From Flavobacterium magnum (lineage in GTDB: Bacteria > Bacteroidota > Bacteroidia > Flavobacteriales > Flavobacteriaceae): a stretch of 64,000 nt of DNA. Each line of letters begins with the position of its first letter. The first letter of the stretch is position 1. The notes beneath the pieces were generated by a model, which was not told the origin of the DNA, searched no databases, and saw only the letters and a list, made by a program, of their open reading frames with translations. The position numbers and the translations under genes are program-made. This document shows, piece after piece, positions 1-64,000 of the stretch. The stretch lies in assembly GCF_003055625.1 (NCBI RefSeq), contig NZ_CP028811.1:248001-312000 (forward strand), read 5' to 3'.

Positions 1-540
1 AATGTACCGGTATTGTGACGTATCGACATGCTTTGCGGCGTCAAGCAGGTTCTTGATGGCAAGGTCGTACTGGCCCTGCACCTGATAAATGTTGGCTATA
101 TTGTTTTTGGAAATCACCACCCCGATCCCGTCTTTCTGCTTTGCAAAAACCGAGTCGGCACGCCGGAAATACTTCATCGCCCCGACGAAATCTTCCTTAT
201 TGAAGCAGGTTTCGGCGTACTGGCTGTAGGCGCACGGCAGTTGTCCGTCCACCTTGTTGTCTATGCAGTATTTTTCGGCCTTGCGAAAATCGCGGTAGGC
301 ACCGGCATAATCCCGGATGAAATTCTTCTGCTCGATCAATTTGACCAGATACGCTGCCTTATGGTATTTGTCGTGCCGCTGCTCCGCATTCTTAATCCCA
401 TTGAGAATGTGCTGCAATGCCCTTTCGGGATTTTTTTCCCGGTCGCGCTCGTACCAGATGAATACACTGTCAGGATCATGGTTCTGGGAGAAAGCCATAA
501 TCGGCAACAGCAGGAAAAGCAGCAGTGGGATTTTATTCAT
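1..540 (-). CDS. TPR-repeat secreted/sensor protein, N-terminal part (cut by window edge)
   Basis: The minus strand is open from an ATG at 540 to the window edge, 180 codons. It begins with a clear signal peptide (MNKIPLLLFLLLPIMAFSQ) and then alternates short amphipathic helices; the stretch NNIANIYQVQGQYDLAIKNL near residue 150 is a good tetratricopeptide repeat. In Flavobacteria such signal-peptide-plus-TPR starts usually belong to proteins that continue into a membrane segment and a histidine kinase or LuxR-type output domain, but that part lies outside the window, so the output is unknown. It lies 32 bp downstream of the small membrane protein at 573-872 on the same strand, so the two are probably co-transcribed. 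TPR content is seen; the sensor role is inferred. Confidence 0.75.
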   Translation of the reverse strand, partial: MNKIPLLLFLLLPIMAFSQNHDPDSVFIWYERDREKNPERALQHILNGIKNAEQRHDKYHKAAYLVKLIEQKNFIRDYAGAYRDFRKAEKYCIDNKVDGQLPCAYSQYAETCFNKEDFVGAMKYFRRADSVFAKQKDGIGVVISKNNIANIYQVQGQYDLAIKNLLDAAKHVDTSQYRYI

Positions 541-572
541 GAGTAGTCGTGCATTCCATAAAAATAGGAAAT

Positions 573-872
573 TTAGCCTTCGGGTTTATTTTTAAGCAAA
601 TCGTTTTTTGACAGGAGATCAAACAATTCATAATTGAGTGTAAAGATGTCCTCATTAAGCACAACGCGGCTTTTTTTAAGACGCTCGTTCAGGTCGTCTG
701 ACAGTTTTACCTGCCCCGACTGCGCAAGCTGCTTCCTGGTAATCTGGACGATGATGGCCTCGAGCGCAGCGATTTTTTCGCTAAATTTCTTCTTTTCCCG
801 ATGCGAATATACGGCGAGGTAAATCATCGCAACAAACAACAGCAAGATCACAGCGGTCAGTAAAATAATCAT
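573..872 (-). CDS. Small single-pass membrane protein with coiled coil
   Basis: This 99-residue protein has one N-terminal hydrophobic segment (about residues 2-22, ILLTAVILLLFVAMIYLAVY) followed by a basic stop-transfer (SHREKKK) and a charged, heptad-like region rich in K, E and L (residues 27-95). It therefore probably sits in the inner membrane with a cytoplasmic coiled coil. I do not recognise a named family. It is the first gene of a likely two-gene unit with the TPR protein at 1-540. The shared inverted repeat at 945-966 lies about 73 bp upstream of its ATG, so it is a candidate regulated gene. Confidence 0.7.
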   Translation of the reverse strand: MIILLTAVILLLFVAMIYLAVYSHREKKKFSEKIAALEAIIVQITRKQLAQSGQVKLSDDLNERLKKSRVVLNEDIFTLNYELFDLLSKNDLLKNKPEG

Positions 873-944
873 ATCAAAAGGGATTAGTGGATTTGTTTTC
901 GATTTAAGGCCGTTAACAAATGTCCCGTTTCCCCCGCCGAAAAG

Positions 945-966
945 AAATACGCAGTTATTCGTATTT
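945..966. promoter_or_regulatory. Inverted repeat AAATACG-N8-CGTATTT, copy A
   Basis: Arms of 7 bp (945-951 and 960-966) separated by 8 bp. The same core, AATACG-N8-CGTATT, recurs at 4748-4767 and 6447-6466, each time upstream of a minus-strand gene. This copy lies 73 bp upstream of the 872 start and 2 bp past the stop codon of the PD40 gene. It is best explained as a dimeric regulator binding site; the regulator is unknown. Confidence 0.55.
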
Positions 967-968
967 TC

Positions 969-2393
969 CTATCCCTTCATCAGCTGTGACTTGGGCAAAT
1001 GCACATGGTAGATGCCCGTTTGCCCGTCGACGGTCCGGATGAAGTACAGTTCGCCATTACGCTCGTCATACCACGGGGATCCGTCAAAACTGCCACTATT
1101 GATGCTGCTGCCGAGATTGACCGGCTCTGACCAGTTCTTCCAGCTATCGTCTAAACGGTACGTCACGAAAATATCGTAGTCGCCGTAATTGCTGAAACCA
1201 TTGCTGGAAAACAGCAAAGTCTTATTGTCTGAGAGCAACCGCGGCATGCTTTCATCGGCGGCGCTGTTGATCGCTTTGCCCATGTTTTGTAAAAAACCGT
1301 ACGAACCGTCTTCCTTCCTATTCGAAAAGTACAGATCGGCACCGCCCTGGGTCATGTCGGTTTCAATGCCCATGATGATGGTTTGGGCGTCGGCGCTGAT
1401 TGTCAGTTCCGACGTGTCATCGTAGTTGTTGTAAGCCGCAACTTTCAATATGCCTGACACCGCCATTGCATCGCCCTGGCCTCCATAGAATGCGTAGCCC
1501 GTTTCGCCTGTACCGCGACTGTAGCTTTTTCCGCCTTTGAGCGCCCAGTTGTCGTGGATGCCGTAGAGATAATTGAACTGATCATCGTCATTCAGTGCAT
1601 TCATTTCCTGCGACGGAGCTGACCACCGGCCATCATTCTTTATGCACGAGTAAATGACCTCTTTAGGATTCGTAAAGTCCGTAAAATACAACTTATTACC
1701 ATCCGGGTTCAATATCGGATTGGAAGGCATGAGGCCACCGAGGTCGAGTTTCTCCGGCCTGGGCAGCGACGCAAATTCCTGTGCTGAGTGGATGGAGGCT
1801 TCCATCGGGGTTTCTGAATCCGAAATACCGATGGCGTCAACCTGCTTTTGCCCGGGAACCAATGCGAAACTGAAATCTACGCGTACCGCAACGACATGGG
1901 CTACAGCCTGGTCTAAGATCGCATGCTCAATGCCGGGATTGACATCCACTTCGGGCGCGGACTGGATTTTTCTCCTTTTTCGGTTGTAATAATATTTACG
2001 GTCCGCCGGAAACTGGCTGGTATAAAGGTTTCTCCTCCAGTTTATGTCACGCGACCAGACCGTCTTGTATTTCCCGGACCCGTCATCGACCGCAATCCGG
2101 ACTACACAGCCTGCATTCATGTTCTCAAATACGGCCACCTGCTTTACGGTTTGCGGTGTTTCAAACCCTACTTCCACGGTTTCATTGCCGTCCAGCGCAT
2201 TCTTGGGCATCCATGCATTGGCGCTTGGCCCGCCCTGCGGGAAGGCGTCGGGCTTGCCCAGGATGCGTTTGATGCCATGCTGCTTCCCGCCCAGATCTGA
2301 CGAAAACTTAATCAATTTACCGGCCCATTGCACCTGCTGCCCATGGACAGAAAAAACAGCCATCAAACTTAAAAAGAGTATGTTATTTTTCAT
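969..2393 (-). CDS. PD40 beta-propeller envelope protein with discoidin-like N-terminus
   Basis: The mature protein follows a signal peptide ending SVHGQ. Residues of about 40-190 resemble a discoidin/F5-8C-like jelly roll (W-x-N-ALDGNETVEVGFE and AVFENMNAG). The rest carries WD40-like PD40 blades (LNPDGNKLYFTDF, RLLSDNKTLLFSSNG, DYDIFVTYR). This N-terminal arrangement is common in flavobacterial OmpA-family proteins, but no OmpA peptidoglycan-binding domain follows, so the protein is either a short relative or a stand-alone propeller. I prefer the ATG at 2393 (MKNNILFLSLMAVF, about 474 aa), because the alternative ATG at 2405 falls 2 bp after the T-tract of the terminator of the upstream gene. 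It probably acts in the periplasm or at the outer membrane; substrate unknown. Confidence 0.7.
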   Translation of the reverse strand: MKNNILFLSLMAVFSVHGQQVQWAGKLIKFSSDLGGKQHGIKRILGKPDAFPQGGPSANAWMPKNALDGNETVEVGFETPQTVKQVAVFENMNAGCVVRIAVDDGSGKYKTVWSRDINWRRNLYTSQFPADRKYYYNRKRRKIQSAPEVDVNPGIEHAILDQAVAHVVAVRVDFSFALVPGQKQVDAIGISDSETPMEASIHSAQEFASLPRPEKLDLGGLMPSNPILNPDGNKLYFTDFTNPKEVIYSCIKNDGRWSAPSQEMNALNDDDQFNYLYGIHDNWALKGGKSYSRGTGETGYAFYGGQGDAMAVSGILKVAAYNNYDDTSELTISADAQTIIMGIETDMTQGGADLYFSNRKEDGSYGFLQNMGKAINSAADESMPRLLSDNKTLLFSSNGFSNYGDYDIFVTYRLDDSWKNWSEPVNLGSSINSGSFDGSPWYDERNGELYFIRTVDGQTGIYHVHLPKSQLMKG

Positions 2394-2407
2394 CGTTGAT
2401 TTCATTT

Positions 2408-2440
2408 AAAAAAAGGGCTGACAAACGAATTCATCAGCCC
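2408..2440 (-). terminator. Intrinsic terminator after the PQQ-propeller gene
   Basis: Hairpin GGGCTGA (2415-2421) with TCAGCCC (2434-2440), followed on the minus strand by a seven-T run (2414-2408). It is 28 bp past the stop codon at 2469 and directly abuts the start region of the next gene. Confidence 0.75.
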
Positions 2441-2468
2441 CCACCATAAAAAACATAACCCAAAAAAA

Positions 2469-4292
2469 TTAATTGTTGACTTTGATTTTCTCCACTTTTT
2501 TGCCCTTGAAAGCAAAAATGAATTCGCCGTCTTCTGTTATGTCTATACCGTCACCATATTGCGGGCTGCCGCCTTTTCCTTTGGATTGTACAGAGCCCTT
2601 GGTTTCGCCATTGGCCATATCGATGCCGTAAATGATGTTCTTGCTGTTGCGTTGGTCGCGCAGGAAGTAGTTGTCGCCGATGTGGTAAAAATAATCCACG
2701 CCTTTAATCTTTTCTGAAGCGTAGGCGCGACTGCCGTCTTTTTTGTTGTAAGAAGCCAGGCCTTTTTCTGAAAGTACCACGACCTTGTCGCCGAAGTCGA
2801 TTACATCAGTTGCCTTACCTACTTTGGCATCATTGTGCTTCACATCAAAAAGCTGGTTACCCGACTTGATGTCATACCCATAGAACTCATCCCCATCACC
2901 GACGAACAACGTGCTTTTGTCTTCACTTAAAATCAGGTCGGTGATCCTTTTGTCAAAACGCTCAGAGCGCCACGCCGTTTTACCGTTATTGTCATCAATG
3001 GCCAATACGCTGTTTTTCTGGTTTTTGTAATCCCAATAGATATATGGCACCCAGGCTTTAGAGCTGCCGCCGCCGAAACCGCCCAGTGCCAATCCGGCTG
3101 AGAGTCCGTTGCTCGTTTCCTCTAACCTGAGCTCCTGTACCTGGAATTTTCCACCCACCTGCACCATCAGTTTGTCACCGGCGAGGTAAATGTGGGGCAT
3201 GCAGAACGCACCGGTAATTTTCTCTGAAGCCCAGAGCAGTTTGCCGGATTCGAGATCGTGTTTCTCGACATATTTGGTTTTGTCCCGATTCCCGAGGATG
3301 ACCAGGTATACTGCGTTTTGCGTAAACAGCGGTTCGGCAATCAGGTGGTAGTATTGCGATTTCTTTTTATTGCCAAATAAGGAGTTTCCGCTTGAACCGC
3401 CCATATCGTCGTCATAAATCGCGGACCACAACTGCTGTCCTGTGCTGTAATCGTAAACCGTAAGGCCGTTGAGGTGCAGGTATAATTTGCCGCCCTTGAT
3501 CCACATGTCGACAATCGGTTTGCGGGTGACGAGCTCTTTTTGCACGGCGCCGGTAAAAGTTGCATCCCATAGCACTTCCCCATTGGATGCATTGAGACGC
3601 ACCAGCTGGTTTTTGTATCCTGCAAACAACGCGCCCAATGCTGTTGGTTTGAAGTTGAGCATCACGATTTCGTTTTTATCGGCATTGTAAATGTATTTTC
3701 CGACACCGCCCTTGAAACGGTTCGTCTCCCAGATTTTCTCGCCGGTATCGGCCTTGACAAGGATAACCGAGGCTTTCTGCGAAATCAGGAATGCGTCAAG
3801 TTCATAGATATATTTGACGGTTTCCAGCTCGTCGTCACCAGCGCTCTCCCCTTTTGGGATCAGGTTTTGGTAGACTTCGGAGTTCCAGAGTTCCTTACCC
3901 GTGGGGATGTCAATTACTGCAACGCGGTCAGTCCCCAGTTTCCGTTCGTCGAAAAGGAAAAGGTATCCGCCTTTATCAGTCCATACCGTATATTGGTATT
4001 CGCATTTGTTGGTCTTGTTGGTCGTGATTTTTTTGTAATCGCCGCTCCAGATCATTTTGCCGTCGGCGTTCAGGACGGTAGCTGAATTGTCGTCCGTGCC
4101 GACAATGTATTTTCCGCTTCCGTTCGTCACGGCCAGCCTGGTGGCCTTGTTGTCAAATTCACCTTCCCAGACAGTAGTGAAGTCTCCGGTCTTTTTTCCG
4201 GCTTTCCCGCCACCGCCGAGCAGTTTGCCCAGCTGTGCGCTTGCCGTCGTGGCACACACGAGCGCCAGCATCATTATCGTTAATTTTTTCAT
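2469..4292 (-). CDS. PQQ-like beta-propeller repeat protein, secreted
   Basis: The 607-residue protein starts with a signal peptide (ALVCATTASAQ). It then has a Gly/Lys-rich linker and many PQQ-type blades: phrases like G-x-LLWASEKI, GEVLWDATF, GKTAWRSERF, GKELWNSEV and GEKIWETNR recur with the typical A/G-x-G-x-x-x-W pattern. Members such as BamB are scaffold or assembly proteins, while dehydrogenases use PQQ; no quinoprotein dehydrogenase active-site context is visible here, so a scaffold or sensing role is more likely. It is 18 bp downstream of the TonB-like small protein gene (4311-4694), so these two form an operon that ends at the terminator at 2408-2440. Confidence 0.75.
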   Translation of the reverse strand: MKKLTIMMLALVCATTASAQLGKLLGGGGKAGKKTGDFTTVWEGEFDNKATRLAVTNGSGKYIVGTDDNSATVLNADGKMIWSGDYKKITTNKTNKCEYQYTVWTDKGGYLFLFDERKLGTDRVAVIDIPTGKELWNSEVYQNLIPKGESAGDDELETVKYIYELDAFLISQKASVILVKADTGEKIWETNRFKGGVGKYIYNADKNEIVMLNFKPTALGALFAGYKNQLVRLNASNGEVLWDATFTGAVQKELVTRKPIVDMWIKGGKLYLHLNGLTVYDYSTGQQLWSAIYDDDMGGSSGNSLFGNKKKSQYYHLIAEPLFTQNAVYLVILGNRDKTKYVEKHDLESGKLLWASEKITGAFCMPHIYLAGDKLMVQVGGKFQVQELRLEETSNGLSAGLALGGFGGGSSKAWVPYIYWDYKNQKNSVLAIDDNNGKTAWRSERFDKRITDLILSEDKSTLFVGDGDEFYGYDIKSGNQLFDVKHNDAKVGKATDVIDFGDKVVVLSEKGLASYNKKDGSRAYASEKIKGVDYFYHIGDNYFLRDQRNSKNIIYGIDMANGETKGSVQSKGKGGSPQYGDGIDITEDGEFIFAFKGKKVEKIKVNN

Positions 4293-4310
4293 GGTTATTG
4301 ATGTTTAAGG

Positions 4311-4694
4311 TTATTCAAAAGTTGCGGTGTATCGTATTTTGTACCGCTGCTGTTTTTGCAATTTGAAGAAGAATTTATGCTTCAGGATGTAGTCAGACAT
4401 CCAGTTGATGAAGTCGATGTTCCTGATATCGCTGTCGACTTTGAAGAAGGTAGATACTTTGCCGTTTTGTACGACGCCCACGTCAAAGACCATCGTGCCT
4501 TTTACGTCGGCAAATTTTTTGGCTCTGGCCTTCAGGAAATCCTTTGAGGTGAACAGCTCGTCGATTTCCTTCGTTACGGCTTCCTGAACTTGTTCCTCAT
4601 CGGTCAGCGTCTGCTTTTTCTGCGCATTGGCCTGAACTGAAAACAGCAGCAGCAACGCCAGGCCATACAGTAATTTTTTAGTTCCCATCATCAT
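4311..4694 (-). CDS. Small secreted protein with TonB C-terminal-like fold
   Basis: A 127-residue protein with a signal peptide (LLYGLALLLLFSVQANAQ). After a charged helical stretch (residues 30-65) comes KGTMVFDVGVVQNGKVSTF with an alternating beta pattern, then ILKHKFFFKLQKQQRYKIRYTATF. That beta-alpha-beta ending resembles the C-terminal domain of TonB-family energy transducers, but there is no transmembrane anchor or proline-rich linker, so it would act as a periplasmic adaptor rather than a true TonB. Three Met codons start the frame (4694, 4691, 4688); the first is used here. It leads the operon with the PQQ-propeller gene, and the inverted repeat at 4748-4767 is 53 bp upstream. Confidence 0.65.
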   Translation of the reverse strand: MMMGTKKLLYGLALLLLFSVQANAQKKQTLTDEEQVQEAVTKEIDELFTSKDFLKARAKKFADVKGTMVFDVGVVQNGKVSTFFKVDSDIRNIDFINWMSDYILKHKFFFKLQKQQRYKIRYTATFE

Positions 4695-4747
4695 CTGTTT
4701 TTGGTGTTTATACAGTTACGAAACTGCGATTATTTGGCAGTTGCCGC

Positions 4748-4767
4748 AATACGACATTTGACGTATT
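4748..4767. promoter_or_regulatory. Inverted repeat AATACG-N8-CGTATT, copy B
   Basis: Arms at 4748-4753 and 4762-4767 with the same 8-bp spacing as copies A and C, and the same asymmetric extension to CGTATTTT. It lies 53 bp upstream of the 4694 start and 8 bp past the stop codon of the 4776-5753 gene. No T-tract follows it on the minus strand, which argues against a terminator. Confidence 0.55.
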
Positions 4768-4775
4768 TTGCATCT

Positions 4776-5753
4776 TTAATGGGCATAAACCCTTCCGACA
4801 TTCGGATCGTTGTTTAAAAATGGCATGGCTACCGTTCCCGCAGACAGGTTGAACATATAGGATTTCGAAGGCGCGCTGTCGTAGGTACCCAATGTCAGCA
4901 CGCCGCGATTGCTGTCGCTGGCCATAGAGAGGAAGATGTTGAAGAACGGCTCATTAAAATTGGACACGAGCGTTTTGGTCTGAGCCGTTTTGGTGTCAAG
5001 ATCAATCAGGCGTACCTTGACATCAGTACCTTCCTTGTAGGCAATGACTACCGATTTGCCATCGTTTGTGAAAACGCCTTTGCTGAAGTTAGAAGCCATC
5101 CCCGCAAAAAGCTCGCTGTGGAATAATCCGCCCGCGCCATTATCATCATTTCGGTCGATGATCTGCAGCAGCATATCCGACTGGCTTTGGAAGGCCGGTG
5201 TAGTGAACAGATTGCCGTCTGGCGACACATCCTCGATATCGTAGTTGATGGCCACGCTGGTCATCCCCGTGCCATCCATAGCGACGGTGTTTAGTTTCCG
5301 GGTGTTCTCAGCAAAGTTTTGTGTGATAAAATATACCTTATTGTCCGAACCGATTTTTACCTCATCGATCTCCAGCTGTACATCGGTAGAGGCGTACAGG
5401 CTGATATCGCCGGATCCGTCCGCATTTGCCAATCGCACTTCGCGGCTGTAAGCCATGTTCGGGAAGGTCCCTGCCGCCTGAAATTCGGTGTAGGCGAATT
5501 TAGTGCCGTCCGGGGCAATAGCCATGGCACCAATATAGCTGTTCAGGTTCAGCATTTTATTAAGTACCGTGTTTTCATTGGTACCTGTCATGCTGATCGT
5601 GTTTACTTTTGCAGTATCGATAACGAAAAGTTTCAGGTCGCCGGTGTTGACCGGACCCGGATTTCCTGACGCATCGCCGTCAGAAGAGCAGGAAGTTACG
5701 GTAGCCATGAGTCCGATAACGGCCATAAATAAGAAAAGGGTAATTTTTTTCAT
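4776..5753 (-). CDS. Surface lipoprotein with TolB/PD40-like propeller
   Basis: The 325-residue protein starts with a lipoprotein signal peptide (GLMATVTSC, Cys about residue 22). The mature end CSSDGDAS fits the Ser/Asp-rich lipoprotein surface-export signal of Flavobacteria. The body has repeated blade-like phrases: MAIAPDGTKFAYTEF, DEVKIGSDNKVYFITQ, SKGVFTNDGKSVVIAYKEG. These resemble the beta-propeller of TolB/PD40 proteins. No enzyme motif is seen. It is likely anchored in the outer membrane, facing outwards. It follows the 5851-6387 lipoprotein on the same strand, but the hairpin at 5793-5820 separates the two. Confidence 0.65.
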   Translation of the reverse strand: MKKITLFLFMAVIGLMATVTSCSSDGDASGNPGPVNTGDLKLFVIDTAKVNTISMTGTNENTVLNKMLNLNSYIGAMAIAPDGTKFAYTEFQAAGTFPNMAYSREVRLANADGSGDISLYASTDVQLEIDEVKIGSDNKVYFITQNFAENTRKLNTVAMDGTGMTSVAINYDIEDVSPDGNLFTTPAFQSQSDMLLQIIDRNDDNGAGGLFHSELFAGMASNFSKGVFTNDGKSVVIAYKEGTDVKVRLIDLDTKTAQTKTLVSNFNEPFFNIFLSMASDSNRGVLTLGTYDSAPSKSYMFNLSAGTVAMPFLNNDPNVGRVYAH

Positions 5754-5792
5754 AATGCTTTTTGTTGTGTTTTTTACAGATGGTGTGAAAAT

Positions 5793-5820
5793 GCACGGCA
5801 GTTATTGCTTCCTGCCGTGC
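5793..5820 (-). terminator. Terminator-like hairpin after lipoprotein gene
   Basis: A perfect 9-bp stem GCACGGCAG (5793-5801) with CTGCCGTGC (5812-5820), 30 bp past the stop codon at 5851. On the minus strand it is followed by A then TTTT, a short U-tract, so termination may be incomplete. Confidence 0.6.
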
Positions 5821-5850
5821 GAGGGATCAAATAAGGGTGGTTGAAAAAAA

Positions 5851-6387
5851 TTAATTAGTGATAAAGGTGCCCCTGAATTTACCGTTGGTCACGGTTTTCT
5901 GGGACGCACAGTCGTCGTCCTTAGATCCGGTAAAATTGAAAGTGCCTTCAATTTTAGTGTCTGTAAGCGTTGTTACCGTGATGCTTCCTGTAGCGTTCTG
6001 GCAGTCGCCTGTGTCCCAGCTGATGTTACCCGGCGCTTCGACATACCCCAAAGTATGGTCTGTATCCTGGTTTACCTGGTAGGTGGTTCCGGCAGTGACG
6101 GGCCCTACAAGGATCACGTGCATGGCGTCATAGGTCTGCGAGGTAATGGCCGACTGGTTCGTGCAGGACACTGAAATCACCTGCATGTCGCCGGTACCTG
6201 ATTTGGAGGCAACTCCGAAGGATTGTCCCTGGATCGATGCGGTTTCGAATGCAACGCCGTCCACTTTGGCAGAGATGTACGTTGACAGGCTGGAGCTTCC
6301 GCCGCCGTCGCTGTCGCTGCTGCAGGAGTTAAATACAAAGGCCAGTGCCATCAAGGCTGTTAATCCGATTTTTTTGAAAGTTTTCAT
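5851..6387 (-). CDS. DUF6252-like lipoprotein
   Basis: A 178-residue lipoprotein (signal peptide LTALMALAFVFNSC, Cys about 22), with CSSDSDGGGSSS at the mature end. The body is beta-rich: ISAKVDGVAFETASIQG near residues 40-55, a central TTYQVNQDTDHTLGYV, and a C-terminal KTVTNGKFRGTF. This pattern (a G-V-x-F/W entry strand and a closing ...G-x-F-x-G-T/S-F strand) fits the small flavobacterial DUF6252 family, whose function is not known. The inverted repeat copy C at 6447-6466 lies 59 bp upstream of the ATG. Confidence 0.65.
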   Translation of the reverse strand: MKTFKKIGLTALMALAFVFNSCSSDSDGGGSSSLSTYISAKVDGVAFETASIQGQSFGVASKSGTGDMQVISVSCTNQSAITSQTYDAMHVILVGPVTAGTTYQVNQDTDHTLGYVEAPGNISWDTGDCQNATGSITVTTLTDTKIEGTFNFTGSKDDDCASQKTVTNGKFRGTFITN

Positions 6388-6446
6388 GATGTAGCGATTT
6401 GTTAATTATTTATTTGACAAATCTGCGACAATCACAAGGTGTACCC

Positions 6447-6466
6447 AATACGTAGAAATTCGTATT
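6447..6466. promoter_or_regulatory. Inverted repeat AATACG-N8-CGTATT, copy C
   Basis: Arms at 6447-6452 and 6461-6466, 8-bp spacer, extended on the right to CGTATTTTG as in copy B. It lies 59 bp upstream of the lipoprotein start at 6387 and 78 bp past the stop of the GSCFA gene. Confidence 0.55.
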
Positions 6467-6544
6467 TTGATACCGGCAGGCAGGAGAGGAAAACCATAGA
6501 AGGTGCGCGTTTACGGCACAGGCTGCGATGGTCAGGAACCGGCG

Positions 6545-7489
6545 TCAGAAGGTCATGTGCGGGAACCGCGACCGCATTTTGGCAATCTGGGCCTGCAGTT
6601 TCTCGAGAAACAACTGATGTTGCGCAGTATCCGGATTAAATGGGCGGTGAGCCAAGCCTTTCTGTATCGAGGCCACCTTGTCCATGATCGGGATGGCGGT
6701 TTCGCTGATGTGGGTTTCAGCGAACCTTTGCCAGATGTAATTGACAGCGGCCTGACTGGGGTGCAGCATGTCTTCTGCGTAAAAGCGGTAGTCACGCAAC
6801 TCGTCCATCATGATTTCGTAAGACGGGAAATACGACGCCTCAGAAGCCGACAGCGTTTTATGCAGCGCCGAAATCAGGTTTGCCTTGCTGTATTGGTTTT
6901 CCACAAAACCATCCTTGATGTGCCGCACAGGCGATACCGTGAAAATAATGTGGCAACCCGGATTGATGGAATAAACCGAGCTGATGATTTGCCTGAGGCT
7001 GTCCGCCACCGCCTCCGCAGACAGCAATTCCCTGGAAAAATAGCGTTGTGGCACCTTATGGCAATTGGCGACATATTCATTGGTCTGGTCGTGCTTGTAC
7101 AACCATGCGGTGCCGAGTGTCACGATAAGATGTGTCGCGGCTTCGAGTCCGCGTGACAATTGCGCCACCGATGCATTCAGGTTGTCGATCAGGCCATCAC
7201 GGTAGACGCTGCTGAGCGCCGAGTGCGCATCAAAACAGTGCCACGCGTCATTGTTATGGAAGACGTCCGCTTCGCTGAAAACTTTCCGGATGGCCGCAAA
7301 GCGGATGATTTTGGCCAGGGCCAGCGGCTGGAAAATAATGCCGAAAGGATTGACCGTGTGGTGGAACTGGTAATAGCCCAGCTTCTCCCCGATGCGTTCG
7401 GCAAAACACGAACCCAATGACACAATGCAGGATTTGTAATCCAGCTTGTGGTGGCTTTCCGGGATGGGGACAGTGGTAGTAAACTGCAT
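6545..7489 (-). CDS. GSCFA domain protein
   Basis: The 314-residue protein carries the family-naming motif at residues 26-31 (SLGSCFAERIGEKL), followed by NPFGIIFQP, HCFDAHSALS, LIVTLGTAW and FTVSPVRHIKDG. These are the blocks of the GSCFA family, which has an SGNH-hydrolase-like arrangement; the Ser/Cys of GSCFA and the late D-x-LHPS motif (residues 240-247, EDMLHPSQAAVNYIW) fit a Ser-His catalytic pair. The natural substrate is unknown. No signal peptide, so it is cytoplasmic. It has its own promoter (7523-7552) and an 11-bp tandem repeat further upstream. Confidence 0.85.
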   Translation of the reverse strand: MQFTTTVPIPESHHKLDYKSCIVSLGSCFAERIGEKLGYYQFHHTVNPFGIIFQPLALAKIIRFAAIRKVFSEADVFHNNDAWHCFDAHSALSSVYRDGLIDNLNASVAQLSRGLEAATHLIVTLGTAWLYKHDQTNEYVANCHKVPQRYFSRELLSAEAVADSLRQIISSVYSINPGCHIIFTVSPVRHIKDGFVENQYSKANLISALHKTLSASEASYFPSYEIMMDELRDYRFYAEDMLHPSQAAVNYIWQRFAETHISETAIPIMDKVASIQKGLAHRPFNPDTAQHQLFLEKLQAQIAKMRSRFPHMTF

Positions 7490-7522
7490 ACTTGTTGAGG
7501 ACTGGGTGTTGGCTCAGGATTG

Positions 7523-7552
7523 CAAAATTAACGCTTTACAGCACAACTGCAA
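7523..7552 (-). promoter_or_regulatory. Promoter of the GSCFA gene
   Basis: On the minus strand TTG (7552-7550), 19 bp, then TAATTTTG (7530-7523). This is an exact fit to the Bacteroidetes TTG-N19-TAnnTTTG promoter and leaves a leader of roughly 30 nt before the ATG at 7489. Confidence 0.65.
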
Positions 7553-7595
7553 CGCCATGGTAAATGAAAATACGGCGCCTACGATATGCTCATAT

Positions 7596-7650
7596 TACGC
7601 TATAAATACGCTATATATACGCTATACATACGCTATATATTCGCTTTACT
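7596..7650. repeat. 11-bp tandem repeat, consensus TACGCTATAWA
   Basis: Four adjoining 11-bp units start at 7596, 7607, 7618 and 7629 (TACGCTATAAA, TACGCTATATA, TACGCTATACA, TACGCTATATA), and a fifth degenerate unit starts at 7640 (TTCGCTTTACT). A further partial match, TACGATATGCT, lies at 7580. The period is close to one DNA turn. The array begins about 44 bp upstream of the -33 box of the GSCFA promoter. Confidence 0.85.
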
Positions 7651-7680
7651 TATGGTGCAATGTCGCAGGGTAGCGCAATA

Positions 7681-7711
7681 CAAAACCCTCAGTTGCTGTA
7701 CAAGTGAGGGC
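7681..7711 (-). terminator. Terminator of alaS
   Basis: Stem CCCTCA (7686-7691) with TGAGGG (7705-7710), 11 bp past the alaS stop codon, followed on the minus strand by TTTTG. Short stem and short U-tract, so moderate strength. Confidence 0.6.
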
Positions 7712-7721
7712 TCGGGCTGAC

Positions 7722-10349
7722 TTACCTTACGAAATCAACCGCCTTTTCCAATGCTTCGGGAATGCCCAGAACATCTTTACCGCCGGCCGTGGCGAAGAAT
7801 GGCTGTCCGCCGCCGCCGCCTTCAATGTATTTCCCAAGCTCGCGGACGACTTTCCCCGCATTCAGGTCTTTGGAAGCCACGAGTTCTTTTGAGATATAGC
7901 ACGTCAGCATGGGCTTGCCCTCATCTGCAGTAGCGAAAACAAGGAAAATATTATTTGCAGTACCACCAACTTCATAGGCCAGGTCCTTCGCGCCGGCAGC
8001 ATCCAGATCAACTTTGGTGGCCAGAAACTTTACGCCATTGATTTCCTCCAGCTGTGACACGAAAGCACTTTTCATATTCTTGATCTTATCCTTCATCAGG
8101 AATTCGACCTGGCGGGCGAGTTTTGCATTTTCCTCCTGCAGCGAAACGACGGCTTTCAGTGAATCCTGCGGATTCTTCAATGCGGCTTTGATGTCGTCCA
8201 ACGCTTTTTCCTGAGCGGCAAAGAAACGCTGTACGGCTTCACCGGTAATGGCTTCGATACGACGGATTCCCGCTGCCACGGCGCTTTCGCTGACGATCTT
8301 GAAATACCAGATATCAGCCGTATTCTGTACGTGGATGCCACCACAAAGCTCGATGCTTTCGCCGAAACGGATGGCACGTACTGAATCCCCATATTTCTCC
8401 CCGAACAAAGCCATAGCGCCTTCCGCCACCGCCTCATTAAACGGCATGTTTCTTTTTTCTACCAATGGCAAATGCTCCTGGATCCTGGCATTGACGAAGT
8501 TTTCGACTTCCTTCAATTGCTCGTCAGTGACCTTAGAGAAATGCGAAAAGTCGAAACGCAGGTAATCCGGACTTACCAGTGAGCCTTTTTGCTCGACGTG
8601 CGTACCCAGTATGGTGCGCAATGCCTGGTGCATCAGGTGTGTCGCCGAGTGGTTGCCGGCGGTTTCAGAACGCAATTCCCGGTTTACTTTTGCAATAAAC
8701 GGCCTGTCCAGGTTTTCGGGCAGGGTACGCGTAAAATGCAGGATCAGGTTGTTCTCTTTTTTGGTGTCGATGATGTCGATGCTTTCATTGGCACTCGACA
8801 AGGTGCCTTTATCGCCTACCTGCCCCCCGCCTTCCGGATAGAATGGCGTATGGTCCAAAACGAGTTGGTACAGTTGGCCGTCTTTTTTCGAATCGACTTT
8901 ACGGTAACGCGTGATTTTGACTTCGTTGACTAATAAATCATAACCTACGAAAGTTTCTGTATTGCCTTCGGTCAAGATCGTCCAGTCGTCTGTGGATACT
9001 TCTGAGGCGGCGCGAGAACGGGTTTTCTGTTCGAACATCGCCTTATCGAAATCGGCTTCATTATACGCCATGCCTTTTTCTTTCAGGATCAACGCCGTCA
9101 GATCTTTCGGGAAACCGAAAGTATCGTACAATTCGAATGCCTTGTTTCCGGAGACTTCGTTTCCTTCGGTGCCTTTGACGACGTTGTCGAGCAATTGCAG
9201 TCCCTGATCCAGGGTCCTTAAGAAGGAATTTTCCTCTTCCTTAATCACGTTCATGACCAATGCCTTTTGCGAAACAATCTCAGGGAATGACGCCCCCATC
9301 TGGCTGGCCAAGGTGTCGACCAATTGGTAAATGAAAGCTTCTTTGGTTTCCAGAAACGTAAAGCCGTAACGGATGGCGCGGCGTAAAATCCTGCGGATCA
9401 CGTATCCGGCACCGGTGTTTGACGGCAATTGACCGTCAGCAATAGCGAAGGCTACGGCGCGCACATGGTCGGCAATGACGCGGATGGCGATATTGGTTTT
9501 CTCTTCGGCCTCATTGGCCGCTTTGATGGTATATTGCTTCCCGGTGACACTTTCAATCTTTTGGATCAAAGGCATGAACACATCGGTATCGTAGTTGGAT
9601 TGTACGCCCTGCAATACCATACAAAGGCGCTCGAAACCCATTCCGGTATCGACGTGCTGCGCGGGTAATTTTTCGAGTGAACCGTCCGCCTTGCGGTTGA
9701 ATTCCATGAAAACATTGTTCCAGATTTCGACGACATGTGGGTGGTCTGCATTGACGAGTTCCTTGCCCGGGGTTTTAGCTTTTTCTTCCGCGGAACGGAT
9801 GTCGACGTGGATTTCAGAGCAGGGTCCGCACGGCCCCTGATCTCCCATTTCCCAGAAGTTGTCTTTTTTATTTCCCAATAAAATCCGGTCTTCGGAAATC
9901 AGTGTTTTCCAGATGTCCCAGGCTTCCTGGTCGAACGGCACGTTTTCTTCTTTCGAACCTTCAAAAACAGTGACGTAAAGAATATCCTTATCGATTTTAT
10001 ACACTTCCGTGAGCAGTTCCCAGGCCCAGTGGATGGCGTCTTTCTTGAAATAATCGCCAAAGCTCCAGTTGCCGAGCATCTCGAACATCGTATGGTGGTA
10101 GGTATCGATACCCACTTCCTCGAGATCGTTGTGCTTTCCGGACACGCGCAGGCATTTCTGGGTGTCGGCGATGCGCTTGCTTTTCGGGACGGCATTGCCA
10201 AGGAAATATTCCTTGAACTGTGCCATACCGGAGTTGTTGAACATCAGCGTGGGGTCGTCTTTTAATACGATGGGCGCTGAGGGCACGATGAGGTGGCCTT
10301 TACTTTGGAAAAAATCGAGAAACTGTTGGCGTATTTCCTGTGACTTCAT
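7722..10349 (-). CDS. alaS: Alanyl-tRNA synthetase
   Basis: Charges tRNA-Ala with alanine in the cytoplasm. Start is the ATG at 10349 ([14 protein letters not shown]), giving 875 residues, the usual length; the frame is open further upstream but that extension does not look like protein. Visible blocks are the class II catalytic core ([40 protein letters not shown]), the editing domain zinc-site motif [11 protein letters not shown] (HxxxH), the later CGGIH motif, and the C-terminal DHHA1 region ending with the Gly-rich [14 protein letters not shown]. All key motifs are intact. It is transcribed divergently from the M23 peptidase gene with an unusually long 263-bp gap between the two starts, which holds a structured element. 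Confidence 0.97.
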
Positions 10350-10371
10350 GTGTTTGATTTGAAAATGGTTT

Positions 10372-10513
10372 GCCCCGGATATGAGCGGAAATCCTGCCGA
10401 AACGGAAAGCCATTTTTTGCTGCACCGGCGGAGCGACCGAAGGAAGCTCCCGGCGGGGCCTGCAAAGAAGGCTTTGTGGACGGCAGATTGCAGCGTTAGC
10501 CGGATTAAGGCCC
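10372..10513 (+). ncRNA. Structured GC-rich intergenic element (Flavo-1-like, tentative)
   Basis: Nested complementarity is visible: ATCCTGCCG (10391-10399) pairs with CGGCAGAT (10481-10488) with one bulge; inside are GGAGC/GCTCC around 10429-10449 and CAAAG-AAGG-CTTTG around 10463-10476. The flanks read CCCCGGAT...AGCGG and AGCG-TTAGCCGGAT...GGCCC, which resembles the recurring intergenic element of Flavobacteria that I associate with the Flavo-1 RNA motif. Naming is from memory and tentative; the folding is seen directly. It fills the alaS/M23 gap and is GC-rich compared with other intergenic DNA here. Confidence 0.4.
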
Positions 10514-10593
10514 GAATCATTACAAAACAAATGCAAACTTCTGTTGTTCGGCTAAGTTTTCGTAATATTGTTATCCTTAATTTTTATAAGGTG

Positions 10594-10601
10594 CAAAAAT
10601 A
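10594..10601 (-). promoter_or_regulatory. Possible alaS -7 box
   Basis: TATTTTTG on the minus strand matches TAnnTTTG, but no TTG lies 19-20 bp upstream. If used, the alaS leader would be about 240 nt and would include the antisense of the structured element at 10372-10513. Confidence 0.3.
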
Positions 10602-10612
10602 GCATATTTTAT

Positions 10613-11590
10613 ATGAAGAAGGTAAAATATTATTTTGATCCCGAAAGCCTGGCGTACAAAAAAATCAGCCCGAAAAAACGCCGGAGTTTTGCCTATATTT
10701 CGCTATTTTTATTGTCCTCGGCGTTGTTTGGTACGCTGGCGTTTATCGCACTGCTCAATACGCCGTATTTCGAGACCCCGAAAGACCGGCTTCAGGCGCG
10801 CGAGATCGACAACATGAAAATCCGCTATGCGATCCTGAACAAGAAGATGGACCAGATTGATGAGGTATTGGCCGGGATTGAGGAGCGTGACAATAACATT
10901 TACAGGGTCTATTTCAACACGTCGGCGATTCCGGACGAGCAGCGTAAGGCAGGATTTGGCGGCGTGAACCGTTATAAGGAACTGGAAGGCTATAACAACT
11001 CGGAACTGGTGATCAATACGACAAAGCGCGTCGATGTACTGTCTAAGGAATTGGTGATACAGTCGAAATCGCTCGACGAGATCATGAAACTCGCGAAGGA
11101 AAAGAACAAACTGCTGTCGGCCATACCGGCGATACAGCCCGTACGCAATGAGAACCTGCGTGCGGTCGCCTCCGGTTTCGGATACCGCAGCGATCCGTTT
11201 ACGAAGGTGCGGAAGTTTCATGCGGGCATGGATTTCTCTTCAAAAACCGGCACGCCCATCTACGCGACCGGCGACGGCGTAGTCGAACGTGCAGACAATA
11301 CCGTCTCGGGTTACGGCAACCACATTGTGATCCGGCATGGTTATGGTTACGAGACGCTGTACGGGCATTTGAGCAAATACAAAGTGCGGGCCGGAGCGCG
11401 CGTCAAACGCGGCGATATCATCGGGTACGTAGGCAGCACGGGGCGTTCAGAGGCGCCGCACCTGCATTATGAGGTGCACAAGAACGGGGAAGTCGTAAAC
11501 CCGCTGAATTTTTATTACGGCAATATCTCGGCTGCAGAATATGTGGCCATATCCAAACTAGCTAACCAGGAAAACCAATCTCTCGATTAA
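10613..11590 (+). CDS. M23 family metallopeptidase (LytM/MepM type)
   Basis: A 325-residue membrane-anchored peptidoglycan endopeptidase. The ATG at 10613 gives MKKVKYYFDPESLAYKKI, typical of the family in Flavobacteria; an upstream TTG extension is ignored. Residues about 28-50 are one membrane segment (FAYISLFLLSSALFGTLAFI), 60-185 a coiled-coil-like periplasmic stalk, and 195-305 the LytM domain with HAGMDFSSKTGTPI (first zinc ligands H and D), YGHLSKY and HLHYEVHKNG (HxH). All zinc ligands are present, so it should be active and not merely an activator. Its stop overlaps the MerR gene start by one base, so they are translationally coupled. Confidence 0.9.
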   Translation: MKKVKYYFDPESLAYKKISPKKRRSFAYISLFLLSSALFGTLAFIALLNTPYFETPKDRLQAREIDNMKIRYAILNKKMDQIDEVLAGIEERDNNIYRVYFNTSAIPDEQRKAGFGGVNRYKELEGYNNSELVINTTKRVDVLSKELVIQSKSLDEIMKLAKEKNKLLSAIPAIQPVRNENLRAVASGFGYRSDPFTKVRKFHAGMDFSSKTGTPIYATGDGVVERADNTVSGYGNHIVIRHGYGYETLYGHLSKYKVRAGARVKRGDIIGYVGSTGRSEAPHLHYEVHKNGEVVNPLNFYYGNISAAEYVAISKLANQENQSLD

Positions 11591-11922
11591 TGCATATAGA
11601 CTTACCACCCGGAAAACGATATTACAGTATAGGCGAAGTGTCTAAGGCTTTTGATGTGAATGCGTCATTGATCCGCTTTTGGGACAAGGAATTTGACATC
11701 CTGAAACCCAAGAAAAACGCCAAAGGCAACCGCATGTTTACGCCCGAAGATGTAAAGAACCTCCAGCTGATTTACCATCTCGTAAAAGAACGCGGGTTTA
11801 CGCTCGAAGGCGCGCGGACCCATTTGAAGGAAGGGCAGAAAAAGACGCTTGATAAATTTGAGATCATCAGCAAACTCGAGGGAATCCGCGCACAATTGGT
11901 CAGTATCAAAAATGAATTGTAA
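11590..11922 (+). CDS. MerR-family transcriptional regulator
   Basis: A 110-residue protein with an N-terminal winged helix: YYSIGEVSKAFDVNASLIRFWDKEFDIL, then KPKKNAKGNRMFTPEDVKNLQLIYHLVKERGFTLEGA, which is the MerR helix-turn-helix plus wing. A short C-terminal coiled coil (residues 85-110) allows dimerisation; there is no effector-binding domain or Cys sensor. The ATG overlaps the stop of the M23 peptidase gene (TAATG), so the two are coupled. Flavobacterial genomes commonly keep this pair together. What it regulates cannot be read from the sequence. Confidence 0.88.
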   Translation: MHIDLPPGKRYYSIGEVSKAFDVNASLIRFWDKEFDILKPKKNAKGNRMFTPEDVKNLQLIYHLVKERGFTLEGARTHLKEGQKKTLDKFEIISKLEGIRAQLVSIKNEL

Positions 11923-11974
11923 CTTTTCCAAAGCGAGTTCCGTCTAACAAGCACAATTTAAAACAAATTACATC

Positions 11975-12553
11975 ATGAGAAAATTTTTGCCTTGGATTAT
12001 CGTAGCCGGTATTGTAATTATCATTGTCATATGGGCGATGGGAATCCAGAACAAAGCGCTTGGTTACAGCCAGGCTGTCGGAAAAGAATGGGGAAATGTC
12101 GATGCCGCTTACCAAAGACGGAATGACCTGATCGGCAACCTCGTCAATACGGTGAAAGGCGCTGCCGATTTCGAGAAAACGACGCTGACCGCAGTTATTG
12201 AAGCACGATCGAAAGCGACGTCGGTAACGGTTGACCCGACAAACATCACGCCGGAACAGCTGATCAAATTCCAGCAGGCACAATCAGGCCTTTCCTCGAG
12301 CCTCTCGCGATTACTCGTCAACGTGGAAAGGTATCCTGAACTCAAAGCCAACAGCAATTTCCTGAAATTACAGGATGAACTGGCCAGCACCGAAAACCAG
12401 ATCCTTACGGCAAGGACACGTTTCAACGAATCTGTGCAGGCCTACAACGGCTACGTACTTGCGGTGCCGCAGAAATGGTTCCTGAGCTATCCTGAAAAAC
12501 CGTTCTTCAAATCAGTTGAAGGCGCCGACAAACCCGTAGAGGTAAAATTCTAG
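11975..12553 (+). CDS. lemA: LemA family protein
   Basis: A 192-residue protein with an N-terminal membrane anchor (FLPWIIVAGIVIIIVIWAMGI, residues 3-23) and the LemA helical core: DAAYQRRNDLIGNLVNTVKG, EARSKAT, LSRLLVNVERYPELKANSNF, LQDELASTENQI and ARTRFNESVQAYN. These are the family signature blocks, and length is typical. LemA proteins have no known enzyme activity; a role in membrane or envelope stress is suggested by their usual partners. Here it leads a tight run with two TPM-domain genes (3 bp and 0 bp gaps), the standard LemA-TPM arrangement. Confidence 0.93.
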   Translation: MRKFLPWIIVAGIVIIIVIWAMGIQNKALGYSQAVGKEWGNVDAAYQRRNDLIGNLVNTVKGAADFEKTTLTAVIEARSKATSVTVDPTNITPEQLIKFQQAQSGLSSSLSRLLVNVERYPELKANSNFLKLQDELASTENQILTARTRFNESVQAYNGYVLAVPQKWFLSYPEKPFFKSVEGADKPVEVKF

Positions 12554-12556
12554 GAG

Positions 12557-12994
12557 ATGCTGAACCTCGAAAATTTTCTTACCAAAGAAGAAGAGCAGCA
12601 AATCGTTGAGGCGATACAAAAGGCTGAAAAGGAAACTTCCGGAGAAATCAGGGTTCATATAGAAAAAACAACTTCCATCGCTGCGTTTGAGCGCGCGGTG
12701 GAAGTTTTTAATTTATTGGACATGCACCAGACCGAACTTAAGAACGGCGTACTGATTTACCTCGCGGTCGAAGACAAGGCATTTGCCATATGTGGCGATA
12801 AGGGCATAGACGAGGTCGTTCCTGAAGGCTTTTGGGACTCTACAAAAGAAGTGATGCTGGCCCATTTCAAAAACGGGGATTTTAAACAGGGATTAATCGA
12901 CGGCATATTGCGTGCCGGGCGCGAATTGCAGCAGCATTTCCCGTGTACCGATGACGACAAGGACGAACTTTCGAACGAAATATCAAGAGGCTAA
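12557..12994 (+). CDS. TPM-domain protein, short cytosolic-type
   Basis: This 145-residue protein consists of one TPM (TLP18.3/Psb32/MOLO-1) domain: FLTKEEEQQIVEAIQKAEKETSGEIRVHIE at the start, NGVLIYLAVEDKAFAICGDKGIDEVV in the middle and HFKNGDFKQGLIDGI near the end. There is no signal peptide or membrane segment, unlike its neighbour, so it is either cytosolic or held at the membrane by LemA. TPM domains in plants include phosphatases acting in photosystem repair; the role in bacteria is not settled. The gene sits 3 bp after lemA and directly abuts the second TPM gene. Confidence 0.85.
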   Translation: MLNLENFLTKEEEQQIVEAIQKAEKETSGEIRVHIEKTTSIAAFERAVEVFNLLDMHQTELKNGVLIYLAVEDKAFAICGDKGIDEVVPEGFWDSTKEVMLAHFKNGDFKQGLIDGILRAGRELQQHFPCTDDDKDELSNEISRG

Positions 12995-13771
12995 ATGAAA
13001 AAACGCATTACTATACTGACCTTTTTTGTGTTTTTTTTACTGGCACAAAACGCTTCGGCACAATTCGAGATTCCGCCAAAACCGGATTTCCAGACGAGTG
13101 TTTACGACTACGCGCACCTGCTTAGTGAGGCCGATAAGGCGCAATTGGAGGAGAAGCTGATCCGGTATTCGGATTCCACGTCCAACCAGATTGTCGTTGC
13201 CATCATCGAAACGCTGAACGGCGACAATATTGAAACCCTCACCCCAAACTGGGGGCACAAATGGGGTGTCGGCGGCAGTGAAAAAGACGACAATGGCGTG
13301 ATGATCGTGCTTGCAAAAAAAGAACGCAAAATTTGGATTTCTGCCGGATACGGTCTTGAAGACAGGCTTACTGCCGGAATCGGCGGGGAAATCACCCGAA
13401 ACATCATCGTCCCGGAGTTTAAGGCTGGTGATTATTATGCCGGGCTAGACAAGGGTACCGACGCCATTTTTGAGGTCATCAAAGGAAAATACAAAGGCGA
13501 GCGAAAAGAGAAGAAGTCGGAAAAAAACCGGTTTCCCTTTGGCGCCATCCTCGTCATTATCATCATCATTGCAGCCGCATCCCGTGGGAAAGGCGGTCGT
13601 GGTGGGCGTGGCGGCGGCGGTGGCATTGGGCTCGGTGAGATGATTCTCCTGAGTAGCCTCGGACGCGGCGGTTCCGGATTTGGCGGCGGCGGGTCCTCAG
13701 GCGGTGGTGGCTTTGGCGGCGGTTTCGGCGGCGGCGGATTTTCCGGCGGCGGATCCGGCGGAAGCTGGTAA
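12995..13771 (+). CDS. TPM-domain membrane protein with Gly-rich tail (YgcG type)
   Basis: A 258-residue protein: signal peptide (FFVFFLLAQNASAQ), TPM domain at about 30-160 (VYDYAHLLSEADKAQLEEKL, DDNGVMIVLAKKERKIWISAGYG, FKAGDYYAGLDKG), a membrane segment at about 182-195 (FGAILVIIIIIAAA), then a tail made almost only of Gly, Ser and Phe ending in GGSGGSW. That is the usual YgcG-like layout. The ATG follows the stop of the previous TPM gene with no gap. It ends the lemA run at the terminator at 13810-13838. The Gly-rich tail is of low complexity and is likely disordered. Confidence 0.9.
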   Translation: MKKRITILTFFVFFLLAQNASAQFEIPPKPDFQTSVYDYAHLLSEADKAQLEEKLIRYSDSTSNQIVVAIIETLNGDNIETLTPNWGHKWGVGGSEKDDNGVMIVLAKKERKIWISAGYGLEDRLTAGIGGEITRNIIVPEFKAGDYYAGLDKGTDAIFEVIKGKYKGERKEKKSEKNRFPFGAILVIIIIIAAASRGKGGRGGRGGGGGIGLGEMILLSSLGRGGSGFGGGGSSGGGGFGGGFGGGGFSGGGSGGSW

Positions 13772-13809
13772 CCTTACAACCCGATTGCATGGGACTGCCC
13801 ATTAAATAC

Positions 13810-13838
13810 AAAAGCCGGAGGTGTTACTTCCGGCTTTT
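13810..13838. terminator. Bidirectional terminator between TPM gene and outer-membrane receptor
   Basis: A perfect 10-bp stem AAAAGCCGGA (13810-13819) with TCCGGCTTTT (13829-13838). It lies between two converging genes and carries T-runs on both sides, so it can serve both. Confidence 0.85.
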
Positions 13839-13869
13839 ATGTTCAGTTAGTCTATGCCAAAGAAACAAT

Positions 13870-16656
13870 CTACTCCTCCATCTCCCATTCATTCTTCTTT
13901 TTTCCACCGAACTTTTCAATCTTATAGGTCAGCGAGAACATGACATAGCGTTTCAGCACGGTGTTCTGCATGTCTGAGATGTATTCCGGTGTAATGGTGC
14001 GCGAGGTATTGGTATTTTGGTTCAGGATGTCGTAGACCTTCACTTTGGCCAGCAATTTGTCATTCCAGAAATTGTACCCAAGGCTGGTATTGAGCAGGTA
14101 GAAATCCTTCCTGAAACCATCAGCGATATTCGAGTTGTAGGTGTATCCGAAATCGGTTCCGAAAATAACATGCTTTGGCCATTTGACGGTGTTTTCCATC
14201 TTGAACACATGCCTAAAGTTCGATGATTTGTCAATCGAGTAATTGTCATAATCCGTCTGGTTGAACTCATAACGGTAAGAAGGCTGCAGCGTCAGTATTT
14301 CGCCGTATTCATACGACAGCGAGGCTTCCGGATTCAGCGCATAGCCAAACGCCTTATATAACTTGTTGTTCGTAAACCCTTTATTGTAGTTGTAATTGGC
14401 ATTGATGCCTACGCTCGGCCTGAATTTGTGTGCGCCACGCTTGATTGTCTTGTCAATATTGATGCCCATATAACCCGAGTAGGCAAAATCGACATTGGCG
14501 TAAGAAAGCGTGCTGGTCAGGTTTTGTTCGTCAAACACATTGGTGGAAACGATGTCGTCGGTCTTGTAATTGATTCCCGAATACAAATACAACCCGGACC
14601 TTTTGGCGTAGTCGTAATCGTTGTAATTCAGGTAGATATTATGGGTTTTTGAAGGCCTCAGGTTTTCATTCCCGGTGATTGTTACGAGCGGAGAGGAAAA
14701 ATCCTGAAGCAACAATTGCTCGACCGTCGGCAGCTGAACCTCATAACTGTAATATGTATAAACCGATTTCGATTTGCTAAGGCGGTAGTTGAACCAGCCA
14801 TTCGCATTGCCCAGTACATAATTTTTGCTGAGGTCGCGACGCGCCCCAAGGTAATCCCTGCTGTTGTCAAATGAAATAAACTGCGGCCCCACGGTAAACC
14901 CAGCGCTGTACTTGGTTTTGCGGACATAGAAGGACGCTGTGGGCATGAAGCTCTTCGTACCGGACTCTAGTCCGTAAGATAATAAATCACTGTAATTGCT
15001 GTAATCTCCCGTAAGGTCGTTGCGGTTGAAAGTGTTTTTCGAAGTGCCTGAATTTTTCCAGCTGTAGCCGGCGCGGAGTGTCACTCCAACGGAATCAGTA
15101 ATGGGTTCCGTGTACCCAATGCGTGCGTAGTACTCATCCAGCCGCGTATGGTTCCGTTCGCGCTGGTGGCGGATATCCTCGGTCTTGTCGGGATCCTGAT
15201 AATACAATGTCTCCGAATCGTTGAAGTTGTCTGATTCGCTGCTTCTGTGCGCATTGTTGAATGTCACACCCAAAACCCTGCCCTTCTTTTTAAAACTCTT
15301 GTTGAAGTACAACTCATCGCCTATCTCGCCGTCATTCGCTATTGAAGTGGCTGAACCGTTGTTTTCATTGACCAGCCCTGCTGCGTTAAACGACTTCTGC
15401 GTAAAGAAGTTCTTACTGTTGTCGAAATTCTTCTTGATCCGCGGACGCACGGAAAAAGTCGTCAGCGAATCGATCTTATATTCCAGGTCCATGTTCATAT
15501 TATGCCCCTCATGCAGCTTGTCTGAGCTCCCGGAGGATTCCCGAAGATAGGACTGGCTTTCGCCCGTAGCGGCATCGGGAAGCAACGTTTCGGTGCGGCT
15601 CTTGTAGTCATTCCGGGTTTTGGCATTCGTATACATATAGCTGCCGCCCGTTTCAAGTTTTTTGAAATACTGGTCGGCATAATTCACGCCTGCCAAACCG
15701 GATTGGGTAATTCCGCTGCCGCCGCCATACTGCTGCCCGTCGATGTTAAAACTGCCGTCGCCGCTCATGTACACGTTGCGGCCGCCCCCCATGGAATCGA
15801 ACACTTCGTCCATCGAAAAGCCAATCGAGTTGATGTTGTTTGAGGAGCCCAGGAAGCTGAACTTCTGTTCGTCCTTGAAATAATTGATCAGTCCGCTCGA
15901 TTCATAACGGTCGTCCGAACCTTTCCCGGCGCTGAATTTTCCAAACAGCCCTTTATTCATATTCTTCTGGATGGTGAGGTTGATGGTTTTTTCATCAGAA
16001 CTTGCGGCCTGGTTTGACAGCTCTTCTTCCTTGGTCTTGGTATCGGTCACCTGCACCTTATCGATAATTTCGGCGGGAAGGTTTTCGGTCGCGATTTTGC
16101 CGTCCTTGCCGAAAAACGGTTTGCCGTTCACCAGGATATTGTTGACTTCCTTTCCATTCACAGTAATTTTTCCGTTGGCGTCGATCTCGACCCCGGGCAA
16201 CTGCTTGAGCAGCGACTCCACATTGGCATCGGGACTGACCTTAAACGACGAGGCGTTAAACTCTAGGGTGTCTTTCTTGATCCGGACCGGCGGCGCCTGC
16301 GATTTGACGACGACTTCGCTGAGGCTGCGCGGCAGTTCCTCTATGGCGAGATCACCAAAATCCTTGTCGGACAACAATTCGTCCATTTGCTGCGTGTAAT
16401 CTGTAAAACCGATGAAAGAGACTTTGAGGAATGCAGGCTGCTTTATTTTTTTGGTTGTCAGTGAAAAATGGCCTTTTTTGTCGGAAATCGTGTAATCGAT
16501 AATCGTGGAATCCTTTACGCTGGTGAGGTATACCGTTGCGGATTCCATCGGGAGGTTGGTGCTTTTCTCGAGAATACGCCCCCGGATGGTGATGTTTTGG
16601 GCATGGGACATGAAACAAAAGAGCATAAGGGAGAGGCAGGACAATAGTCTCTTCAT
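13870..16656 (-). CDS. TonB-dependent-receptor-like outer membrane beta-barrel protein
   Basis: The 928-residue protein has a signal peptide (SLMLFCFMSHAQ), a carboxypeptidase-regulatory-like beta sandwich (residues about 21-105, ITIRGRILEKSTNLPMESA ... GHFSLTTKK), and a plug-like region (about 115-225: PDANVESLLKQLPGVEID, NGKEVNNILVNGKPFFG). The rest is a large barrel of alternating strands, ending EKFGGKKKNEWEMEE. This is the OMP_b-brl_3 type, common in Flavobacteria, where the substrate is usually unknown. The terminal residues are charged rather than the aromatic end of a classic porin strand. It is monocistronic: no partner SusD-like lipoprotein is next to it. Confidence 0.85.
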   Translation of the reverse strand: MKRLLSCLSLMLFCFMSHAQNITIRGRILEKSTNLPMESATVYLTSVKDSTIIDYTISDKKGHFSLTTKKIKQPAFLKVSFIGFTDYTQQMDELLSDKDFGDLAIEELPRSLSEVVVKSQAPPVRIKKDTLEFNASSFKVSPDANVESLLKQLPGVEIDANGKITVNGKEVNNILVNGKPFFGKDGKIATENLPAEIIDKVQVTDTKTKEEELSNQAASSDEKTINLTIQKNMNKGLFGKFSAGKGSDDRYESSGLINYFKDEQKFSFLGSSNNINSIGFSMDEVFDSMGGGRNVYMSGDGSFNIDGQQYGGGSGITQSGLAGVNYADQYFKKLETGGSYMYTNAKTRNDYKSRTETLLPDAATGESQSYLRESSGSSDKLHEGHNMNMDLEYKIDSLTTFSVRPRIKKNFDNSKNFFTQKSFNAAGLVNENNGSATSIANDGEIGDELYFNKSFKKKGRVLGVTFNNAHRSSESDNFNDSETLYYQDPDKTEDIRHQRERNHTRLDEYYARIGYTEPITDSVGVTLRAGYSWKNSGTSKNTFNRNDLTGDYSNYSDLLSYGLESGTKSFMPTASFYVRKTKYSAGFTVGPQFISFDNSRDYLGARRDLSKNYVLGNANGWFNYRLSKSKSVYTYYSYEVQLPTVEQLLLQDFSSPLVTITGNENLRPSKTHNIYLNYNDYDYAKRSGLYLYSGINYKTDDIVSTNVFDEQNLTSTLSYANVDFAYSGYMGINIDKTIKRGAHKFRPSVGINANYNYNKGFTNNKLYKAFGYALNPEASLSYEYGEILTLQPSYRYEFNQTDYDNYSIDKSSNFRHVFKMENTVKWPKHVIFGTDFGYTYNSNIADGFRKDFYLLNTSLGYNFWNDKLLAKVKVYDILNQNTNTSRTITPEYISDMQNTVLKRYVMFSLTYKIEKFGGKKKNEWEMEE

Positions 16657-16816
16657 TGGTGTTTTGGTTTTTTGGTTAAGGTTCGGCGAAATAAAGCAAT
16701 CTCCCCGAAAGGAAGTATTCCGTTAAAAAACATTTAACAGACAATTGGGAAATTTATTGCCGGGGGTACAGTGGCCGGCCAAAAGTTTTCGAATTGCAGG
16801 GATGATTGCAACCAAT

Positions 16817-16838
16817 AAAAAAGCCCCCGGTCGGGGAC
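16817..16838 (-). terminator. Terminator of der
   Basis: Minus-strand hairpin with CCCCG/CGGGG core (16825-16829 with 16832-16836), flanked by GT/GC pairs and followed by a six-T run (16822-16817). It lies about 60 bp past the der stop codon. The rest of 16657-16816 shows nothing I can name. Confidence 0.7.
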
Positions 16839-16898
16839 TATTTATTATGAATTTAGACGGTCAGCGCTTAGTCTGGCTTTCGCCAATCCGGTTCCTGA

Positions 16899-18209
16899 CT
16901 ACTTCTCGCGGATGTAAATATCTATGGGCACACCTGAAAAATCCCATTTCTCCCGGATCTTGTTTTCGAGGAAACGCTTATACGGCTCTTTCACATACTG
17001 AGGGAGGTTTGCAAAGAACACGAATTGCGGCGTATTGGTGGGCAACTGCATGCAGTACTTGATTTTCACATATTTGCCTTTGAGTGCCGGCGGCGGATAA
17101 CTTTCAATGACCTTGAGCATATGGTCGTTGAATTTGGATGTCGGGATGCGCTGCTTGCGGCTTTCAAAAACCTGCACCGACGCTTCGAGCGCTTTCAGCA
17201 AACGCTGCTTGGTGAGTGCCGAAACGAATAAAATCGGCACATCGGTAAACGGTTCAATTTCCTTGCGGATTTTCGCTTCATAGTCGCGCGTAGACATGGT
17301 ATCCTTTTCAACCAGATCCCACTTATTGACTAAAATCACGACGCCTTTACGATTCTTTTCGGCAAGCCAGAAGATGCTCTGGTCCTGCCCTTCGAAACCG
17401 CGCGTCGCATCAATAATCAGGATACAGATGTCGGCGTGCTCGATGGCCCGCACCGAACGCATCACCGAATAAAACTCAAGATCTTCCTTGACCTTCGCCT
17501 TGCGGCGGATTCCGGCGGTATCCATGAGGTTAAATTCGAATCCGAAACGGTTGAATTTGGTGTCGATCGCATCACGCGTGGTACCGGCTATGTCTGTAAC
17601 GATATAACGGTCTTCACCGATGAGTGCATTGATAAAACTTGATTTCCCTGCATTCGGACGGCCTACCACGGCAAAGCGCGGCAACTCGGTTTCCTCCTGT
17701 GTAGGTTCAGGCTTGTCTGGGAACGCCTCTATCAGGGCATCGAGCAATTCGCCCGTGCCGCTGCCCGAAATACTGGCAAATGTATAATAATCCCCTAGTC
17801 CGAGGTTGTAAAATTCAATCGCTTCCTTCTCGCGCATCGCGTTGTCGACTTTATTGACGGCCAACAGCACAGGCTTGGTCACCTTGCGCAGCAATTTTGC
17901 CACGGTATCGTCCATAGGCGTAATGCCTTCTTCGACATCGACCACAAAAATGATGACATCCGCCTCGTCGATGGCCAGTTCGACCTGCTTGCGGATTTCG
18001 CCTTCAAAAACATCATCAGAACCACGTACGTAGCCGCCGGTATCAATCACCGAAAACTCCTTTCCGTTCCACTCGCTCTTGCCGTAATTGCGGTCGCGGG
18101 TTACCCCCGCCACGGCATCCACAATGGCTTCCCTTCTCTTAATCAATCGGTTGAATAATGTTGACTTCCCTACATTTGGCCTTCCTACGATGGCGACGAT
18201 ATTGCTCAT
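16899..18209 (-). CDS. der: GTPase Der (EngA), 50S ribosome assembly
   Basis: A 436-residue double GTPase needed for maturation of the large ribosomal subunit. Start ATG at 18209 ([17 protein letters not shown]); an upstream 18-codon extension lacks family support and would overlap the promoter. G domain 1: GRPNVGKST (G1), DTGG (G3), NKVD (G4). G domain 2 from about residue 175: [17 protein letters not shown]. The C-terminal KH-like domain ends [18 protein letters not shown] ... [18 protein letters not shown]. All nucleotide-binding motifs are intact. Promoter box at 18230-18237 and terminator at 16817-16838 make it monocistronic. Confidence 0.97.
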
Positions 18210-18229
18210 GCTCTTTTTGAAATATTTTG

Positions 18230-18263
18230 CAAAGGTAGTGTTTTTATTTTGGTATCCGGTCAA
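18230..18263 (-). promoter_or_regulatory. Promoter of der
   Basis: Minus-strand TACCTTTG (18237-18230) matches TAnnTTTG, with TTGACC upstream at 18263-18258 (spacing 23 bp, longer than ideal). Leader about 15-20 nt before the ATG at 18209. Confidence 0.55.
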
Positions 18264-18269
18264 ATCAGA

Positions 18270-18298
18270 AAAGCCTGCATCTCCGGAAGATGCAGGCT
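18270..18298 (-). terminator. Terminator of lipoprotein gene 18352-18732
   Basis: An 11-bp stem AGCCTGCATCT (18272-18282) with AGATGCAGGCT (18288-18298), followed on the minus strand by TTTTCTGATTT. It lies 53 bp past the stop codon and just upstream of the der promoter. Confidence 0.75.
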
Positions 18299-18351
18299 AT
18301 ATATCCCGCGCGGCATATCGATACCGTATTCGTTCGTTGCCCAGAATCAAA

Positions 18352-18732
18352 TTACTTGATCGGCGGACCCGTGGGCTGTGGCGTCTGGTCATTTTTCGTG
18401 TACGGGTTGCCATCGTGGTTCTCTGCATCCGTGCCGTCCTTGGTACGGGTGATCAGGACATCGGGGTCTTCGTTACTTTTCGATTTGCCTGATTTTACAG
18501 CCGTACCGGAGGCCTGTTTTACTGAAACGGACTTCGCTCCGGCCGTCCTCGCTGCGGCGGCATTGGCATCAGCGGCAGCCTGTCCCGAGCTGTCAATCGT
18601 AGTGGTTTCAGTGACCACCGTTGTACTGGTATTGGTTTCCGTTACCGGTTTTCGGTCATCATTGCATTTGCAGGAGACGATGGATGCCGCTGCAAACAAA
18701 GCGGTGAGCGTTTTTGAGATTGTCGTTTTCAT
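18352..18732 (-). CDS. Short low-complexity lipoprotein
   Basis: Start at ATG 18732 (MKTTISKTLTALFAAASIVSC) gives 126 residues with a lipoprotein signal and mature start CKCNDDRKP. The body is Thr/Ser/Ala-rich (TNTSTTVVTETTTIDSS, AAADANAAAARTAGAKS) then basic and Pro-rich (DQTPQPTGPPIK); it looks disordered with no fold I can name. It stands alone between der and era, with its own terminator. It is probably a real gene, as its frame, signal peptide and terminator agree, but function is unknown. Confidence 0.6.
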   Translation of the reverse strand: MKTTISKTLTALFAAASIVSCKCNDDRKPVTETNTSTTVVTETTTIDSSGQAAADANAAAARTAGAKSVSVKQASGTAVKSGKSKSNEDPDVLITRTKDGTDAENHDGNPYTKNDQTPQPTGPPIK

Positions 18733-18906
18733 AACGTGCATTTTAGGAATTTTTATATCAGTAAATTTCTAAAATGACGGTATTAAAGCGGTTACGGAAT
18801 TGTAAGAAAATGTTACTTTATTTTTTACGTGTTTTACACGGATAGGATAAATCAGCACTGCGCGGTCACTGCGATCGCAAATATTCGGCCAGCCGGACTG
18901 CCTACG

Positions 18907-19788
18907 CTATTGGTTGTAGCCGAAACGCCTGAGCTGCCTTGCGTCGCTGCGCCAGTTCTTGTTGACCTTGACGTACAATTCGATATGGATTTGCTTGCCG
19001 AAGAATTTTTCGAGTTCCGCGCGTGACTCCACCCCGACCTTCTTCAAAGCGGCGCCCTTGTGCCCGATGATGATGCCTTTCTGGGTGTCGCGCTCGACCA
19101 TGATCAAGGCGCGGATACGGATGATGTCATCATCTTCAAGGAATTCCTCGGTCTCGATTTCCACAGCATACGGGATTTCCTTGTTGTAGTTCAGCAGGAT
19201 TTTCTCGCGGATGGTTTCATTGACGAAAAAACGTTCCGGCTTATCGGTAAGCTGGTCTTTCGGGTAAAATGGCGGAGACTCCGGCAACAGCTCCAGTATA
19301 CGCCCGAAAACTTCCGGGACATTGAAGTTTTTCAACGCGGAAATTGGGAAGATTTCGGCATTGGGCACTTTTTCTTTCCAGAAGCCGACCTGCTCCTCGA
19401 GCTGCTCCTGGTGCGAATTGTCAATCTTGTTGAGCAGCAGCAACACCGGGATTTTAGCGTGGATGATTTTATTGAAGAAGGCATCATCCTTAAGTTCCTT
19501 CTCGCCTATCTCGACCATGTAGATCAATATGTCTGCGTCTTCAAATGCCGATTTGACGAAGTTCATCATCGATTCCTGCATCTCATAAGCGGGTTTGATA
19601 ATTCCCGGCGTATCGGAAAGCACCACCTGAAAATCCTCCCCATTGACGATGCCGAGGATGCGGTGCCGCGTGGTCTGTGCCTTAGAGGTGATGATGGAAA
19701 GCCGTTCGCCGACGAATGCGTTCATGAGGGTAGACTTTCCTACGTTTGGATTTCCGATGATGTTGACGAAGCCTGCTTTGTGTGCCAT
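18907..19788 (-). CDS. era: GTPase Era, 16S rRNA maturation
   Basis: A 293-residue GTPase that helps process 16S rRNA and assemble the 30S subunit. G motifs: GNPNVGKST (residues 12-20), the switch I Thr in SKAQTTRHRI, DTPG (about 60), NKID (about 122). The C-terminal KH domain holds VERDTQKGIIIGHKGAALKKVG, with the GxxG-type loop. Length and all motifs are normal. A flavobacterial -7 box sits at 19842-19849, and a stable hairpin (19806-19829) lies between that box and the start codon. Confidence 0.97.
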   Translation of the reverse strand: MAHKAGFVNIIGNPNVGKSTLMNAFVGERLSIITSKAQTTRHRILGIVNGEDFQVVLSDTPGIIKPAYEMQESMMNFVKSAFEDADILIYMVEIGEKELKDDAFFNKIIHAKIPVLLLLNKIDNSHQEQLEEQVGFWKEKVPNAEIFPISALKNFNVPEVFGRILELLPESPPFYPKDQLTDKPERFFVNETIREKILLNYNKEIPYAVEIETEEFLEDDDIIRIRALIMVERDTQKGIIIGHKGAALKKVGVESRAELEKFFGKQIHIELYVKVNKNWRSDARQLRRFGYNQ

Positions 19789-19805
19789 AATTTGGTGAAA
19801 ATAAT

Positions 19806-19829
19806 AAGCCCCTCATTTCTGAGAGGCTT
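19806..19829 (-). promoter_or_regulatory. Hairpin in the era leader
   Basis: On the minus strand AAGCCTCTC pairs with GAGGGGCTT around a 6-nt loop (9 pairs, one G-U), followed by ATTATTTTC and then the era ATG 17 nt later. It lies between the era -7 box and start codon, so it would be transcribed in the leader. It resembles a weak terminator. Confidence 0.45.
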
Positions 19830-19841
19830 GAGGTACTGCGG

Positions 19842-19849
19842 CAAAGATA
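19842..19849 (-). promoter_or_regulatory. -7 box of era
   Basis: TATCTTTG on the minus strand matches TAnnTTTG and is followed by GCCGC as at 20041-20052. A good TTG at the ideal distance is not seen. Confidence 0.45.
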
Positions 19850-20017
19850 GGAAAATACAAGCAAATACGCACCGAACTTTATAAAATGTTGGCTGCGTCA
19901 GATCAGCATGTCGAAAGTAAAGATTTTAAGTGCTGTCTGGTTGCGTCCGCTTTTAACATTATCCGCCTTCGGAGTGCATTCCAAAAAACAAAAAGCAGTC
20001 AATTTGATGGGCTGCCG

Positions 20018-20048
20018 TTGTATAATTGCGGATTATGGGATACTTTTG
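20018..20048 (+). promoter_or_regulatory. Promoter of the Cys-motif/MbnP/peroxidase set
   Basis: TTG (20018-20020), 20 bp, TACTTTTG (20041-20048): an exact fit to TTG-N19/20-TAnnTTTG. The predicted transcription start is near 20053-20055, which coincides with the GTG start of the first gene. The stretch 19862-20017 upstream shows nothing else I can name. Confidence 0.65.
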
Positions 20049-20052
20049 CCGC

Positions 20053-20421
20053 GTGCAAAAAACACTATTCATATTAGCCTTTTTTATCCTATTCAAACCA
20101 TTGTTCCCCATTGTTGAATATGTGTCCAATTATGAATATATCTCCAAAGTTCTCTGCGAAAACAAAGCCCGGCCTGAATTAAAATGTAACGGTAAATGCC
20201 ATTTGATGAAAGAAATGGCGAAAGCTTCGGAAGGTGAAAAACCAAATGAAAAAAAAGCGCCGGTTAAAGAGGCGGAGTTGCTTTTTTTTCAGGACACTTC
20301 AACGCTGCATTTTGCAATCCGGGTTCCCATTCGAAATCCGGGCGTGAACACAGACTATTCCAATCTTTACGCGTATCTGGATTGCCGTTCCGATTTCCAT
20401 CCGCCAAACTTTACGGCCTAA
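20053..20421 (+). CDS. Small membrane protein with CNGKC motif
   Basis: A 122-residue protein with one N-terminal hydrophobic segment (QKTLFILAFFILFKPLFPIVEYV) and a Cys motif at about residues 32-48: LCENKARPELKCNGKCHLMKEM. The three Cys residues with the nearby His and Mets suggest metal (possibly copper) binding or a disulfide. I choose the GTG at 20053, since family members as I remember them start M-x-KTLFIL at this point; the ATG at 20035 would lie inside the promoter. The following MbnP, peroxidase and porin-like genes run in the same direction with gaps of 119, 54 and 5 bp. Function is inferred from context only. Confidence 0.65.
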   Translation: MQKTLFILAFFILFKPLFPIVEYVSNYEYISKVLCENKARPELKCNGKCHLMKEMAKASEGEKPNEKKAPVKEAELLFFQDTSTLHFAIRVPIRNPGVNTDYSNLYAYLDCRSDFHPPNFTA

Positions 20422-20540
20422 GTTTATCCGCATTCCTTTTTTATCGGTTCCTGTTCTTCGGGAACCCTACAGACTTATGTCCATAACCGTTTGGGGCACC
20501 TGCCCTGAACCCACACCTTACACATCTTAAATATTGAATT

Positions 20541-21341
20541 ATGACATTTCAAATCAAATATATATTTGCCGTTATGGCAACCGCGCTCACTTTGGCATCC
20601 TGTTCCAATGACAACGACACTGCTGCTTCCGGCAGGGGGAAACTCGAAGTGGAATTCGATAATGTTTTCGGCGAGGCGAACCTGATCCTGAATGGCCAGG
20701 AAAACATGACTTCCCAAGGAGAAACGTTGACTGTCTCCGATGTCAAATACATCATCAGCAACATCGAACTTACAAAAGAAGACGGCACCGTTTTCGTGTA
20801 TCCAAAATCAGAAAGTTATTTTATCGTAAGCGAGGCGAATGACGTTAGCCATGTTTTGGAACTGGCGAACATTCCTGCAGGAAACTATACCAGGATTAAA
20901 TTTGGTATTGGCGTAGACGAGGCCCAATACAATCTTGGGGAAACTGTTCAGGGTGATTTCTTCGCCGCCGCACAAAACGAGGACATGGCCTGGTCCTGGA
21001 GCGCAGGTTACAAACACCTGTTATTTGAAGGAACGTTTACTTCGTCAACAGTAGGCACTGCAACACCTTTTATGGTACACACCGGAAAATCCGGGGCGAA
21101 TTACAACTACACCGCCGTCACGCTGGATTTTCCGGAAAAGGCATTGGTGAGGACAAACATTACGCCGGATGTGCACATTTTTGCTGATGTCGCCAAAATC
21201 ATCGACGGCTCCAACAAAATCAAGCTAACGGACAACAACATGGGCGGCATGGGCGCGATGATCATGAGCGGTGAGAACCTGCCTTTGATTACGACAAACT
21301 TATCAGATATGTTTGCTGTAGACCATGTTCACAACGACTAA
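20541..21341 (+). CDS. MbnP-like lipoprotein
   Basis: A 266-residue lipoprotein (signal MATALTLASC, Cys 21, mature CSNDNDTAA, Asp-rich as in surface-exported lipoproteins). The fold matches the MbnP family: GKLEVEFDNVFGEANLILNG, TLTVSDVKYIISNIELTKEDG, FIVSEAN, LANIPAGNYTRIKFGIGVD and WSWSAGYKHLLFEG. MbnP proteins accompany MbnH/MauG-type di-haem peroxidases and are linked to copper handling through oxidised tryptophan-derived copper sites. The peroxidase gene follows directly, with a terminator-like hairpin in the gap. Confidence 0.85.
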   Translation: MTFQIKYIFAVMATALTLASCSNDNDTAASGRGKLEVEFDNVFGEANLILNGQENMTSQGETLTVSDVKYIISNIELTKEDGTVFVYPKSESYFIVSEANDVSHVLELANIPAGNYTRIKFGIGVDEAQYNLGETVQGDFFAAAQNEDMAWSWSAGYKHLLFEGTFTSSTVGTATPFMVHTGKSGANYNYTAVTLDFPEKALVRTNITPDVHIFADVAKIIDGSNKIKLTDNNMGGMGAMIMSGENLPLITTNLSDMFAVDHVHND

Positions 21342-21348
21342 ATTTAAC

Positions 21349-21383
21349 AAAAGCAGTTGGGCAAATCGTTCAACTGCTTTTTT
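21349..21383 (+). terminator. Hairpin between mbnP-like and peroxidase genes
   Basis: An 11-bp stem AAAAGCAGTTG (21349-21359) with CAACTGCTTTT (21371-21381) ending in a T-run. It begins 8 bp after the MbnP stop and ends 13 bp before the peroxidase ATG, so it looks like a partial terminator that lowers expression of the downstream genes. Confidence 0.65.
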
Positions 21384-21395
21384 AAATCCTTTAAA

Positions 21396-22433
21396 ATGAA
21401 AGCAAAATATATATTGTTATTCGTTTTGCCGTTGCTATGGAGCTGCACTGATAATGATGATGATTATGTTGATGTTCCCATCAATTTTAAGGTCCCTTCC
21501 AATTTTCCGCCATTGGTTTATGATATCGAAAAATATCCCATCACCGAAAAGGGATTCGAGCTCGGTCGTAAACTATTTTATGACGGCCGTCTGTCATTGG
21601 ATGGGACAGTATCGTGTGGTTTTTGCCACGAACAGCAAAGTGCCTTTACGCATCACGGGCATACCGTAAGCCAGGGCGTGAACGGTTTAACCGGAACGAG
21701 GAACTCGCCTTCAATACAAAATCTGGGATACCAGACCACTTTTATGTACGACGGCGCGACGGACCACCTGAACCTGCAACCCATTATACCCATTACCAAT
21801 CCGATCGAGATGGACGGCAATTTTTCACGGATTGTTGCCATGATGAACGGTGATTATGAGTACCGGAGATTGTTTGCATTGGCTTTTCCCGGTAAGCCCA
21901 TAAATACCGAAAACATGCTCAATGCCATGGGGCAGTTCATGGTGATGGTGACCTCATCCAATTCCAGATTCGACAAATTCCGACGCAACGAACCGGGGGG
22001 CATACTGACGCAGGACGAAAAAGACGGTTACACCATTTTTACCCAAAAGTGTTCGGGTTGTCACGCAACAGATTTGTTTACCGACAATTCATTCCGGAAC
22101 AACGGGCTCGCGGTAAATCCCATCGTAAATGACGTTGGACGGTACAGGGTCACGCTCGATGACGCAGACAAATACAAGTTCAAGGTCCCCAGCCTTCGGA
22201 ATGTCGAGAAAACCAAACCGTACATGCATGACGGAAGGTTCCGGACACTGGAGGCTGTGCTGGACCATTACAATTCGGGCGTGGTGAGTTCGGCAACGCT
22301 TGACCCGGAACTCAATAAAAATGGGAATTTAGGCATCCCGTTAAACGCTTCGGAAAAGACAAAAATATTGGCCTTCCTCAAAACTTTAACCGACAATCAA
22401 TACCTCACGGATAAACGATTTTCAGAATTTTAA
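21396..22433 (+). CDS. Di-haem cytochrome c peroxidase (MauG/MbnH-type), lipoprotein
   Basis: A 345-residue protein. The ATG at 21396 gives a lipoprotein signal (LLFVLPLLWSC, Cys 17) and an acidic mature end (CTDNDDDYVD). Two haem motifs are seen: C74-G-F-C-H78 and C219-S-G-C-H223. Between them lie the family blocks GRKLFYDGRLSLDGTVSCG, GLTGTRNSPSIQNLG, FMYDGATDHL; the late block is KVPSLRNVEKTKPYMHDGRF. The family reduces H2O2 or, in the MauG/MbnH group, oxidises tryptophan in a partner protein. Pairing with an MbnP-like neighbour supports the latter. It is likely anchored in the outer membrane. Confidence 0.92.
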   Translation: MKAKYILLFVLPLLWSCTDNDDDYVDVPINFKVPSNFPPLVYDIEKYPITEKGFELGRKLFYDGRLSLDGTVSCGFCHEQQSAFTHHGHTVSQGVNGLTGTRNSPSIQNLGYQTTFMYDGATDHLNLQPIIPITNPIEMDGNFSRIVAMMNGDYEYRRLFALAFPGKPINTENMLNAMGQFMVMVTSSNSRFDKFRRNEPGGILTQDEKDGYTIFTQKCSGCHATDLFTDNSFRNNGLAVNPIVNDVGRYRVTLDDADKYKFKVPSLRNVEKTKPYMHDGRFRTLEAVLDHYNSGVVSSATLDPELNKNGNLGIPLNASEKTKILAFLKTLTDNQYLTDKRFSEF

Positions 22434-22438
22434 ATACG

Positions 22439-23401
22439 ATGAAAAAATATATTTTATTGAGCCTGATGGCATTCCAATTGGCTAATGCAACGGAAAAAGA
22501 CAGCCTTACGGGAGCAGCTGTCTTTCGCGAGTACTACCACTACGCTATTGCGGCGAAGGGAAAGTGCGATGCCTGCGGCTGTTCTGCCAGTGGCGGCAGC
22601 ATGGGGTTTGCCTCAATGCTGAACACCAATTTTGCGGGCGTACGTTACTTTAAACAACATTATCAAAGTTCGGACGGGTTGTACAGTAATTCCCCTTGGT
22701 ACGATGAAGACTTCAACACTATCCAGATTTGGGGCAGGATCCCGGTGCACAAAAAAGTCCAGATTTCGGTGTTGCTCCCATACCATTTCCATCACAGGGA
22801 AACGGCATCCGGCAGTCAGGACATCAAGGGGATCGGTGACATCACCGTGCTGGCAATGTACCGTTTGTACCAGACCCGCAAGGACAGTACGCTCGTAGGC
22901 CATACCCTACAGCTTGGTGCGGGAGTAAAGGCGCCCACAGGCCAATTTGACGAAGCCAACGCGGGCGCTGTCAATCCAAGTTTTCAGGCGGGTACAGGAA
23001 GCTGGGATTATCTTTTTGCGTCGGAATATGTCATAAAGACGAAGCGGTTTGGACTAAACACCCAGCTCAATTATACCGTTAAGACTACAAACGACAAAGA
23101 CTACCGCTTCGGCAACCAGTTCAATTATGCCGGGACTTTTTTCTATTTGTATGAAAAGGAAAATTTTTCGATAGCGCCGCAAGCCGGTTTTGCCGGTGAG
23201 GTGTACGGCAGCAATTACCAGTATAACCAATTGATCAGGAAAACCTCAGGGGATATTTTCTTCGGTAAGCTTGGCGTTGAAGTGGGTCGGGAGAAATTCT
23301 CGGCCGGGGCCCATGTGCTTTTGCCCGTTAACCAAAATCTGGCAGGTGGGCGCGTGGAAGCCAAATACAGATGGAGCGTGAACCTGAATTACAGTTTATA
23401 A
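22439..23401 (+). CDS. Outer-membrane porin-like protein with Cys motif
   Basis: A 320-residue protein with a short signal peptide (LLSLMAFQLANA), then alternating beta strands through the end: IQIWGRIPVHKKVQISVLLPY, GIGDITVLAMYRLY, LQLGAGVKAPTGQ, FGLNTQLNYTVKT, GVEVGREKFSAGAHVLL and the final RWSVNLNYSL with a barrel-closing hydrophobic end. Near residue 42 a Cys-rich loop CDACGCSASGGSMG (three Cys) stands out and fits metal binding. It starts 5 bp after the peroxidase stop, so the two are co-transcribed. I take it as the outer-membrane member of a copper/redox set; the substrate is unknown. Confidence 0.7.
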   Translation: MKKYILLSLMAFQLANATEKDSLTGAAVFREYYHYAIAAKGKCDACGCSASGGSMGFASMLNTNFAGVRYFKQHYQSSDGLYSNSPWYDEDFNTIQIWGRIPVHKKVQISVLLPYHFHHRETASGSQDIKGIGDITVLAMYRLYQTRKDSTLVGHTLQLGAGVKAPTGQFDEANAGAVNPSFQAGTGSWDYLFASEYVIKTKRFGLNTQLNYTVKTTNDKDYRFGNQFNYAGTFFYLYEKENFSIAPQAGFAGEVYGSNYQYNQLIRKTSGDIFFGKLGVEVGREKFSAGAHVLLPVNQNLAGGRVEAKYRWSVNLNYSL

Positions 23402-23603
23402 CCAATAGATTGACAGGGGCTTTGTTGCTGCCGCTAAGGCTTCTGTCGTCTTTTTGGAAAGGGTAATGCAGTGGGCAACCAGGTCAGATCCCGGCAGGGA
23501 TTTCCGATGGGTTATCGTTAACGGTAAAAAGGGCATGACAGAGCAAAAGCACCTCTGCGGTGCCCTATACGCATCAGTGTAACATAACAATAAAACAAAA
23601 CAA

Positions 23604-23632
23604 AAAACCCACCGACGGTGTCGATGGGTTTT
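23604..23632 (-). terminator. Terminator of the initiator tRNA gene
   Basis: Outer stem AAAACCCA/TGGGTTTT (23604-23611 with 23625-23632) and inner stem CGAC/GTCG around GGT, followed on the minus strand by TTTTTTG. It starts 6 bp past the tRNA 3' end. The gap 23402-23603 before it shows nothing else I can support. Confidence 0.75.
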
Positions 23633-23638
23633 GCTTAG

Positions 23639-23711
23639 TAGCGGGAACAGGACTCGAACCTGTGACCTTCGGGTTATGAGCCCGACGAGCTGCCTACTGC
23701 TCTATCCCGCG
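23639..23711 (-). tRNA. Initiator tRNA-fMet (CAT)
   Basis: Minus-strand cloverleaf beginning CGCGGGATAGAGCAG. The anticodon arm is CGGG-CTCATAA-CCCG: anticodon CAT flanked by the three G-C pairs characteristic of initiator tRNA. The T arm ACAGG-TTCGAGT-CCTGT is intact. The first base does not pair with the last acceptor position (C1 opposite T72), another initiator mark. CCA is not encoded; the sequence continues CTA. Confidence 0.93.
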
Positions 23712-23792
23712 CTGTTCGGGTGCAAATATACAATGAATATTTGTATCTGCAACAACAATTATCGAAAAATGTTTAATTCCTGTTTATAGCCA

Positions 23793-23823
23793 CAAAAAAA
23801 GCCCGGCGGTATCACCGGGCTTT
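23793..23823 (-). terminator. Terminator of the first T9SS surface-protein gene
   Basis: A 9-bp stem AAAGCCCGG (23798-23806) with CCGGGCTTT (23815-23823), followed on the minus strand by a seven-T run. It lies 19 bp past the stop codon at 23842. Confidence 0.85.
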
Positions 23824-23841
23824 CCTATTAGGATAAGCCAA

Positions 23842-26800
23842 CTACTTAATGACCAGTTTCCTGATTACTTTCAGGTCATTCGTAATACTGACTTCCAGGA
23901 TGTAGATTCCTTTAGCCAAGTCGGCAACATCGAGAGCAATTTCTCTGGCTGCAGCTGCTTTCAGCTGTTTTACCGTCTTTCCCAGCACATCGTATAGCGT
24001 TACACGTTCCATATTCTCCATGGTATGCTGAAGGTTTATGTATACGACGGCGTTAGCGGGATTCGGATATATGAGGATATTGGCAGGATCAAAAGTCCCG
24101 GTCCCCAAGGGCGCGGATACTTCGGTCTGGACCGTGTTGGTGACAACACCGGGGTTGGTATCAAAATAAATTTCGGCCGTATTTGAGATGATGTCTCCCA
24201 CACCGTAACCCGGTTTTGGCTTTATCTTGAATGTAACATACCCGTGACTTCTCGCCTCGTCCTGAAATTCGCCGGGCAGATTGATGTTGGAAAAAGTCCA
24301 GACCAACTGGCTTCCTGTGCGCTGCAGCGTATAAATATGGCTGGCGGCCACCATCCTGATACTGGATTCATCCAGCATCGCATCGAGGGCATCAGTCAGC
24401 CTGATGTTGGAAGCATTGAACGTCCCTGTATTCTGGAAACGGATCGTGTAAAACAGGTAGTCCCCCTGATTGAGGTCGTTAATATTTACCAATCCGCTGT
24501 GCGACTCTGCCTTGTCATTTGGGTCATAGGATCCTACCACCGGCTGCGTCAGCGCGTCGGTATTGTTTGCAGGGATGATATCATTTCCTGAAACCGCTAT
24601 GGTTGCGTTGTTAGTAAGCAAATCGCCGAGATTGAGATCCGGGATTGGCGGCACATCCATATTTACAGTGATCACGCGTGTCTCAAATGGCGCAAGATTT
24701 ACGAAATCATAGGTGAATCCGTTTGGATTGCTGATAACTCCCGCCTCGCTGATATCGCTTATCGCAAGTGCAGGATCTTTCTGGAATGTCACCGTACCTG
24801 ACACCGTATGGGTCCCTTCATTCACATAAACGACCTTGTTGCTGTAGCCTGCACCTGAAACGGGGCTGCTGGATGGAACAACCGAAACCGACACATCATC
24901 GAAATCCTGGATCACCGTTACCGGAAAATAGTAGATCTGGCTGCCGTCTGTCAGGCTGACATTATTGTAAACCACAGCTGATGCCGAATAGTTCCCGGAA
25001 TACTCCGCCAGGACCTGAAAACTGAAATCATAACTGTCCGACGAACTCAAATCATACATGTCATACACCCCGCCTGTTGTTGTAATATTAAAGAAGGGCC
25101 CATCATCATTTTTCCGATAAACGAAATTTCCTTCGGGGAAATTAACCTCGTCGATATCTTTCACGCCGTTGTTGTTTTCATCGATGAAAGCAATGAGCCT
25201 TATCTTATCCGAACAAATCGTCGTCCCGGCACCCTGCATGCCATAGTTGGTCTGGGTGAGCTTGATATCGCCCTCGCTGCCATTGAAATTTGTTATCATG
25301 ACAACATAATATTCGCCCGACAATGCATTGGGAAGGTGAAGCACTTCTACAGACGAAGCGGAATAACTGCAATCCACAATATTGCCATAAGGGTAAAATG
25401 CCTGATCCACGGTATTGTCTATACATGCTGTACATTCGGTGTATGCGATCTGATCACAGGAATCAGGGTTGCTGAACGGACCCCATGCCACGAAATCGAC
25501 ATCCAGCCCACTGCCTACCGGGTGGCTCTCGGCGTCGAATGCCGTATTTTGCTCGATTTTAATGGATACCTGGCCGCTCTGGCCGATGCGCAACTTATAA
25601 AACACCTGATTTGGGGAACTTCCGAGACAGGCAATGGCGCCTAAACTTCCGATTTCGGAAACGTTATGAAACAGGTAAGGATCGCCGGAGGTTGATCCGC
25701 AGAAAACGCCGGCATTTTCACAGCTTAAAGTTTTTTTTATACATAGGCTGAATACCTTGCTTTCCAACGATGTCCAGTTGACCCACACCCGTAGGTAATA
25801 TTGCTGTCCGACAACATAGCCGCTGTACACATCGTCAGGTGTTTGACACGTAACGAACGCAAGATTTTCGGGGGTACCGGTATATAGTGCGTAACCGGGG
25901 AAGACCGCCGATGAGGACTGCGACACTAGTTGACGGATGTCGAGTTGGAGACTTTCGGAAGTGGCGGCGAAAACGTACCACACATCACCCTGCCCCGGTT
26001 GCATATCACAAACGGGCTGCGGTGATGCCGTTGCGCCTATCGACGATCCGTAAAAGATGTTCTCGCAGGTCAATCCGGGATTTGTGACTATCGGGACAGC
26101 CTCGGTGGCCTCATCGTTTGACGCATCGGGCGGGGTCGTCACAGAGATGTCAAAATTCCCATACGCTGTCCTTTCATATCCTGTGAATACACGCACATAA
26201 TAAGTGTTTCCGGGTAATAGTCCGCTTGCCATGCTTTGCGCCTGGTCGGTGCAATAAAGCGGTGCGCCTGCGCATCCCGCACCATAAACCGCATACAACA
26301 ACTGGCTTACCGACCCGCCGGTACTATTGACCTGTATCAAATGTATGCTTTTCTCCGCCACAAAACTGAACCAGACATCATCGACTGTCGTCCCGCAGGA
26401 AAGGCTTGCAGGGTTCGTATTTACTGACCCCAAAGTCGTCCCTGAAACAAATTCGCTGATTCCCATCGAAGGATTAACAGGAACAGGCAACGCATTACTG
26501 CATTGGGTATTGGTCAGCGGAGCAGGCGTACTTACGGATATTTTAAAATCAGTTGAGTCAGCGTCTGAGGTTGAGTACGTAAATACCCGTATTATGTAAG
26601 TGCTGCCCGGGGTTAATTGGTCAAGGATCCTTGTGTAGCGTCCGATGCTACACCCCAATATTGGGGTTGTGCAATTCCCTGCATAGATGAGATAATTTAA
26701 AGTATCTGAACCGGCAGGAGCGGTGAATGTTAAGAGTTGCTTTGTAGACTCGGCCACGAACCTGAACCATACGTCATCATCCGCTCCTTCGCAGCTGGCG

Positions 26801-28947
26801 GCGGGCTGCGGACTGGAAGCGGTCGCCTGCAGCGTGGAACCCGCAACAAAAACTTCCTCCCCAACCGGATGAACAGGAAGCAGCATCGCGCTTGCGCATT
26901 CGTCATTCATCAGCAACGTACGGAAGGACACGGGAGAAAAACTTGTCCATTTTCCGGGTTGGTTGCCTGAACACAGTGACCTTATATATACCTTGTAATT
27001 GGTTTGCGGGTTAAGATTTGGAATGACGAAGGGTTTGACCGAAGTTACATAATGGAATCCGGTGGTGCTCACAGGGCTTCCATTAACTGGCGCCGGTGCA
27101 CCCTCCGGTGCTGCGTAAATCTCCCACTGCGTGGCTGTGCCTGTTTCGAGCCAGGATAACTTGGCAGAAGTGGTGGTAATCTCTGAGACCAGCACATTAA
27201 ATGGTTTCGGACAGGCTGGCTGTGAACAATCTGCAACACCACTATACAAGACTGAGGTTGGAAATCCGTTACCTGCTATTTTTTCATAAATCTGATCCTG
27301 AAATGGATTCCGGATGGAAACGCCCACTTTGGAAGGCGACGAGCCCTGGGTGCTCCAATACAGGTCAAATGGCACTCCTGTGCACAGCGGCACAGTGACT
27401 CCCGCCGTATTGTTGATGTCCGCATCGGTGGCGCCCAACGTAGCAACAACGATACCGTTCTGCCTGACCTGCATACGCGATCCGTTCCAACTGGTGCCTG
27501 AGGTATGCGTTAAGTAAAACTTGTAATTGCATTTGTCTGAATCATTACAGATGACGGTGTTGAATGCGTTAAACGGACGCCAGTCACTCGCAGCGCCGTC
27601 AGGGCAAAGCGCCCTGATGAAGCCATAATAAATCGTCGCGGGCTGCAGATTTGATGCAGTAAAAGTATATGGGCCGGTGGTGGTGATGACCGGATAGGAC
27701 GCAGGTGTTGCATTATCCGGAAGTGGATTGGGAGCATTCGGGCCAGGCACTAAAAGCATTTCAAACTGCGTACTGCCGGGATAGTTCGGTTGCCACGTAA
27801 AGGTGGCGGTTGTCAGGGTAATGTTGCTCACAACCGGATTGGTTGGGGGAATACTGCAATCTGCCGCGGTGCAATTGACCATACCGCTGTATAACACCGT
27901 ATTTGCGGCGCCTGTACCGGCTGGCTTGCTGTAAATCGTCTGCGCGAACGGATTCAGGATACTGACAGCCGCACCCTGAGGTGACGTCCCCGCGGTGCTC
28001 CAGAACAGTTCGAACGGCATATCCTTGCACAATGCCACATTTACGCTTACCTGGCTGTTGCTCGTCGCGGTAGAACCGATTGTCGTGACGACGTGCCCAT
28101 TCTGCCGTACCTGCATCCTCGTTGTTCCCCATCCGCCAGCAGTGCTGGACATACGGAAAATATAATTGCATTTATCCGCATTTTCGCACAACAGCGTGTT
28201 AAAAGCATAGGGTCCTGACCATTGCGTGAACGCTGTCGGCGAAACGCCACATTTTGCCCGCACCCAGAATTGGTATTGCGTATCGGGCTGCAAACCGGCA
28301 GCAGCATAACTGTTTGAGGCTACCGCAGTGCCATTTCCTGAAGGAATAGGCGAACCATAGGGCTGTACCTCAACTTCCCATGAAGAAAATGAAGCGGCGC
28401 CCCAATTGAGGCTCGCGCCGCCAGTCGATACATTTGAGACGGAAAGGCCCACCGGTTGCGGCGTGCACAATCCTGACTGTATCAGCAAATTATAGGATAC
28501 GGTCTGTGTTGCCAATCCGGAAGAAATGACAATGATATAAGTTGTCCCTGCGGTGATATTCAGGGTAAGGTTTCGCACACTGCTACCGGGATTGGCCATG
28601 CCCGCAACACAGCTAACCCCGACGTTGGAGCAGCCTTCATAAATAAAAATCGACGAAGCGCTTGCGGACGGTGTCATTGTGATATTGGCTACACCTGTGA
28701 TGGCACTCGTATAACTGTAGAACACTTCATTACCCGTAGAATAATTTGTCGTAACAGGTATTGCTCCGCAGGAAGCACCCTGCGCCGTATCAAAAGCATC
28801 GGAAAAATTGGCTGTGCTATTTGATTCCTGGAAAGGCAGCGAATTGATCACAATAGGATCAGCACAAGTCATTCCAGGCTGTGCAAAAGCGGAAAAGGAC
28901 AGCAAGAACAGAAACCCAAGAAATGATCGTAGTAATTGTTTTTTCAT
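23842..28947 (-). CDS. T9SS type A surface protein, 1701 aa (paralog 1)
   Basis: Secreted multidomain protein: signal peptide (GFLFLLSFSAFAQ), an N-terminal pre-peptidase-like sandwich (TCADPIVI, GCSNVGVSCV), then fibronectin III modules alternating with two copies of a Cys-flanked unit with the phrase MQVRQNG. Next come three N-D-E-C/T ... DDVWFxF modules (about residues 700-1040), a CGSTSGDPYLFHNV domain with FVAWGPFSNP, a GVKDIDEVNFPEG module, and the VGSYDPNDKAESH conserved block. The end is NILIYPNPANAVVYINL ... KGIYILEVSITNDLKVIRKLVIK, a type A T9SS sorting signal. It is a tandem paralog of the next gene (29095-34587), with the same promoter layout. Ligand unknown; an adhesion or matrix role is inferred. 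Confidence 0.88.
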   Translation of the reverse strand: MKKQLLRSFLGFLFLLSFSAFAQPGMTCADPIVINSLPFQESNSTANFSDAFDTAQGASCGAIPVTTNYSTGNEVFYSYTSAITGVANITMTPSASASSIFIYEGCSNVGVSCVAGMANPGSSVRNLTLNITAGTTYIIVISSGLATQTVSYNLLIQSGLCTPQPVGLSVSNVSTGGASLNWGAASFSSWEVEVQPYGSPIPSGNGTAVASNSYAAAGLQPDTQYQFWVRAKCGVSPTAFTQWSGPYAFNTLLCENADKCNYIFRMSSTAGGWGTTRMQVRQNGHVVTTIGSTATSNSQVSVNVALCKDMPFELFWSTAGTSPQGAAVSILNPFAQTIYSKPAGTGAANTVLYSGMVNCTAADCSIPPTNPVVSNITLTTATFTWQPNYPGSTQFEMLLVPGPNAPNPLPDNATPASYPVITTTGPYTFTASNLQPATIYYGFIRALCPDGAASDWRPFNAFNTVICNDSDKCNYKFYLTHTSGTSWNGSRMQVRQNGIVVATLGATDADINNTAGVTVPLCTGVPFDLYWSTQGSSPSKVGVSIRNPFQDQIYEKIAGNGFPTSVLYSGVADCSQPACPKPFNVLVSEITTTSAKLSWLETGTATQWEIYAAPEGAPAPVNGSPVSTTGFHYVTSVKPFVIPNLNPQTNYKVYIRSLCSGNQPGKWTSFSPVSFRTLLMNDECASAMLLPVHPVGEEVFVAGSTLQATASSPQPAASCEGADDDVWFRFVAESTKQLLTFTAPAGSDTLNYLIYAGNCTTPILGCSIGRYTRILDQLTPGSTYIIRVFTYSTSDADSTDFKISVSTPAPLTNTQCSNALPVPVNPSMGISEFVSGTTLGSVNTNPASLSCGTTVDDVWFSFVAEKSIHLIQVNSTGGSVSQLLYAVYGAGCAGAPLYCTDQAQSMASGLLPGNTYYVRVFTGYERTAYGNFDISVTTPPDASNDEATEAVPIVTNPGLTCENIFYGSSIGATASPQPVCDMQPGQGDVWYVFAATSESLQLDIRQLVSQSSSAVFPGYALYTGTPENLAFVTCQTPDDVYSGYVVGQQYYLRVWVNWTSLESKVFSLCIKKTLSCENAGVFCGSTSGDPYLFHNVSEIGSLGAIACLGSSPNQVFYKLRIGQSGQVSIKIEQNTAFDAESHPVGSGLDVDFVAWGPFSNPDSCDQIAYTECTACIDNTVDQAFYPYGNIVDCSYSASSVEVLHLPNALSGEYYVVMITNFNGSEGDIKLTQTNYGMQGAGTTICSDKIRLIAFIDENNNGVKDIDEVNFPEGNFVYRKNDDGPFFNITTTGGVYDMYDLSSSDSYDFSFQVLAEYSGNYSASAVVYNNVSLTDGSQIYYFPVTVIQDFDDVSVSVVPSSSPVSGAGYSNKVVYVNEGTHTVSGTVTFQKDPALAISDISEAGVISNPNGFTYDFVNLAPFETRVITVNMDVPPIPDLNLGDLLTNNATIAVSGNDIIPANNTDALTQPVVGSYDPNDKAESHSGLVNINDLNQGDYLFYTIRFQNTGTFNASNIRLTDALDAMLDESSIRMVAASHIYTLQRTGSQLVWTFSNINLPGEFQDEARSHGYVTFKIKPKPGYGVGDIISNTAEIYFDTNPGVVTNTVQTEVSAPLGTGTFDPANILIYPNPANAVVYINLQHTMENMERVTLYDVLGKTVKQLKAAAAREIALDVADLAKGIYILEVSITNDLKVIRKLVIK

Positions 28948-28967
28948 GGTTGGGAAGTAGATTTCAT

Positions 28968-28999
28968 CAAATGTAGTGGTTTTAAAGGGTCGGTACCAA
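28968..28999 (-). promoter_or_regulatory. Promoter of T9SS paralog 1
   Basis: Minus-strand TACATTTG (28975-28968) matches TAnnTTTG, with TTG at 28999-28997, spacing 21 bp. The box ends 20 bp before the ATG at 28947. Confidence 0.6.
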
Positions 29000-29050
29000 A
29001 AAACGCAGCATTTTCGTTAATTTTTCGGTAATGTGACTGGCGGTTATGAT

Positions 29051-29076
29051 AAAAAAACCCGGATAAACCGGGTTTT
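29051..29076 (-). terminator. Terminator of T9SS paralog 2
   Basis: A 9-bp stem AAAACCCGG (29054-29062) with CCGGGTTTT (29068-29076), minus-strand tail of seven Ts; 18 bp past the stop at 29095. Confidence 0.85.
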
Positions 29077-29094
29077 GATTGTTAATTGACAAAC

Positions 29095-32000
29095 TTAGTT
29101 AATGACTAATTTCTTAATCAGTTTTGCATGGGAAAGGGTTGTTATCTCCACGAGATAGATTCCCCTGGCCAAATCAGAAACATCAATAGTTATTACTTCA
29201 TTGTTATTTCCTTTCACTTGTTTTACGGCTTTCCCCAAAACGTCATAAAGCACAACCTGGCCGAGGGTTTCGCCGGTATGCTGAAGGGCTATGTTCACCA
29301 CGTTATTGGTCGGATTTGGGTATAAGACTACATTGCCGTCGCTGAAAATATCCGTACCCAGTGGCGATGACACCTGTGTTTGCACGGTATTGGTTATGAT
29401 TGCAGGATTGGAATCAAAATAAATTTCTGCAGTATTCGAAAAGACGTCATTTACAACATAACCCGGCTTAGGCCTTACCTTAAAAGTGACATAACCGTGG
29501 CTCGCTGCTTCGTCGTCAGCCGCGGCAGGCAGATAAATATTCCTGAACTGCCAAGACAGTTGGTTTCCTGTGCGTAGCAAATCATAGTTATGGCTTGCTG
29601 ATACCACACGGATGCTGGTTTCATCGAGTCCGTCGTCGAGAACATCTTCGAGCCTCACATCGACCGCATAGTAGGTTCCGGTATTCTGGAACCGGACGGT
29701 ATAATATAGATAACCACCATTGTCCAAATCATCGACACGCACTTCTCCGCCATGCGATTCCATTTTGTCATTCGGATCATATGAGCCCAATATGGTTTGT
29801 GTTATCGAAGCCGAATTGTCACTCTGGTGCACATCGGTCAGCGTCGTCGTAATAGATGCCGTGTTGCTGAGCAATTGGCCCAGGCTCACTGTAGGTATTG
29901 AGGGGACGGCCATCGTTACATCAATCACCCTTGTTTCGTATGGCAGTAAGTTGGTAAAATCATACGTAAAGCCGTTAGCGGTTGGTGTGGTTCCGGACTG
30001 ACTTACAGAGGTTACTCCCACCGCATTGTCACTAGTGAAGGAAATCGTTCCCGAAGCCGGCTGCAGCCCCTTGTTTTTGTAGACAATCATGTTGTGGTAG
30101 CTGAATCCGGGCAGCGGCACACCGGTTGACACGACATCCACGGAAACATCATCATAGGCCTGGGTAAGCGTCAATGGGAAATACAACAGTTGGCTTCCGC
30201 TGCCGTCCTGTATCGAAATATCGCTGAAACCTGTTGTGCCCGCGGTGTAATACGGTGCAAATTCAGGGAAAATCTGATAGGTAAAATCATAACTGTCCGA
30301 TGGATCAGCGCTGTATAAATCATAATTACCCGTTTGTGAGGAAATGTTCATAAACGGCCCTGTATCATTTTTCTGGTAAACAAAATTCCCTTCGGTGAAA
30401 TTCAGCTCTCCGGCATCTTTCACACCGTTATTGTTAGTATCCACATAGGCGATCAGGCGAACCTTGTCTGCACAGACGGTACTTCCGGCGTCAGGCTGTC
30501 CCACATTGGTTTGTGACATTCTGACAAACCCATCTTCCCCGTTAAAATTCGTAATCAGTACGATGTAGTATTGGCCGGCGATGGCATTGGCAATTGTCAT
30601 CGTCTCATTAAATGAGGCATCATAGCTGCAATCCACAATATTCCCAAAAGGATAAAATGACGGATTGGTCGTGTTGTTCGGGCATGAAGGACAATCCGCA
30701 AAACTGATATTATCGCAGAAAGACGAATTATTTTCAAAAGGTCCCCACGCGGCAAAGTCAACATCGAGATTATTACCCGTAGGCTCTCCGTCAGCATTAA
30801 ACGCTGTATTCTGCAAAATATTAAAAACCAATGTACCCGATACGCTGATTTTCAGTAAGTAATAGGTTGGATTGGGGATCGATCCCAGGCAAGCCACCTG
30901 GCTGCCGTTCGGGACGCCTGTGGTATTCCTGAAAATATACGGATCATCAGGCGAGGACCCGCAGAAAGCCTGGGCATTCTGGCACGTAGAGATGGACGTT
31001 ACGCAAACATCAAATACACTCGCTTGGCCCGTAACAGCGTTTGACCAAACGCGCAGGTAGTAAGTCTGTCCTACGATAAACCCTGTCGCGTGGCTTGTGA
31101 GTTCGTTTGCCGTGCTGCAGTATTTCAGCACCATATTATCGCAGCTCCCTGAGTACACCGCATGGTTAATGTTTGTTGCGGTGCCGTATACGTTCAGCAA
31201 CGAGATCACCTGGTGGTCTGAGACGGCCGTGAACTTGAACCACACATCGTCATCCTGCCCGGTGAGGCATCCGGAAACGGCGACACTGGACGGTGTTGCG
31301 TCAATCAGGTTTCCGTGTGTGAGCGTGTTGCATTCAGTCATCGGACTGGCCTCAATAGTTGTAGCTGTGGCGCATTCATCATTCGTGGCCGCCGGCGGTG
31401 GCGTATTCACGCAGAGATTGAATGTCGCCGATGCGCCCAAAGTAGTGCCTGAAGTATATACCCGGATGTAGTAAGTCGCCCCTACTGTCAATCCCTCTGC
31501 AACACTTCCGGGGAGTGAGCTGCAATAGATTTTCACAAGATTACCCGGCGTGCCTGAAAACAATGTGTGATTGAGTGTAACGTTCGCACTGGTCGCGACG
31601 AGGTCATTGATATTGATGACCAGTATTTCGTTCGTTGCCACAAAACTAAACCAAATATCATCGTCTGAAGAACCACAACCTGTACCTATTACAGTAGGAA
31701 GTGACGCAGTAGCGCCTAAGGTGTTGCCCGGCGCACTGGTCGACGGACTGCAAGTCCAGTTCGGCACAACCGCTACCGGAGTAGCATTGAAAACCTCATC
31801 ATTACCCGGAGACGCTGTGATACACAAATCAAAATTGACATATTGTGCCAGGTTTGAGCCTTGGGTATATACCCGAATATAGTAGTCCTGCCCAGGCACC
31901 AGGTTCTCTGCCGTGCTGCTGGCCGTGGCGCTGCAATACAATTTTGTCAGCGCGCCGCACATCCCTGCATATAACGAATGGTTAATTTTAGCAGTCGACG

Positions 32001-34587
32001 GTGTACCGATCATATTGCTGAAATTTATGCTTAGAGAGGTGGCCGTTGCTGTAAATTTAAACCAAATGTCATCGTCTGTAATAGAACAAAACGCTCCCGA
32101 TCCGACGGGAGCATCGGAATCGCTGGCTGTAGCCCCGTAGGTGCTGCCATGCACAACATTCGCAACATTGCATTGCTGGGAATTGTTTACCGGTACCGTC
32201 GTGGCAGCTGCACAGCGATCGTTCAAAGGCGCTGTCACGAATGTCACAGGCGACAATGTTGGCCATTGGCTTTCGGAAGAGGCCGAACATACCGACTTCA
32301 CGTAAACGGCATAAGATGTCGATGGCGATAGTGTATAACCTGTTGCAGCACCCAATGTAAACGGGTTCGGAACATGACTGATTGTGGCCATTGCCGGCGG
32401 ATTGTTCGATGGTGCCGCCCCACCGCTAGGGACAACGTAGATGGCATATTCAGGGGCAGTCTGTACCGAAGGGTCCGTCCACTGCAGGGTAGCCGAATCC
32501 GCTGTGATCCCTGATACGATGACATCAGTGGGTTTTGCACAGGCCGGCGGCGTACAATCACCCATAGAAGAAAATAAAACAGTGTTCGGTGTAATCGAAC
32601 CTGCATTCATGGTGTACAATACATCCACGAACGGGTTTTGGATTGACAGTCCTACATTGTCCGGCGTCGTTCCCGCAACGCTCCAAAGCACATCGAATGG
32701 CACGCCGTGGCACAAAGAAACCGTAATGCCTGCCGCGCTGTTTATTCCTGACTCGCCTAATGTTGCGACAACAATCCCGTTTTGCCTTACCTGCATCCTT
32801 GCCCCATTCCAGCTATTGCCCGAGGCATTTGTCAACATAAACTTATAACCGCATTTGTCCTGATCGTTACAGGTAGTTGTGTTGAAAACGGGGATGGGTG
32901 TCCACATGCTGACATCGGAAGATGAACATCTTGTCCTTACGTATGAATAGTAAATGGTCGCCGGCAGCAGATCTGTTGCGGTGAAGGTGTACGGGCCTCC
33001 TGATGGGACAGTGATTGCCGGATACGTGGCCGGCGTGCTGGAAATTGGTGCTTCCGTCGGTGGAATGGGGCCGGGTATCATGATGATTTCAAATTGCGTG
33101 TCATCTGCATTTCCAGGCTGCCAGGCCAATGTCGCAGACGTAGTCGTTACCGTCGATGGCACTATTGCAGGATCGATTGGTTTGTAGCATGATGGTATTG
33201 TGCAAAATGTAGCAGACTGGGTTAAGGCGGACCAAGGTGAAGGGGCCGGGGCACAATTTACCCGGACGTACACATCGTAACACTGCTCTCCCAATAAGGG
33301 TAACGTCGTCGTAAATGAGGTTTCGGCAGCAGAAATATCGTTGTAAGTGGGCACGGTGTACACATTAGGCGCCGCGCTGCCTGCCGGTGCAATAAAAATA
33401 TCCCAGGATGTGGTCGCCGGGGCAGTCCAGTTGATTTTGGCTGCATTGGAGGTAACATCTGTTATGGTCACGTTGGTCGGCACAAGATCGCAGCGTGGCG
33501 TGTCGCAGTCTGCCACATCACTGTATAAAATTGTATTGGTCGCCACTGTTTCTGCAGGCCTGGTATAAATTGTCTGCCCAAAAGAATTCAGGATAGAAAT
33601 GCGCTTTTGCAGCGTATTGGTACCCAAAACACTCCAATACAAGTCAAACGGCACATCATTACACAGCGGTACCAAGACATCCACGGGGCCCATACCGGAC
33701 GGCAACTGCGAACCCAATGTCGCCACCACGACACCATTTTGCCTGACCTGCATTCTGGCCGATCCCCAACCTATATTTGTGGAATTACTCAGCCTGAATG
33801 TGTAACTGCAGGTTTGTACAGGACTACACACCATGGTGGTAAAAGCAAACGGCCCGGCCCATACGGTCTGTCCACCCGCATCCGCTGTACACGCAGCACG
33901 CACCCAATACTGATACTGTGTCCCGGCATTCAATCCGCTAGCAGTATACTCTGCCGCGCTAACCGCCACACCCGGGCCCGAAGGTTCGGGCGAACCTAAA
34001 GGCTGTACTACAACTTCCCACGATGAATAGGTTTGTGCATCCCAAAAGAGGTGTGCGCCGTCTGTAGTAATCCCATCAGCATTAAGGCCTGTGGGCATCA
34101 TGCAATCTTCGGCCTGGATTAAGAGTTTGTAAGGCACGGTTTGCGTTGGCAACCCTGAAGAAACAAGTATAATATAATCATGACCCTCAACCACGGGCAC
34201 GGTCACATTCCTCACCCCTGAATTGGCATTGGACGTCCCGCCTATACAACTAACCCCAACATTGGCGCAGCCATCATAAATAAATAATGACGCCCGTGTG
34301 ATGGAGTTCAGTGGCTGTAACTTGACGTTCAGCAGCCTGTCGGCCGTAGCGTGGTAGCTATAAAATGCATCCTTACCACCAACACAGTTTGCATTGGACG
34401 GGTTAACGCCACATAACGTACCCTGTAAGGCGTCGAAAGTGTCTAAGAAATTAGCCGTATCATTGACGTCCAGATATGGCAGCGTAACCGAAATAGGATT
34501 GTCACATGTCGTACCCGGCTGCGCGAAGACTGAAACAGAGCACAGCAAAAACGACAATGCGAATGATTGGAGTAAGTGTTTTTTCAT
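29095..34587 (-). CDS. T9SS type A surface protein, 1830 aa (paralog 2)
   Basis: The layout matches paralog 1 in order: signal peptide (FLLCSVSVFAQ), N-terminal Cys-rich sandwich (GCANVGVSCIGG), fibronectin III modules, two MQVRQNG units, extra FN3-like domains, and three N-D-x ... DDDIWFKF / DDDVWFKF modules. After these come a CGSSPDDPYIFRN domain with FAAWGPFENN, a GVKDAGELNFTEG module and GSYDPNDKMESHGG. The end is VVLYPNPTNNVVNIAL ... GIYLVEITTLSHAKLIKKLVIN, a type A T9SS sorting signal. It is about 130 residues longer than paralog 1, with the extra length in the FN3 region. It should be exported across the outer membrane and attached to the surface. Ligand unknown. Confidence 0.88.
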   Translation of the reverse strand: MKKHLLQSFALSFLLCSVSVFAQPGTTCDNPISVTLPYLDVNDTANFLDTFDALQGTLCGVNPSNANCVGGKDAFYSYHATADRLLNVKLQPLNSITRASLFIYDGCANVGVSCIGGTSNANSGVRNVTVPVVEGHDYIILVSSGLPTQTVPYKLLIQAEDCMMPTGLNADGITTDGAHLFWDAQTYSSWEVVVQPLGSPEPSGPGVAVSAAEYTASGLNAGTQYQYWVRAACTADAGGQTVWAGPFAFTTMVCSPVQTCSYTFRLSNSTNIGWGSARMQVRQNGVVVATLGSQLPSGMGPVDVLVPLCNDVPFDLYWSVLGTNTLQKRISILNSFGQTIYTRPAETVATNTILYSDVADCDTPRCDLVPTNVTITDVTSNAAKINWTAPATTSWDIFIAPAGSAAPNVYTVPTYNDISAAETSFTTTLPLLGEQCYDVYVRVNCAPAPSPWSALTQSATFCTIPSCYKPIDPAIVPSTVTTTSATLAWQPGNADDTQFEIIMIPGPIPPTEAPISSTPATYPAITVPSGGPYTFTATDLLPATIYYSYVRTRCSSSDVSMWTPIPVFNTTTCNDQDKCGYKFMLTNASGNSWNGARMQVRQNGIVVATLGESGINSAAGITVSLCHGVPFDVLWSVAGTTPDNVGLSIQNPFVDVLYTMNAGSITPNTVLFSSMGDCTPPACAKPTDVIVSGITADSATLQWTDPSVQTAPEYAIYVVPSGGAAPSNNPPAMATISHVPNPFTLGAATGYTLSPSTSYAVYVKSVCSASSESQWPTLSPVTFVTAPLNDRCAAATTVPVNNSQQCNVANVVHGSTYGATASDSDAPVGSGAFCSITDDDIWFKFTATATSLSINFSNMIGTPSTAKINHSLYAGMCGALTKLYCSATASSTAENLVPGQDYYIRVYTQGSNLAQYVNFDLCITASPGNDEVFNATPVAVVPNWTCSPSTSAPGNTLGATASLPTVIGTGCGSSDDDIWFSFVATNEILVININDLVATSANVTLNHTLFSGTPGNLVKIYCSSLPGSVAEGLTVGATYYIRVYTSGTTLGASATFNLCVNTPPPAATNDECATATTIEASPMTECNTLTHGNLIDATPSSVAVSGCLTGQDDDVWFKFTAVSDHQVISLLNVYGTATNINHAVYSGSCDNMVLKYCSTANELTSHATGFIVGQTYYLRVWSNAVTGQASVFDVCVTSISTCQNAQAFCGSSPDDPYIFRNTTGVPNGSQVACLGSIPNPTYYLLKISVSGTLVFNILQNTAFNADGEPTGNNLDVDFAAWGPFENNSSFCDNISFADCPSCPNNTTNPSFYPFGNIVDCSYDASFNETMTIANAIAGQYYIVLITNFNGEDGFVRMSQTNVGQPDAGSTVCADKVRLIAYVDTNNNGVKDAGELNFTEGNFVYQKNDTGPFMNISSQTGNYDLYSADPSDSYDFTYQIFPEFAPYYTAGTTGFSDISIQDGSGSQLLYFPLTLTQAYDDVSVDVVSTGVPLPGFSYHNMIVYKNKGLQPASGTISFTSDNAVGVTSVSQSGTTPTANGFTYDFTNLLPYETRVIDVTMAVPSIPTVSLGQLLSNTASITTTLTDVHQSDNSASITQTILGSYDPNDKMESHGGEVRVDDLDNGGYLYYTVRFQNTGTYYAVDVRLEDVLDDGLDETSIRVVSASHNYDLLRTGNQLSWQFRNIYLPAAADDEAASHGYVTFKVRPKPGYVVNDVFSNTAEIYFDSNPAIITNTVQTQVSSPLGTDIFSDGNVVLYPNPTNNVVNIALQHTGETLGQVVLYDVLGKAVKQVKGNNNEVITIDVSDLARGIYLVEITTLSHAKLIKKLVIN

Positions 34588-34606
34588 GATCAGGTATTTG
34601 ATTTTT

Positions 34607-34614
34607 CAAATGTA
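34607..34614 (-). promoter_or_regulatory. -7 box of T9SS paralog 2
   Basis: Minus-strand TACATTTG, the same 8-mer as for paralog 1, ending 19 bp before the ATG at 34587. A possible TTG is 23 bp upstream, longer than ideal. Confidence 0.5.
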
Positions 34615-34698
34615 ACTGATTTTCAGAAACAAAGCATCAAATCCCCCTGAATTACTAAAAATTTGTTAAACCAACCAGTCTCAGGTTGTGCCGATTCT

Positions 34699-36237
34699 TT
34701 ACTCAGTATACAGCAAATGGGCCAGCCTGTCATCCCGTTGATACACATCTTCAAAGAAACTCACGTTACCGTTTTCATCGGCACGTGCCGTAAAATAAGC
34801 GATGTATACCGGAATTTTCCGCTTCAGTGCATATTGGCTTTCCTTGCCCGCATGCATGGCCTCGTCGATTTTCTGAGGTGTCCAGTTTTTGTCACCGTCC
34901 AAAATCCTGACCGCCAGGTCACGCGCCTTCTCCACCCTTACACAGCCGTGGCTGAACGCACGGGAATCCTTAGAGAACAGGCTTTTTGCCGGGGTATCGT
35001 GGAGGTAAATATTGTTCGAATTGGGGAACATGAATTTCACCAGGCCTAACGAATTATTGTCTCCGGGCTTTTGCCTTACCTGCCCGTTATTCCATTCCAT
35101 ATTGTGTTTCTCGAGATAGTCAGGGTCAGCATCAATGCCGGGCTGTATTTCCTTTTTGATGATGCTCGGCGGGATGTTCCAGTACGGACTGAAAACGAGG
35201 TAACTCATCTTCCCGCTGAAGACAACGGTCTTGTTAAGCTCCTTCCCTACGACGACATTCGACTCCAGTACGGGTTTTCCCTCGCGGAAATATACCAGCC
35301 TGTAAGATGGGATATTCACGGCAATGAGTTCTTTCGAATCGGTAATATCGGGATCAATCCATCGGCAACGTTCCATATTGACAACAATGGTCTTGATGCG
35401 TGCGGCTACGGGCACGTTCAGTTCTTTAACCAAAGCCGGCGTCACTACATTATCTGGCGTACGCCCCTGACGTTGCTCATATTGGGCCAGCCCGGCCTTG
35501 AGCGATTCATCAAAGATGGTGCTTTTTGAATCCGTAGCCAGGTCACCAGTAATGGCCAGCCGCCTCCTGATTTGCGCAATTTCCGGCGCATTGTCGCCCG
35601 GTTTAAATGATTTCCTGCCTTCCGGCCAGTTGATGGTGCCCCAGCCTCCTTTTTTCTGTATTTCGCGGTAACGCTGCAGGCCTTTACGCAGGTTGTAATA
35701 TTGACCGATCAGTTCTTTCTCATCTTTTTTAATAAGATCGGGGTCCTTCATCAGTTGGTCGAGATAATCTACATAGGCCCCTTTTTCCCTGGGCAGGTAC
35801 CAACCCGTCTGCTTGCTTTTGTCAGCATCTAATCCTTCGAGCACCTTGCTGGTGTAAAAGAAATACATGCCGCTGATGAGCAGGTCATTGTCGGTTTCGG
35901 GTTTCTTCTTTTCATCCAGTTCATAAATCGCGGCGATTTTATCGCGGTACGGCAGTTTCGTCACAACGCCCTCGGAACCCATCTGGCCGGCCCTGTTGTA
36001 AAGCACTTCCGCAAAATCAACCCTGCCGCTGTCGTCGTACCAGATGAAGTGGTTTTGGTGTTTTTCATACAAATCGGTGATCTGGTCTTCATAATCGGCA
36101 AATTCAGGGTAACGCTCAAAGAAAGTCTCCAGCTTTGTATCGTCAATCGACATCTTATCGATATCAAATTTCTTTTTGCAGGACACGACGCCCAATAATA
36201 CAAAGCATGCCAGGGCGAGGAAACGTAGGGTCTTCAT
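34699..36237 (-). CDS. L,D-transpeptidase (YcbB-like), lipoprotein
   Basis: Forms 3-3 cross-links in peptidoglycan, or attaches protein to it. The start at ATG 36237 (MKTLRFLALACFVLLGVVSC) gives 512 residues and a lipoprotein signal; the mature end CKKKFDIDK lacks the acidic run of surface lipoproteins, so it likely faces the periplasm. A peptidoglycan-binding-like region precedes the YkuD domain (about residues 290-440), with the catalytic block HDTPAKSLFSKDSRAFSHGC followed by VRVEKA: His and catalytic Cys intact. YcbB-type length and a large helical N-terminal scaffold agree. It has its own -7 box at 36271-36278. Confidence 0.92.
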   Translation of the reverse strand: MKTLRFLALACFVLLGVVSCKKKFDIDKMSIDDTKLETFFERYPEFADYEDQITDLYEKHQNHFIWYDDSGRVDFAEVLYNRAGQMGSEGVVTKLPYRDKIAAIYELDEKKKPETDNDLLISGMYFFYTSKVLEGLDADKSKQTGWYLPREKGAYVDYLDQLMKDPDLIKKDEKELIGQYYNLRKGLQRYREIQKKGGWGTINWPEGRKSFKPGDNAPEIAQIRRRLAITGDLATDSKSTIFDESLKAGLAQYEQRQGRTPDNVVTPALVKELNVPVAARIKTIVVNMERCRWIDPDITDSKELIAVNIPSYRLVYFREGKPVLESNVVVGKELNKTVVFSGKMSYLVFSPYWNIPPSIIKKEIQPGIDADPDYLEKHNMEWNNGQVRQKPGDNNSLGLVKFMFPNSNNIYLHDTPAKSLFSKDSRAFSHGCVRVEKARDLAVRILDGDKNWTPQKIDEAMHAGKESQYALKRKIPVYIAYFTARADENGNVSFFEDVYQRDDRLAHLLYTE

Positions 36238-36270
36238 AGTAATCATTTTTAGGAATTAAAACTTTTACTA

Positions 36271-36278
36271 CAAAAGTA
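36271..36278 (-). promoter_or_regulatory. -7 box of the L,D-transpeptidase gene
   Basis: Minus-strand TACTTTTG matches TAnnTTTG, 33 bp before the ATG at 36237; no clear TTG at the ideal distance. Confidence 0.4.
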
Positions 36279-36377
36279 GCGTGGAGAAGCGCTTTACGGC
36301 TTATGTAATTTTTGGATTAGGTTACAGATTTTTCAAGCTCAAATTTTAACTACCTTAGTGCAGCTTAAAAATTTGCC

Positions 36378-38099
36378 GTGAAAGAACCCAGAAAACCCGG
36401 AATCATGCATTTGCTGAAACCTTATAAAGGTATGCTGATGCTGCTCTTACTCTTTACGATACTCAGCAATGCCATCAATCTCTGGCTTCCGAAAATCATT
36501 TCAGGGAGCATCGACGCGTTTGGAAAAGGACAATTTAATTTCCGGCCGGTAATCACCGAATTTTCAATTGCTGTCGTCGCCATATTCATCTTCGGTTATT
36601 TACAGAGCATCATCCAAACCTATGCGTCGGAGAAAGTGGCACGCGACCTGCGCAACCGCCTTTCTGACACGATATCGAGGCAGCGCTACGCATACATCGA
36701 GGAGGCCAACCCGTCCAAATTGCTCACAAACCTCACCGCCGATGTCGATTCTATTAAGATGTTTGTGTCGCAGGCCATCGTTGCCGTGATTTCTTCGCTG
36801 TTCATCATTGTGGGCGCGAGTATTTTACTGTTCAGCATCAACTGGAAACTGGCGCTGTGCGTCATTGCGATCATTCCTGTTATCGGAATCACTTTTTTCA
36901 TGGTGCTGCGAAAAGTACGCGCGCTGTTTATCCAAAGCCGCGCGGTCACCGACCGTCTCAATAAGGTCATCAGCGAAAGCATTCTCGGTGCCGCCATCGT
37001 CCGAGTAGTGAACTCGCAAATCCCCGAATACCAAAAGTTCCTGGAGCTCAACACAAAGGCCCGTGATTTCGGACTGTCCATACTGGGACTTTTCGCAGGG
37101 TTAATTCCGGTGATAACCTTTACCGCAAATATGGCAGGATTGTCGATTCTTGCATTGGGCGGTCATTTCGTTATTTCGGGCAGCATGAGCATCGGTGATT
37201 TTGCAGCATTCAACAGTTACCTCGCGATGCTGATATTCCCGATACTTGTCATCGGATTCATGAGCAACGTGATCGCGCAGGCCACGGCGGCCTACGCAAG
37301 GATTTCGAATATCATCGAAACGCCTGAAGTCAGCGATACCGGTTTCCTTTCCGATGCGCTGACCGGCCATATCGCTTTGTCAGGGGTTCATGTGGCGTAC
37401 GGGCAAACACCGGTGCTCAAGGACATTTCGATTACCATCAAACCGGGCTCAAAGACCGCCATTATCGGGCCTACCGCCGCAGGCAAAACGCAGCTGCTGT
37501 ATCTGCTGACAGGCCTGATTTCCCCTGACAAAGGGTCGGTGTTGTTTGACGGGCATGCAATTGAAGATTTTGAAAGCGAGCGCTTCCACAGCCAGATCGG
37601 GTTTGTATTCCAGGACAGCATCATCTTCAATATGAGCATACGCGAAAACATCGCCTTCAGCGACGTGGTCACCGATGAGTCTTTGGCGAAGGCCATCGAA
37701 ACCGCAGAACTGCGCGACTTTATAGCGTCGTTGCCGCAGCAGCTAAACACAATTGTTTCAGAAAGGGGATCGAGCCTTTCCGGCGGACAAAAACAGCGTA
37801 TTATGCTGGCGCGGGCCCTCGCCATAAATCCTTCAATATTGTTGCTGGACGATTTTACGGCACGTGTCGACCCTCAAACCGAAGCGAAAATCCTCGAAAA
37901 TATCCGCAGGAATTACCCAAACCTGACCTTAGTATCGGTAACCCAGAAAATCGCTGCCGTGGAGCCGTTCGACCAGATCATCCTGATGATGCAGGGCGAG
38001 GTCATAGCAACCGGAATCCACAGCGAACTGATGCAGTCCAGCCCGGAGTACGTTCAATTGTCGAATTCCCAAAAAAGTACGAGCCATTATGAACTATAA
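36378..38099 (+). CDS. ABC exporter half, subunit 1 (degenerate ATP site)
   Basis: A 573-residue membrane-plus-ATPase protein. Six transmembrane helices lie in residues about 15-310, and the nucleotide-binding domain from about 335: Walker A GPTAAGKT, Q-loop GFVFQDS, signature LSGGQKQR, Walker B SILLLDDFTARVD. The residue after the Walker B Asp is Asp instead of the catalytic Glu, and the switch position reads SVTQKIAA, with Gln instead of His. So its own ATP site is non-catalytic while its signature is canonical. Start is the GTG at 36378, immediately after TTTGCC; an ATG at 36405 is the alternative. The stop overlaps the next ABC gene by 11 bp, so they form one heterodimer. Confidence 0.9.
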   Translation: MKEPRKPGIMHLLKPYKGMLMLLLLFTILSNAINLWLPKIISGSIDAFGKGQFNFRPVITEFSIAVVAIFIFGYLQSIIQTYASEKVARDLRNRLSDTISRQRYAYIEEANPSKLLTNLTADVDSIKMFVSQAIVAVISSLFIIVGASILLFSINWKLALCVIAIIPVIGITFFMVLRKVRALFIQSRAVTDRLNKVISESILGAAIVRVVNSQIPEYQKFLELNTKARDFGLSILGLFAGLIPVITFTANMAGLSILALGGHFVISGSMSIGDFAAFNSYLAMLIFPILVIGFMSNVIAQATAAYARISNIIETPEVSDTGFLSDALTGHIALSGVHVAYGQTPVLKDISITIKPGSKTAIIGPTAAGKTQLLYLLTGLISPDKGSVLFDGHAIEDFESERFHSQIGFVFQDSIIFNMSIRENIAFSDVVTDESLAKAIETAELRDFIASLPQQLNTIVSERGSSLSGGQKQRIMLARALAINPSILLLDDFTARVDPQTEAKILENIRRNYPNLTLVSVTQKIAAVEPFDQIILMMQGEVIATGIHSELMQSSPEYVQLSNSQKSTSHYEL

Positions 38100-39849
38100 C
38101 CTCAACGAACTCCAGGGCGACGAACACAAGGCAGCGGCCTTCTCCGGGTTGCGAAGCCTGCTCAGGCTGATTGCCCACGAACGCAAAAACCTGTTACTCG
38201 CCTCGATGGCCATACTGTTGAATTCAACACTGAACCTGCTGGGCCCGTACCTGATCGGACATACCATTGACGTCTACATCCAGGAAAAGGAATACCATGG
38301 CGTAATGGTGTATTCGGCGATTTTACTCGCGATGTACCTCACCGGATTGTTTACGAGTTACTTCCAGACCAAGCTTATGGGTGGCGTAGGGCAACGGATG
38401 CTGTTCACGCTGCGCAATACGATCTTCAATAAACTCCAATCGCTGCCGGTTGCATTTTTCAACTCCAATAAGGCGGGTGACCTGATATCACGGGTGAATA
38501 ACGACACCGATAAAATCAATACCTTTTTTTCACAGTCATTGATGCAATTCCTGGGCAGCATCGCCACGATGACCGGCGCGGGGATCTTCCTGCTGGTGAT
38601 CAATCCGAAACTTGGCGCCGCGACGCTTGTTCCCGGACTGCTGATTCTGCTCTTTACTCAGGCCATATCGCCCTGGGTTAAACGAAAAAACGCCGCAAAC
38701 CTCAAAAGTACCGGGGGATTGAGCAGTGAAATCCAGGAAAGCCTGGCCAACTTCCGCGTAATCATCGCGTTCAACAGGCGGGATTATTTCAGGAACCGAT
38801 TTGCAAAGGTGAGTCAGGAAAACTATGATACGGCTGTTGGCGCAGGATTGGCAAACAATCTTTTCCTGCCCGTCTCTACGCTGTTCTCGAGCCTTGCACA
38901 GCTCATCGTGTTATCGTATGGCATTTACCTCATCTCAAATGATGAATTTACCGTCGGTTTGCTGGTTAGCTACCTCGCATATGCGGTGAATTTTTACAAC
39001 CCGTTACGACAACTGGCCACATTGTGGACCAGTTTCCAGGTGGCTATGGCAGGCTGGGACCGGGTGAACCGGATCCTCTCTCTTGAAACAAACCTCCACA
39101 CAAATCGTGAAGCCGGGGAAGAGGAAGGCAGTGCTTTTATCGAATTCCGCAATGTACATTTCGGCTACGAGGAAGATAAAGAAATCCTGCACGACGTCTC
39201 CCTTCAGATTGAACGCGGGAAAACCTACGCTTTTGTAGGCCCGACGGGCGGCGGAAAATCGACCACGGCCGCACTCATTGCCAGGCTTTACGATCCGCAA
39301 AAGGGAAAAGTGTTTCTTGACGGAAAAGACATCAGGACGTACACTGCTGAGGAGCGTACGCAGAAAATCGGATTTATCCTGCAGGATCCGTTCCTGTTTT
39401 CCGGGACTGTAAAGGACAATATCTTATATGGCAATACGCAATACCGGGATTTCACCGACGAGGATTTGGAGAAAGTCATTCGGGACAACAACCTGCAGGA
39501 ACTCACGGCCATTTTCGAAAACGGGCTTGAAACAGAGGTGTCCGCGTCAGGGGAAAGCATCAGCCTGGGCCAGAAGCAGCTCATTGCATTTATGCGTGCC
39601 GTATTGCGGAATCCCGATGTATTGATACTCGACGAGGCGACAGCCAACATCGACACCATCACTGAGCAGCTGTTGCAGGAAATCCTTAACCGGCTCCCTG
39701 AGAAAACCACACGCATCATTATTGCCCACCGGCTCAACACCATTAAAGATGCTGACGTGATCTTCTTTGTAAACTCAGGTGAAATCGTCCGCGCAGGCTC
39801 GTTTGACGATGCGCTGAACTTATTGATGAGCGGGAAACGCGACCGGTAA
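38089..39849 (+). CDS. ABC exporter half, subunit 2 (catalytic ATP site)
   Basis: A 586-residue ABC half-exporter, with six transmembrane helices (residues about 30-325) and an ATPase domain with Walker A GPTGGGKST, Q-loop GFILQDPF, Walker B VLILDEATANID (catalytic Glu present) and switch His in IIIAHRLN. Its signature reads SISLGQKQL in place of LSGGQ, so this signature is degenerate. Combined with subunit 1 this gives one full and one degenerate ATP site, as in TM287/288-type heterodimers. The ATG lies inside the last codons of subunit 1. The exported substrate is unknown; lipids or drugs are typical. Confidence 0.92.
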   Translation: MNYNLNELQGDEHKAAAFSGLRSLLRLIAHERKNLLLASMAILLNSTLNLLGPYLIGHTIDVYIQEKEYHGVMVYSAILLAMYLTGLFTSYFQTKLMGGVGQRMLFTLRNTIFNKLQSLPVAFFNSNKAGDLISRVNNDTDKINTFFSQSLMQFLGSIATMTGAGIFLLVINPKLGAATLVPGLLILLFTQAISPWVKRKNAANLKSTGGLSSEIQESLANFRVIIAFNRRDYFRNRFAKVSQENYDTAVGAGLANNLFLPVSTLFSSLAQLIVLSYGIYLISNDEFTVGLLVSYLAYAVNFYNPLRQLATLWTSFQVAMAGWDRVNRILSLETNLHTNREAGEEEGSAFIEFRNVHFGYEEDKEILHDVSLQIERGKTYAFVGPTGGGKSTTAALIARLYDPQKGKVFLDGKDIRTYTAEERTQKIGFILQDPFLFSGTVKDNILYGNTQYRDFTDEDLEKVIRDNNLQELTAIFENGLETEVSASGESISLGQKQLIAFMRAVLRNPDVLILDEATANIDTITEQLLQEILNRLPEKTTRIIIAHRLNTIKDADVIFFVNSGEIVRAGSFDDALNLLMSGKRDR

Positions 39850-39875
39850 TAATGTTCTTTTAACACATGTTTTTT

Positions 39876-39892
39876 CGGTTGGCAACCGTTTT
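39876..39892 (+). terminator. Possible terminator of the ABC exporter genes
   Basis: Short stem CGGTT (39876-39880) with AACCG (39884-39888) followed by TTTTAT. Only 5 bp, so weak. Confidence 0.35.
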
Positions 39893-39943
39893 ATGGCTAA
39901 TTTTATTTGTTAATGTGTACATTTAAGGATTATAAAAGAATAC

Positions 39944-40378
39944 ATGAAGGATAAACCATTACTCATCGTACTGGCCGAAGACGACGGCGATGACCGGCTG
40001 CTTTTCAGCGAGGCGCTCCACGAATTGGGTTACAACGCCCGACTCCTGGTAGCTGATAATGGCATTAAATTGATGGAGGTGCTGCTGCAGTCAGAGGAAT
40101 TGCCGTCAATTGTCTTTACCGATCTGAACATGCCGCTGAAGGATGGCATCGATTCCGTCAGGGACATCCGTGCTTACGAAAGGTTCAGATTGCTGCCACT
40201 CATCGTATTTTCCACATCGTATGATGTTGCCGTGGGTGAAAAGCTACGCCAACTCGGCGCCACCCACTATTTCTTAAAACCCAATGCATTTAATGAATTG
40301 ATGGCAGTAATCGGATTGGCCATCGATACAGTTGTCAATCCGCAATCATCATCACAACCCTTTGTCCTGAACGCCTGA
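39944..40378 (+). CDS. Single-domain response regulator (receiver only)
   Basis: A 144-residue CheY-like receiver with no output domain. Acidic pocket EDD at residues 12-14 (AEDDGDDRLLF), phosphoacceptor D60 (IVFTDLNMPLKDGID), conserved Thr/Ser near 80-81 (VFSTSYD) and Lys112 (FLKPNAF). It has the extended acidic loop common in the Rcp1-like group that pairs with bacteriophytochrome or PAS kinases. The kinase gene starts 4 bp after its stop, so they are a co-transcribed pair. With no output domain, it likely passes phosphate on or controls a protein by binding. Confidence 0.93.
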   Translation: MKDKPLLIVLAEDDGDDRLLFSEALHELGYNARLLVADNGIKLMEVLLQSEELPSIVFTDLNMPLKDGIDSVRDIRAYERFRLLPLIVFSTSYDVAVGEKLRQLGATHYFLKPNAFNELMAVIGLAIDTVVNPQSSSQPFVLNA

Positions 40379-40382
40379 GCCT

Positions 40383-43247
40383 ATGAAAGATATTACAAAA
40401 ACTGCCTACAGTTTCCTCTCAGGGCATGGCGAAATGGCCAGGCTTACGCGCGAGAAAAACTGGAACGATACCCCGGTTGGGCCCATCGAAAACTGGCCGC
40501 AAAGCCTTCGCACCACTTTGGGCTTATTGCTAAAATCGAAATTTCCGATGTTCCTGTTCTGGGGCCCGGAACTGATTTGCTTTTATAATGATTCATACCG
40601 CCCAAGTCTGGGACAGAACGGCAAACATCCGGATATTTTAGGAGAAAAAGGAGAAACGGCGTGGCCCGAAATCTGGCCTATCGTTAAGCCGCTGTTGGAT
40701 CAGGTGCGGCAAGGCGGTGAATCGACATGGGCGGAGGACCAGCTGATCCCAATCTTCAGGAATGGACATATCGAGGACGTGTACTGGACATTCAGCTACA
40801 GTCCCGTGATTGACGAACAGGGTGAAGTCGGCGGTGTTTTCGTCACCTGCACGGAAACCACTGAAAAAGTCAATGTCATTGGCGACCTTAAAAAAACCGA
40901 GCAATCGCTGACAACAGCCTTAAGCCAGCTCGAAGAAAGTGACAAGCGCTTTCGAAACACGGTCAAGCAGGCGCCGTTAGGCATTACAATTCTTCGCGGC
41001 CCCGAATTTATTCCGGAAATGGCGAATGATGATTACCTCCAGCTCGTCGACAGGTCGGCCGCAGATTTTGTCGGTAAGCCACTATTCGATTCGTTGCCTA
41101 CCGTGAAAACCGTAGTCGAGCCGTTGCTAAAAGGTGTCCTGGAAACCGGAGTGGCTTTTCATGCTTCCGAACTATCCGTGATACTGAACCGATACGGCAA
41201 AGAGGAACTGGCCTATTTTAATCTCGTATACCATCCGTTGCGGGAGGAAGATGACAGTGTATCCGGCATAATGGTTGTGGCCACCGAGGTGACCGCCGCC
41301 GTACGCGCGAAGCACGCCCTGGTGGAAAGTGAAAGGCAGTTCCGAAATTTAGTCATGCAATCACCCATTGCGATGACAATCTTCAGGGGTTCCAAATTTA
41401 TCGTTGAAATCGCGAACGACATCCTCATAAAAAATATCTGGCGTAAAAATCCTGAAGACGTCATCGGCAAGAGCATCCTCGAGGTGTTTCCTGAACTGAA
41501 AGAACAGAAATACCCTGCCTTGCTTGAAGAAGTATTGCATACAGGAAAAACCCATACGGAAATTGAGGCTGAAGCCTTTGTGCATGGTGATGACGGGCTG
41601 CGTAAATTTTACCTGGACTACCAGTATGCGCCATTGTATGAGTCCGACGGCAGTGTGTCGGGGATTATGGTAACGGTCAACGATGTTACCGAACGCGTAG
41701 AGGCCCGCAAACGCGTGGAAGATGCTGAGGAAAGGCTGCGGCTGGCAACGGAAGCGGCTGAGATGTCGACCTGGGAACTGGATCTGACCACCCGTGAAAT
41801 AATTTATTCTGAGCGGTTGGCTGATATATTCGGGTATGATAAATCCAAAAAAATAAGCCATGCCGATATGCGCGCACAAATACATCCTGATGACCTGACC
41901 CCTATTGTCGAAAAGGCATTCGAGAAGGCAATGCAGACCAGTATCTACAGGTATGAGGCACGCGTGATCAAACCCACAGGGCAGATTACATGGATCAGGA
42001 CGCAGGGCAAAGTGTTCTTTGACGAAAATCGCAGGCCGGTTAAAATGATAGGCACGTTGCGTGACATCAATGAAGAAAAGCTTTGGCAGCAGGATTTGCT
42101 GGAAAGCGAAACAAAGTTCAGGCTGCTGGCCGATTCGTTGCCACAGCACATTTGGACAACGAACCAATATGGCGAGATTACCTACTTTAATAAATCGGTT
42201 CAGGAATATTCAGGACTGCGTCCGGAATCCCTGATGGAAGTCGGGTGGATCGATATTGTCCACCCGGAGGAAAGGGATTACACGATGGCAAGCTGGCAGG
42301 AATCGATGGCTACCGGAAAGGACTATGTGTTTCAGCACCGCTTCAGGCGAAACGATGGAGTCTATCGCTGGCACCTCTGCCGTGCGAAGGCACAACGGGA
42401 CGTATCCGGCGAAATACAGATGTGGGTAGGCACAAGCACCGACGTTCATGAGCAGCAGGAATTTGTCAACGAGCTGGAAAAAAAGGTAATGGAGCGCACA
42501 CGCGAACTGGAACGCAAAAACAACGATTTGGAAAAAATGAATGCCGAATTGCAGTCGTTCGCCTACGTGTCCAGCCATGACCTGCAGGAACCGTTGCGCA
42601 AGATCCAGACGTTTGCGAGCCGCCTTATCGAAAAGGAGTACGATGCGCTGTCTGACAATGCAAAAGATTACTTCGCGCGCATGCAACAGGCTGCAAACCG
42701 GATGCAGACATTAATCCTCGATCTTCTTGCGTATTCAAGGACCAGCAGTTCCGACCTCAAATTCGTAAAAACCGATCTGCGGAAGATTGTTGACGAAGTG
42801 GAAAAAGAATTTAAGGATACTATCGACGAAAAAAAGGCTACAATCCGTACAGGACATCTGGATACCATCCCGATTGTGCCGTTCCAGTTTGTGCAGCTGA
42901 TGCAAAACCTCCTTGGTAATGCATTGAAATTCAGCAAACCGGACACCGCACCGGAAATTACAATCGAAAGCCGCATCCTGACCGGCGCGCAGGCCGGAGT
43001 CAGTTCACTCCGCCCGGACGATCTGTACTGTCACATCACGGTGTCTGACAACGGCATTGGCTTCGATCCGCAGTACGGTGAGCGCATCTTTGAAGTGTTC
43101 CAAAGGCTTCATGCAAAGAATGAATTTTCAGGAACCGGAATCGGATTGGCCATTGTAAAAAAAATTGTGCTCAACCACCAGGGATACATCTCGGCAACGG
43201 GAAGCCCGGGTAACGGCACGACCTTCGACATCTATATCCCTGCATGA
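40383..43247 (+). CDS. Multi-PAS soluble sensor histidine kinase
   Basis: A 954-residue kinase with no signal peptide or membrane segment. It has about five PAS/PAC repeats: residues 10-140, then units starting KRFRNTVKQAPLGITIL (about 185), RQFRNLVMQSPIAMTIF (about 320), RLRLATEAAEMSTWELD (about 450) and KFRLLADSLPQHIWTTN (about 580). After a coiled coil (VMERTRELERKNNDLEK) comes the H-box SFAYVSSHDLQEPLRKIQ (His near 731), the N-box LMQNLLGNALKFS, G1 DNGIGF and G2 GTGIGLAIVKKI. All catalytic motifs are present. It likely phosphorylates the receiver encoded 4 bp upstream. The signal is unknown; PAS units bind small ligands or cofactors, but no haem- or flavin-ligand residue can be assigned from sequence. 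Confidence 0.93.
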   Translation: MKDITKTAYSFLSGHGEMARLTREKNWNDTPVGPIENWPQSLRTTLGLLLKSKFPMFLFWGPELICFYNDSYRPSLGQNGKHPDILGEKGETAWPEIWPIVKPLLDQVRQGGESTWAEDQLIPIFRNGHIEDVYWTFSYSPVIDEQGEVGGVFVTCTETTEKVNVIGDLKKTEQSLTTALSQLEESDKRFRNTVKQAPLGITILRGPEFIPEMANDDYLQLVDRSAADFVGKPLFDSLPTVKTVVEPLLKGVLETGVAFHASELSVILNRYGKEELAYFNLVYHPLREEDDSVSGIMVVATEVTAAVRAKHALVESERQFRNLVMQSPIAMTIFRGSKFIVEIANDILIKNIWRKNPEDVIGKSILEVFPELKEQKYPALLEEVLHTGKTHTEIEAEAFVHGDDGLRKFYLDYQYAPLYESDGSVSGIMVTVNDVTERVEARKRVEDAEERLRLATEAAEMSTWELDLTTREIIYSERLADIFGYDKSKKISHADMRAQIHPDDLTPIVEKAFEKAMQTSIYRYEARVIKPTGQITWIRTQGKVFFDENRRPVKMIGTLRDINEEKLWQQDLLESETKFRLLADSLPQHIWTTNQYGEITYFNKSVQEYSGLRPESLMEVGWIDIVHPEERDYTMASWQESMATGKDYVFQHRFRRNDGVYRWHLCRAKAQRDVSGEIQMWVGTSTDVHEQQEFVNELEKKVMERTRELERKNNDLEKMNAELQSFAYVSSHDLQEPLRKIQTFASRLIEKEYDALSDNAKDYFARMQQAANRMQTLILDLLAYSRTSSSDLKFVKTDLRKIVDEVEKEFKDTIDEKKATIRTGHLDTIPIVPFQFVQLMQNLLGNALKFSKPDTAPEITIESRILTGAQAGVSSLRPDDLYCHITVSDNGIGFDPQYGERIFEVFQRLHAKNEFSGTGIGLAIVKKIVLNHQGYISATGSPGNGTTFDIYIPA

Positions 43248-43356
43248 CATGTACTTTAGTGTTTTTGGATAATATTGTAATCTATATTTAAAATTCCGTA
43301 AGCACTCCCATTGCCAGAATTCCAAACTTTGTAAGACATGCTAAAAATTCATGCTT

Positions 43357-44145
43357 ATGAAGGCTTTATGGAAAGGGGGCATCAGCTTCGGCCTGGTCAA
43401 TATTCCGGTTCGGTTATACAGCGGTTCGGTGACGCACCGTATCGACCTGGATATGATCCGGAAAAAAGACCATTGCGCCATTGAGTATGTGCGTGTCTGC
43501 AAAAAAGACGGACAGGAAGTTCCATGGGACCAGATTGAGAAAGGATACCGACGTGATGATGGAGATTATGTGGTAATTGAAAAGGCCGATTTTGCAAAAG
43601 CGATGCCCGAAAAGACCCAGACCATTGACATATTTGAATTCGTTTTAGAGGACGAAATCCCGTCACAATACCTCGAAAAGCCTTACATTATTGAACCCGA
43701 AAAGCAAGCCACCAAAACCTATGCGTTGTTGCGTGCCGCACTGAAAAAATCCGGAAAAGTGGGTTTGGCCAAATTCATCATCCGAAGTGCTGAACACCTC
43801 GGTATCTTAAAAGTTGAAGCCGATGCCATCTTGCTGATACAAATACGTTTTGATCAGGATTTACGCGACCCTTCAGAAGCAAAAATTCCCGGAAACATTA
43901 CCATCCAGAAAAAAGAGCTTGATATGGCGATGACGATTATCGACCAGATGACCGATAAGTTTGAGCCCGAGAAATATAAGGATACTTATAAGGACGAACT
44001 GCTGAAGATGATCAAGAAAAAGCTCGCCGCCCCCAAAGGAAAAAAGTCCGCAAAAAAAGTGCCGGCTGAAACCAAAGCGAAAAAAACCGAGACCGACGAT
44101 TTGCTGTCACAGCTCAAAGCGAGCCTTGAAGCGATGAAAAATTAA
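43357..44145 (+). CDS. ku: Ku protein, NHEJ DNA end binding
   Basis: A 262-residue bacterial Ku that threads onto double-strand-break ends and recruits LigD. Start ATG at 43357 (MKALWKGGISFGLVNIPVRLY), the family's usual N-terminus; an ATG two codons earlier is not needed. The Ku core blocks are YIIEPEKQATKTYALLRAAL, GLAKFIIRSAEHLGIL and FDQDLRDP. The tail after about residue 215 is Lys-rich (KKKLAAPKGKKSAKKVP), as in many Ku proteins that use it for DNA contact. LigD starts 5 bp after the stop, so they form one operon. Confidence 0.96.
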   Translation: MKALWKGGISFGLVNIPVRLYSGSVTHRIDLDMIRKKDHCAIEYVRVCKKDGQEVPWDQIEKGYRRDDGDYVVIEKADFAKAMPEKTQTIDIFEFVLEDEIPSQYLEKPYIIEPEKQATKTYALLRAALKKSGKVGLAKFIIRSAEHLGILKVEADAILLIQIRFDQDLRDPSEAKIPGNITIQKKELDMAMTIIDQMTDKFEPEKYKDTYKDELLKMIKKKLAAPKGKKSAKKVPAETKAKKTETDDLLSQLKASLEAMKN

Positions 44146-44150
44146 TTGTT

Positions 44151-46730
44151 ATGGCACTCGAAAAGTACAACCAGAAACGGGATTTCACTAAAACCAAAGA
44201 GCCGAAAGGAATCAAGAAAGATTCTGATGGTGCCCTGCGGTTTGTCGTGCAGAAACACGCCGCTTCACACCTGCATTATGATTTCAGGCTCGAGATTGAT
44301 GGTGTACTGGTGAGCTGGGCGGTCCCGAAAGGTCCGTCGTCTGACCATGAAGTGAAACGGCTTGCGATGCATGTCGAGGACCATCCAATGGATTATATCG
44401 ACTTTGAAGGCACTATCCCCGAAGGTGAATATGGTGGTGGGACGGTGATGGTCTGGGACATCGGAACTTACCATGCGGAAGGAAACGATGACATTTCGAA
44501 GGACAACCTGACGATGAAAAAACAGTTAAAGCAAAAATCCGTTAAAGTGGTTCTTAACGGCAGCAAGCTCAAAGGGTCTTACCACCTCTTCTCCATCGGC
44601 GCTGACGGAAAGCAATGGCTGCTGATGAAAGGCAATGATCGTTTTGCAGATGGCAAGCCCTTCAATGAACTGTCCATTCTCACAAAAAGGGATTTTGACG
44701 CCATAGCGAAAGGTCATCATGTTTGGGAGCGCACTCAAAAATCGGCCACAAAAAAAATTGTCCCTGTTAAGAAATCAGAGCGTAAGGAAGAAGAAAAAAT
44801 GGACCACTCGGCGCAAGCGGACGGCGCATTTTCAGCGGATGACCTCGCCGAAGCGGTAAAGATCAAGAGCTTCCCTGACGAATGGCGGCCCCAACTTGCC
44901 ACGCTAACCGACGCGGCATTTGACAACGAAGACTGGATTTTCGAGCACAAATATGACGGCTACCGCGCGCTCGTGCAGATTCACAACAAAAAGGCCACGC
45001 TGGTATCGAGAAACGGATTGAAATTTAACTCAAAATACCCGGAAATTGCCAGGACGCTTGACGGCACACCGCAGGATATGATATTGGACGGTGAAATCGT
45101 CGTCGAGGATACCAAGGGAAAGAGCAACTTCCAGTGGTTGCAGCAATATGGCGATTATCCGGAGAAAGGAACGCTGAAGTTCTATGCGTTTGACGTGCTT
45201 TATTTCCAGGGATATGATTTGCGAAATCTCGGACTTTTATTACGCAAGAAAATCCTGAAGGCGATATTGCCCAAAGCAAAAAATATCATTTATTCTGAGC
45301 ACACCACGACCTTGGGAACGAAGGCCTTTGAAAAGGCGGCGAACGAAGGCGGCGAAGGGATTATCGCCAAAAAGTCGGATTCGACCTACCAGACCGATAA
45401 ACGCTCCCGTGACTGGCTTAAGGTCAAGACCAACAAACAGCAGGAAATGGTCATCGGTGGGTTCACCGATCCGCAGGGCGGCAGGAAGGGCATCGGGGCG
45501 CTTCTTTGCGGGTATTACGACGGCAATGATTTGGTATATGCCGGAAAAGTGGGCAGCGGTTTTACCGAACCAATTCTTGAAGACCTTCGGAGAAAGCTAG
45601 ATCGCATAAGCCGTAAAAGCGCGCCATTCTCGACCGTTCCTAAAGAAAAAAATGCGCATTGGGTAAGTCCGAAACTGATCGCCCAACTCAAATTCTCCGA
45701 ATTTACCGATACGGGCAACATGCGGCATCCGGTTTTCCTGGGCCTGCGCGCTGATAAGGATCCGAAAGAGATTAAGATGGAGCAGCCATTAGTTGTCACC
45801 GAAAAAGCCACGCAGAAAGGGTCGCCGGTCACCGCGAAGTCTTCGGCAGCATCAGGCAAAAGCCGCGTAGAATTCAGCAATCTCGATAAGATTTTCTGGC
45901 CTAAGGAAAAAATCACCAAAGGCGATGTGATCGACTATTATAGGTCGGTATCCGAATATATCCTGCCTTATCTGAAAGACCGGCCGCAATCACTGCGCCG
46001 TACCCCGGACGGCATTAAGAGTGAAGGTTTTTTTCAAAAAGACGTAGCCGGAAAAGTCCCGAAATGGGTTAAAACCCGAAAAATAAAATCGGACAGTGCT
46101 GAGGAGAGCGTAGAGTGGCTGATTTGCAATGACGAAGAAACGTTGCTTTTTATGGCCAATTGGGGCTGCATCGAACTCAACCCGTGGAGCAGCCGTGTAG
46201 GCTCTTTGAACAATCCGGATTACATCATTTTCGATCTCGATCCTAAAGGCGCACCCATGAAAAGCATCATCAGGACGGCGCACAAGGTGAAAGAAACGCT
46301 GGATTTATTGAAAGTACCGGCGTACATAAAAACATCAGGCGGCAACGGGCTGCACGTATTCATTCCGGTCCTTCCGAAATACACCTACGAGCAGACCAGG
46401 CAGTTCTCGCATCTGGTAAGCCAGATGGTCCACCGTGATCTGCCGGAAATTACCAGTCTCGAGCGCCTGCCCGCTAAGCGCCAGGGAAAGGTATATCTGG
46501 ATTTTCTTCAAAACGGACGCGGAAAAACGATGGCAAGCATTTACTCACTGCGTCCGAGAGAAGGTGCCGGTGTAAGTACGCCGCTCGATTGGGAGGAAGT
46601 CAACGACGCACTGGACCTGAAGGCTTTTAACATCAAAACCATACCCGAACGGCTGCAGCAGAAGGGCGATTTGTGGGCGCATTTCTTCGACGACGCGATT
46701 GATCTGAAATCCATACTGAATAAAATCTGA
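44151..46730 (+). CDS. ligD: DNA ligase D, NHEJ (PE-ligase-polymerase)
   Basis: An 859-residue, three-domain NHEJ enzyme. The 3'-phosphoesterase is at about residues 30-185 (HAASHLHYDFRLEIDG, WAVPKGPS, EGEYGGGTV). The ATP ligase is at about 240-545: motif I EHKYDGYR with the adenylated Lys at 267, DGEIVVED, EGIIAKKSDSTY and RDWLKVK. The primase-type polymerase is at about 570-855: FWPKEKITKGDV, metal-binding DLDPKG, SGGNGLHVF, LDFLQNGRGKTMASIYS. Domain order PE-LIG-POL differs from the POL-first order of Mycobacterium. A charged linker (about 195-225) separates PE and ligase. Motifs are intact. It is 5 bp after Ku and 30 bp before the flavin protein gene. Confidence 0.97.
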   Translation: MALEKYNQKRDFTKTKEPKGIKKDSDGALRFVVQKHAASHLHYDFRLEIDGVLVSWAVPKGPSSDHEVKRLAMHVEDHPMDYIDFEGTIPEGEYGGGTVMVWDIGTYHAEGNDDISKDNLTMKKQLKQKSVKVVLNGSKLKGSYHLFSIGADGKQWLLMKGNDRFADGKPFNELSILTKRDFDAIAKGHHVWERTQKSATKKIVPVKKSERKEEEKMDHSAQADGAFSADDLAEAVKIKSFPDEWRPQLATLTDAAFDNEDWIFEHKYDGYRALVQIHNKKATLVSRNGLKFNSKYPEIARTLDGTPQDMILDGEIVVEDTKGKSNFQWLQQYGDYPEKGTLKFYAFDVLYFQGYDLRNLGLLLRKKILKAILPKAKNIIYSEHTTTLGTKAFEKAANEGGEGIIAKKSDSTYQTDKRSRDWLKVKTNKQQEMVIGGFTDPQGGRKGIGALLCGYYDGNDLVYAGKVGSGFTEPILEDLRRKLDRISRKSAPFSTVPKEKNAHWVSPKLIAQLKFSEFTDTGNMRHPVFLGLRADKDPKEIKMEQPLVVTEKATQKGSPVTAKSSAASGKSRVEFSNLDKIFWPKEKITKGDVIDYYRSVSEYILPYLKDRPQSLRRTPDGIKSEGFFQKDVAGKVPKWVKTRKIKSDSAEESVEWLICNDEETLLFMANWGCIELNPWSSRVGSLNNPDYIIFDLDPKGAPMKSIIRTAHKVKETLDLLKVPAYIKTSGGNGLHVFIPVLPKYTYEQTRQFSHLVSQMVHRDLPEITSLERLPAKRQGKVYLDFLQNGRGKTMASIYSLRPREGAGVSTPLDWEEVNDALDLKAFNIKTIPERLQQKGDLWAHFFDDAIDLKSILNKI

Positions 46731-46760
46731 CAACATATTATCAACCTAAAATAATACACC

Positions 46761-47276
46761 ATGGGAAATTACAAAGACCTGAACGACCAGGAAGCCATCA
46801 AAAAACTGAAACAACTTGCAGAGGATATTAAAATCTGCCATTTCTGTACCGAACTCACGCAGTTGCCTATTAATTCAAGACCAATGAGCGTCCTCGAGGT
46901 AGATGACAGCGGAAACCTTTGGTTCATGAGCTCTTCGGAGAGCAACAAAAATTTTGAAATACTCGAGGACGACCGCGTACAGCTGTTTTTTGCGAAATCA
47001 TCAGACAATGAGTACCTGTCGGTTTTCGGGACAGCGACGATTTACCGCGACCGCGCTCACATCGACGAGGTTTGGACTCCTATCGCCAAAGCGTGGTTTG
47101 AAGAAGGAAAGGATGATCCGAAAGTCACCGTGATCAAAGTAGCGCCTTCGGACGCTTATTATTGGGACACTAAAGACGGCAAACTCATTGCGCTTTTAAA
47201 ATGGGCTACAGCCGCCGCCGGATTGAAAGACGCCAACTCGGATGACGGAGGCATTGAAGGGAAAATCAATATTTAA
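46761..47276 (+). CDS. General-stress flavin-binding split-barrel protein (pyridoxamine oxidase-like)
   Basis: A 171-residue split beta-barrel protein: HFCTELTQLPINSRPMSVLEVDDSGNLWFMSSSESNK, then DDRVQLFFAKSSDNEYLSVFGTATI and DPKVTVIKVAPSDAYYWDTKDGKL. These match the group of general stress protein 26-like proteins, which bind FMN or related cofactors but usually are not true pyridoxamine oxidases. It follows ligD by 30 bp on the same strand with no terminator between, so it appears to be part of the NHEJ operon, and may be expressed with it under stress. Confidence 0.87.
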   Translation: MGNYKDLNDQEAIKKLKQLAEDIKICHFCTELTQLPINSRPMSVLEVDDSGNLWFMSSSESNKNFEILEDDRVQLFFAKSSDNEYLSVFGTATIYRDRAHIDEVWTPIAKAWFEEGKDDPKVTVIKVAPSDAYYWDTKDGKLIALLKWATAAAGLKDANSDDGGIEGKINI

Positions 47277-47286
47277 ACCCGAAACG

Positions 47287-47454
47287 ATGAAGAAAAAATA
47301 TCCCGTACTGAAATATGCCACGGACGATGCGCAGGCAGCACCGTTGCAGCAACAAATACGGCTCGCGAAAGCCAAGGTATACATCCGGAACCTGCTGATT
47401 ACCAACAAGACGCTGTTGGCCAGCAACAACATTAACAACTTAATACTGTTTTAA
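47287..47454 (+). CDS. 55-aa basic protein of unknown function
   Basis: A 55-residue frame from ATG 47287, 10 bp after the flavin-protein stop. It is basic and helical in character: KKKYPVLKYATDDAQAAP, LQQQIRLAKAKVYIRNLL, then a short hydrophobic end. No family recognised. Position inside a tight same-strand run (10 bp and 1 bp gaps) supports a real gene, as it falls between two coding frames in an operon. An in-frame open stretch further upstream overlaps the flavin gene and is not favoured. Confidence 0.5.
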   Translation: MKKKYPVLKYATDDAQAAPLQQQIRLAKAKVYIRNLLITNKTLLASNNINNLILF

Positions 47455-47455
47455 A

Positions 47456-47818
47456 ATGGAAACCAACAAGCACGATGATAGAAAGCGGGGTAAGGAAACC
47501 CTACAGCCGCATCAAAAGGAAAATGAAGAGGGTGATGATTTTAAGTACACTTCGCCCGACAAATATCTTGCCATGGAGCAACCCGGCGTAAGTTATACAG
47601 AGGAGAAACCGCACACCAGCAATGCGGATTACCTTGAGTACGACAACGAGGAACAGCGATCGGATAAATTCCGCGCGCACCATCACAACAGCCGCAACTC
47701 CGATGCTTTCAGTCAGGATGACTACATCCTAAGAGACAATATCGATCTTGACGAGGATCAGGCGAACTCGATCTCAGCAGATGACGCGCCTGATACGAAT
47801 ACAACGGACGAAATATAA
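47456..47818 (+). CDS. 120-aa acidic disordered protein
   Basis: A 120-residue protein with very high D, E, N, S and H content and almost no hydrophobic core (HQKENEEGDDFKYTSPDKY, HHHNSRNSDAF, DLDEDQANSISADDAP). It looks intrinsically disordered. It starts 1 bp after the stop of the 55-aa gene and is the last gene before the terminator at 47863-47888. No homologous family is recognised; the acidic, disordered character resembles small stress or nucleoid-associated proteins, but this is only a comparison. Confidence 0.6.
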   Translation: METNKHDDRKRGKETLQPHQKENEEGDDFKYTSPDKYLAMEQPGVSYTEEKPHTSNADYLEYDNEEQRSDKFRAHHHNSRNSDAFSQDDYILRDNIDLDEDQANSISADDAPDTNTTDEI

Positions 47819-47862
47819 ATTAGTGCTGATTTAAGAAGGCCCTGGATTCGGGACTTCAATAT

Positions 47863-47888
47863 AAAAGCCGGTTATTACACCGGCTTTT
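47863..47888. terminator. Bidirectional terminator closing the NHEJ operon
   Basis: A 9-bp stem AAAAGCCGG (47863-47871) with CCGGCTTTT (47880-47888), T-runs on both strands. It lies between converging genes: the acidic protein and the lipoprotein ending at 47892. Confidence 0.85.
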
Positions 47889-47891
47889 ATT

Positions 47892-48350
47892 TTAAGAATT
47901 CTTTTCAAATGTGAGGTAATCCACACCCCCGTTGCCCCCGCTTACGTGTTTCATGCGGAGTTTTGTTGAAGTGCGCTCAAGGATTTCCCAGTCCTCGGTA
48001 AGATCAGTGAAATTATCCGGGGCGTTGAAAATGATATCAAAGTCGATATCCTCGAGGTGGGGATTGTCATCCGTCGCATCCTCGGTGCTTACATTCCAGA
48101 TGCCGGTGTACGTATTTGCACCATTTGAAGCTGTCAGGACATTGTTCGGACCAAACGTAAAATTATAATTTTCAAAATGACTTGTTTCATCTACGTCTCC
48201 GTCCATAAAGTACGTTACACGCCATGCGCCTGAAGTGACAGTGTTGGCGATTTCTGAAGTTGACGTCGTGTTGTTGTCGTCATCGGAACTGCAGGAGATG
48301 GTCCCCATCATCATCGCGGCAGTGACCATAGAATACATTACTTTTTTCAT
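47892..48350 (-). CDS. Lipocalin-like surface lipoprotein
   Basis: A 152-residue lipoprotein (signal AAMMMGTISC, Cys 20) with CSSDDDN at the mature end, matching the Ser/Asp-rich flavobacterial surface-export signal. The body is a small beta sheet: SGAWRVTYFMDGDVDET, NYNFTFGPNNVLTASN, TYTGIWNVS, WEILERTSTKLRMKHVSG, DYLTFEK. The GxWxVxxFxDxGxD start resembles the lipocalin-like folds seen in many flavobacterial lipoproteins. Function unknown. It converges on the NHEJ operon terminator and has no gene upstream on its strand within the next kilobase except two tiny genes. Confidence 0.7.
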   Translation of the reverse strand: MKKVMYSMVTAAMMMGTISCSSDDDNNTTSTSEIANTVTSGAWRVTYFMDGDVDETSHFENYNFTFGPNNVLTASNGANTYTGIWNVSTEDATDDNPHLEDIDFDIIFNAPDNFTDLTEDWEILERTSTKLRMKHVSGGNGGVDYLTFEKNS

Positions 48351-48594
48351 AAATATTTTTTTAGGTTGCTTATGAAAACCAAACGGACAGAAAACGGATA
48401 TGGTATGTCAAATGCCGAAATTGTATGAGATTTAACAACGGCTGAGCGGGTAAACGCCTGGACTAATGAGTCCTGCGCAATTACGAAAGTCACGCTTTAA
48501 CAAACTGATTTTTTTCAGTAGTGAAATGTATTTCCCCTCGTTGAACTGGGATGATACAGGGGCAGCAAGTCGCTTCCACTTGCGCGGAGACAAA
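48351..48594. other. Intergenic stretch without recognised features
   Basis: I read both strands of this gap and find no open frame with a start, no tRNA and no promoter I can support. A 6-bp stem GCAAGT/ACTTGC at 48565-48583 lies here but has no T-run. Confidence 0.5.
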
Positions 48595-48629
48595 TAAAAA
48601 ACAGGTATTCACCGAAATTAAATACCTGT
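48595..48629 (-). terminator. Terminator overlapping the end of tiny gene 1
   Basis: A 9-bp stem ACAGGTATT (48601-48609) with AATACCTGT (48621-48629), tail of Ts on the minus strand (48600-48595). The right arm is the codons ACA-GGT-ATT and the stop TAA (48618-48620) lies in the loop, so ORF and terminator overlap. Confidence 0.8.
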
Positions 48630-48698
48630 CTTGATAAGTCCGAGAAACATCAGGAACTTCCCGACGTTCGTTTCCTTGAAGATAAATTCTTTAAACAT
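48618..48698 (-). CDS. Tiny protein 1, 26 aa, MxKEFIFKETN family
   Basis: Minus-strand frame from ATG 48698 to TAA 48618. It starts MFKEFIFKETNVGK, followed by a hydrophobic half (FLMFLGLIKTGI). A second copy lies 272 bp further along (48970-49068) with the same core: KEFIFKETN, K14 and G20 at identical spacing. Codons for residues 3-11 differ at seven of nine third positions, all synonymous, which shows selection on the protein. It has a -7 box (48725-48732), a 26-nt leader and a terminator (48595-48629), making a compact RNA of about 120-130 nt. I do not recognise the family; membrane-active or signalling peptide are possible. Too short for standard gene finders. Confidence 0.65.
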   Translation of the reverse strand: MFKEFIFKETNVGKFLMFLGLIKTGI

Positions 48699-48724
48699 TG
48701 GCGTTGCTTTTAAAGATTAAGGGG

Positions 48725-48732
48725 CAAATTTA
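48725..48732 (-). promoter_or_regulatory. -7 box of tiny gene 1
   Basis: Minus-strand TAAATTTG matches TAnnTTTG and ends 26 bp before the ATG at 48698. No clear TTG upstream; a 10-bp direct repeat lies there instead. Confidence 0.5.
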
Positions 48733-48734
48733 TA

Positions 48735-48775
48735 ATAACGCAAATACTGCAGGCTGCTGTTAACGATAACGCAAA
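48735..48775. repeat. Direct repeat ATAACGCAAA upstream of tiny gene 1
   Basis: Two exact copies of ATAACGCAAA at 48735-48744 and 48766-48775, 31 bp apart (about three DNA turns), directly upstream of the -7 box. Spacing and position suit an activator binding to the same face of the DNA; this is inference. Confidence 0.5.
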
Positions 48776-48870
48776 ATAAACACTGCTATTATACAATAAT
48801 ACGAACATAAGTTCTTAAAAGTTACGCTTTGGGAATTTATAACAAAAACGCCCATAATTGTCATAAAAAC

Positions 48871-48896
48871 AAAAAACATCCGGGGAAGGATGTTTT
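48871..48896 (-). terminator. Terminator of tiny gene 2
   Basis: A perfect 9-bp stem AAAACATCC (48873-48881) with GGATGTTTT (48888-48896), loop GGGGAA. The minus-strand tail continues TTGTTTTT. It is 73 bp past the stop of tiny gene 2. Confidence 0.75.
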
Positions 48897-48969
48897 CGTT
48901 GGACTGGAGTCATCGTTTTTGGCGTTGAATGTTTCCTTTCCAAATATAAAAAAGTCTAAAATCTCACAG

Positions 48970-49068
48970 CTATTTTTGAAAAGACGGTTTTCTCTTCCTT
49001 TGTCCAAATCCGAAAACGGCAACAAGTTTCAGGATATTGGTTTCTTTAAAAATGAACTCTTTAAGCAT
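48970..49068 (-). CDS. Tiny protein 2, 32 aa, MxKEFIFKETN family
   Basis: Minus-strand frame from ATG 49068 to TAG 48970. It starts MLKEFIFKETNILK, continues hydrophobic (LVAVFGFG) and ends with a basic tail (QRKRKPSFQK) absent from the 26-aa copy. The conserved block shares residues 3-11, K14 and G20 with tiny protein 1, without gaps and nearly all nucleotide changes are synonymous. Its own -7 box TACATTTG (49097-49090) gives a leader of about 21 nt, and a terminator follows at 48871-48896. Not recognised from any family. Basic tail could bind nucleic acid or membrane. Confidence 0.65.
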   Translation of the reverse strand: MLKEFIFKETNILKLVAVFGFGQRKRKPSFQK

Positions 49069-49089
49069 GGTCTTTATTTATTAACAAGA

Positions 49090-49097
49090 CAAATGTA
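49090..49097 (-). promoter_or_regulatory. -7 box of tiny gene 2
   Basis: Minus-strand TACATTTG, the same 8-mer used by both T9SS paralog genes, ending 21 bp before the ATG at 49068; the -33 region is only T-rich. Confidence 0.5.
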
Positions 49098-49357
49098 AAA
49101 CAGCTGTATCGCACGAAAAAAAAATAAAGGTAAACGCGAAATTTCCTGCGGTAGATATTTCAGCCGGTAAAACCGACAGCGGTGTATTGCTTTTTTTGTG
49201 CGGCGAATACGATGTCATCCGGGTCAACATTTTGAATAAATTAATAACACGCAACTTAGCGGCCGCTCATCGTTTTGTTCAAAAGGTTGCATTTATTAGT
49301 ATTTAAACACGACTTCCGAAAACGGGAAATCGTCATCATTACGCAATGTGCGTAAAC
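49098..49357. other. Intergenic stretch without recognised features
   Basis: No credible frame, RNA or repeat found by reading both strands. It lies between the tiny gene 2 promoter and the terminator of the giant gene and is AT-rich. Confidence 0.5.
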
Positions 49358-49386
49358 AAAAAACCTCCTGATTGCTCAGGAGGTTT
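49358..49386 (-). terminator. Terminator of the giant T9SS gene
   Basis: An 11-bp stem AAACCTCCTGA (49361-49371) with TCAGGAGGTTT (49376-49386), loop TTGC, then TTTGTTT on the minus strand; 24 bp past the stop at 49411. Confidence 0.88.
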
Positions 49387-49410
49387 CTTTTATTTAATAT
49401 TCAGTGAAAC

Positions 49411-52400
49411 TTAGTAAGCCACCTTTTTGGTAACTACCTCATTGTCTACAGAAGTGATCTGAACAAGCAGTACCTGCTCTTCTGCCCTAAGGTCGTTCAA
49501 TACGGTCTCAGAGGCATTGATGGCACCGCGCTCATAGATCAGCCTGCCGCGGACGTCGAAGATTTTCACCCCTGACATCACGATCTTACCTGAATTGATG
49601 TGAAGCATGCCCTGGTTTTTGTAAACCACCACGCTGTTCGCATCGAATGTTGGCGTGTCAACCCCAAGCGGTGAAGACTGGTACACCACCTCAAACCTGT
49701 TGGCAAATGTGCCTTCGGCAGAAGCGAAGCTGTAAGCCCCCTGCTTGATGTTGTGTGTCACCCCAAGAAGGTTGTCCTTCAGGTAGATGTTCTGGTCGCC
49801 CGAGAACAATCCGTCTACGTGATCCAGCTCAATGATGTAGGTTCCGGCCGTAGCGGCTGTGAAGCCCATCGGTACCACGTCAGTATCCACGAATGGAAGC
49901 GAACGTGCCTGGATAACATAATTGTCACTGCCGATCAAGGTAGAGATCGATGAACCGCCTTCGATAGACTTACCGTCCATTGCGATATCCTCACCCATGG
50001 TAGCGCCTTCAGCGTAACCTACAAGGATTTGGTTCATCGCATGTCCAGGTGTGTTCAAGTTGAACCACATACGGTGTTTCTCAGCCGTCTGTGCATTTCG
50101 GTAGAAGGCACCGCCTTCAGCCGTCCTCATCGCGTTGGTGAACCTGGCCGTACTTGCTGATGATTTCAGCAGGATGAAGCCCTGGCCTCCGCGGATGGCA
50201 CCTGTTGGTGCAGAACCTCCTGATTGCGCAGCGGTTCCCCCGAAGGTGTTGTAGCTCGCATAGTTCGCTCCTGAGGCAGCAGCCTGGCTGATGTGCGTCC
50301 AGAAGTAAAGCGTACCTGCGTTTCCTGGCTCAGCAAGGAACAGGTCGGCATCAACGGTAGATGGGTAAGGGTTACCGATCATGTTGTAGCCCTGTCCGTT
50401 CACTGTTACAGGGATGGTGTACTCTCCGTTGCGTGGGGTTCCTGTGAAGGTTCCTGTCCATGGGGTAAGCACCGCAGGGTGGTTGTTGGCAGCACGGATC
50501 ATATAACCTTTAGCCGCATCGAACGAAGTCGTTGACGGTGAGGCGATCTGTGAGAAGCCGTTTGAAGACTCATCAAGAGTATAGAAACGCGTGTTTAGCG
50601 TGTTCGGTGAGAACGGCTGTAACAGTTGTCCCGATACCGGTGAAGACCAGTAAACATAATCCTGACGGATCAGGTTCGCTGTCCTCTTATACTTGATGTT
50701 ACCTGTGTTGGCATCATTGCGTGTCTGAACAAGGTCAGATCCATCCTCGAAGGTAATGGTACCTCCATTGACGCTGACTTTTCCGCTTACGTAAGCATCG
50801 AATCCACCAGGGAACGAAACCGTTCCGCTCTGGATCGTCAACGAACAGGCGTTAAGGTCAGCCACCGCAGTGAAGTTACCGTTGATGGTAGCAGCACTTG
50901 TAGAGGTTGGCGCACCGTTGCTCCATCCGCCGGCTACAGTCCATGTGGTCTGGTTACCCGGAGTGATCGTAGCCACGGCAGAGTTGGTCGTGCCACAGCT
51001 TCCGCTTTGGACAACCGCCCTCACGTAAGTGGTAGCGGTGATGTTGCCCACCTGAGCTCCCGTCAATGTAGTGGTCGTGTTGGCAATATCCTGAGGGCTG
51101 GTGAAAGCCAGGTCAGATGATTTCTGCCATTTCACCACACTTCCAACACTTCCTGAAAGCACGATGTCGTCAGGAGTGGAGTTGTAACAAGCCGTTTGGT
51201 TTGATAGAGTACCGCCGTTAACCTGCGGTATAACCGTTACCGCTGCACTTGCCGACGTTGCCGCGCTGCAAAGTCCGCTGGTGACAACCGCCCTGTAGTA
51301 AGTTGTAGCGGCAATATTCTGAGCAGTGTATGTCGAACCGGTAGCTCCTGAAATGTTAGCGAAAACAGTGTTGTCTGTAGACGATTGCCACTGGATAGTT
51401 CCGGTGTTACCATTCAATGTCAGTGTAGTGCTATTCGTTCCGGAACAAACTGAAGTGGCTCCGCTGATAGTTCCTGCAACCGATGTTGGATTGACAGTTA
51501 CTGTCACTCCGTTAGACACCACAGGACAACCGTTAATGCTTGTCGTAAGTGTATATGTAGTAGTAACCGTAGGGTTAACAGTCAGCGATTTTGTCGTACC
51601 GACTACCGTTGTACCGTCAGACCAGGAATAGGTCGCGCTCGGCACCAGGTTTACTGCATATTCTTCGTACTCACCCCAGCCTACAGTCATTGTAGGGCCG
51701 GTGATGCCGCTGGCACCTTCGGTAACAATGATCCTCATTCTGGCAGTACCTGGGTTTACACCTGCAGGAACAACAAATGATCCTGTTTCCGTATGTGCAC
51801 CTGTTGTAGTGGCAGCGGAGGTATAGACGGCCTCCCCGGCATCCGCGAATGAACCGTTCCTGTTGTAGTCGATATAAATTGCCATCGAATGCGCAAATGG
51901 AGAGGTATCCTGCACGCTCGTCATAGAGAAATTGTAAGTCAAACCTCCATTCAGAGTGTACGGTCCAAAAGCAGTATAATTAGCATAACTTCCAGCTGTT
52001 CCTGTAGCCGTTCCAATTGTGCCTACGAGAGAATTTCTCGCAGAAGTATTGTTCAGAATGGTTGTCGCACCCTGCGTAATCGTTACGTTACCCATATCCT
52101 CATCAGTTGTAGGGTTAGTAACGGCAGGAGGCGCAGTATACGTTGGCGAACCGCCTGATAAAGCACCATCCAGCGTCGTCGGGCTTCCGGCACAGATTGT
52201 TGTAGCCGTTGCTGAAGCCACCGAAGTGATTCCCGTGTTTGGAGCATCCTGGTAAGAAGTTCCGCTAAATGTCGTACTCAGTGCCGATGAATTTGTTGCG
52301 GTAACACTCCAGATCACAATACTGTTCGCTGGTGAAGCCGCAGGAATGGTGTAAGACCATATACTGCCTGATGTATTTGTCATCGCAACAGGGCCTGTAG

Positions 52401-55400
52401 CGCTACCGTTGTTGTAAGTGATCGTAACAGCTGTTATTGTTCCTGAAGGCGTCGTTACATCTACAGAAACCGTTCTTGGCGTAGCAGAACACTGTGTAGT
52501 GAGTGCAGGCGAAACTGAATTGAGAGTCACAGCCGGCGCCGGAGACGATCCAGCAAATTCCCAAGCTCCCATATCATACTGTGTTCCTCTTGTAACTCCA
52601 TTGTAATCTACAGTAAAGAAAGCAGATAGATTTGCACCACCGCTTTCAGCCAGGGTGTTGATCGCATCGTTCGGTTTCAAATAGGTTGACGAGTTTCCTG
52701 TCGTGCTGGTGAAGAATGTTGCAGCAGAGAAAGCGGCATCCACGAATGAATTGGCCTCACGTGTTGTTCCTACCGCAGCATAGTAAGTGCTGTAATCCTG
52801 GTAAGCGTTCGTTCCATCAAAGAGGATGGTCCTGTTTGCAGCAGGCGTACCGGCAAAATACATGTTGCGGTTAGAAGTTGTAGCAAAGTTACCCAGTGTA
52901 GCCACAGCACTTCTTCTCAAAGCAGTGACAACCCCGGTAGTACCAGGCGTAGACGTATTGATTACAATGTTATTCTGTAAATCAAGTTTCGCCGTAGTAG
53001 CAGTCGAACTTGCAGCGTGGTAGATACCTGATGTTCCGAAAGCAGCTCCTGTAGAAGAAGCATTCAGGTATACGGTATTGTTATACACGTTGAAGTTGGC
53101 AGTAGCAGCCGTAGCGCTTACAGAGATACCCCTGATGGCGTCAGCATTTGACGCAGCAGGTGTCCTCAGATCACCGATAAGGTTGTTGTACGCATTGGTA
53201 TTTGCTGACGCCGTGGTCGAGGCCATAGCCAATCCGATGATTTGTGCAGCACCTGTGTTTCCAGTGGAAAGATCATAAATCTTATTCCTGAAAATATTAG
53301 CCGTGCCGGCAACTCCCGGGTTAGAGAAGATACCAAATTGGGTAATACCTCCTGAGAATCCATAAATAGTATTTCGGCTAACAGTCACATTAGCGCCATA
53401 ACCGTTACGGATACCATACATGATCACGGTACTGCTCGCCGGAGCGGTGAAGTTGTAGAAGTTGTTTCCTGTACAAACCTTAGTACCTGTGTTAGAGGTA
53501 AGCTGATACCAACCTACCATAGTTTGGGCTCCGGTAGCTGTAGTGCTTAAATTGAAAACGTTATTATTAGTAATCGTCTCATTTTGTGGCGTTCCTACTG
53601 AATACAATCCGTAAAAACCTGAAGTGCTGCCTGCAGCATTGTTCGACAGGTTAGATACGGTATTGCCGTCGATGGTAATCGTCGTTGGAGTACCATATTG
53701 GATACCGTAGAATGTACCTGCTCCAGTCCTGCTTAGAGTGTTAACAGTATTGGAAGTCACATTAGCGGTTGCAGGAGAACCTACAGTCATACCCGTAAAT
53801 GCTCCAGTACCGGCATTGGAGATGTCAGAAATGGTGTTTGAAGCTGCAGTAAGCAAAGTGGTAGCGCCGCTGTTGTTGATACCATTGATGGCAGAACCAC
53901 CGGTACCGTAAGCAGTAACATTCCGCACCGTGTTGGTGCTGATGGTTGTGCTTGAACCGGTAGCCGAAGACCTGATCGCATCAATAAGTGACGCACCTGA
54001 TGTGGTGAATGTCAACGCGCCTGCATTCGTCAGGTTTGTTCCGTTAAAGAATGCACCCGCACGCAGGTTGTTTGCCGTAGCGTTACCCACAATGTTGTTG
54101 CTGACGGTAATTACTCCCGCACCCGCAACGTCGATACCGGTAATCGATCCTGTAAGGGATGCCGTAGTACCTGAGGCATCGATAGCTCCGATCGTATTGT
54201 TCTGGATGGAAACCGTATTGGCTGAAGTAGCATAGATACCCACCACAGCACCCTGGGTAGTCGTGGTCGCAGCGTAAAGCGATCCGGTACCTGTTGTGGC
54301 TCCGATCGTGTTACCTGTAACTGTACCAATATTGGCATTACCGCTGGTTACGTTGATTCCGCATAGGATACCGTTCGTAGTGGTTGCACCACTCGAAGTG
54401 TACAAGGCAATTCCTCCAACCGTATTGTTCTGGATTGAAGAAACCGTCCCTGCAGCAGTAAAAGCCGCGTTGATACCGATGAAACGCGTCGCGTTAGGAG
54501 TTCCTGTCGTAGTGTACGCACTTGGGAAAGTCCCTGTAAGTGCCACTGAGTTACCGACAAGGCTCATGGTACCTGTTCCGGCTGCATTTGCAAAACCGAT
54601 CGTGTTTCCAGTAATTGTGTACCCGGCACCTGCGGCGACGTTAATACCGTGGTGCGTGTTTGCCGTAGTATACAGCCTGGTGGCAGTTTGGTACAATTTA
54701 TTGCCCGAAATCGTCCAGGCCTCACTGTTCGACGCAACAGAAATACCTCTCGTCGCTGAAGCAGCGCTGAAGAAGTTAAAGATGTTGTTGTTCGAAATCG
54801 TGTTATTGTCATTGGTCTTGGCCGCAGTACCCGCAGAATAAATTCCAATTGCCGGAGTAGTTGCGCCGTCCCTGATGTCACAGTTCGCAATCGTATTATT
54901 GTCGTTACCTGTAGTCGCAGTCGTCGTAGAGAACAACACCACTCCTGAAGTAGTCGAAGTGTTCACACCACGGACATCAGCATAACGTACGATGTTGTTA
55001 GAAGCATCGTTAATGAACTGGATCGCAGCACCGGTTGTGTTGGTGTTGCTGATTTGAAGGTCTTTCGTTGTTCCGTTACCTCCTGAGCGACCATCGATAG
55101 TCCAGTAATTTCCTCCGTTAAGGGAGAACGTGGCTACAGGGTTTGCAGAGCTGATTACTTTTCCGGTAACGCCATTGGCCTCACGGATTGTGATAGTATT
55201 CGTAGCACTTGCACCTGTAATCGCAGGCAGATTGATCGGATAGGTTTCTGTAGAAGCATCGTAACCGCTATTCAGCTCGAGGAAAGTAGGCTGCGTAATT
55301 CCACAAGTAACCAAAGCTGCAATGGCAGAAGTAAGGTTATTGTAAGTTCCTGATGGACCTACCGCGATTGTTCCACCGCTTACGACATACAGGCTGACAG

Positions 55401-58400
55401 TATTCGAAGTCAGCGGTGTACATGGCGCTGTACCGCTTACCTGTACACGGAAAGTGTAGCCGGAAAGTGATGCAGGAGATGTGATAGACAACGCGTTCGT
55501 AGTTGCTCCCGAAATGGTAGCTCCTGAAAGGGTACCATCAGTAAGTACAATATCTGAACCGTTGTTTGCAATCCATTGGTAAGCGAGGCCTGCACCTGTA
55601 GCCGTAACACTGAAGTTAGCTGTAGCAGAAGCACAGATCGCCTGGTTTGAAGGCTGGGCTGTAATTGCCACCGACTGGATCACAGTTAATGTCGCAGGAG
55701 CAGATGTCTGGGCGCTGCAAGGAGCTAATCCAGAAACCACCGCACGGTATTGACTTCCGGTAAGGGAAACTGCAGGGGTATTGATTGTATAAGATGCACT
55801 TGTCGCAGCGGATACCGGAGTCCAGTTGGCACCGTTGTCAGTACTCACTTCCCATTGGTAAGTAAGACCTGTACCGGTTGCACCAACAGTAAATGTTACT
55901 GAAGACGCACTTGAACATACCGTTTGAGTCGAAGGATTAGAATTAATCGCCACTACATCGTTAACCGTTAGTGTAGCCACGTTAGAAACAAGGCTGCCTC
56001 CATTGATCACCACCTGGTATTGGTTTCCTGTGTTAGCAGAAGTCAATCCTGATGGGATGCTGTAAGATGACGCTGTTGCAGATGGAATATCGGCAAAAGT
56101 TCCAGCGCTGTTCACCCTATATTGCCACTGATATGACGAAGGCGTACCTCCCGCGGTGCTCACAGAGAACGTGACGCCCGTGTTGCTGCAGATGGTCTGC
56201 GACTGAGGTTGTGCACTAATCGAAATTGTAGTAACCGTCAGGATTGCAGGATCGCTGGTTACAGGAGCACATGGTGCCGTTCCTGAAACCGTTACACGAT
56301 ACTGGTACTGGTTCATCCCGGAAGTAACATTGGTCAAAGCCAAAGTGCTTGTCGTCGCACCAGAGTAAACACCGCCATCAGTAACTGTAGACCAACCTGA
56401 ACCGTTGTTCACTTCCCATACATAAGAAGAAATTCCGGTACCTGTTGCAGTCACTGAGAATGAGGTATTATCAGCAGGCAGGATAGAAACACCCTGAGGC
56501 TGTGCCGTGATAGCAACCGCTTTGTTTACGGTCACAGCAACGGTAGTAGTACTTGTAGTACATCCTGCGCCGGTGACAGTATTGGTCACATTGTAAGTTC
56601 CTTCCAAACTGGCCGCGAGGTCAATCACCCCGGTTGAAGGGTTGATTGAAAGTCCTGCAGGCACTGCCGTGAATGTTCCTGCAGTACCTGTAATAACAGG
56701 CGTAGCAGTCAATGAACTTGAGCAGTAAACAGAAGAACCATAGGTGAATCCAGAGCTTGGATTTTGACCGATAGTGATAAAAGTCGTTGCTGTTTTCATA
56801 CCGCAACTTCCGCCATCCATTGTGTAAGTCACCTGATAAAGACCCGGTGTACTCAATGATGGGTTCACCTCACCTGTTGTCGGGTTAAGGCTCAACGCCA
56901 CATCTGCAGTGTAAGTTCCGCCTGCCGTTCCGGTTCTTGTTACCGGTGCACTGGTTAGCGTATTACAATAAGGGCTGTTGTCATAGTTGATTGTGGCTGA
57001 CGGCGTTGTATCGATAGTCAATACAATAGCTGAACGTGGACTTTCACAACCTGTCGCAGGGTTGACAACGCTTACATACAGAGTAGTCGTTGCACTGATC
57101 GAAGTCGTGTAGTTTGTCGCAGTAGACGATTGCAATGCAGTGCCTCCTGTTGAAGCACTATACCACTTATAGGTTGGGGTTGCAAATCCGTTGGTGTTGG
57201 ATACCGTTGCAGTGGTAACCACACCTGGCCCGCAATTCCCACCATTTACAACAGTCGGCGCATTTGGAGCAGGGTTTACGTTAACCGTTACGTTCTGCGA
57301 TTTGGCACAGCTCGTAACCGGATCTGTAGCGGTCACCGTGTACACTGTCGTTGTCGTTGGCGATGCACTGAAGGTGTTTGAAGTACTTACTTCAGAAACG
57401 CCATCAGACCATGAGTACGTCAGTGATCCGGCGCCTTGTCCGAGTACCTGACCACCGAAAACCATATTCGGCCTGTTGGTAAATGTAGTTATCGCGGTTC
57501 CGTTATTCGTACCGCACAAAGAATTATTGTCGGCATATTTTCCATACACTGAATTGTACGCGGTTGTCGAATAGGCAACGGTTGAATTTCCGCTGAAGCA
57601 AGACGCGCAGGTGTCTGCCACTGAATCGTTATCATGGCAGATATCCACCACGATATTTGACGATCCATCCCAGTTAAATGGTGTGGTAAAAGTCAATGTG
57701 TGGATTCCTACCGCCGGAGCAGGTTTAGAAATCGGGCCATACACCGTCGTGAAACTTCCAGATGGCGTGGCAAAATTTCCTGAAAAGGCAGTGTCTGCGG
57801 TATTCGCAATCTTTACAGTGTAGCCACTTTGTGCAAAAGTACCCACACCCGAAGCCGTAACATTAAATGCCAGAGAAGTAAGATTACCCGCTTTCAGTCC
57901 GCTGGCGGTCAACTCACTGGCCCTTACGATATATTGTACATGTTGTCCTTCATAATTCGAAGTAAACGGTGTGATGGCGTTCGTCGAAGTCGTGGTCACA
58001 TCTGTTCCTATTGATGAAGCAAGACCTGCGGTGATTGTCGGCGTGGTAGCCAAAAGTGTCGTTGCACTTCCTGCGCAGATTGTTGCCGGCGTAGCCGAGA
58101 CAGTCAATACAGGTAAAGCATTTACCGTGATGGTTTTAGTCTGTACGGATGTACAGCCCTGAACCGGGTCGTACGCACTGATGGTGTATACATAAGTTCC
58201 GGCCGCCGTTGGCGTAACCAGGTACGCATCGCTTCCCGAAGCATTTGCAGTCAACGCCACATTTCCTGTCACGCCGCTTCCTGTCGCAGGAGCTGCAGAC
58301 AATGTAAATTGTGTAAAGTTGTTGAAACTTGGTGTGTAACTGCTCGAAATATTGAAGCTGCCGCCCGCGCATACGCTTGATGGCGCGGTAACACTCAAGG

Positions 58401-61400
58401 CATCAGGCGTGGCGACGGTAATTGTCAACGGCGTCCTGGCCCCTTCACATCCCGTAGTCGGGTTTACCACCGCAACATAGAATGTAGTAGTTACTGAAAT
58501 GGCAGAATCATAGCTCAAGCTGGTAGTAGCCTGCAAAGGCGTACCACCTGTAGCCACGTTGTACCATCTGATTACCGGAGTCGTAAATCCGTTTGGATCT
58601 GATACCGATGCACCCGGAACCTGAGTTCCGCATTGTGAGGTATTTGAAACTACAACCGGAGCAGCCGGAGCAGGATTCACATTTACGGTGATGGTCTGCT
58701 CACTGAAACATCCTGTAGTAGTATTTGTTGCCCTTACGGTATACAAAGTAGTTGTTGTTGGAGATACGGAAACGGAGCTTCCTGACAAGTTGCCCGGATT
58801 CCAGGTCCATGTATACGACGACGTTACGTCAGATCCTACCTGCCCTGCAAAGGTTGCCAAAGGCCTGTTTGCGTAAGTGGTTGCGCCGGTGGTTGCAGCA
58901 CAAGCACCCGCAGATCCAAGTAAGTTGTTGTTGCTCACGACTGAAGGTGTCGTAGCCGCCAGTGTAGAAGAACTTCCCGTAGTTGAAATGTTGTAACAAA
59001 TATCAACCAAAACATTTGACGTCCCATCCCAGTTGAATGGTGTGGTGAATGTGTGGGTATTGACACCTGCAACTGCAGTATAGGTAGACGCTGTGTAGCA
59101 GGTCGTAAATCCTGCAGGAGAAAGGAATGACGTTGTCAATGGGGGTGTTGAAGCCACATTGGCCATTCTGATGGTGTAATTGTTTGCGCTTCCTGAACCG
59201 GCAGAGGTTACATTAAAGCTAATAGACGTAATGTTTCCACCGACCAAACCTGCTGCATTTAATTCAGCAGCTGTGTAGATCAGTTGGTGTTTGAAATCGC
59301 CTGTGCCAAAACCGTTCCTGTAAACACCTCCACCAAACTCAGTGGTAGATTGTGTGCCGATTGCTGCAGTTCCAGCAGTAGCAGGAACGCTTTTCGCTGT
59401 CAAAACGGAAGCCGTACCTGGGCAAGCCGCAGCTGAAGGTCCTGTAACGGAAGAAATAAGAGGCAATGCGCCAACGGTTACTGTTACTGTACTCGTCGCC
59501 GTACATACGCCATCTGTACCAATTACGGTGTAGACGTAAGTTCCGGCAATGGTTGGCGTCACTGTCTGAGATGCGCCATTAACCGTACCTGTAATACCGC
59601 TTCCGGTTTGTGGGCTTGCACTCCATGAATAAACATAAGAAGTATTTACACTGCTTGCACCCAATGAGACAGCTGTTCCTGCGCAGGCATTCGCTGTCGC
59701 GCCAGGAGTTACTGTGATAGGATCAGGATTGCTCACAGTTACAGTAACCGGTGTACGGTTGCTCTCGCAGCCCGTAGTCGGATTGGTTACCGAAACATAT
59801 AAAGTAGTTGTCGCTGATATAGCAGTATTGTAGGTATTTGATGTACTGGATTGCAACGCTGTAGCGGTTACATTATCCGCGTACCACTTGATGGTAGGTG
59901 TAGTAAATCCATTTGGATCAGCAACTGAAGCAGTTGGCATCTGAAACCCGCATTGGCTTGAATTGGTCGCCGTAAGCACCAATGGCTTAGGATTGACTGT
60001 TACGTTTACAACCTGCTCGGCAAAGCAACCAGTAGTATTATTCGTCGCCCTAACGGTGTAAGCTGTGGTTGTTAGCGGCGATACCGATACCGATGCACCT
60101 GACAGGTTCCCTGGATTCCAGCTCCATGTATAAGACGCAGTGATATCTGTTGTTTTCTGTCCGCCCAAAGTGACAATCGGCCTGTTGGCTACAGCAGTAC
60201 CCGTTGTGGCACTGCAAGCTGTGGTACTTGAAGCAGAATGTGTATTACCAGCAAAAGCCGGCGTTGAACAGGCTACTGTGGTTGTACCTGTGATGTTATT
60301 TGTCTGGCATGTCTCCACAATAATGTTAGAGGTCCCATCCCAAACAAACGGAGTCGAGAAAGTGTGTGTATTGACTCCGAGGGCCGGTGTGAATGACGCC
60401 TGTGTGAATACCGTTGTAAAGGTCGGCGTTTCGTAGGTAGTGGTCAGCGCTGTAGCACTTGTTGCCGCCATTTTGATAGTCAAGTTAGACACCACCCCGG
60501 TATCAGCGCCCGTTACAGTAAAACCTAGACTGGTAATATTTCCTGCAACGTAACCTGCAGCGGTAAGCTCGGAAGCCCTGTATAACAGTTGCGTCTTGAT
60601 TTGGTTGCCGGTACCGTTTCCTGAACGGTAAGGGTTACCATTATCCCCACCAATCGTGGTAGTTTGCGTGCCAATCGTCCCAACGCCAGCGCCAATTCCA
60701 ATGCTTGTTGCGGTCAATGCAGTTGAACTGCCTTCGCAAATAGTCGGACTTGCCGCCACCGCGGTAGTAATTGCAGGCAGCGGACCTACTGTAACTGTTA
60801 CAGTTTTTGTAGTGGCACAGATACCATCATCTCCTAAAACAGAATACACATACGTTCCTGGCAAGGTTGGCGTAACGGACTGTGACGCGCCGGTAAGCGT
60901 TCCACTCACTCCACTTCCTGTAGCAGGGCTTGCTGTCCAGGTGTAGACGTATCCGGCGTTGATGCTCGATGCGCCTAGTGAAATAGTTTGTCCCGCGCAG
61001 ATGGTAGCCGTTGCTCCGGGAGTCACGGTGATAGGATCCGGAGTGGATACGGTTACGGTAACCGGAGTCCTTGTACTTTCACAACCTGTAGTAGGGTTTA
61101 CAACAGAAACATAGAATGTGGTCGTCGCTGAAATGGCGGTACCATATGTGTTTGAAGTAGTGGCCTGTAACGGCGTGGTAGCCACGTTGGTCGCATACCA
61201 TTTGATGATCGGCGTTGTGAATCCGTTAGGATCTGCAACCGATGCCGTAGGAATATCCAAACCACACTGTGAAGAATTTGTGGCAGTTGGCGCGGTCGGC
61301 GCCGGATTAACAGTCACAGTAACGCTATTTGTAGTTACCGGACAGCCGGATAAGCTAAGGGTGGCTGTGTATGTTGTTGTAGCCGATGGGGAAACAGACA

Positions 61401-64000
61401 AATTGTTTGTTGTTCCAACCACTGTAGACCCGTCCGACCATGAATATGATGAGATTGTCGGCGATACGTTACCTCCGAAAATCATTTTCGGTCTGTTGGA
61501 AGTGGTACCTGACGCTGCAGTGACGCCACAAAGAGTAGAGGCTACGGTGCTGTCAACACGGTAATAACCGCAGGAAACGAAAGGGGTTGCATCCACTTTT
61601 GCGAAGTTGCTTGTACCGCCAGTATTGTTGTTACTCCAGCAAAATTGAACAACAATATTGGAAGTTCCATCCCAGACGAATGGTGTAGAAAATGTAAAAG
61701 TATTATCTCCAGTCGTAGGGGTATATGAAGAGGCCGAATATACCTGTGTCAATCCCGCGCTGACTAACGTCGTTGTCATGGCGGTTTGGGCAGTCGGAGC
61801 GATATTAATGGCAAAATTCGAATAGGCCTGTGCGGTCACTGTATTCATCGTGATGCCTATCGAAGTGATGTTACCCGCACTCAGACCCAACGCTGAAAGT
61901 TCGGACGCCCTCACCAAAAACTGAGATTTATTTCCTCCAAAAAGGTGGTAGAAAATACCGTCGTATGAACTCGCTGTCGTGGCTCCTGCTCCTAAGGTAG
62001 CCGTTCCTGGTTTGCTAATAGCCGCAGACAGTATTGTAGGCGTACCATTACAAAGGGTAGTCACGCTTGCAGAAGCGGAGGCTGTAGCGCCTAAAAGTGG
62101 TGCATCAGCATAGCCGGTACCGACTACAGTCCTGGTGACTACGGCGTCCACTGCGGTCACGGACCATACCACTGAGGCATTCGCCGGCGTAGCAGCAGGA
62201 ATCGTAGCTGTGAAATTCGACGTCGTACCGGCAGTCAGTGTACCTCCGGTCATGGTGATCGGTGTTTGTGCTGTACCGTTAAACGAATAATTTAAAGTGA
62301 CCGATGTGATTGCACCGGCACCAGCCGTGATGTTGGCAGTGATGGTCCTTGAGGCTGCCGTACATTGGTTACCGGTTGGTGAAGCAGCCACAGAGTTGAT
62401 CTTCACGACCGCTGGTCCGGTGGCATTTGAAGCATCCGCACCGATATCGACGGGCGTCAATCCGGAACGGGCTTCTCCATCAAAATCATCTGTTACAGAG
62501 GCCAGGGTCACACCCAAACCTTCCGTAAATGTCGCTGTACTCGAATCCAAATGCAGATTCGGTGGCGAACTCAATGCATCTTTGAATGGTGTGTCTTCAG
62601 CATACGAATTGGCATCCTGTCCGGTTGCCGTTCTCCAGTTGGCGATCGTAGACTGGTCCACCGCATTGAACAATCCGGTAAATCCATTCGTCCCATTAGC
62701 AAACAAAATATTACCGTTTGAAGTCAAACCTGCGGGGTTCGCCGCTGTGCCGCCTACGCGAATGGCGTAGTGCTTACCGGTTGAACCGCTGTTGGAACGC
62801 TTGTTGACAAAAATGTTATTTTGGTAAGCGCGTGTATTGGCAGTTACAATACTTTGGAAAGCAAATGAATTGGAGGCACCTCCGGTTGGCGCACCCCCTA
62901 TGAATATACTATTATGGTAAAAGTTATCTGTACCTGCTTGTTCGTTGACTCCGTTAATAGCCATACCAACAGTGGCGGAGCTACCGGAAACACCCAAACG
63001 GATCATGTTGTTGCGATACGTCGCCGTTCCACCTCCAACGTAGATTCCATTTACAGAAGCCGCCGCGTTGGCAGCGTCCAGACCGTAGATTAAATTCTTC
63101 TCGAAGACCGTGCCGCTTGCCGGCGTACCGGAATATATTCCATTCACGGTTGCAGCGCCTGCTAAAGTTGATGACAGGTTAAAGATCGTGTTGGAACCGA
63201 TGGTACTTACAGTACTTGCGTTAAACAGCACCCCAATCACCGAAGATGTAGTCGTCGTACCTGTACCCGCATTGTTGGTCAGGTTACGGATTGTATTTGA
63301 AGTCAGGGTCGTAATCGGCAAACCAATATTAATCCCGACAACCTGACAAGCTGTACTCGTACCCGATACGGCAATCGAATTGGCTACACTGCCACCGATG
63401 CTGTTGTTACTACACGTAGCGGTAACTGACGATGAAGTATTGATAAATATACCTGTAAAAGTAACAGTACCCGACGTACTGTTGGCCACATTAATCCCAC
63501 CAATCTGGTTATTGGAAATGGTGGTAGCACTCGATGAGTTATTGTAGATGCCATACGTGTTAGAGGTACTGGCTGAAGATGACGTCACCGAAATGGCTCC
63601 GGTAGCGCTTTGGCTACCGATTGAATTGGAGTTTACATTGGTCAATCCCGTAACATAAATTGCACGGAATGGGCCAGTGGATGTTGTACCGCTGATGGCA
63701 CCAGAAACCGAAATGTTGCTGATGGTGTTTGACGACACCGAAGATGCCGTTGTTGTTCCGGCCAAACAATGGATTGGAACAAAAATTGACGAAGAGGAAA
63801 CGCCGACAAAAGAATAAGTCCCGGTTCCACCCGCATTGGCAAAACCAATGATGTTGCCGGTGACCTGATAATTATTCCCACTTGTATTTGCAATCCAGAC
63901 AGCCGAGTGTTGCGCACCTGTAGTCTGTGTACGTGCGGCTGTCTGATAGAATTTGTTGTTGGTGATATTGGTATCGGTTGCCCCACCTGCTATATAAATA
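49411..64000 (-). CDS. Giant T9SS adhesin-like surface protein (5' end outside window)
   Basis: One frame open from the stop at 49411 through the window edge: at least 4862 residues, start not in the window. A TTG at 63765 is not the start; coding continues upstream (NTSGNNYQVTGNIIGF and earlier). Running from the N-terminal side: right-handed beta-helix repeats (64000-62400, N/T/S-rich NTISNI-like), an Ig-like domain, four large repeats (62050-57250), four Ig-like domains (56530-55390), and a second beta-helix block (55300-52600). Then come an Ig-like domain, a GEVED-type domain (about 52080-51650, ending GWGEYEEYAVNL), more Ig-like domains and a C-terminal region (GVDTPTFDANSVVVYKNQG ... 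VVTKKVAY) acting as T9SS sorting domain. It is very rich in T, S, A, G. Function inferred: adhesion or surface matrix. Confidence 0.9.
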   Translation of the reverse strand, partial: IYIAGGATDTNITNNKFYQTAARTQTTGAQHSAVWIANTSGNNYQVTGNIIGFANAGGTGTYSFVGVSSSSIFVPIHCLAGTTTASSVSSNTISNISVSGAISGTTSTGPFRAIYVTGLTNVNSNSIGSQSATGAISVTSSSASTSNTYGIYNNSSSATTISNNQIGGINVANSTSGTVTFTGIFINTSSSVTATCSNNSIGGSVANSIAVSGTSTACQVVGINIGLPITTLTSNTIRNLTNNAGTGTTTTSSVIGVLFNASTVSTIGSNTIFNLSSTLAGAATVNGIYSGTPASGTVFEKNLIYGLDAANAAASVNGIYVGGGTATYRNNMIRLGVSGSSATVGMAINGVNEQAGTDNFYHNSIFIGGAPTGGASNSFAFQSIVTANTRAYQNNIFVNKRSNSGSTGKHYAIRVGGTAANPAGLTSNGNILFANGTNGFTGLFNAVDQSTIANWRTATGQDANSYAEDTPFKDALSSPPNLHLDSSTATFTEGLGVTLASVTDDFDGEARSGLTPVDIGADASNATGPAVVKINSVAASPTGNQCTAASRTITANITAGAGAITSVTLNYSFNGTAQTPITMTGGTLTAGTTSNFTATIPAATPANASVVWSVTAVDAVVTRTVVGTGYADAPLLGATASASASVTTLCNGTPTILSAAISKPGTATLGAGATTASSYDGIFYHLFGGNKSQFLVRASELSALGLSAGNITSIGITMNTVTAQAYSNFAINIAPTAQTAMTTTLVSAGLTQVYSASSYTPTTGDNTFTFSTPFVWDGTSNIVVQFCWSNNNTGGTSNFAKVDATPFVSCGYYRVDSTVASTLCGVTAASGTTSNRPKMIFGGNVSPTISSYSWSDGSTVVGTTNNLSVSPSATTTYTATLSLSGCPVTTNSVTVTVNPAPTAPTATNSSQCGLDIPTASVADPNGFTTPIIKWYATNVATTPLQATTSNTYGTAISATTTFYVSVVNPTTGCESTRTPVTVTVSTPDPITVTPGATATICAGQTISLGASSINAGYVYTWTASPATGSGVSGTLTGASQSVTPTLPGTYVYSVLGDDGICATTKTVTVTVGPLPAITTAVAASPTICEGSSTALTATSIGIGAGVGTIGTQTTTIGGDNGNPYRSGNGTGNQIKTQLLYRASELTAAGYVAGNITSLGFTVTGADTGVVSNLTIKMAATSATALTTTYETPTFTTVFTQASFTPALGVNTHTFSTPFVWDGTSNIIVETCQTNNITGTTTVACSTPAFAGNTHSASSTTACSATTGTAVANRPIVTLGGQKTTDITASYTWSWNPGNLSGASVSVSPLTTTAYTVRATNNTTGCFAEQVVNVTVNPKPLVLTATNSSQCGFQMPTASVADPNGFTTPTIKWYADNVTATALQSSTSNTYNTAISATTTLYVSVTNPTTGCESNRTPVTVTVSNPDPITVTPGATANACAGTAVSLGASSVNTSYVYSWSASPQTGSGITGTVNGASQTVTPTIAGTYVYTVIGTDGVCTATSTVTVTVGALPLISSVTGPSAAACPGTASVLTAKSVPATAGTAAIGTQSTTEFGGGVYRNGFGTGDFKHQLIYTAAELNAAGLVGGNITSISFNVTSAGSGSANNYTIRMANVASTPPLTTSFLSPAGFTTCYTASTYTAVAGVNTHTFTTPFNWDGTSNVLVDICYNISTTGSSSTLAATTPSVVSNNNLLGSAGACAATTGATTYANRPLATFAGQVGSDVTSSYTWTWNPGNLSGSSVSVSPTTTTLYTVRATNTTTGCFSEQTITVNVNPAPAAPVVVSNTSQCGTQVPGASVSDPNGFTTPVIRWYNVATGGTPLQATTSLSYDSAISVTTTFYVAVVNPTTGCEGARTPLTITVATPDALSVTAPSSVCAGGSFNISSSYTPSFNNFTQFTLSAAPATGSGVTGNVALTANASGSDAYLVTPTAAGTYVYTISAYDPVQGCTSVQTKTITVNALPVLTVSATPATICAGSATTLLATTPTITAGLASSIGTDVTTTSTNAITPFTSNYEGQHVQYIVRASELTASGLKAGNLTSLAFNVTASGVGTFAQSGYTVKIANTADTAFSGNFATPSGSFTTVYGPISKPAPAVGIHTLTFTTPFNWDGSSNIVVDICHDNDSVADTCASCFSGNSTVAYSTTAYNSVYGKYADNNSLCGTNNGTAITTFTNRPNMVFGGQVLGQGAGSLTYSWSDGVSEVSTSNTFSASPTTTTVYTVTATDPVTSCAKSQNVTVNVNPAPNAPTVVNGGNCGPGVVTTATVSNTNGFATPTYKWYSASTGGTALQSSTATNYTTSISATTTLYVSVVNPATGCESPRSAIVLTIDTTPSATINYDNSPYCNTLTSAPVTRTGTAGGTYTADVALSLNPTTGEVNPSLSTPGLYQVTYTMDGGSCGMKTATTFITIGQNPSSGFTYGSSVYCSSSLTATPVITGTAGTFTAVPAGLSINPSTGVIDLAASLEGTYNVTNTVTGAGCTTSTTTVAVTVNKAVAITAQPQGVSILPADNTSFSVTATGTGISSYVWEVNNGSGWSTVTDGGVYSGATTSTLALTNVTSGMNQYQYRVTVSGTAPCAPVTSDPAILTVTTISISAQPQSQTICSNTGVTFSVSTAGGTPSSYQWQYRVNSAGTFADIPSATASSYSIPSGLTSANTGNQYQVVINGGSLVSNVATLTVNDVVAINSNPSTQTVCSSASSVTFTVGATGTGLTYQWEVSTDNGANWTPVSAATSASYTINTPAVSLTGSQYRAVVSGLAPCSAQTSAPATLTVIQSVAITAQPSNQAICASATANFSVTATGAGLAYQWIANNGSDIVLTDGTLSGATISGATTNALSITSPASLSGYTFRVQVSGTAPCTPLTSNTVSLYVVSGGTIAVGPSGTYNNLTSAIAALVTCGITQPTFLELNSGYDASTETYPINLPAITGASATNTITIREANGVTGKVISSANPVATFSLNGGNYWTIDGRSGGNGTTKDLQISNTNTTGAAIQFINDASNNIVRYADVRGVNTSTTSGVVLFSTTTATTGNDNNTIANCDIRDGATTPAIGIYSAGTAAKTNDNNTISNNNIFNFFSAASATRGISVASNSEAWTISGNKLYQTATRLYTTANTHHGINVAAGAGYTITGNTIGFANAAGTGTMSLVGNSVALTGTFPSAYTTTGTPNATRFIGINAAFTAAGTVSSIQNNTVGGIALYTSSGATTTNGILCGINVTSGNANIGTVTGNTIGATTGTGSLYAATTTTQGAVVGIYATSANTVSIQNNTIGAIDASGTTASLTGSITGIDVAGAGVITVSNNIVGNATANNLRAGAFFNGTNLTNAGALTFTTSGASLIDAIRSSATGSSTTISTNTVRNVTAYGTGGSAINGINNSGATTLLTAASNTISDISNAGTGAFTGMTVGSPATANVTSNTVNTLSRTGAGTFYGIQYGTPTTITIDGNTVSNLSNNAAGSTSGFYGLYSVGTPQNETITNNNVFNLSTTATGAQTMVGWYQLTSNTGTKVCTGNNFYNFTAPASSTVIMYGIRNGYGANVTVSRNTIYGFSGGITQFGIFSNPGVAGTANIFRNKIYDLSTGNTGAAQIIGLAMASTTASANTNAYNNLIGDLRTPAASNADAIRGISVSATAATANFNVYNNTVYLNASSTGAAFGTSGIYHAASSTATTAKLDLQNNIVINTSTPGTTGVVTALRRSAVATLGNFATTSNRNMYFAGTPAANRTILFDGTNAYQDYSTYYAAVGTTREANSFVDAAFSAATFFTSTTGNSSTYLKPNDAINTLAESGGANLSAFFTVDYNGVTRGTQYDMGAWEFAGSSPAPAVTLNSVSPALTTQCSATPRTVSVDVTTPSGTITAVTITYNNGSATGPVAMTNTSGSIWSYTIPAASPANSIVIWSVTATNSSALSTTFSGTSYQDAPNTGITSVASATATTICAGSPTTLDGALSGGSPTYTAPPAVTNPTTDEDMGNVTITQGATTILNNTSARNSLVGTIGTATGTAGSYANYTAFGPYTLNGGLTYNFSMTSVQDTSPFAHSMAIYIDYNRNGSFADAGEAVYTSAATTTGAHTETGSFVVPAGVNPGTARMRIIVTEGASGITGPTMTVGWGEYEEYAVNLVPSATYSWSDGTTVVGTTKSLTVNPTVTTTYTLTTSINGCPVVSNGVTVTVNPTSVAGTISGATSVCSGTNSTTLTLNGNTGTIQWQSSTDNTVFANISGATGSTYTAQNIAATTYYRAVVTSGLCSAATSASAAVTVIPQVNGGTLSNQTACYNSTPDDIVLSGSVGSVVKWQKSSDLAFTSPQDIANTTTTLTGAQVGNITATTYVRAVVQSGSCGTTNSAVATITPGNQTTWTVAGGWSNGAPTSTSAATINGNFTAVADLNACSLTIQSGTVSFPGGFDAYVSGKVSVNGGTITFEDGSDLVQTRNDANTGNIKYKRTANLIRQDYVYWSSPVSGQLLQPFSPNTLNTRFYTLDESSNGFSQIASPSTTSFDAAKGYMIRAANNHPAVLTPWTGTFTGTPRNGEYTIPVTVNGQGYNMIGNPYPSTVDADLFLAEPGNAGTLYFWTHISQAAASGANYASYNTFGGTAAQSGGSAPTGAIRGGQGFILLKSSASTARFTNAMRTAEGGAFYRNAQTAEKHRMWFNLNTPGHAMNQILVGYAEGATMGEDIAMDGKSIEGGSSISTLIGSDNYVIQARSLPFVDTDVVPMGFTAATAGTYIIELDHVDGLFSGDQNIYLKDNLLGVTHNIKQGAYSFASAEGTFANRFEVVYQSSPLGVDTPTFDANSVVVYKNQGMLHINSGKIVMSGVKIFDVRGRLIYERGAINASETVLNDLRAEEQVLLVQITSVDNEVVTKKVAY
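55390..56530 (-). repeat. Four tandem Ig-like modules in the giant protein
   Basis: Units begin with phrases VAITAQPQGVSIL, ISISAQPQSQTICS, VAINSNPSTQTVCS and VAITAQPSNQAICA and each carries a Y-x-W core strand (YQWQYR, YQWEVS, YQWIAN, YVWEVN). Period is about 280-300 bp. Confidence 0.7.
57250..62050 (-). repeat. Four macro-repeats of about 1.3 kb in the giant protein
   Basis: A shared anchor, TPF-x-WDG-T/S-SN with V-x-x-C soon after, occurs at about 61665, 60340, 59026 and 57667, spaced 1325, 1314 and 1359 bp. Each unit pairs a roughly 180-residue sandwich with a tryptophan/Gly Ig-like domain and a DPNGF-T/A-TP ... TTTxYVxVVNP-x-TGC-E domain. These are diverged in-frame duplications. Confidence 0.8.

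Follow-up and report, generated by a model that had tools for sequence, protein, structure and literature searches.

Are the two very short open reading frames (ORFs) flanked on the minus strand by a 4784-codon ORF (49411-63765) and by a small lipoprotein-like one (47892-48350) real protein genes, and, if so, what could their products be doing in the cell? Gene callers readily miss proteins of such a size. Both ORFs, here called copy A and copy B, were found in the window, by which we mean the whole stretch of 64,000 nucleotides that was analysed, part of a single-contig genome (G000; 3,464,207 bases). A first-pass annotation, made from the letters of the window, had placed the two ORFs at coordinates that proved correct in both cases (Table 1), and had aligned their products without gaps as M-x-KEFIFKETN-x-x-K-x5-G, with seven of the nine codons for residues 3-11 differing and every change silent. 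Codon comparison confirmed this alignment and these counts, and a degenerate codon pattern of KEFIFKET was matched at two places in the whole 3.46-Mb genome, which are A and B only.

Table 1 Features of the A/B locus, with positions in the window.
Feature	Position	Strand	Remark
Copy A, tiny gene, 32 aa, MLKEFIFKETNILKLVAVFGFGQRKRKPSFQK	49068-48970	minus	ORF; ortholog in G236, homolog in G307
Copy B, tiny gene, 26 aa, MFKEFIFKETNVGKFLMFLGLIKTGI	48698-48618	minus	ORF; ortholog in G236
-7 box of A, TACATTTG, TAnnTTTG type	49090..49097	minus	same in G236; TACTTTTG at equal spacing in G307
A promoter block, ACCGCA - 15 nt - ACCTTTATTwTTTT - TAnnTTTG	49090..49152	minus	three-genome alignment
Proximal TTTACCGCAG-like box before A, TCTACCGCAG	49146..49155	minus	possible activator site (putative binding)
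Second TTTACCGCAG-like box, TACACCGCTG	49177..49186	minus	31 nt upstream of proximal; TACACCGCAG in G236
Third TTTACCGCAG-like box, TTCGCCGCAC	49198..49207	minus	further 21 nt upstream; perfect TTTACCGCAG in G236
TTTGCGTTATTATAA repeat, proximal, upstream of B	48730..48744	minus	perfect in window and G236
TTTGCGTTAT repeat, distal, upstream of B	48761..48775	minus	31 nt from proximal; 3 mismatches to 15-mer; perfect in G236
Palindrome TATTATTGTATAATA, upstream of B	48787..48801	minus	perfect; identical in G236
Candidate -7 box of B, TAAATTTG	48725..48732	minus	disrupted by a 3-nt gap in G236
Terminator-like hairpin of A	48897-48872	minus	10-bp stem and T run
Terminator-like hairpin of B	48632-48598	minus	stop codon inside; hairpin predicted in G236 too

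Two other genomes of the genus allowed the coding signature and the paralogy proposed in the first-pass annotation to be examined further. The first, G236, carries both copies in the same place and with the same 370-nt spacing as the window, and the second, G307, a Flavobacterium MAG, carries one copy at a different locus, encoding MLKVFIFKETNILKLISFLGFRKFGL. Between the window and G236, copy B shows 11 base changes and ten synonymous codons, with no amino-acid replacement, whereas 6.3 replaced codons are expected under random placement (p 5e-5, which is the floor of 20000 random placements of the same changes). Copy A shows 13 changed codons, nine of them synonymous (one being the stop codon) and four non-synonymous, against 8.8 replacements expected by random placement (p 0.001). 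The same test gave p 0.003 for the first 14 codons of window A and window B and, over 21 codons of the G307 copy, five replaced codons for 9.8 expected in comparison with window A (p 0.001), six for 9.3 with G236 A (p 0.012) and eight for 11.0 with G236 B (p 0.037). Moreover, A and B keep start, frame and stop in the alignment of the window with G236, which none of the 11 other ATG ORFs of at least 18 codons in that alignment does; a partial exception is the 48298(+) ORF opposite the lipoprotein gene, in which the start and most of the reading frame persist but the end does not.

Strong silent divergence between the paralogs is confined to the window: in G236 just two bases separate the nine-codon cores of A and B, and a single base separates those of window A and G236 B. 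Sequence exchange between the two copies is possible. Of 20 random windows matched for dinucleotide composition, 11 held six-residue in-register matches between short ORFs, so that six residues alone would be weak evidence; a match of nine residues, together with its conservation in two other genomes, is by these comparisons not chance. The first-pass annotation had also stated that a lack of homologous peptides in related genomes, or a conserved RNA structure whose homologs carry stop codons or frameshifts, would refute a coding role, and this check, run in part, recovered in-frame, stop-free homologous peptides from G236 and G307. Judged by sequence conservation, A and B are paralogous protein-coding genes and form a real tiny-protein family, given the silent changes, the retention of both ORFs in G236 and the presence in G307 of a copy with a matching promoter. 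The codon comparisons show selection on the encoded peptide across the three genomes.

Exact matches to the KEFIFKETN pattern were found in the window's genome and in G236, two in each, and G307 matched at one mismatch. When up to two mismatches were allowed, the degenerate pattern was matched in 22 of 398 genomes drawn from the genus; a backwards control pattern gave 14 matches, and two-mismatch matches are therefore mostly chance. A profile of the four peptides gave full-length matches only in G000, G236 and G307, with E values of 1.5e-13 to 1.7e-16 (all below 1e-12, for a profile built on the family's own peptides). The family was thus present in 3 of the 398 genomes, a figure that describes a sample of the genus, which has many further species. 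Some profile match at E up to 1 occurred in 206 of the 398, many of them weak and partial. The weak matches examined, at 29 loci, with eight partial matches viewed together with their surroundings, were all judged to be noise; several lay within or opposite longer ORFs. In G204 a stop immediately precedes the match (E 4.6e-5, FIFRETNVLKLL), which also lacks a start, and at L229 the ATG is rightly placed (MIGVFIFKDTNIF...) but faces a 238-codon ORF.

Beyond the genus, a family-wide draw of 397 genomes from 237 genera matched only the window's own genome at E 0.001. Another two draws, of 149 genomes centred on G236 and G307, yielded nothing but the known copies and two weak matches, in G030 and G067, that had been met before. 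A pattern coding for FIFKETN was matched exactly in at least 118 genome-contig stretches and in 50 viral-contig stretches; among the 168 loci listed, the sole family member was L101, which is the G307 copy (JAQSDU010000011.1, Flavobacterium sp. MAG). No match was found by tblastn with copy A as the query against plasmids and phages, and in a profile search of viral contigs 190 stretches fitted a pattern, none being confirmed at E 1e-3. Pfam, NCBIfam and PADLOC each returned zero families for three peptides, the PDB sequences gave no match to the family profile, and no report of a KEFIFKETN family was found in the open-licence PMC literature. Rfam gave five matches in the region; none reached its gathering score, and all were taken as chance. 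Across these searches the family is rare, and new relative to the libraries searched.

The surroundings of the genes bear on whether they might be leader peptides, controlling a downstream gene by attenuation. In the window the lipoprotein gene starts 267 nt downstream of B, with an ortholog equally placed in G236, the stop codon of B lies within its terminator hairpin, and leader-peptide clues have been reported in F. psychrophilum (PMC9723704). However, a downstream gene in the same direction is present for B only, A precedes B and each has its own upstream region, and no run of a single amino acid was seen in the peptides. In G307, the next downstream ORF lies on the opposite strand and is convergent, so that the tiny gene there seems to stand alone and a leader role does not fit. 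We therefore consider leader peptides extremely improbable. Relatives of the lipoprotein were found in 102 of 299 genomes and, among the 30 loci listed (3,563 short ORFs), tiny genes lay near them in the window and G236 only.

Several further features of these neighbourhoods were observed. The 4784-codon ORF is repeat-rich and surface-protein-like, with a counterpart in the corresponding position of G236, and about 130 nt between this gene and the A promoter in the window (49210-49340) are absent from G236. At 43351-46730 lie two adjoining genes which we take to be Ku-like and LigD-like, likely a bacterial end-joining pair, and the pair is also present in G236. In the MAG, two divergent small ORFs and an ORF which is presumably HNH-endonuclease-like adjoin the tiny gene (L036, 7900-9000), and the site may accordingly be a mobile-element neighbourhood. 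A 144-aa neighbour of the G307 copy, which we assume to be DUF6526-like, had no match in G000 or G236, an empty result which carries no weight.

The promoter of A is kept in all three genomes, with 63 columns that align without gaps, 34 of them invariant, and the block includes ACCTTTATT(T/A)TTTT between ACCGCA plus 15 nt and the TAnnTTTG box. In F. psychrophilum, TAnnTTTG promoters are the main class according to PMC9723704. A model of this promoter found one full-length site in each of G000, G236 and G307 and nothing else below E 0.1, the single site per genome being a matter of construction, as the model was built from those sites. In a search of 140 genomes, which used stricter filters and from whose tally G236 and G307 are absent, the best foreign match was partial (E 8.6e-4), and none of the 19 loci examined had a tiny ORF of the KEFIFKETN family downstream. 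One stretch of about 350 nt (G009:C5:311497-311849, L290) holds three partial matches to the model, and a tiny gene of the family was not found downstream of the one match examined there.

Upstream of A, boxes resembling TTTACCGCAG precede the -7 box by 110, 89 and 58 nt in the window and in G236, and by 58 nt only in G307, the steps of 21 and 31 nt corresponding to roughly two and three turns of the DNA helix. The window's own outer two boxes are weak, with three mismatches each, and would be unremarkable if alone. Exact TTTACCGCAG sites numbered 16 in G000, 28 in G236 and 15 in G307, against 10, 7 and 11 for a backwards control, and no clusters within 200 nt were found in the three genomes except before copy A of G236; with no second array, no regulon was found.

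The repeats upstream of B differ from those before A, and the palindrome TATTATTGTATAATA is the only match to its sequence, at up to two mismatches, in the 64-kb window. The first-pass annotation had assigned to each copy its own box and terminator. Both terminators stood, as did the promoter of A, while the candidate box of B, TAAATTTG, is broken in G236, so that its role is doubtful. About 80 nt before the start of B, TATTTTGC is kept in the window and in G236, and we suggest, as a suggestion only, that it resembles the TAnnTTGY promoter class described for F. psychrophilum in PMC9723704. An adenine at -3, a favoured base according to PMC6847099, is present in A and absent in B. No TTG partner 17-23 nt upstream was found for the A box, the B box or the plus-strand box at 48971; in F. 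johnsoniae promoters the -33 element is described as weak (PMC6847099).

The plus-strand box TATTTTTG at 48971, which had been put forward as an antisense promoter of the kind seen in type I toxin-antitoxin loci, is the sole plus-strand TAnnTTTG box in 48250-49450. It reads TATTTTCG in G236 and, not being conserved, was rejected as an antisense promoter; an antitoxin RNA read from another class of promoter, or one acting in trans, could nevertheless exist. This result bears on the possibility that A and B are type I toxin-like, that is, tiny membrane-active proteins which an antisense or trans-acting RNA keeps silent until stress releases them. The products of both genes are under 60 aa (26 and 32), the genes are tandem paralogs with a terminator-like site each, the family has a patchy spread and another locus in G307, and A has a basic tail. 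The RNA of B folds better than shuffles (z -3.36 in the window and -2.31 in G236), largely through the terminator hairpin, whereas that of A is no more structured than shuffles (z 0.13, for a folded stretch that ends inside the terminator). Against such a toxin stand the loss of the proposed antisense box, the lack of a hydrophobic stretch of transmembrane strength and, according to PMC8309996, the description of membrane-associated type I toxins only from Proteobacteria and Firmicutes. We regard the toxin-like alternative as unlikely; it keeps what weight it has mainly through duplication, patchy spread and the different loci.

Four terminator-like sites were found in the region against a shuffle average of 1.0, and a terminator-like sequence was recognised by eye some 30 nt beyond the stop in G307. 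The estimated transcripts would be only about 120 nt for B and 215 nt for A. These lengths would suit small RNAs, dual-function or purely regulatory, whose ORF is of secondary importance, and independent short transcripts of F. psychrophilum are described in PMC9723704 as typically without coding potential. The 3' untranslated part of A (48925-48962) is highly conserved in G236, where TATATTTG at 48948 reads TATAATTG; by eye, it is not common to G307. Moreover, third codon positions vary within the conserved peptide, and the shared segment is therefore not an RNA pairing seed. Small RNAs of this kind seem to us decidedly improbable.

The peptides have a common layout, MxKxFIFKETN..K followed by a hydrophobic stretch, to which A adds a basic tail. 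The proteins are predicted to be a single helix: the AlphaFold2 model of copy A has one helix at residues 2-25 (mean pLDDT 73.4) and a loose tail, from a shallow alignment of four sequences, and a short helix is a generic result. The 19-residue Kyte-Doolittle maximum is 0.94-1.21 in the four peptides, with no stretch of transmembrane strength (the usual membrane-span limit is 1.6), and the helical hydrophobic moment was not above that of shuffles (p 0.15-0.51 at 100 degrees), for which reason an amphipathic helix was rejected. These values lend little help to the membrane-active toxin that the first-pass annotation had listed among the possible roles. The net charges (+6 for A, +2 for B and +4 for the G307 peptide) and the helix predicted for A would also be in keeping with exported or leaderless antimicrobial peptides. 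Nevertheless, no transporter or immunity gene was recognised by eye among the neighbouring ORFs, the peptide of B is identical in the window and G236, unlike an arms-race pattern, and the moment is not significant, making antimicrobial peptides very unlikely.

The reading that we prefer, tentatively and as a possibility short of an even chance, is that A and B are small regulatory proteins which bind a partner, perhaps at the membrane, and are separately controlled. That the peptide acts as a protein is suggested by its conserved core, by the variable third codon positions and by the separate control regions, and the predicted helix, the conserved N-terminal half and the short hydrophobic end fit a small partner-binding regulator, possibly at the membrane. 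Under such a mechanism, activators would bind the upstream repeats of A and of B and, with different repeats before each gene, the two would be expressed in response to different conditions. The invariant N-terminal stretch would bind a cellular partner, and the helix may lie against a membrane protein or the inner membrane, a putative location, and adjust its activity. Against small regulators speak a spread (3 of 398) that is unusually narrow for a core regulator, the lack of a TTTACCGCAG regulon, the unremarkable moment and the weakness of the window's outer A boxes. Distinctly unlikely, in our opinion, is a bolder proposal in which A and B are lineage-specific stress peptides, membrane-active or partner-binding, that answer to two different transcriptional activators, have spread by relocation between loci and would be the first family of type I toxin-like or signalling peptides in Bacteroidota.

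Among small regulatory proteins of the membrane, MgrB, KdpF, AcrZ and SgrT are short and made under condition-specific control, and several of them have a true membrane span. A and B are likewise short; the comparison with these proteins was made by sequence through the family libraries only. Membrane-associated type I toxins (Hok, TisB, Ibs, Fst/Ldr and AapA1) are often duplicated. Like them, A and B are tiny and stand-alone with a predicted helix, and A has a basic end. Unlike them, A and B have neither a helix of transmembrane strength nor a supported antisense RNA, and their host phylum is outside the range described in PMC8309996. Within the same genus, the Rfp RNAs of F. psychrophilum are likewise short units outside annotated genes (PMC9723704); they are described there as typically without coding potential, whereas A and B encode a peptide under selection, a comparison made by description only.

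Comparative sequence analysis thus indicates that two short Flavobacterium units are protein genes with a defined core, and that the promoter of A is kept in three genomes. With this conserved core and promoter, the function of the family would be open to direct tests, in a group about whose small proteome little is known.
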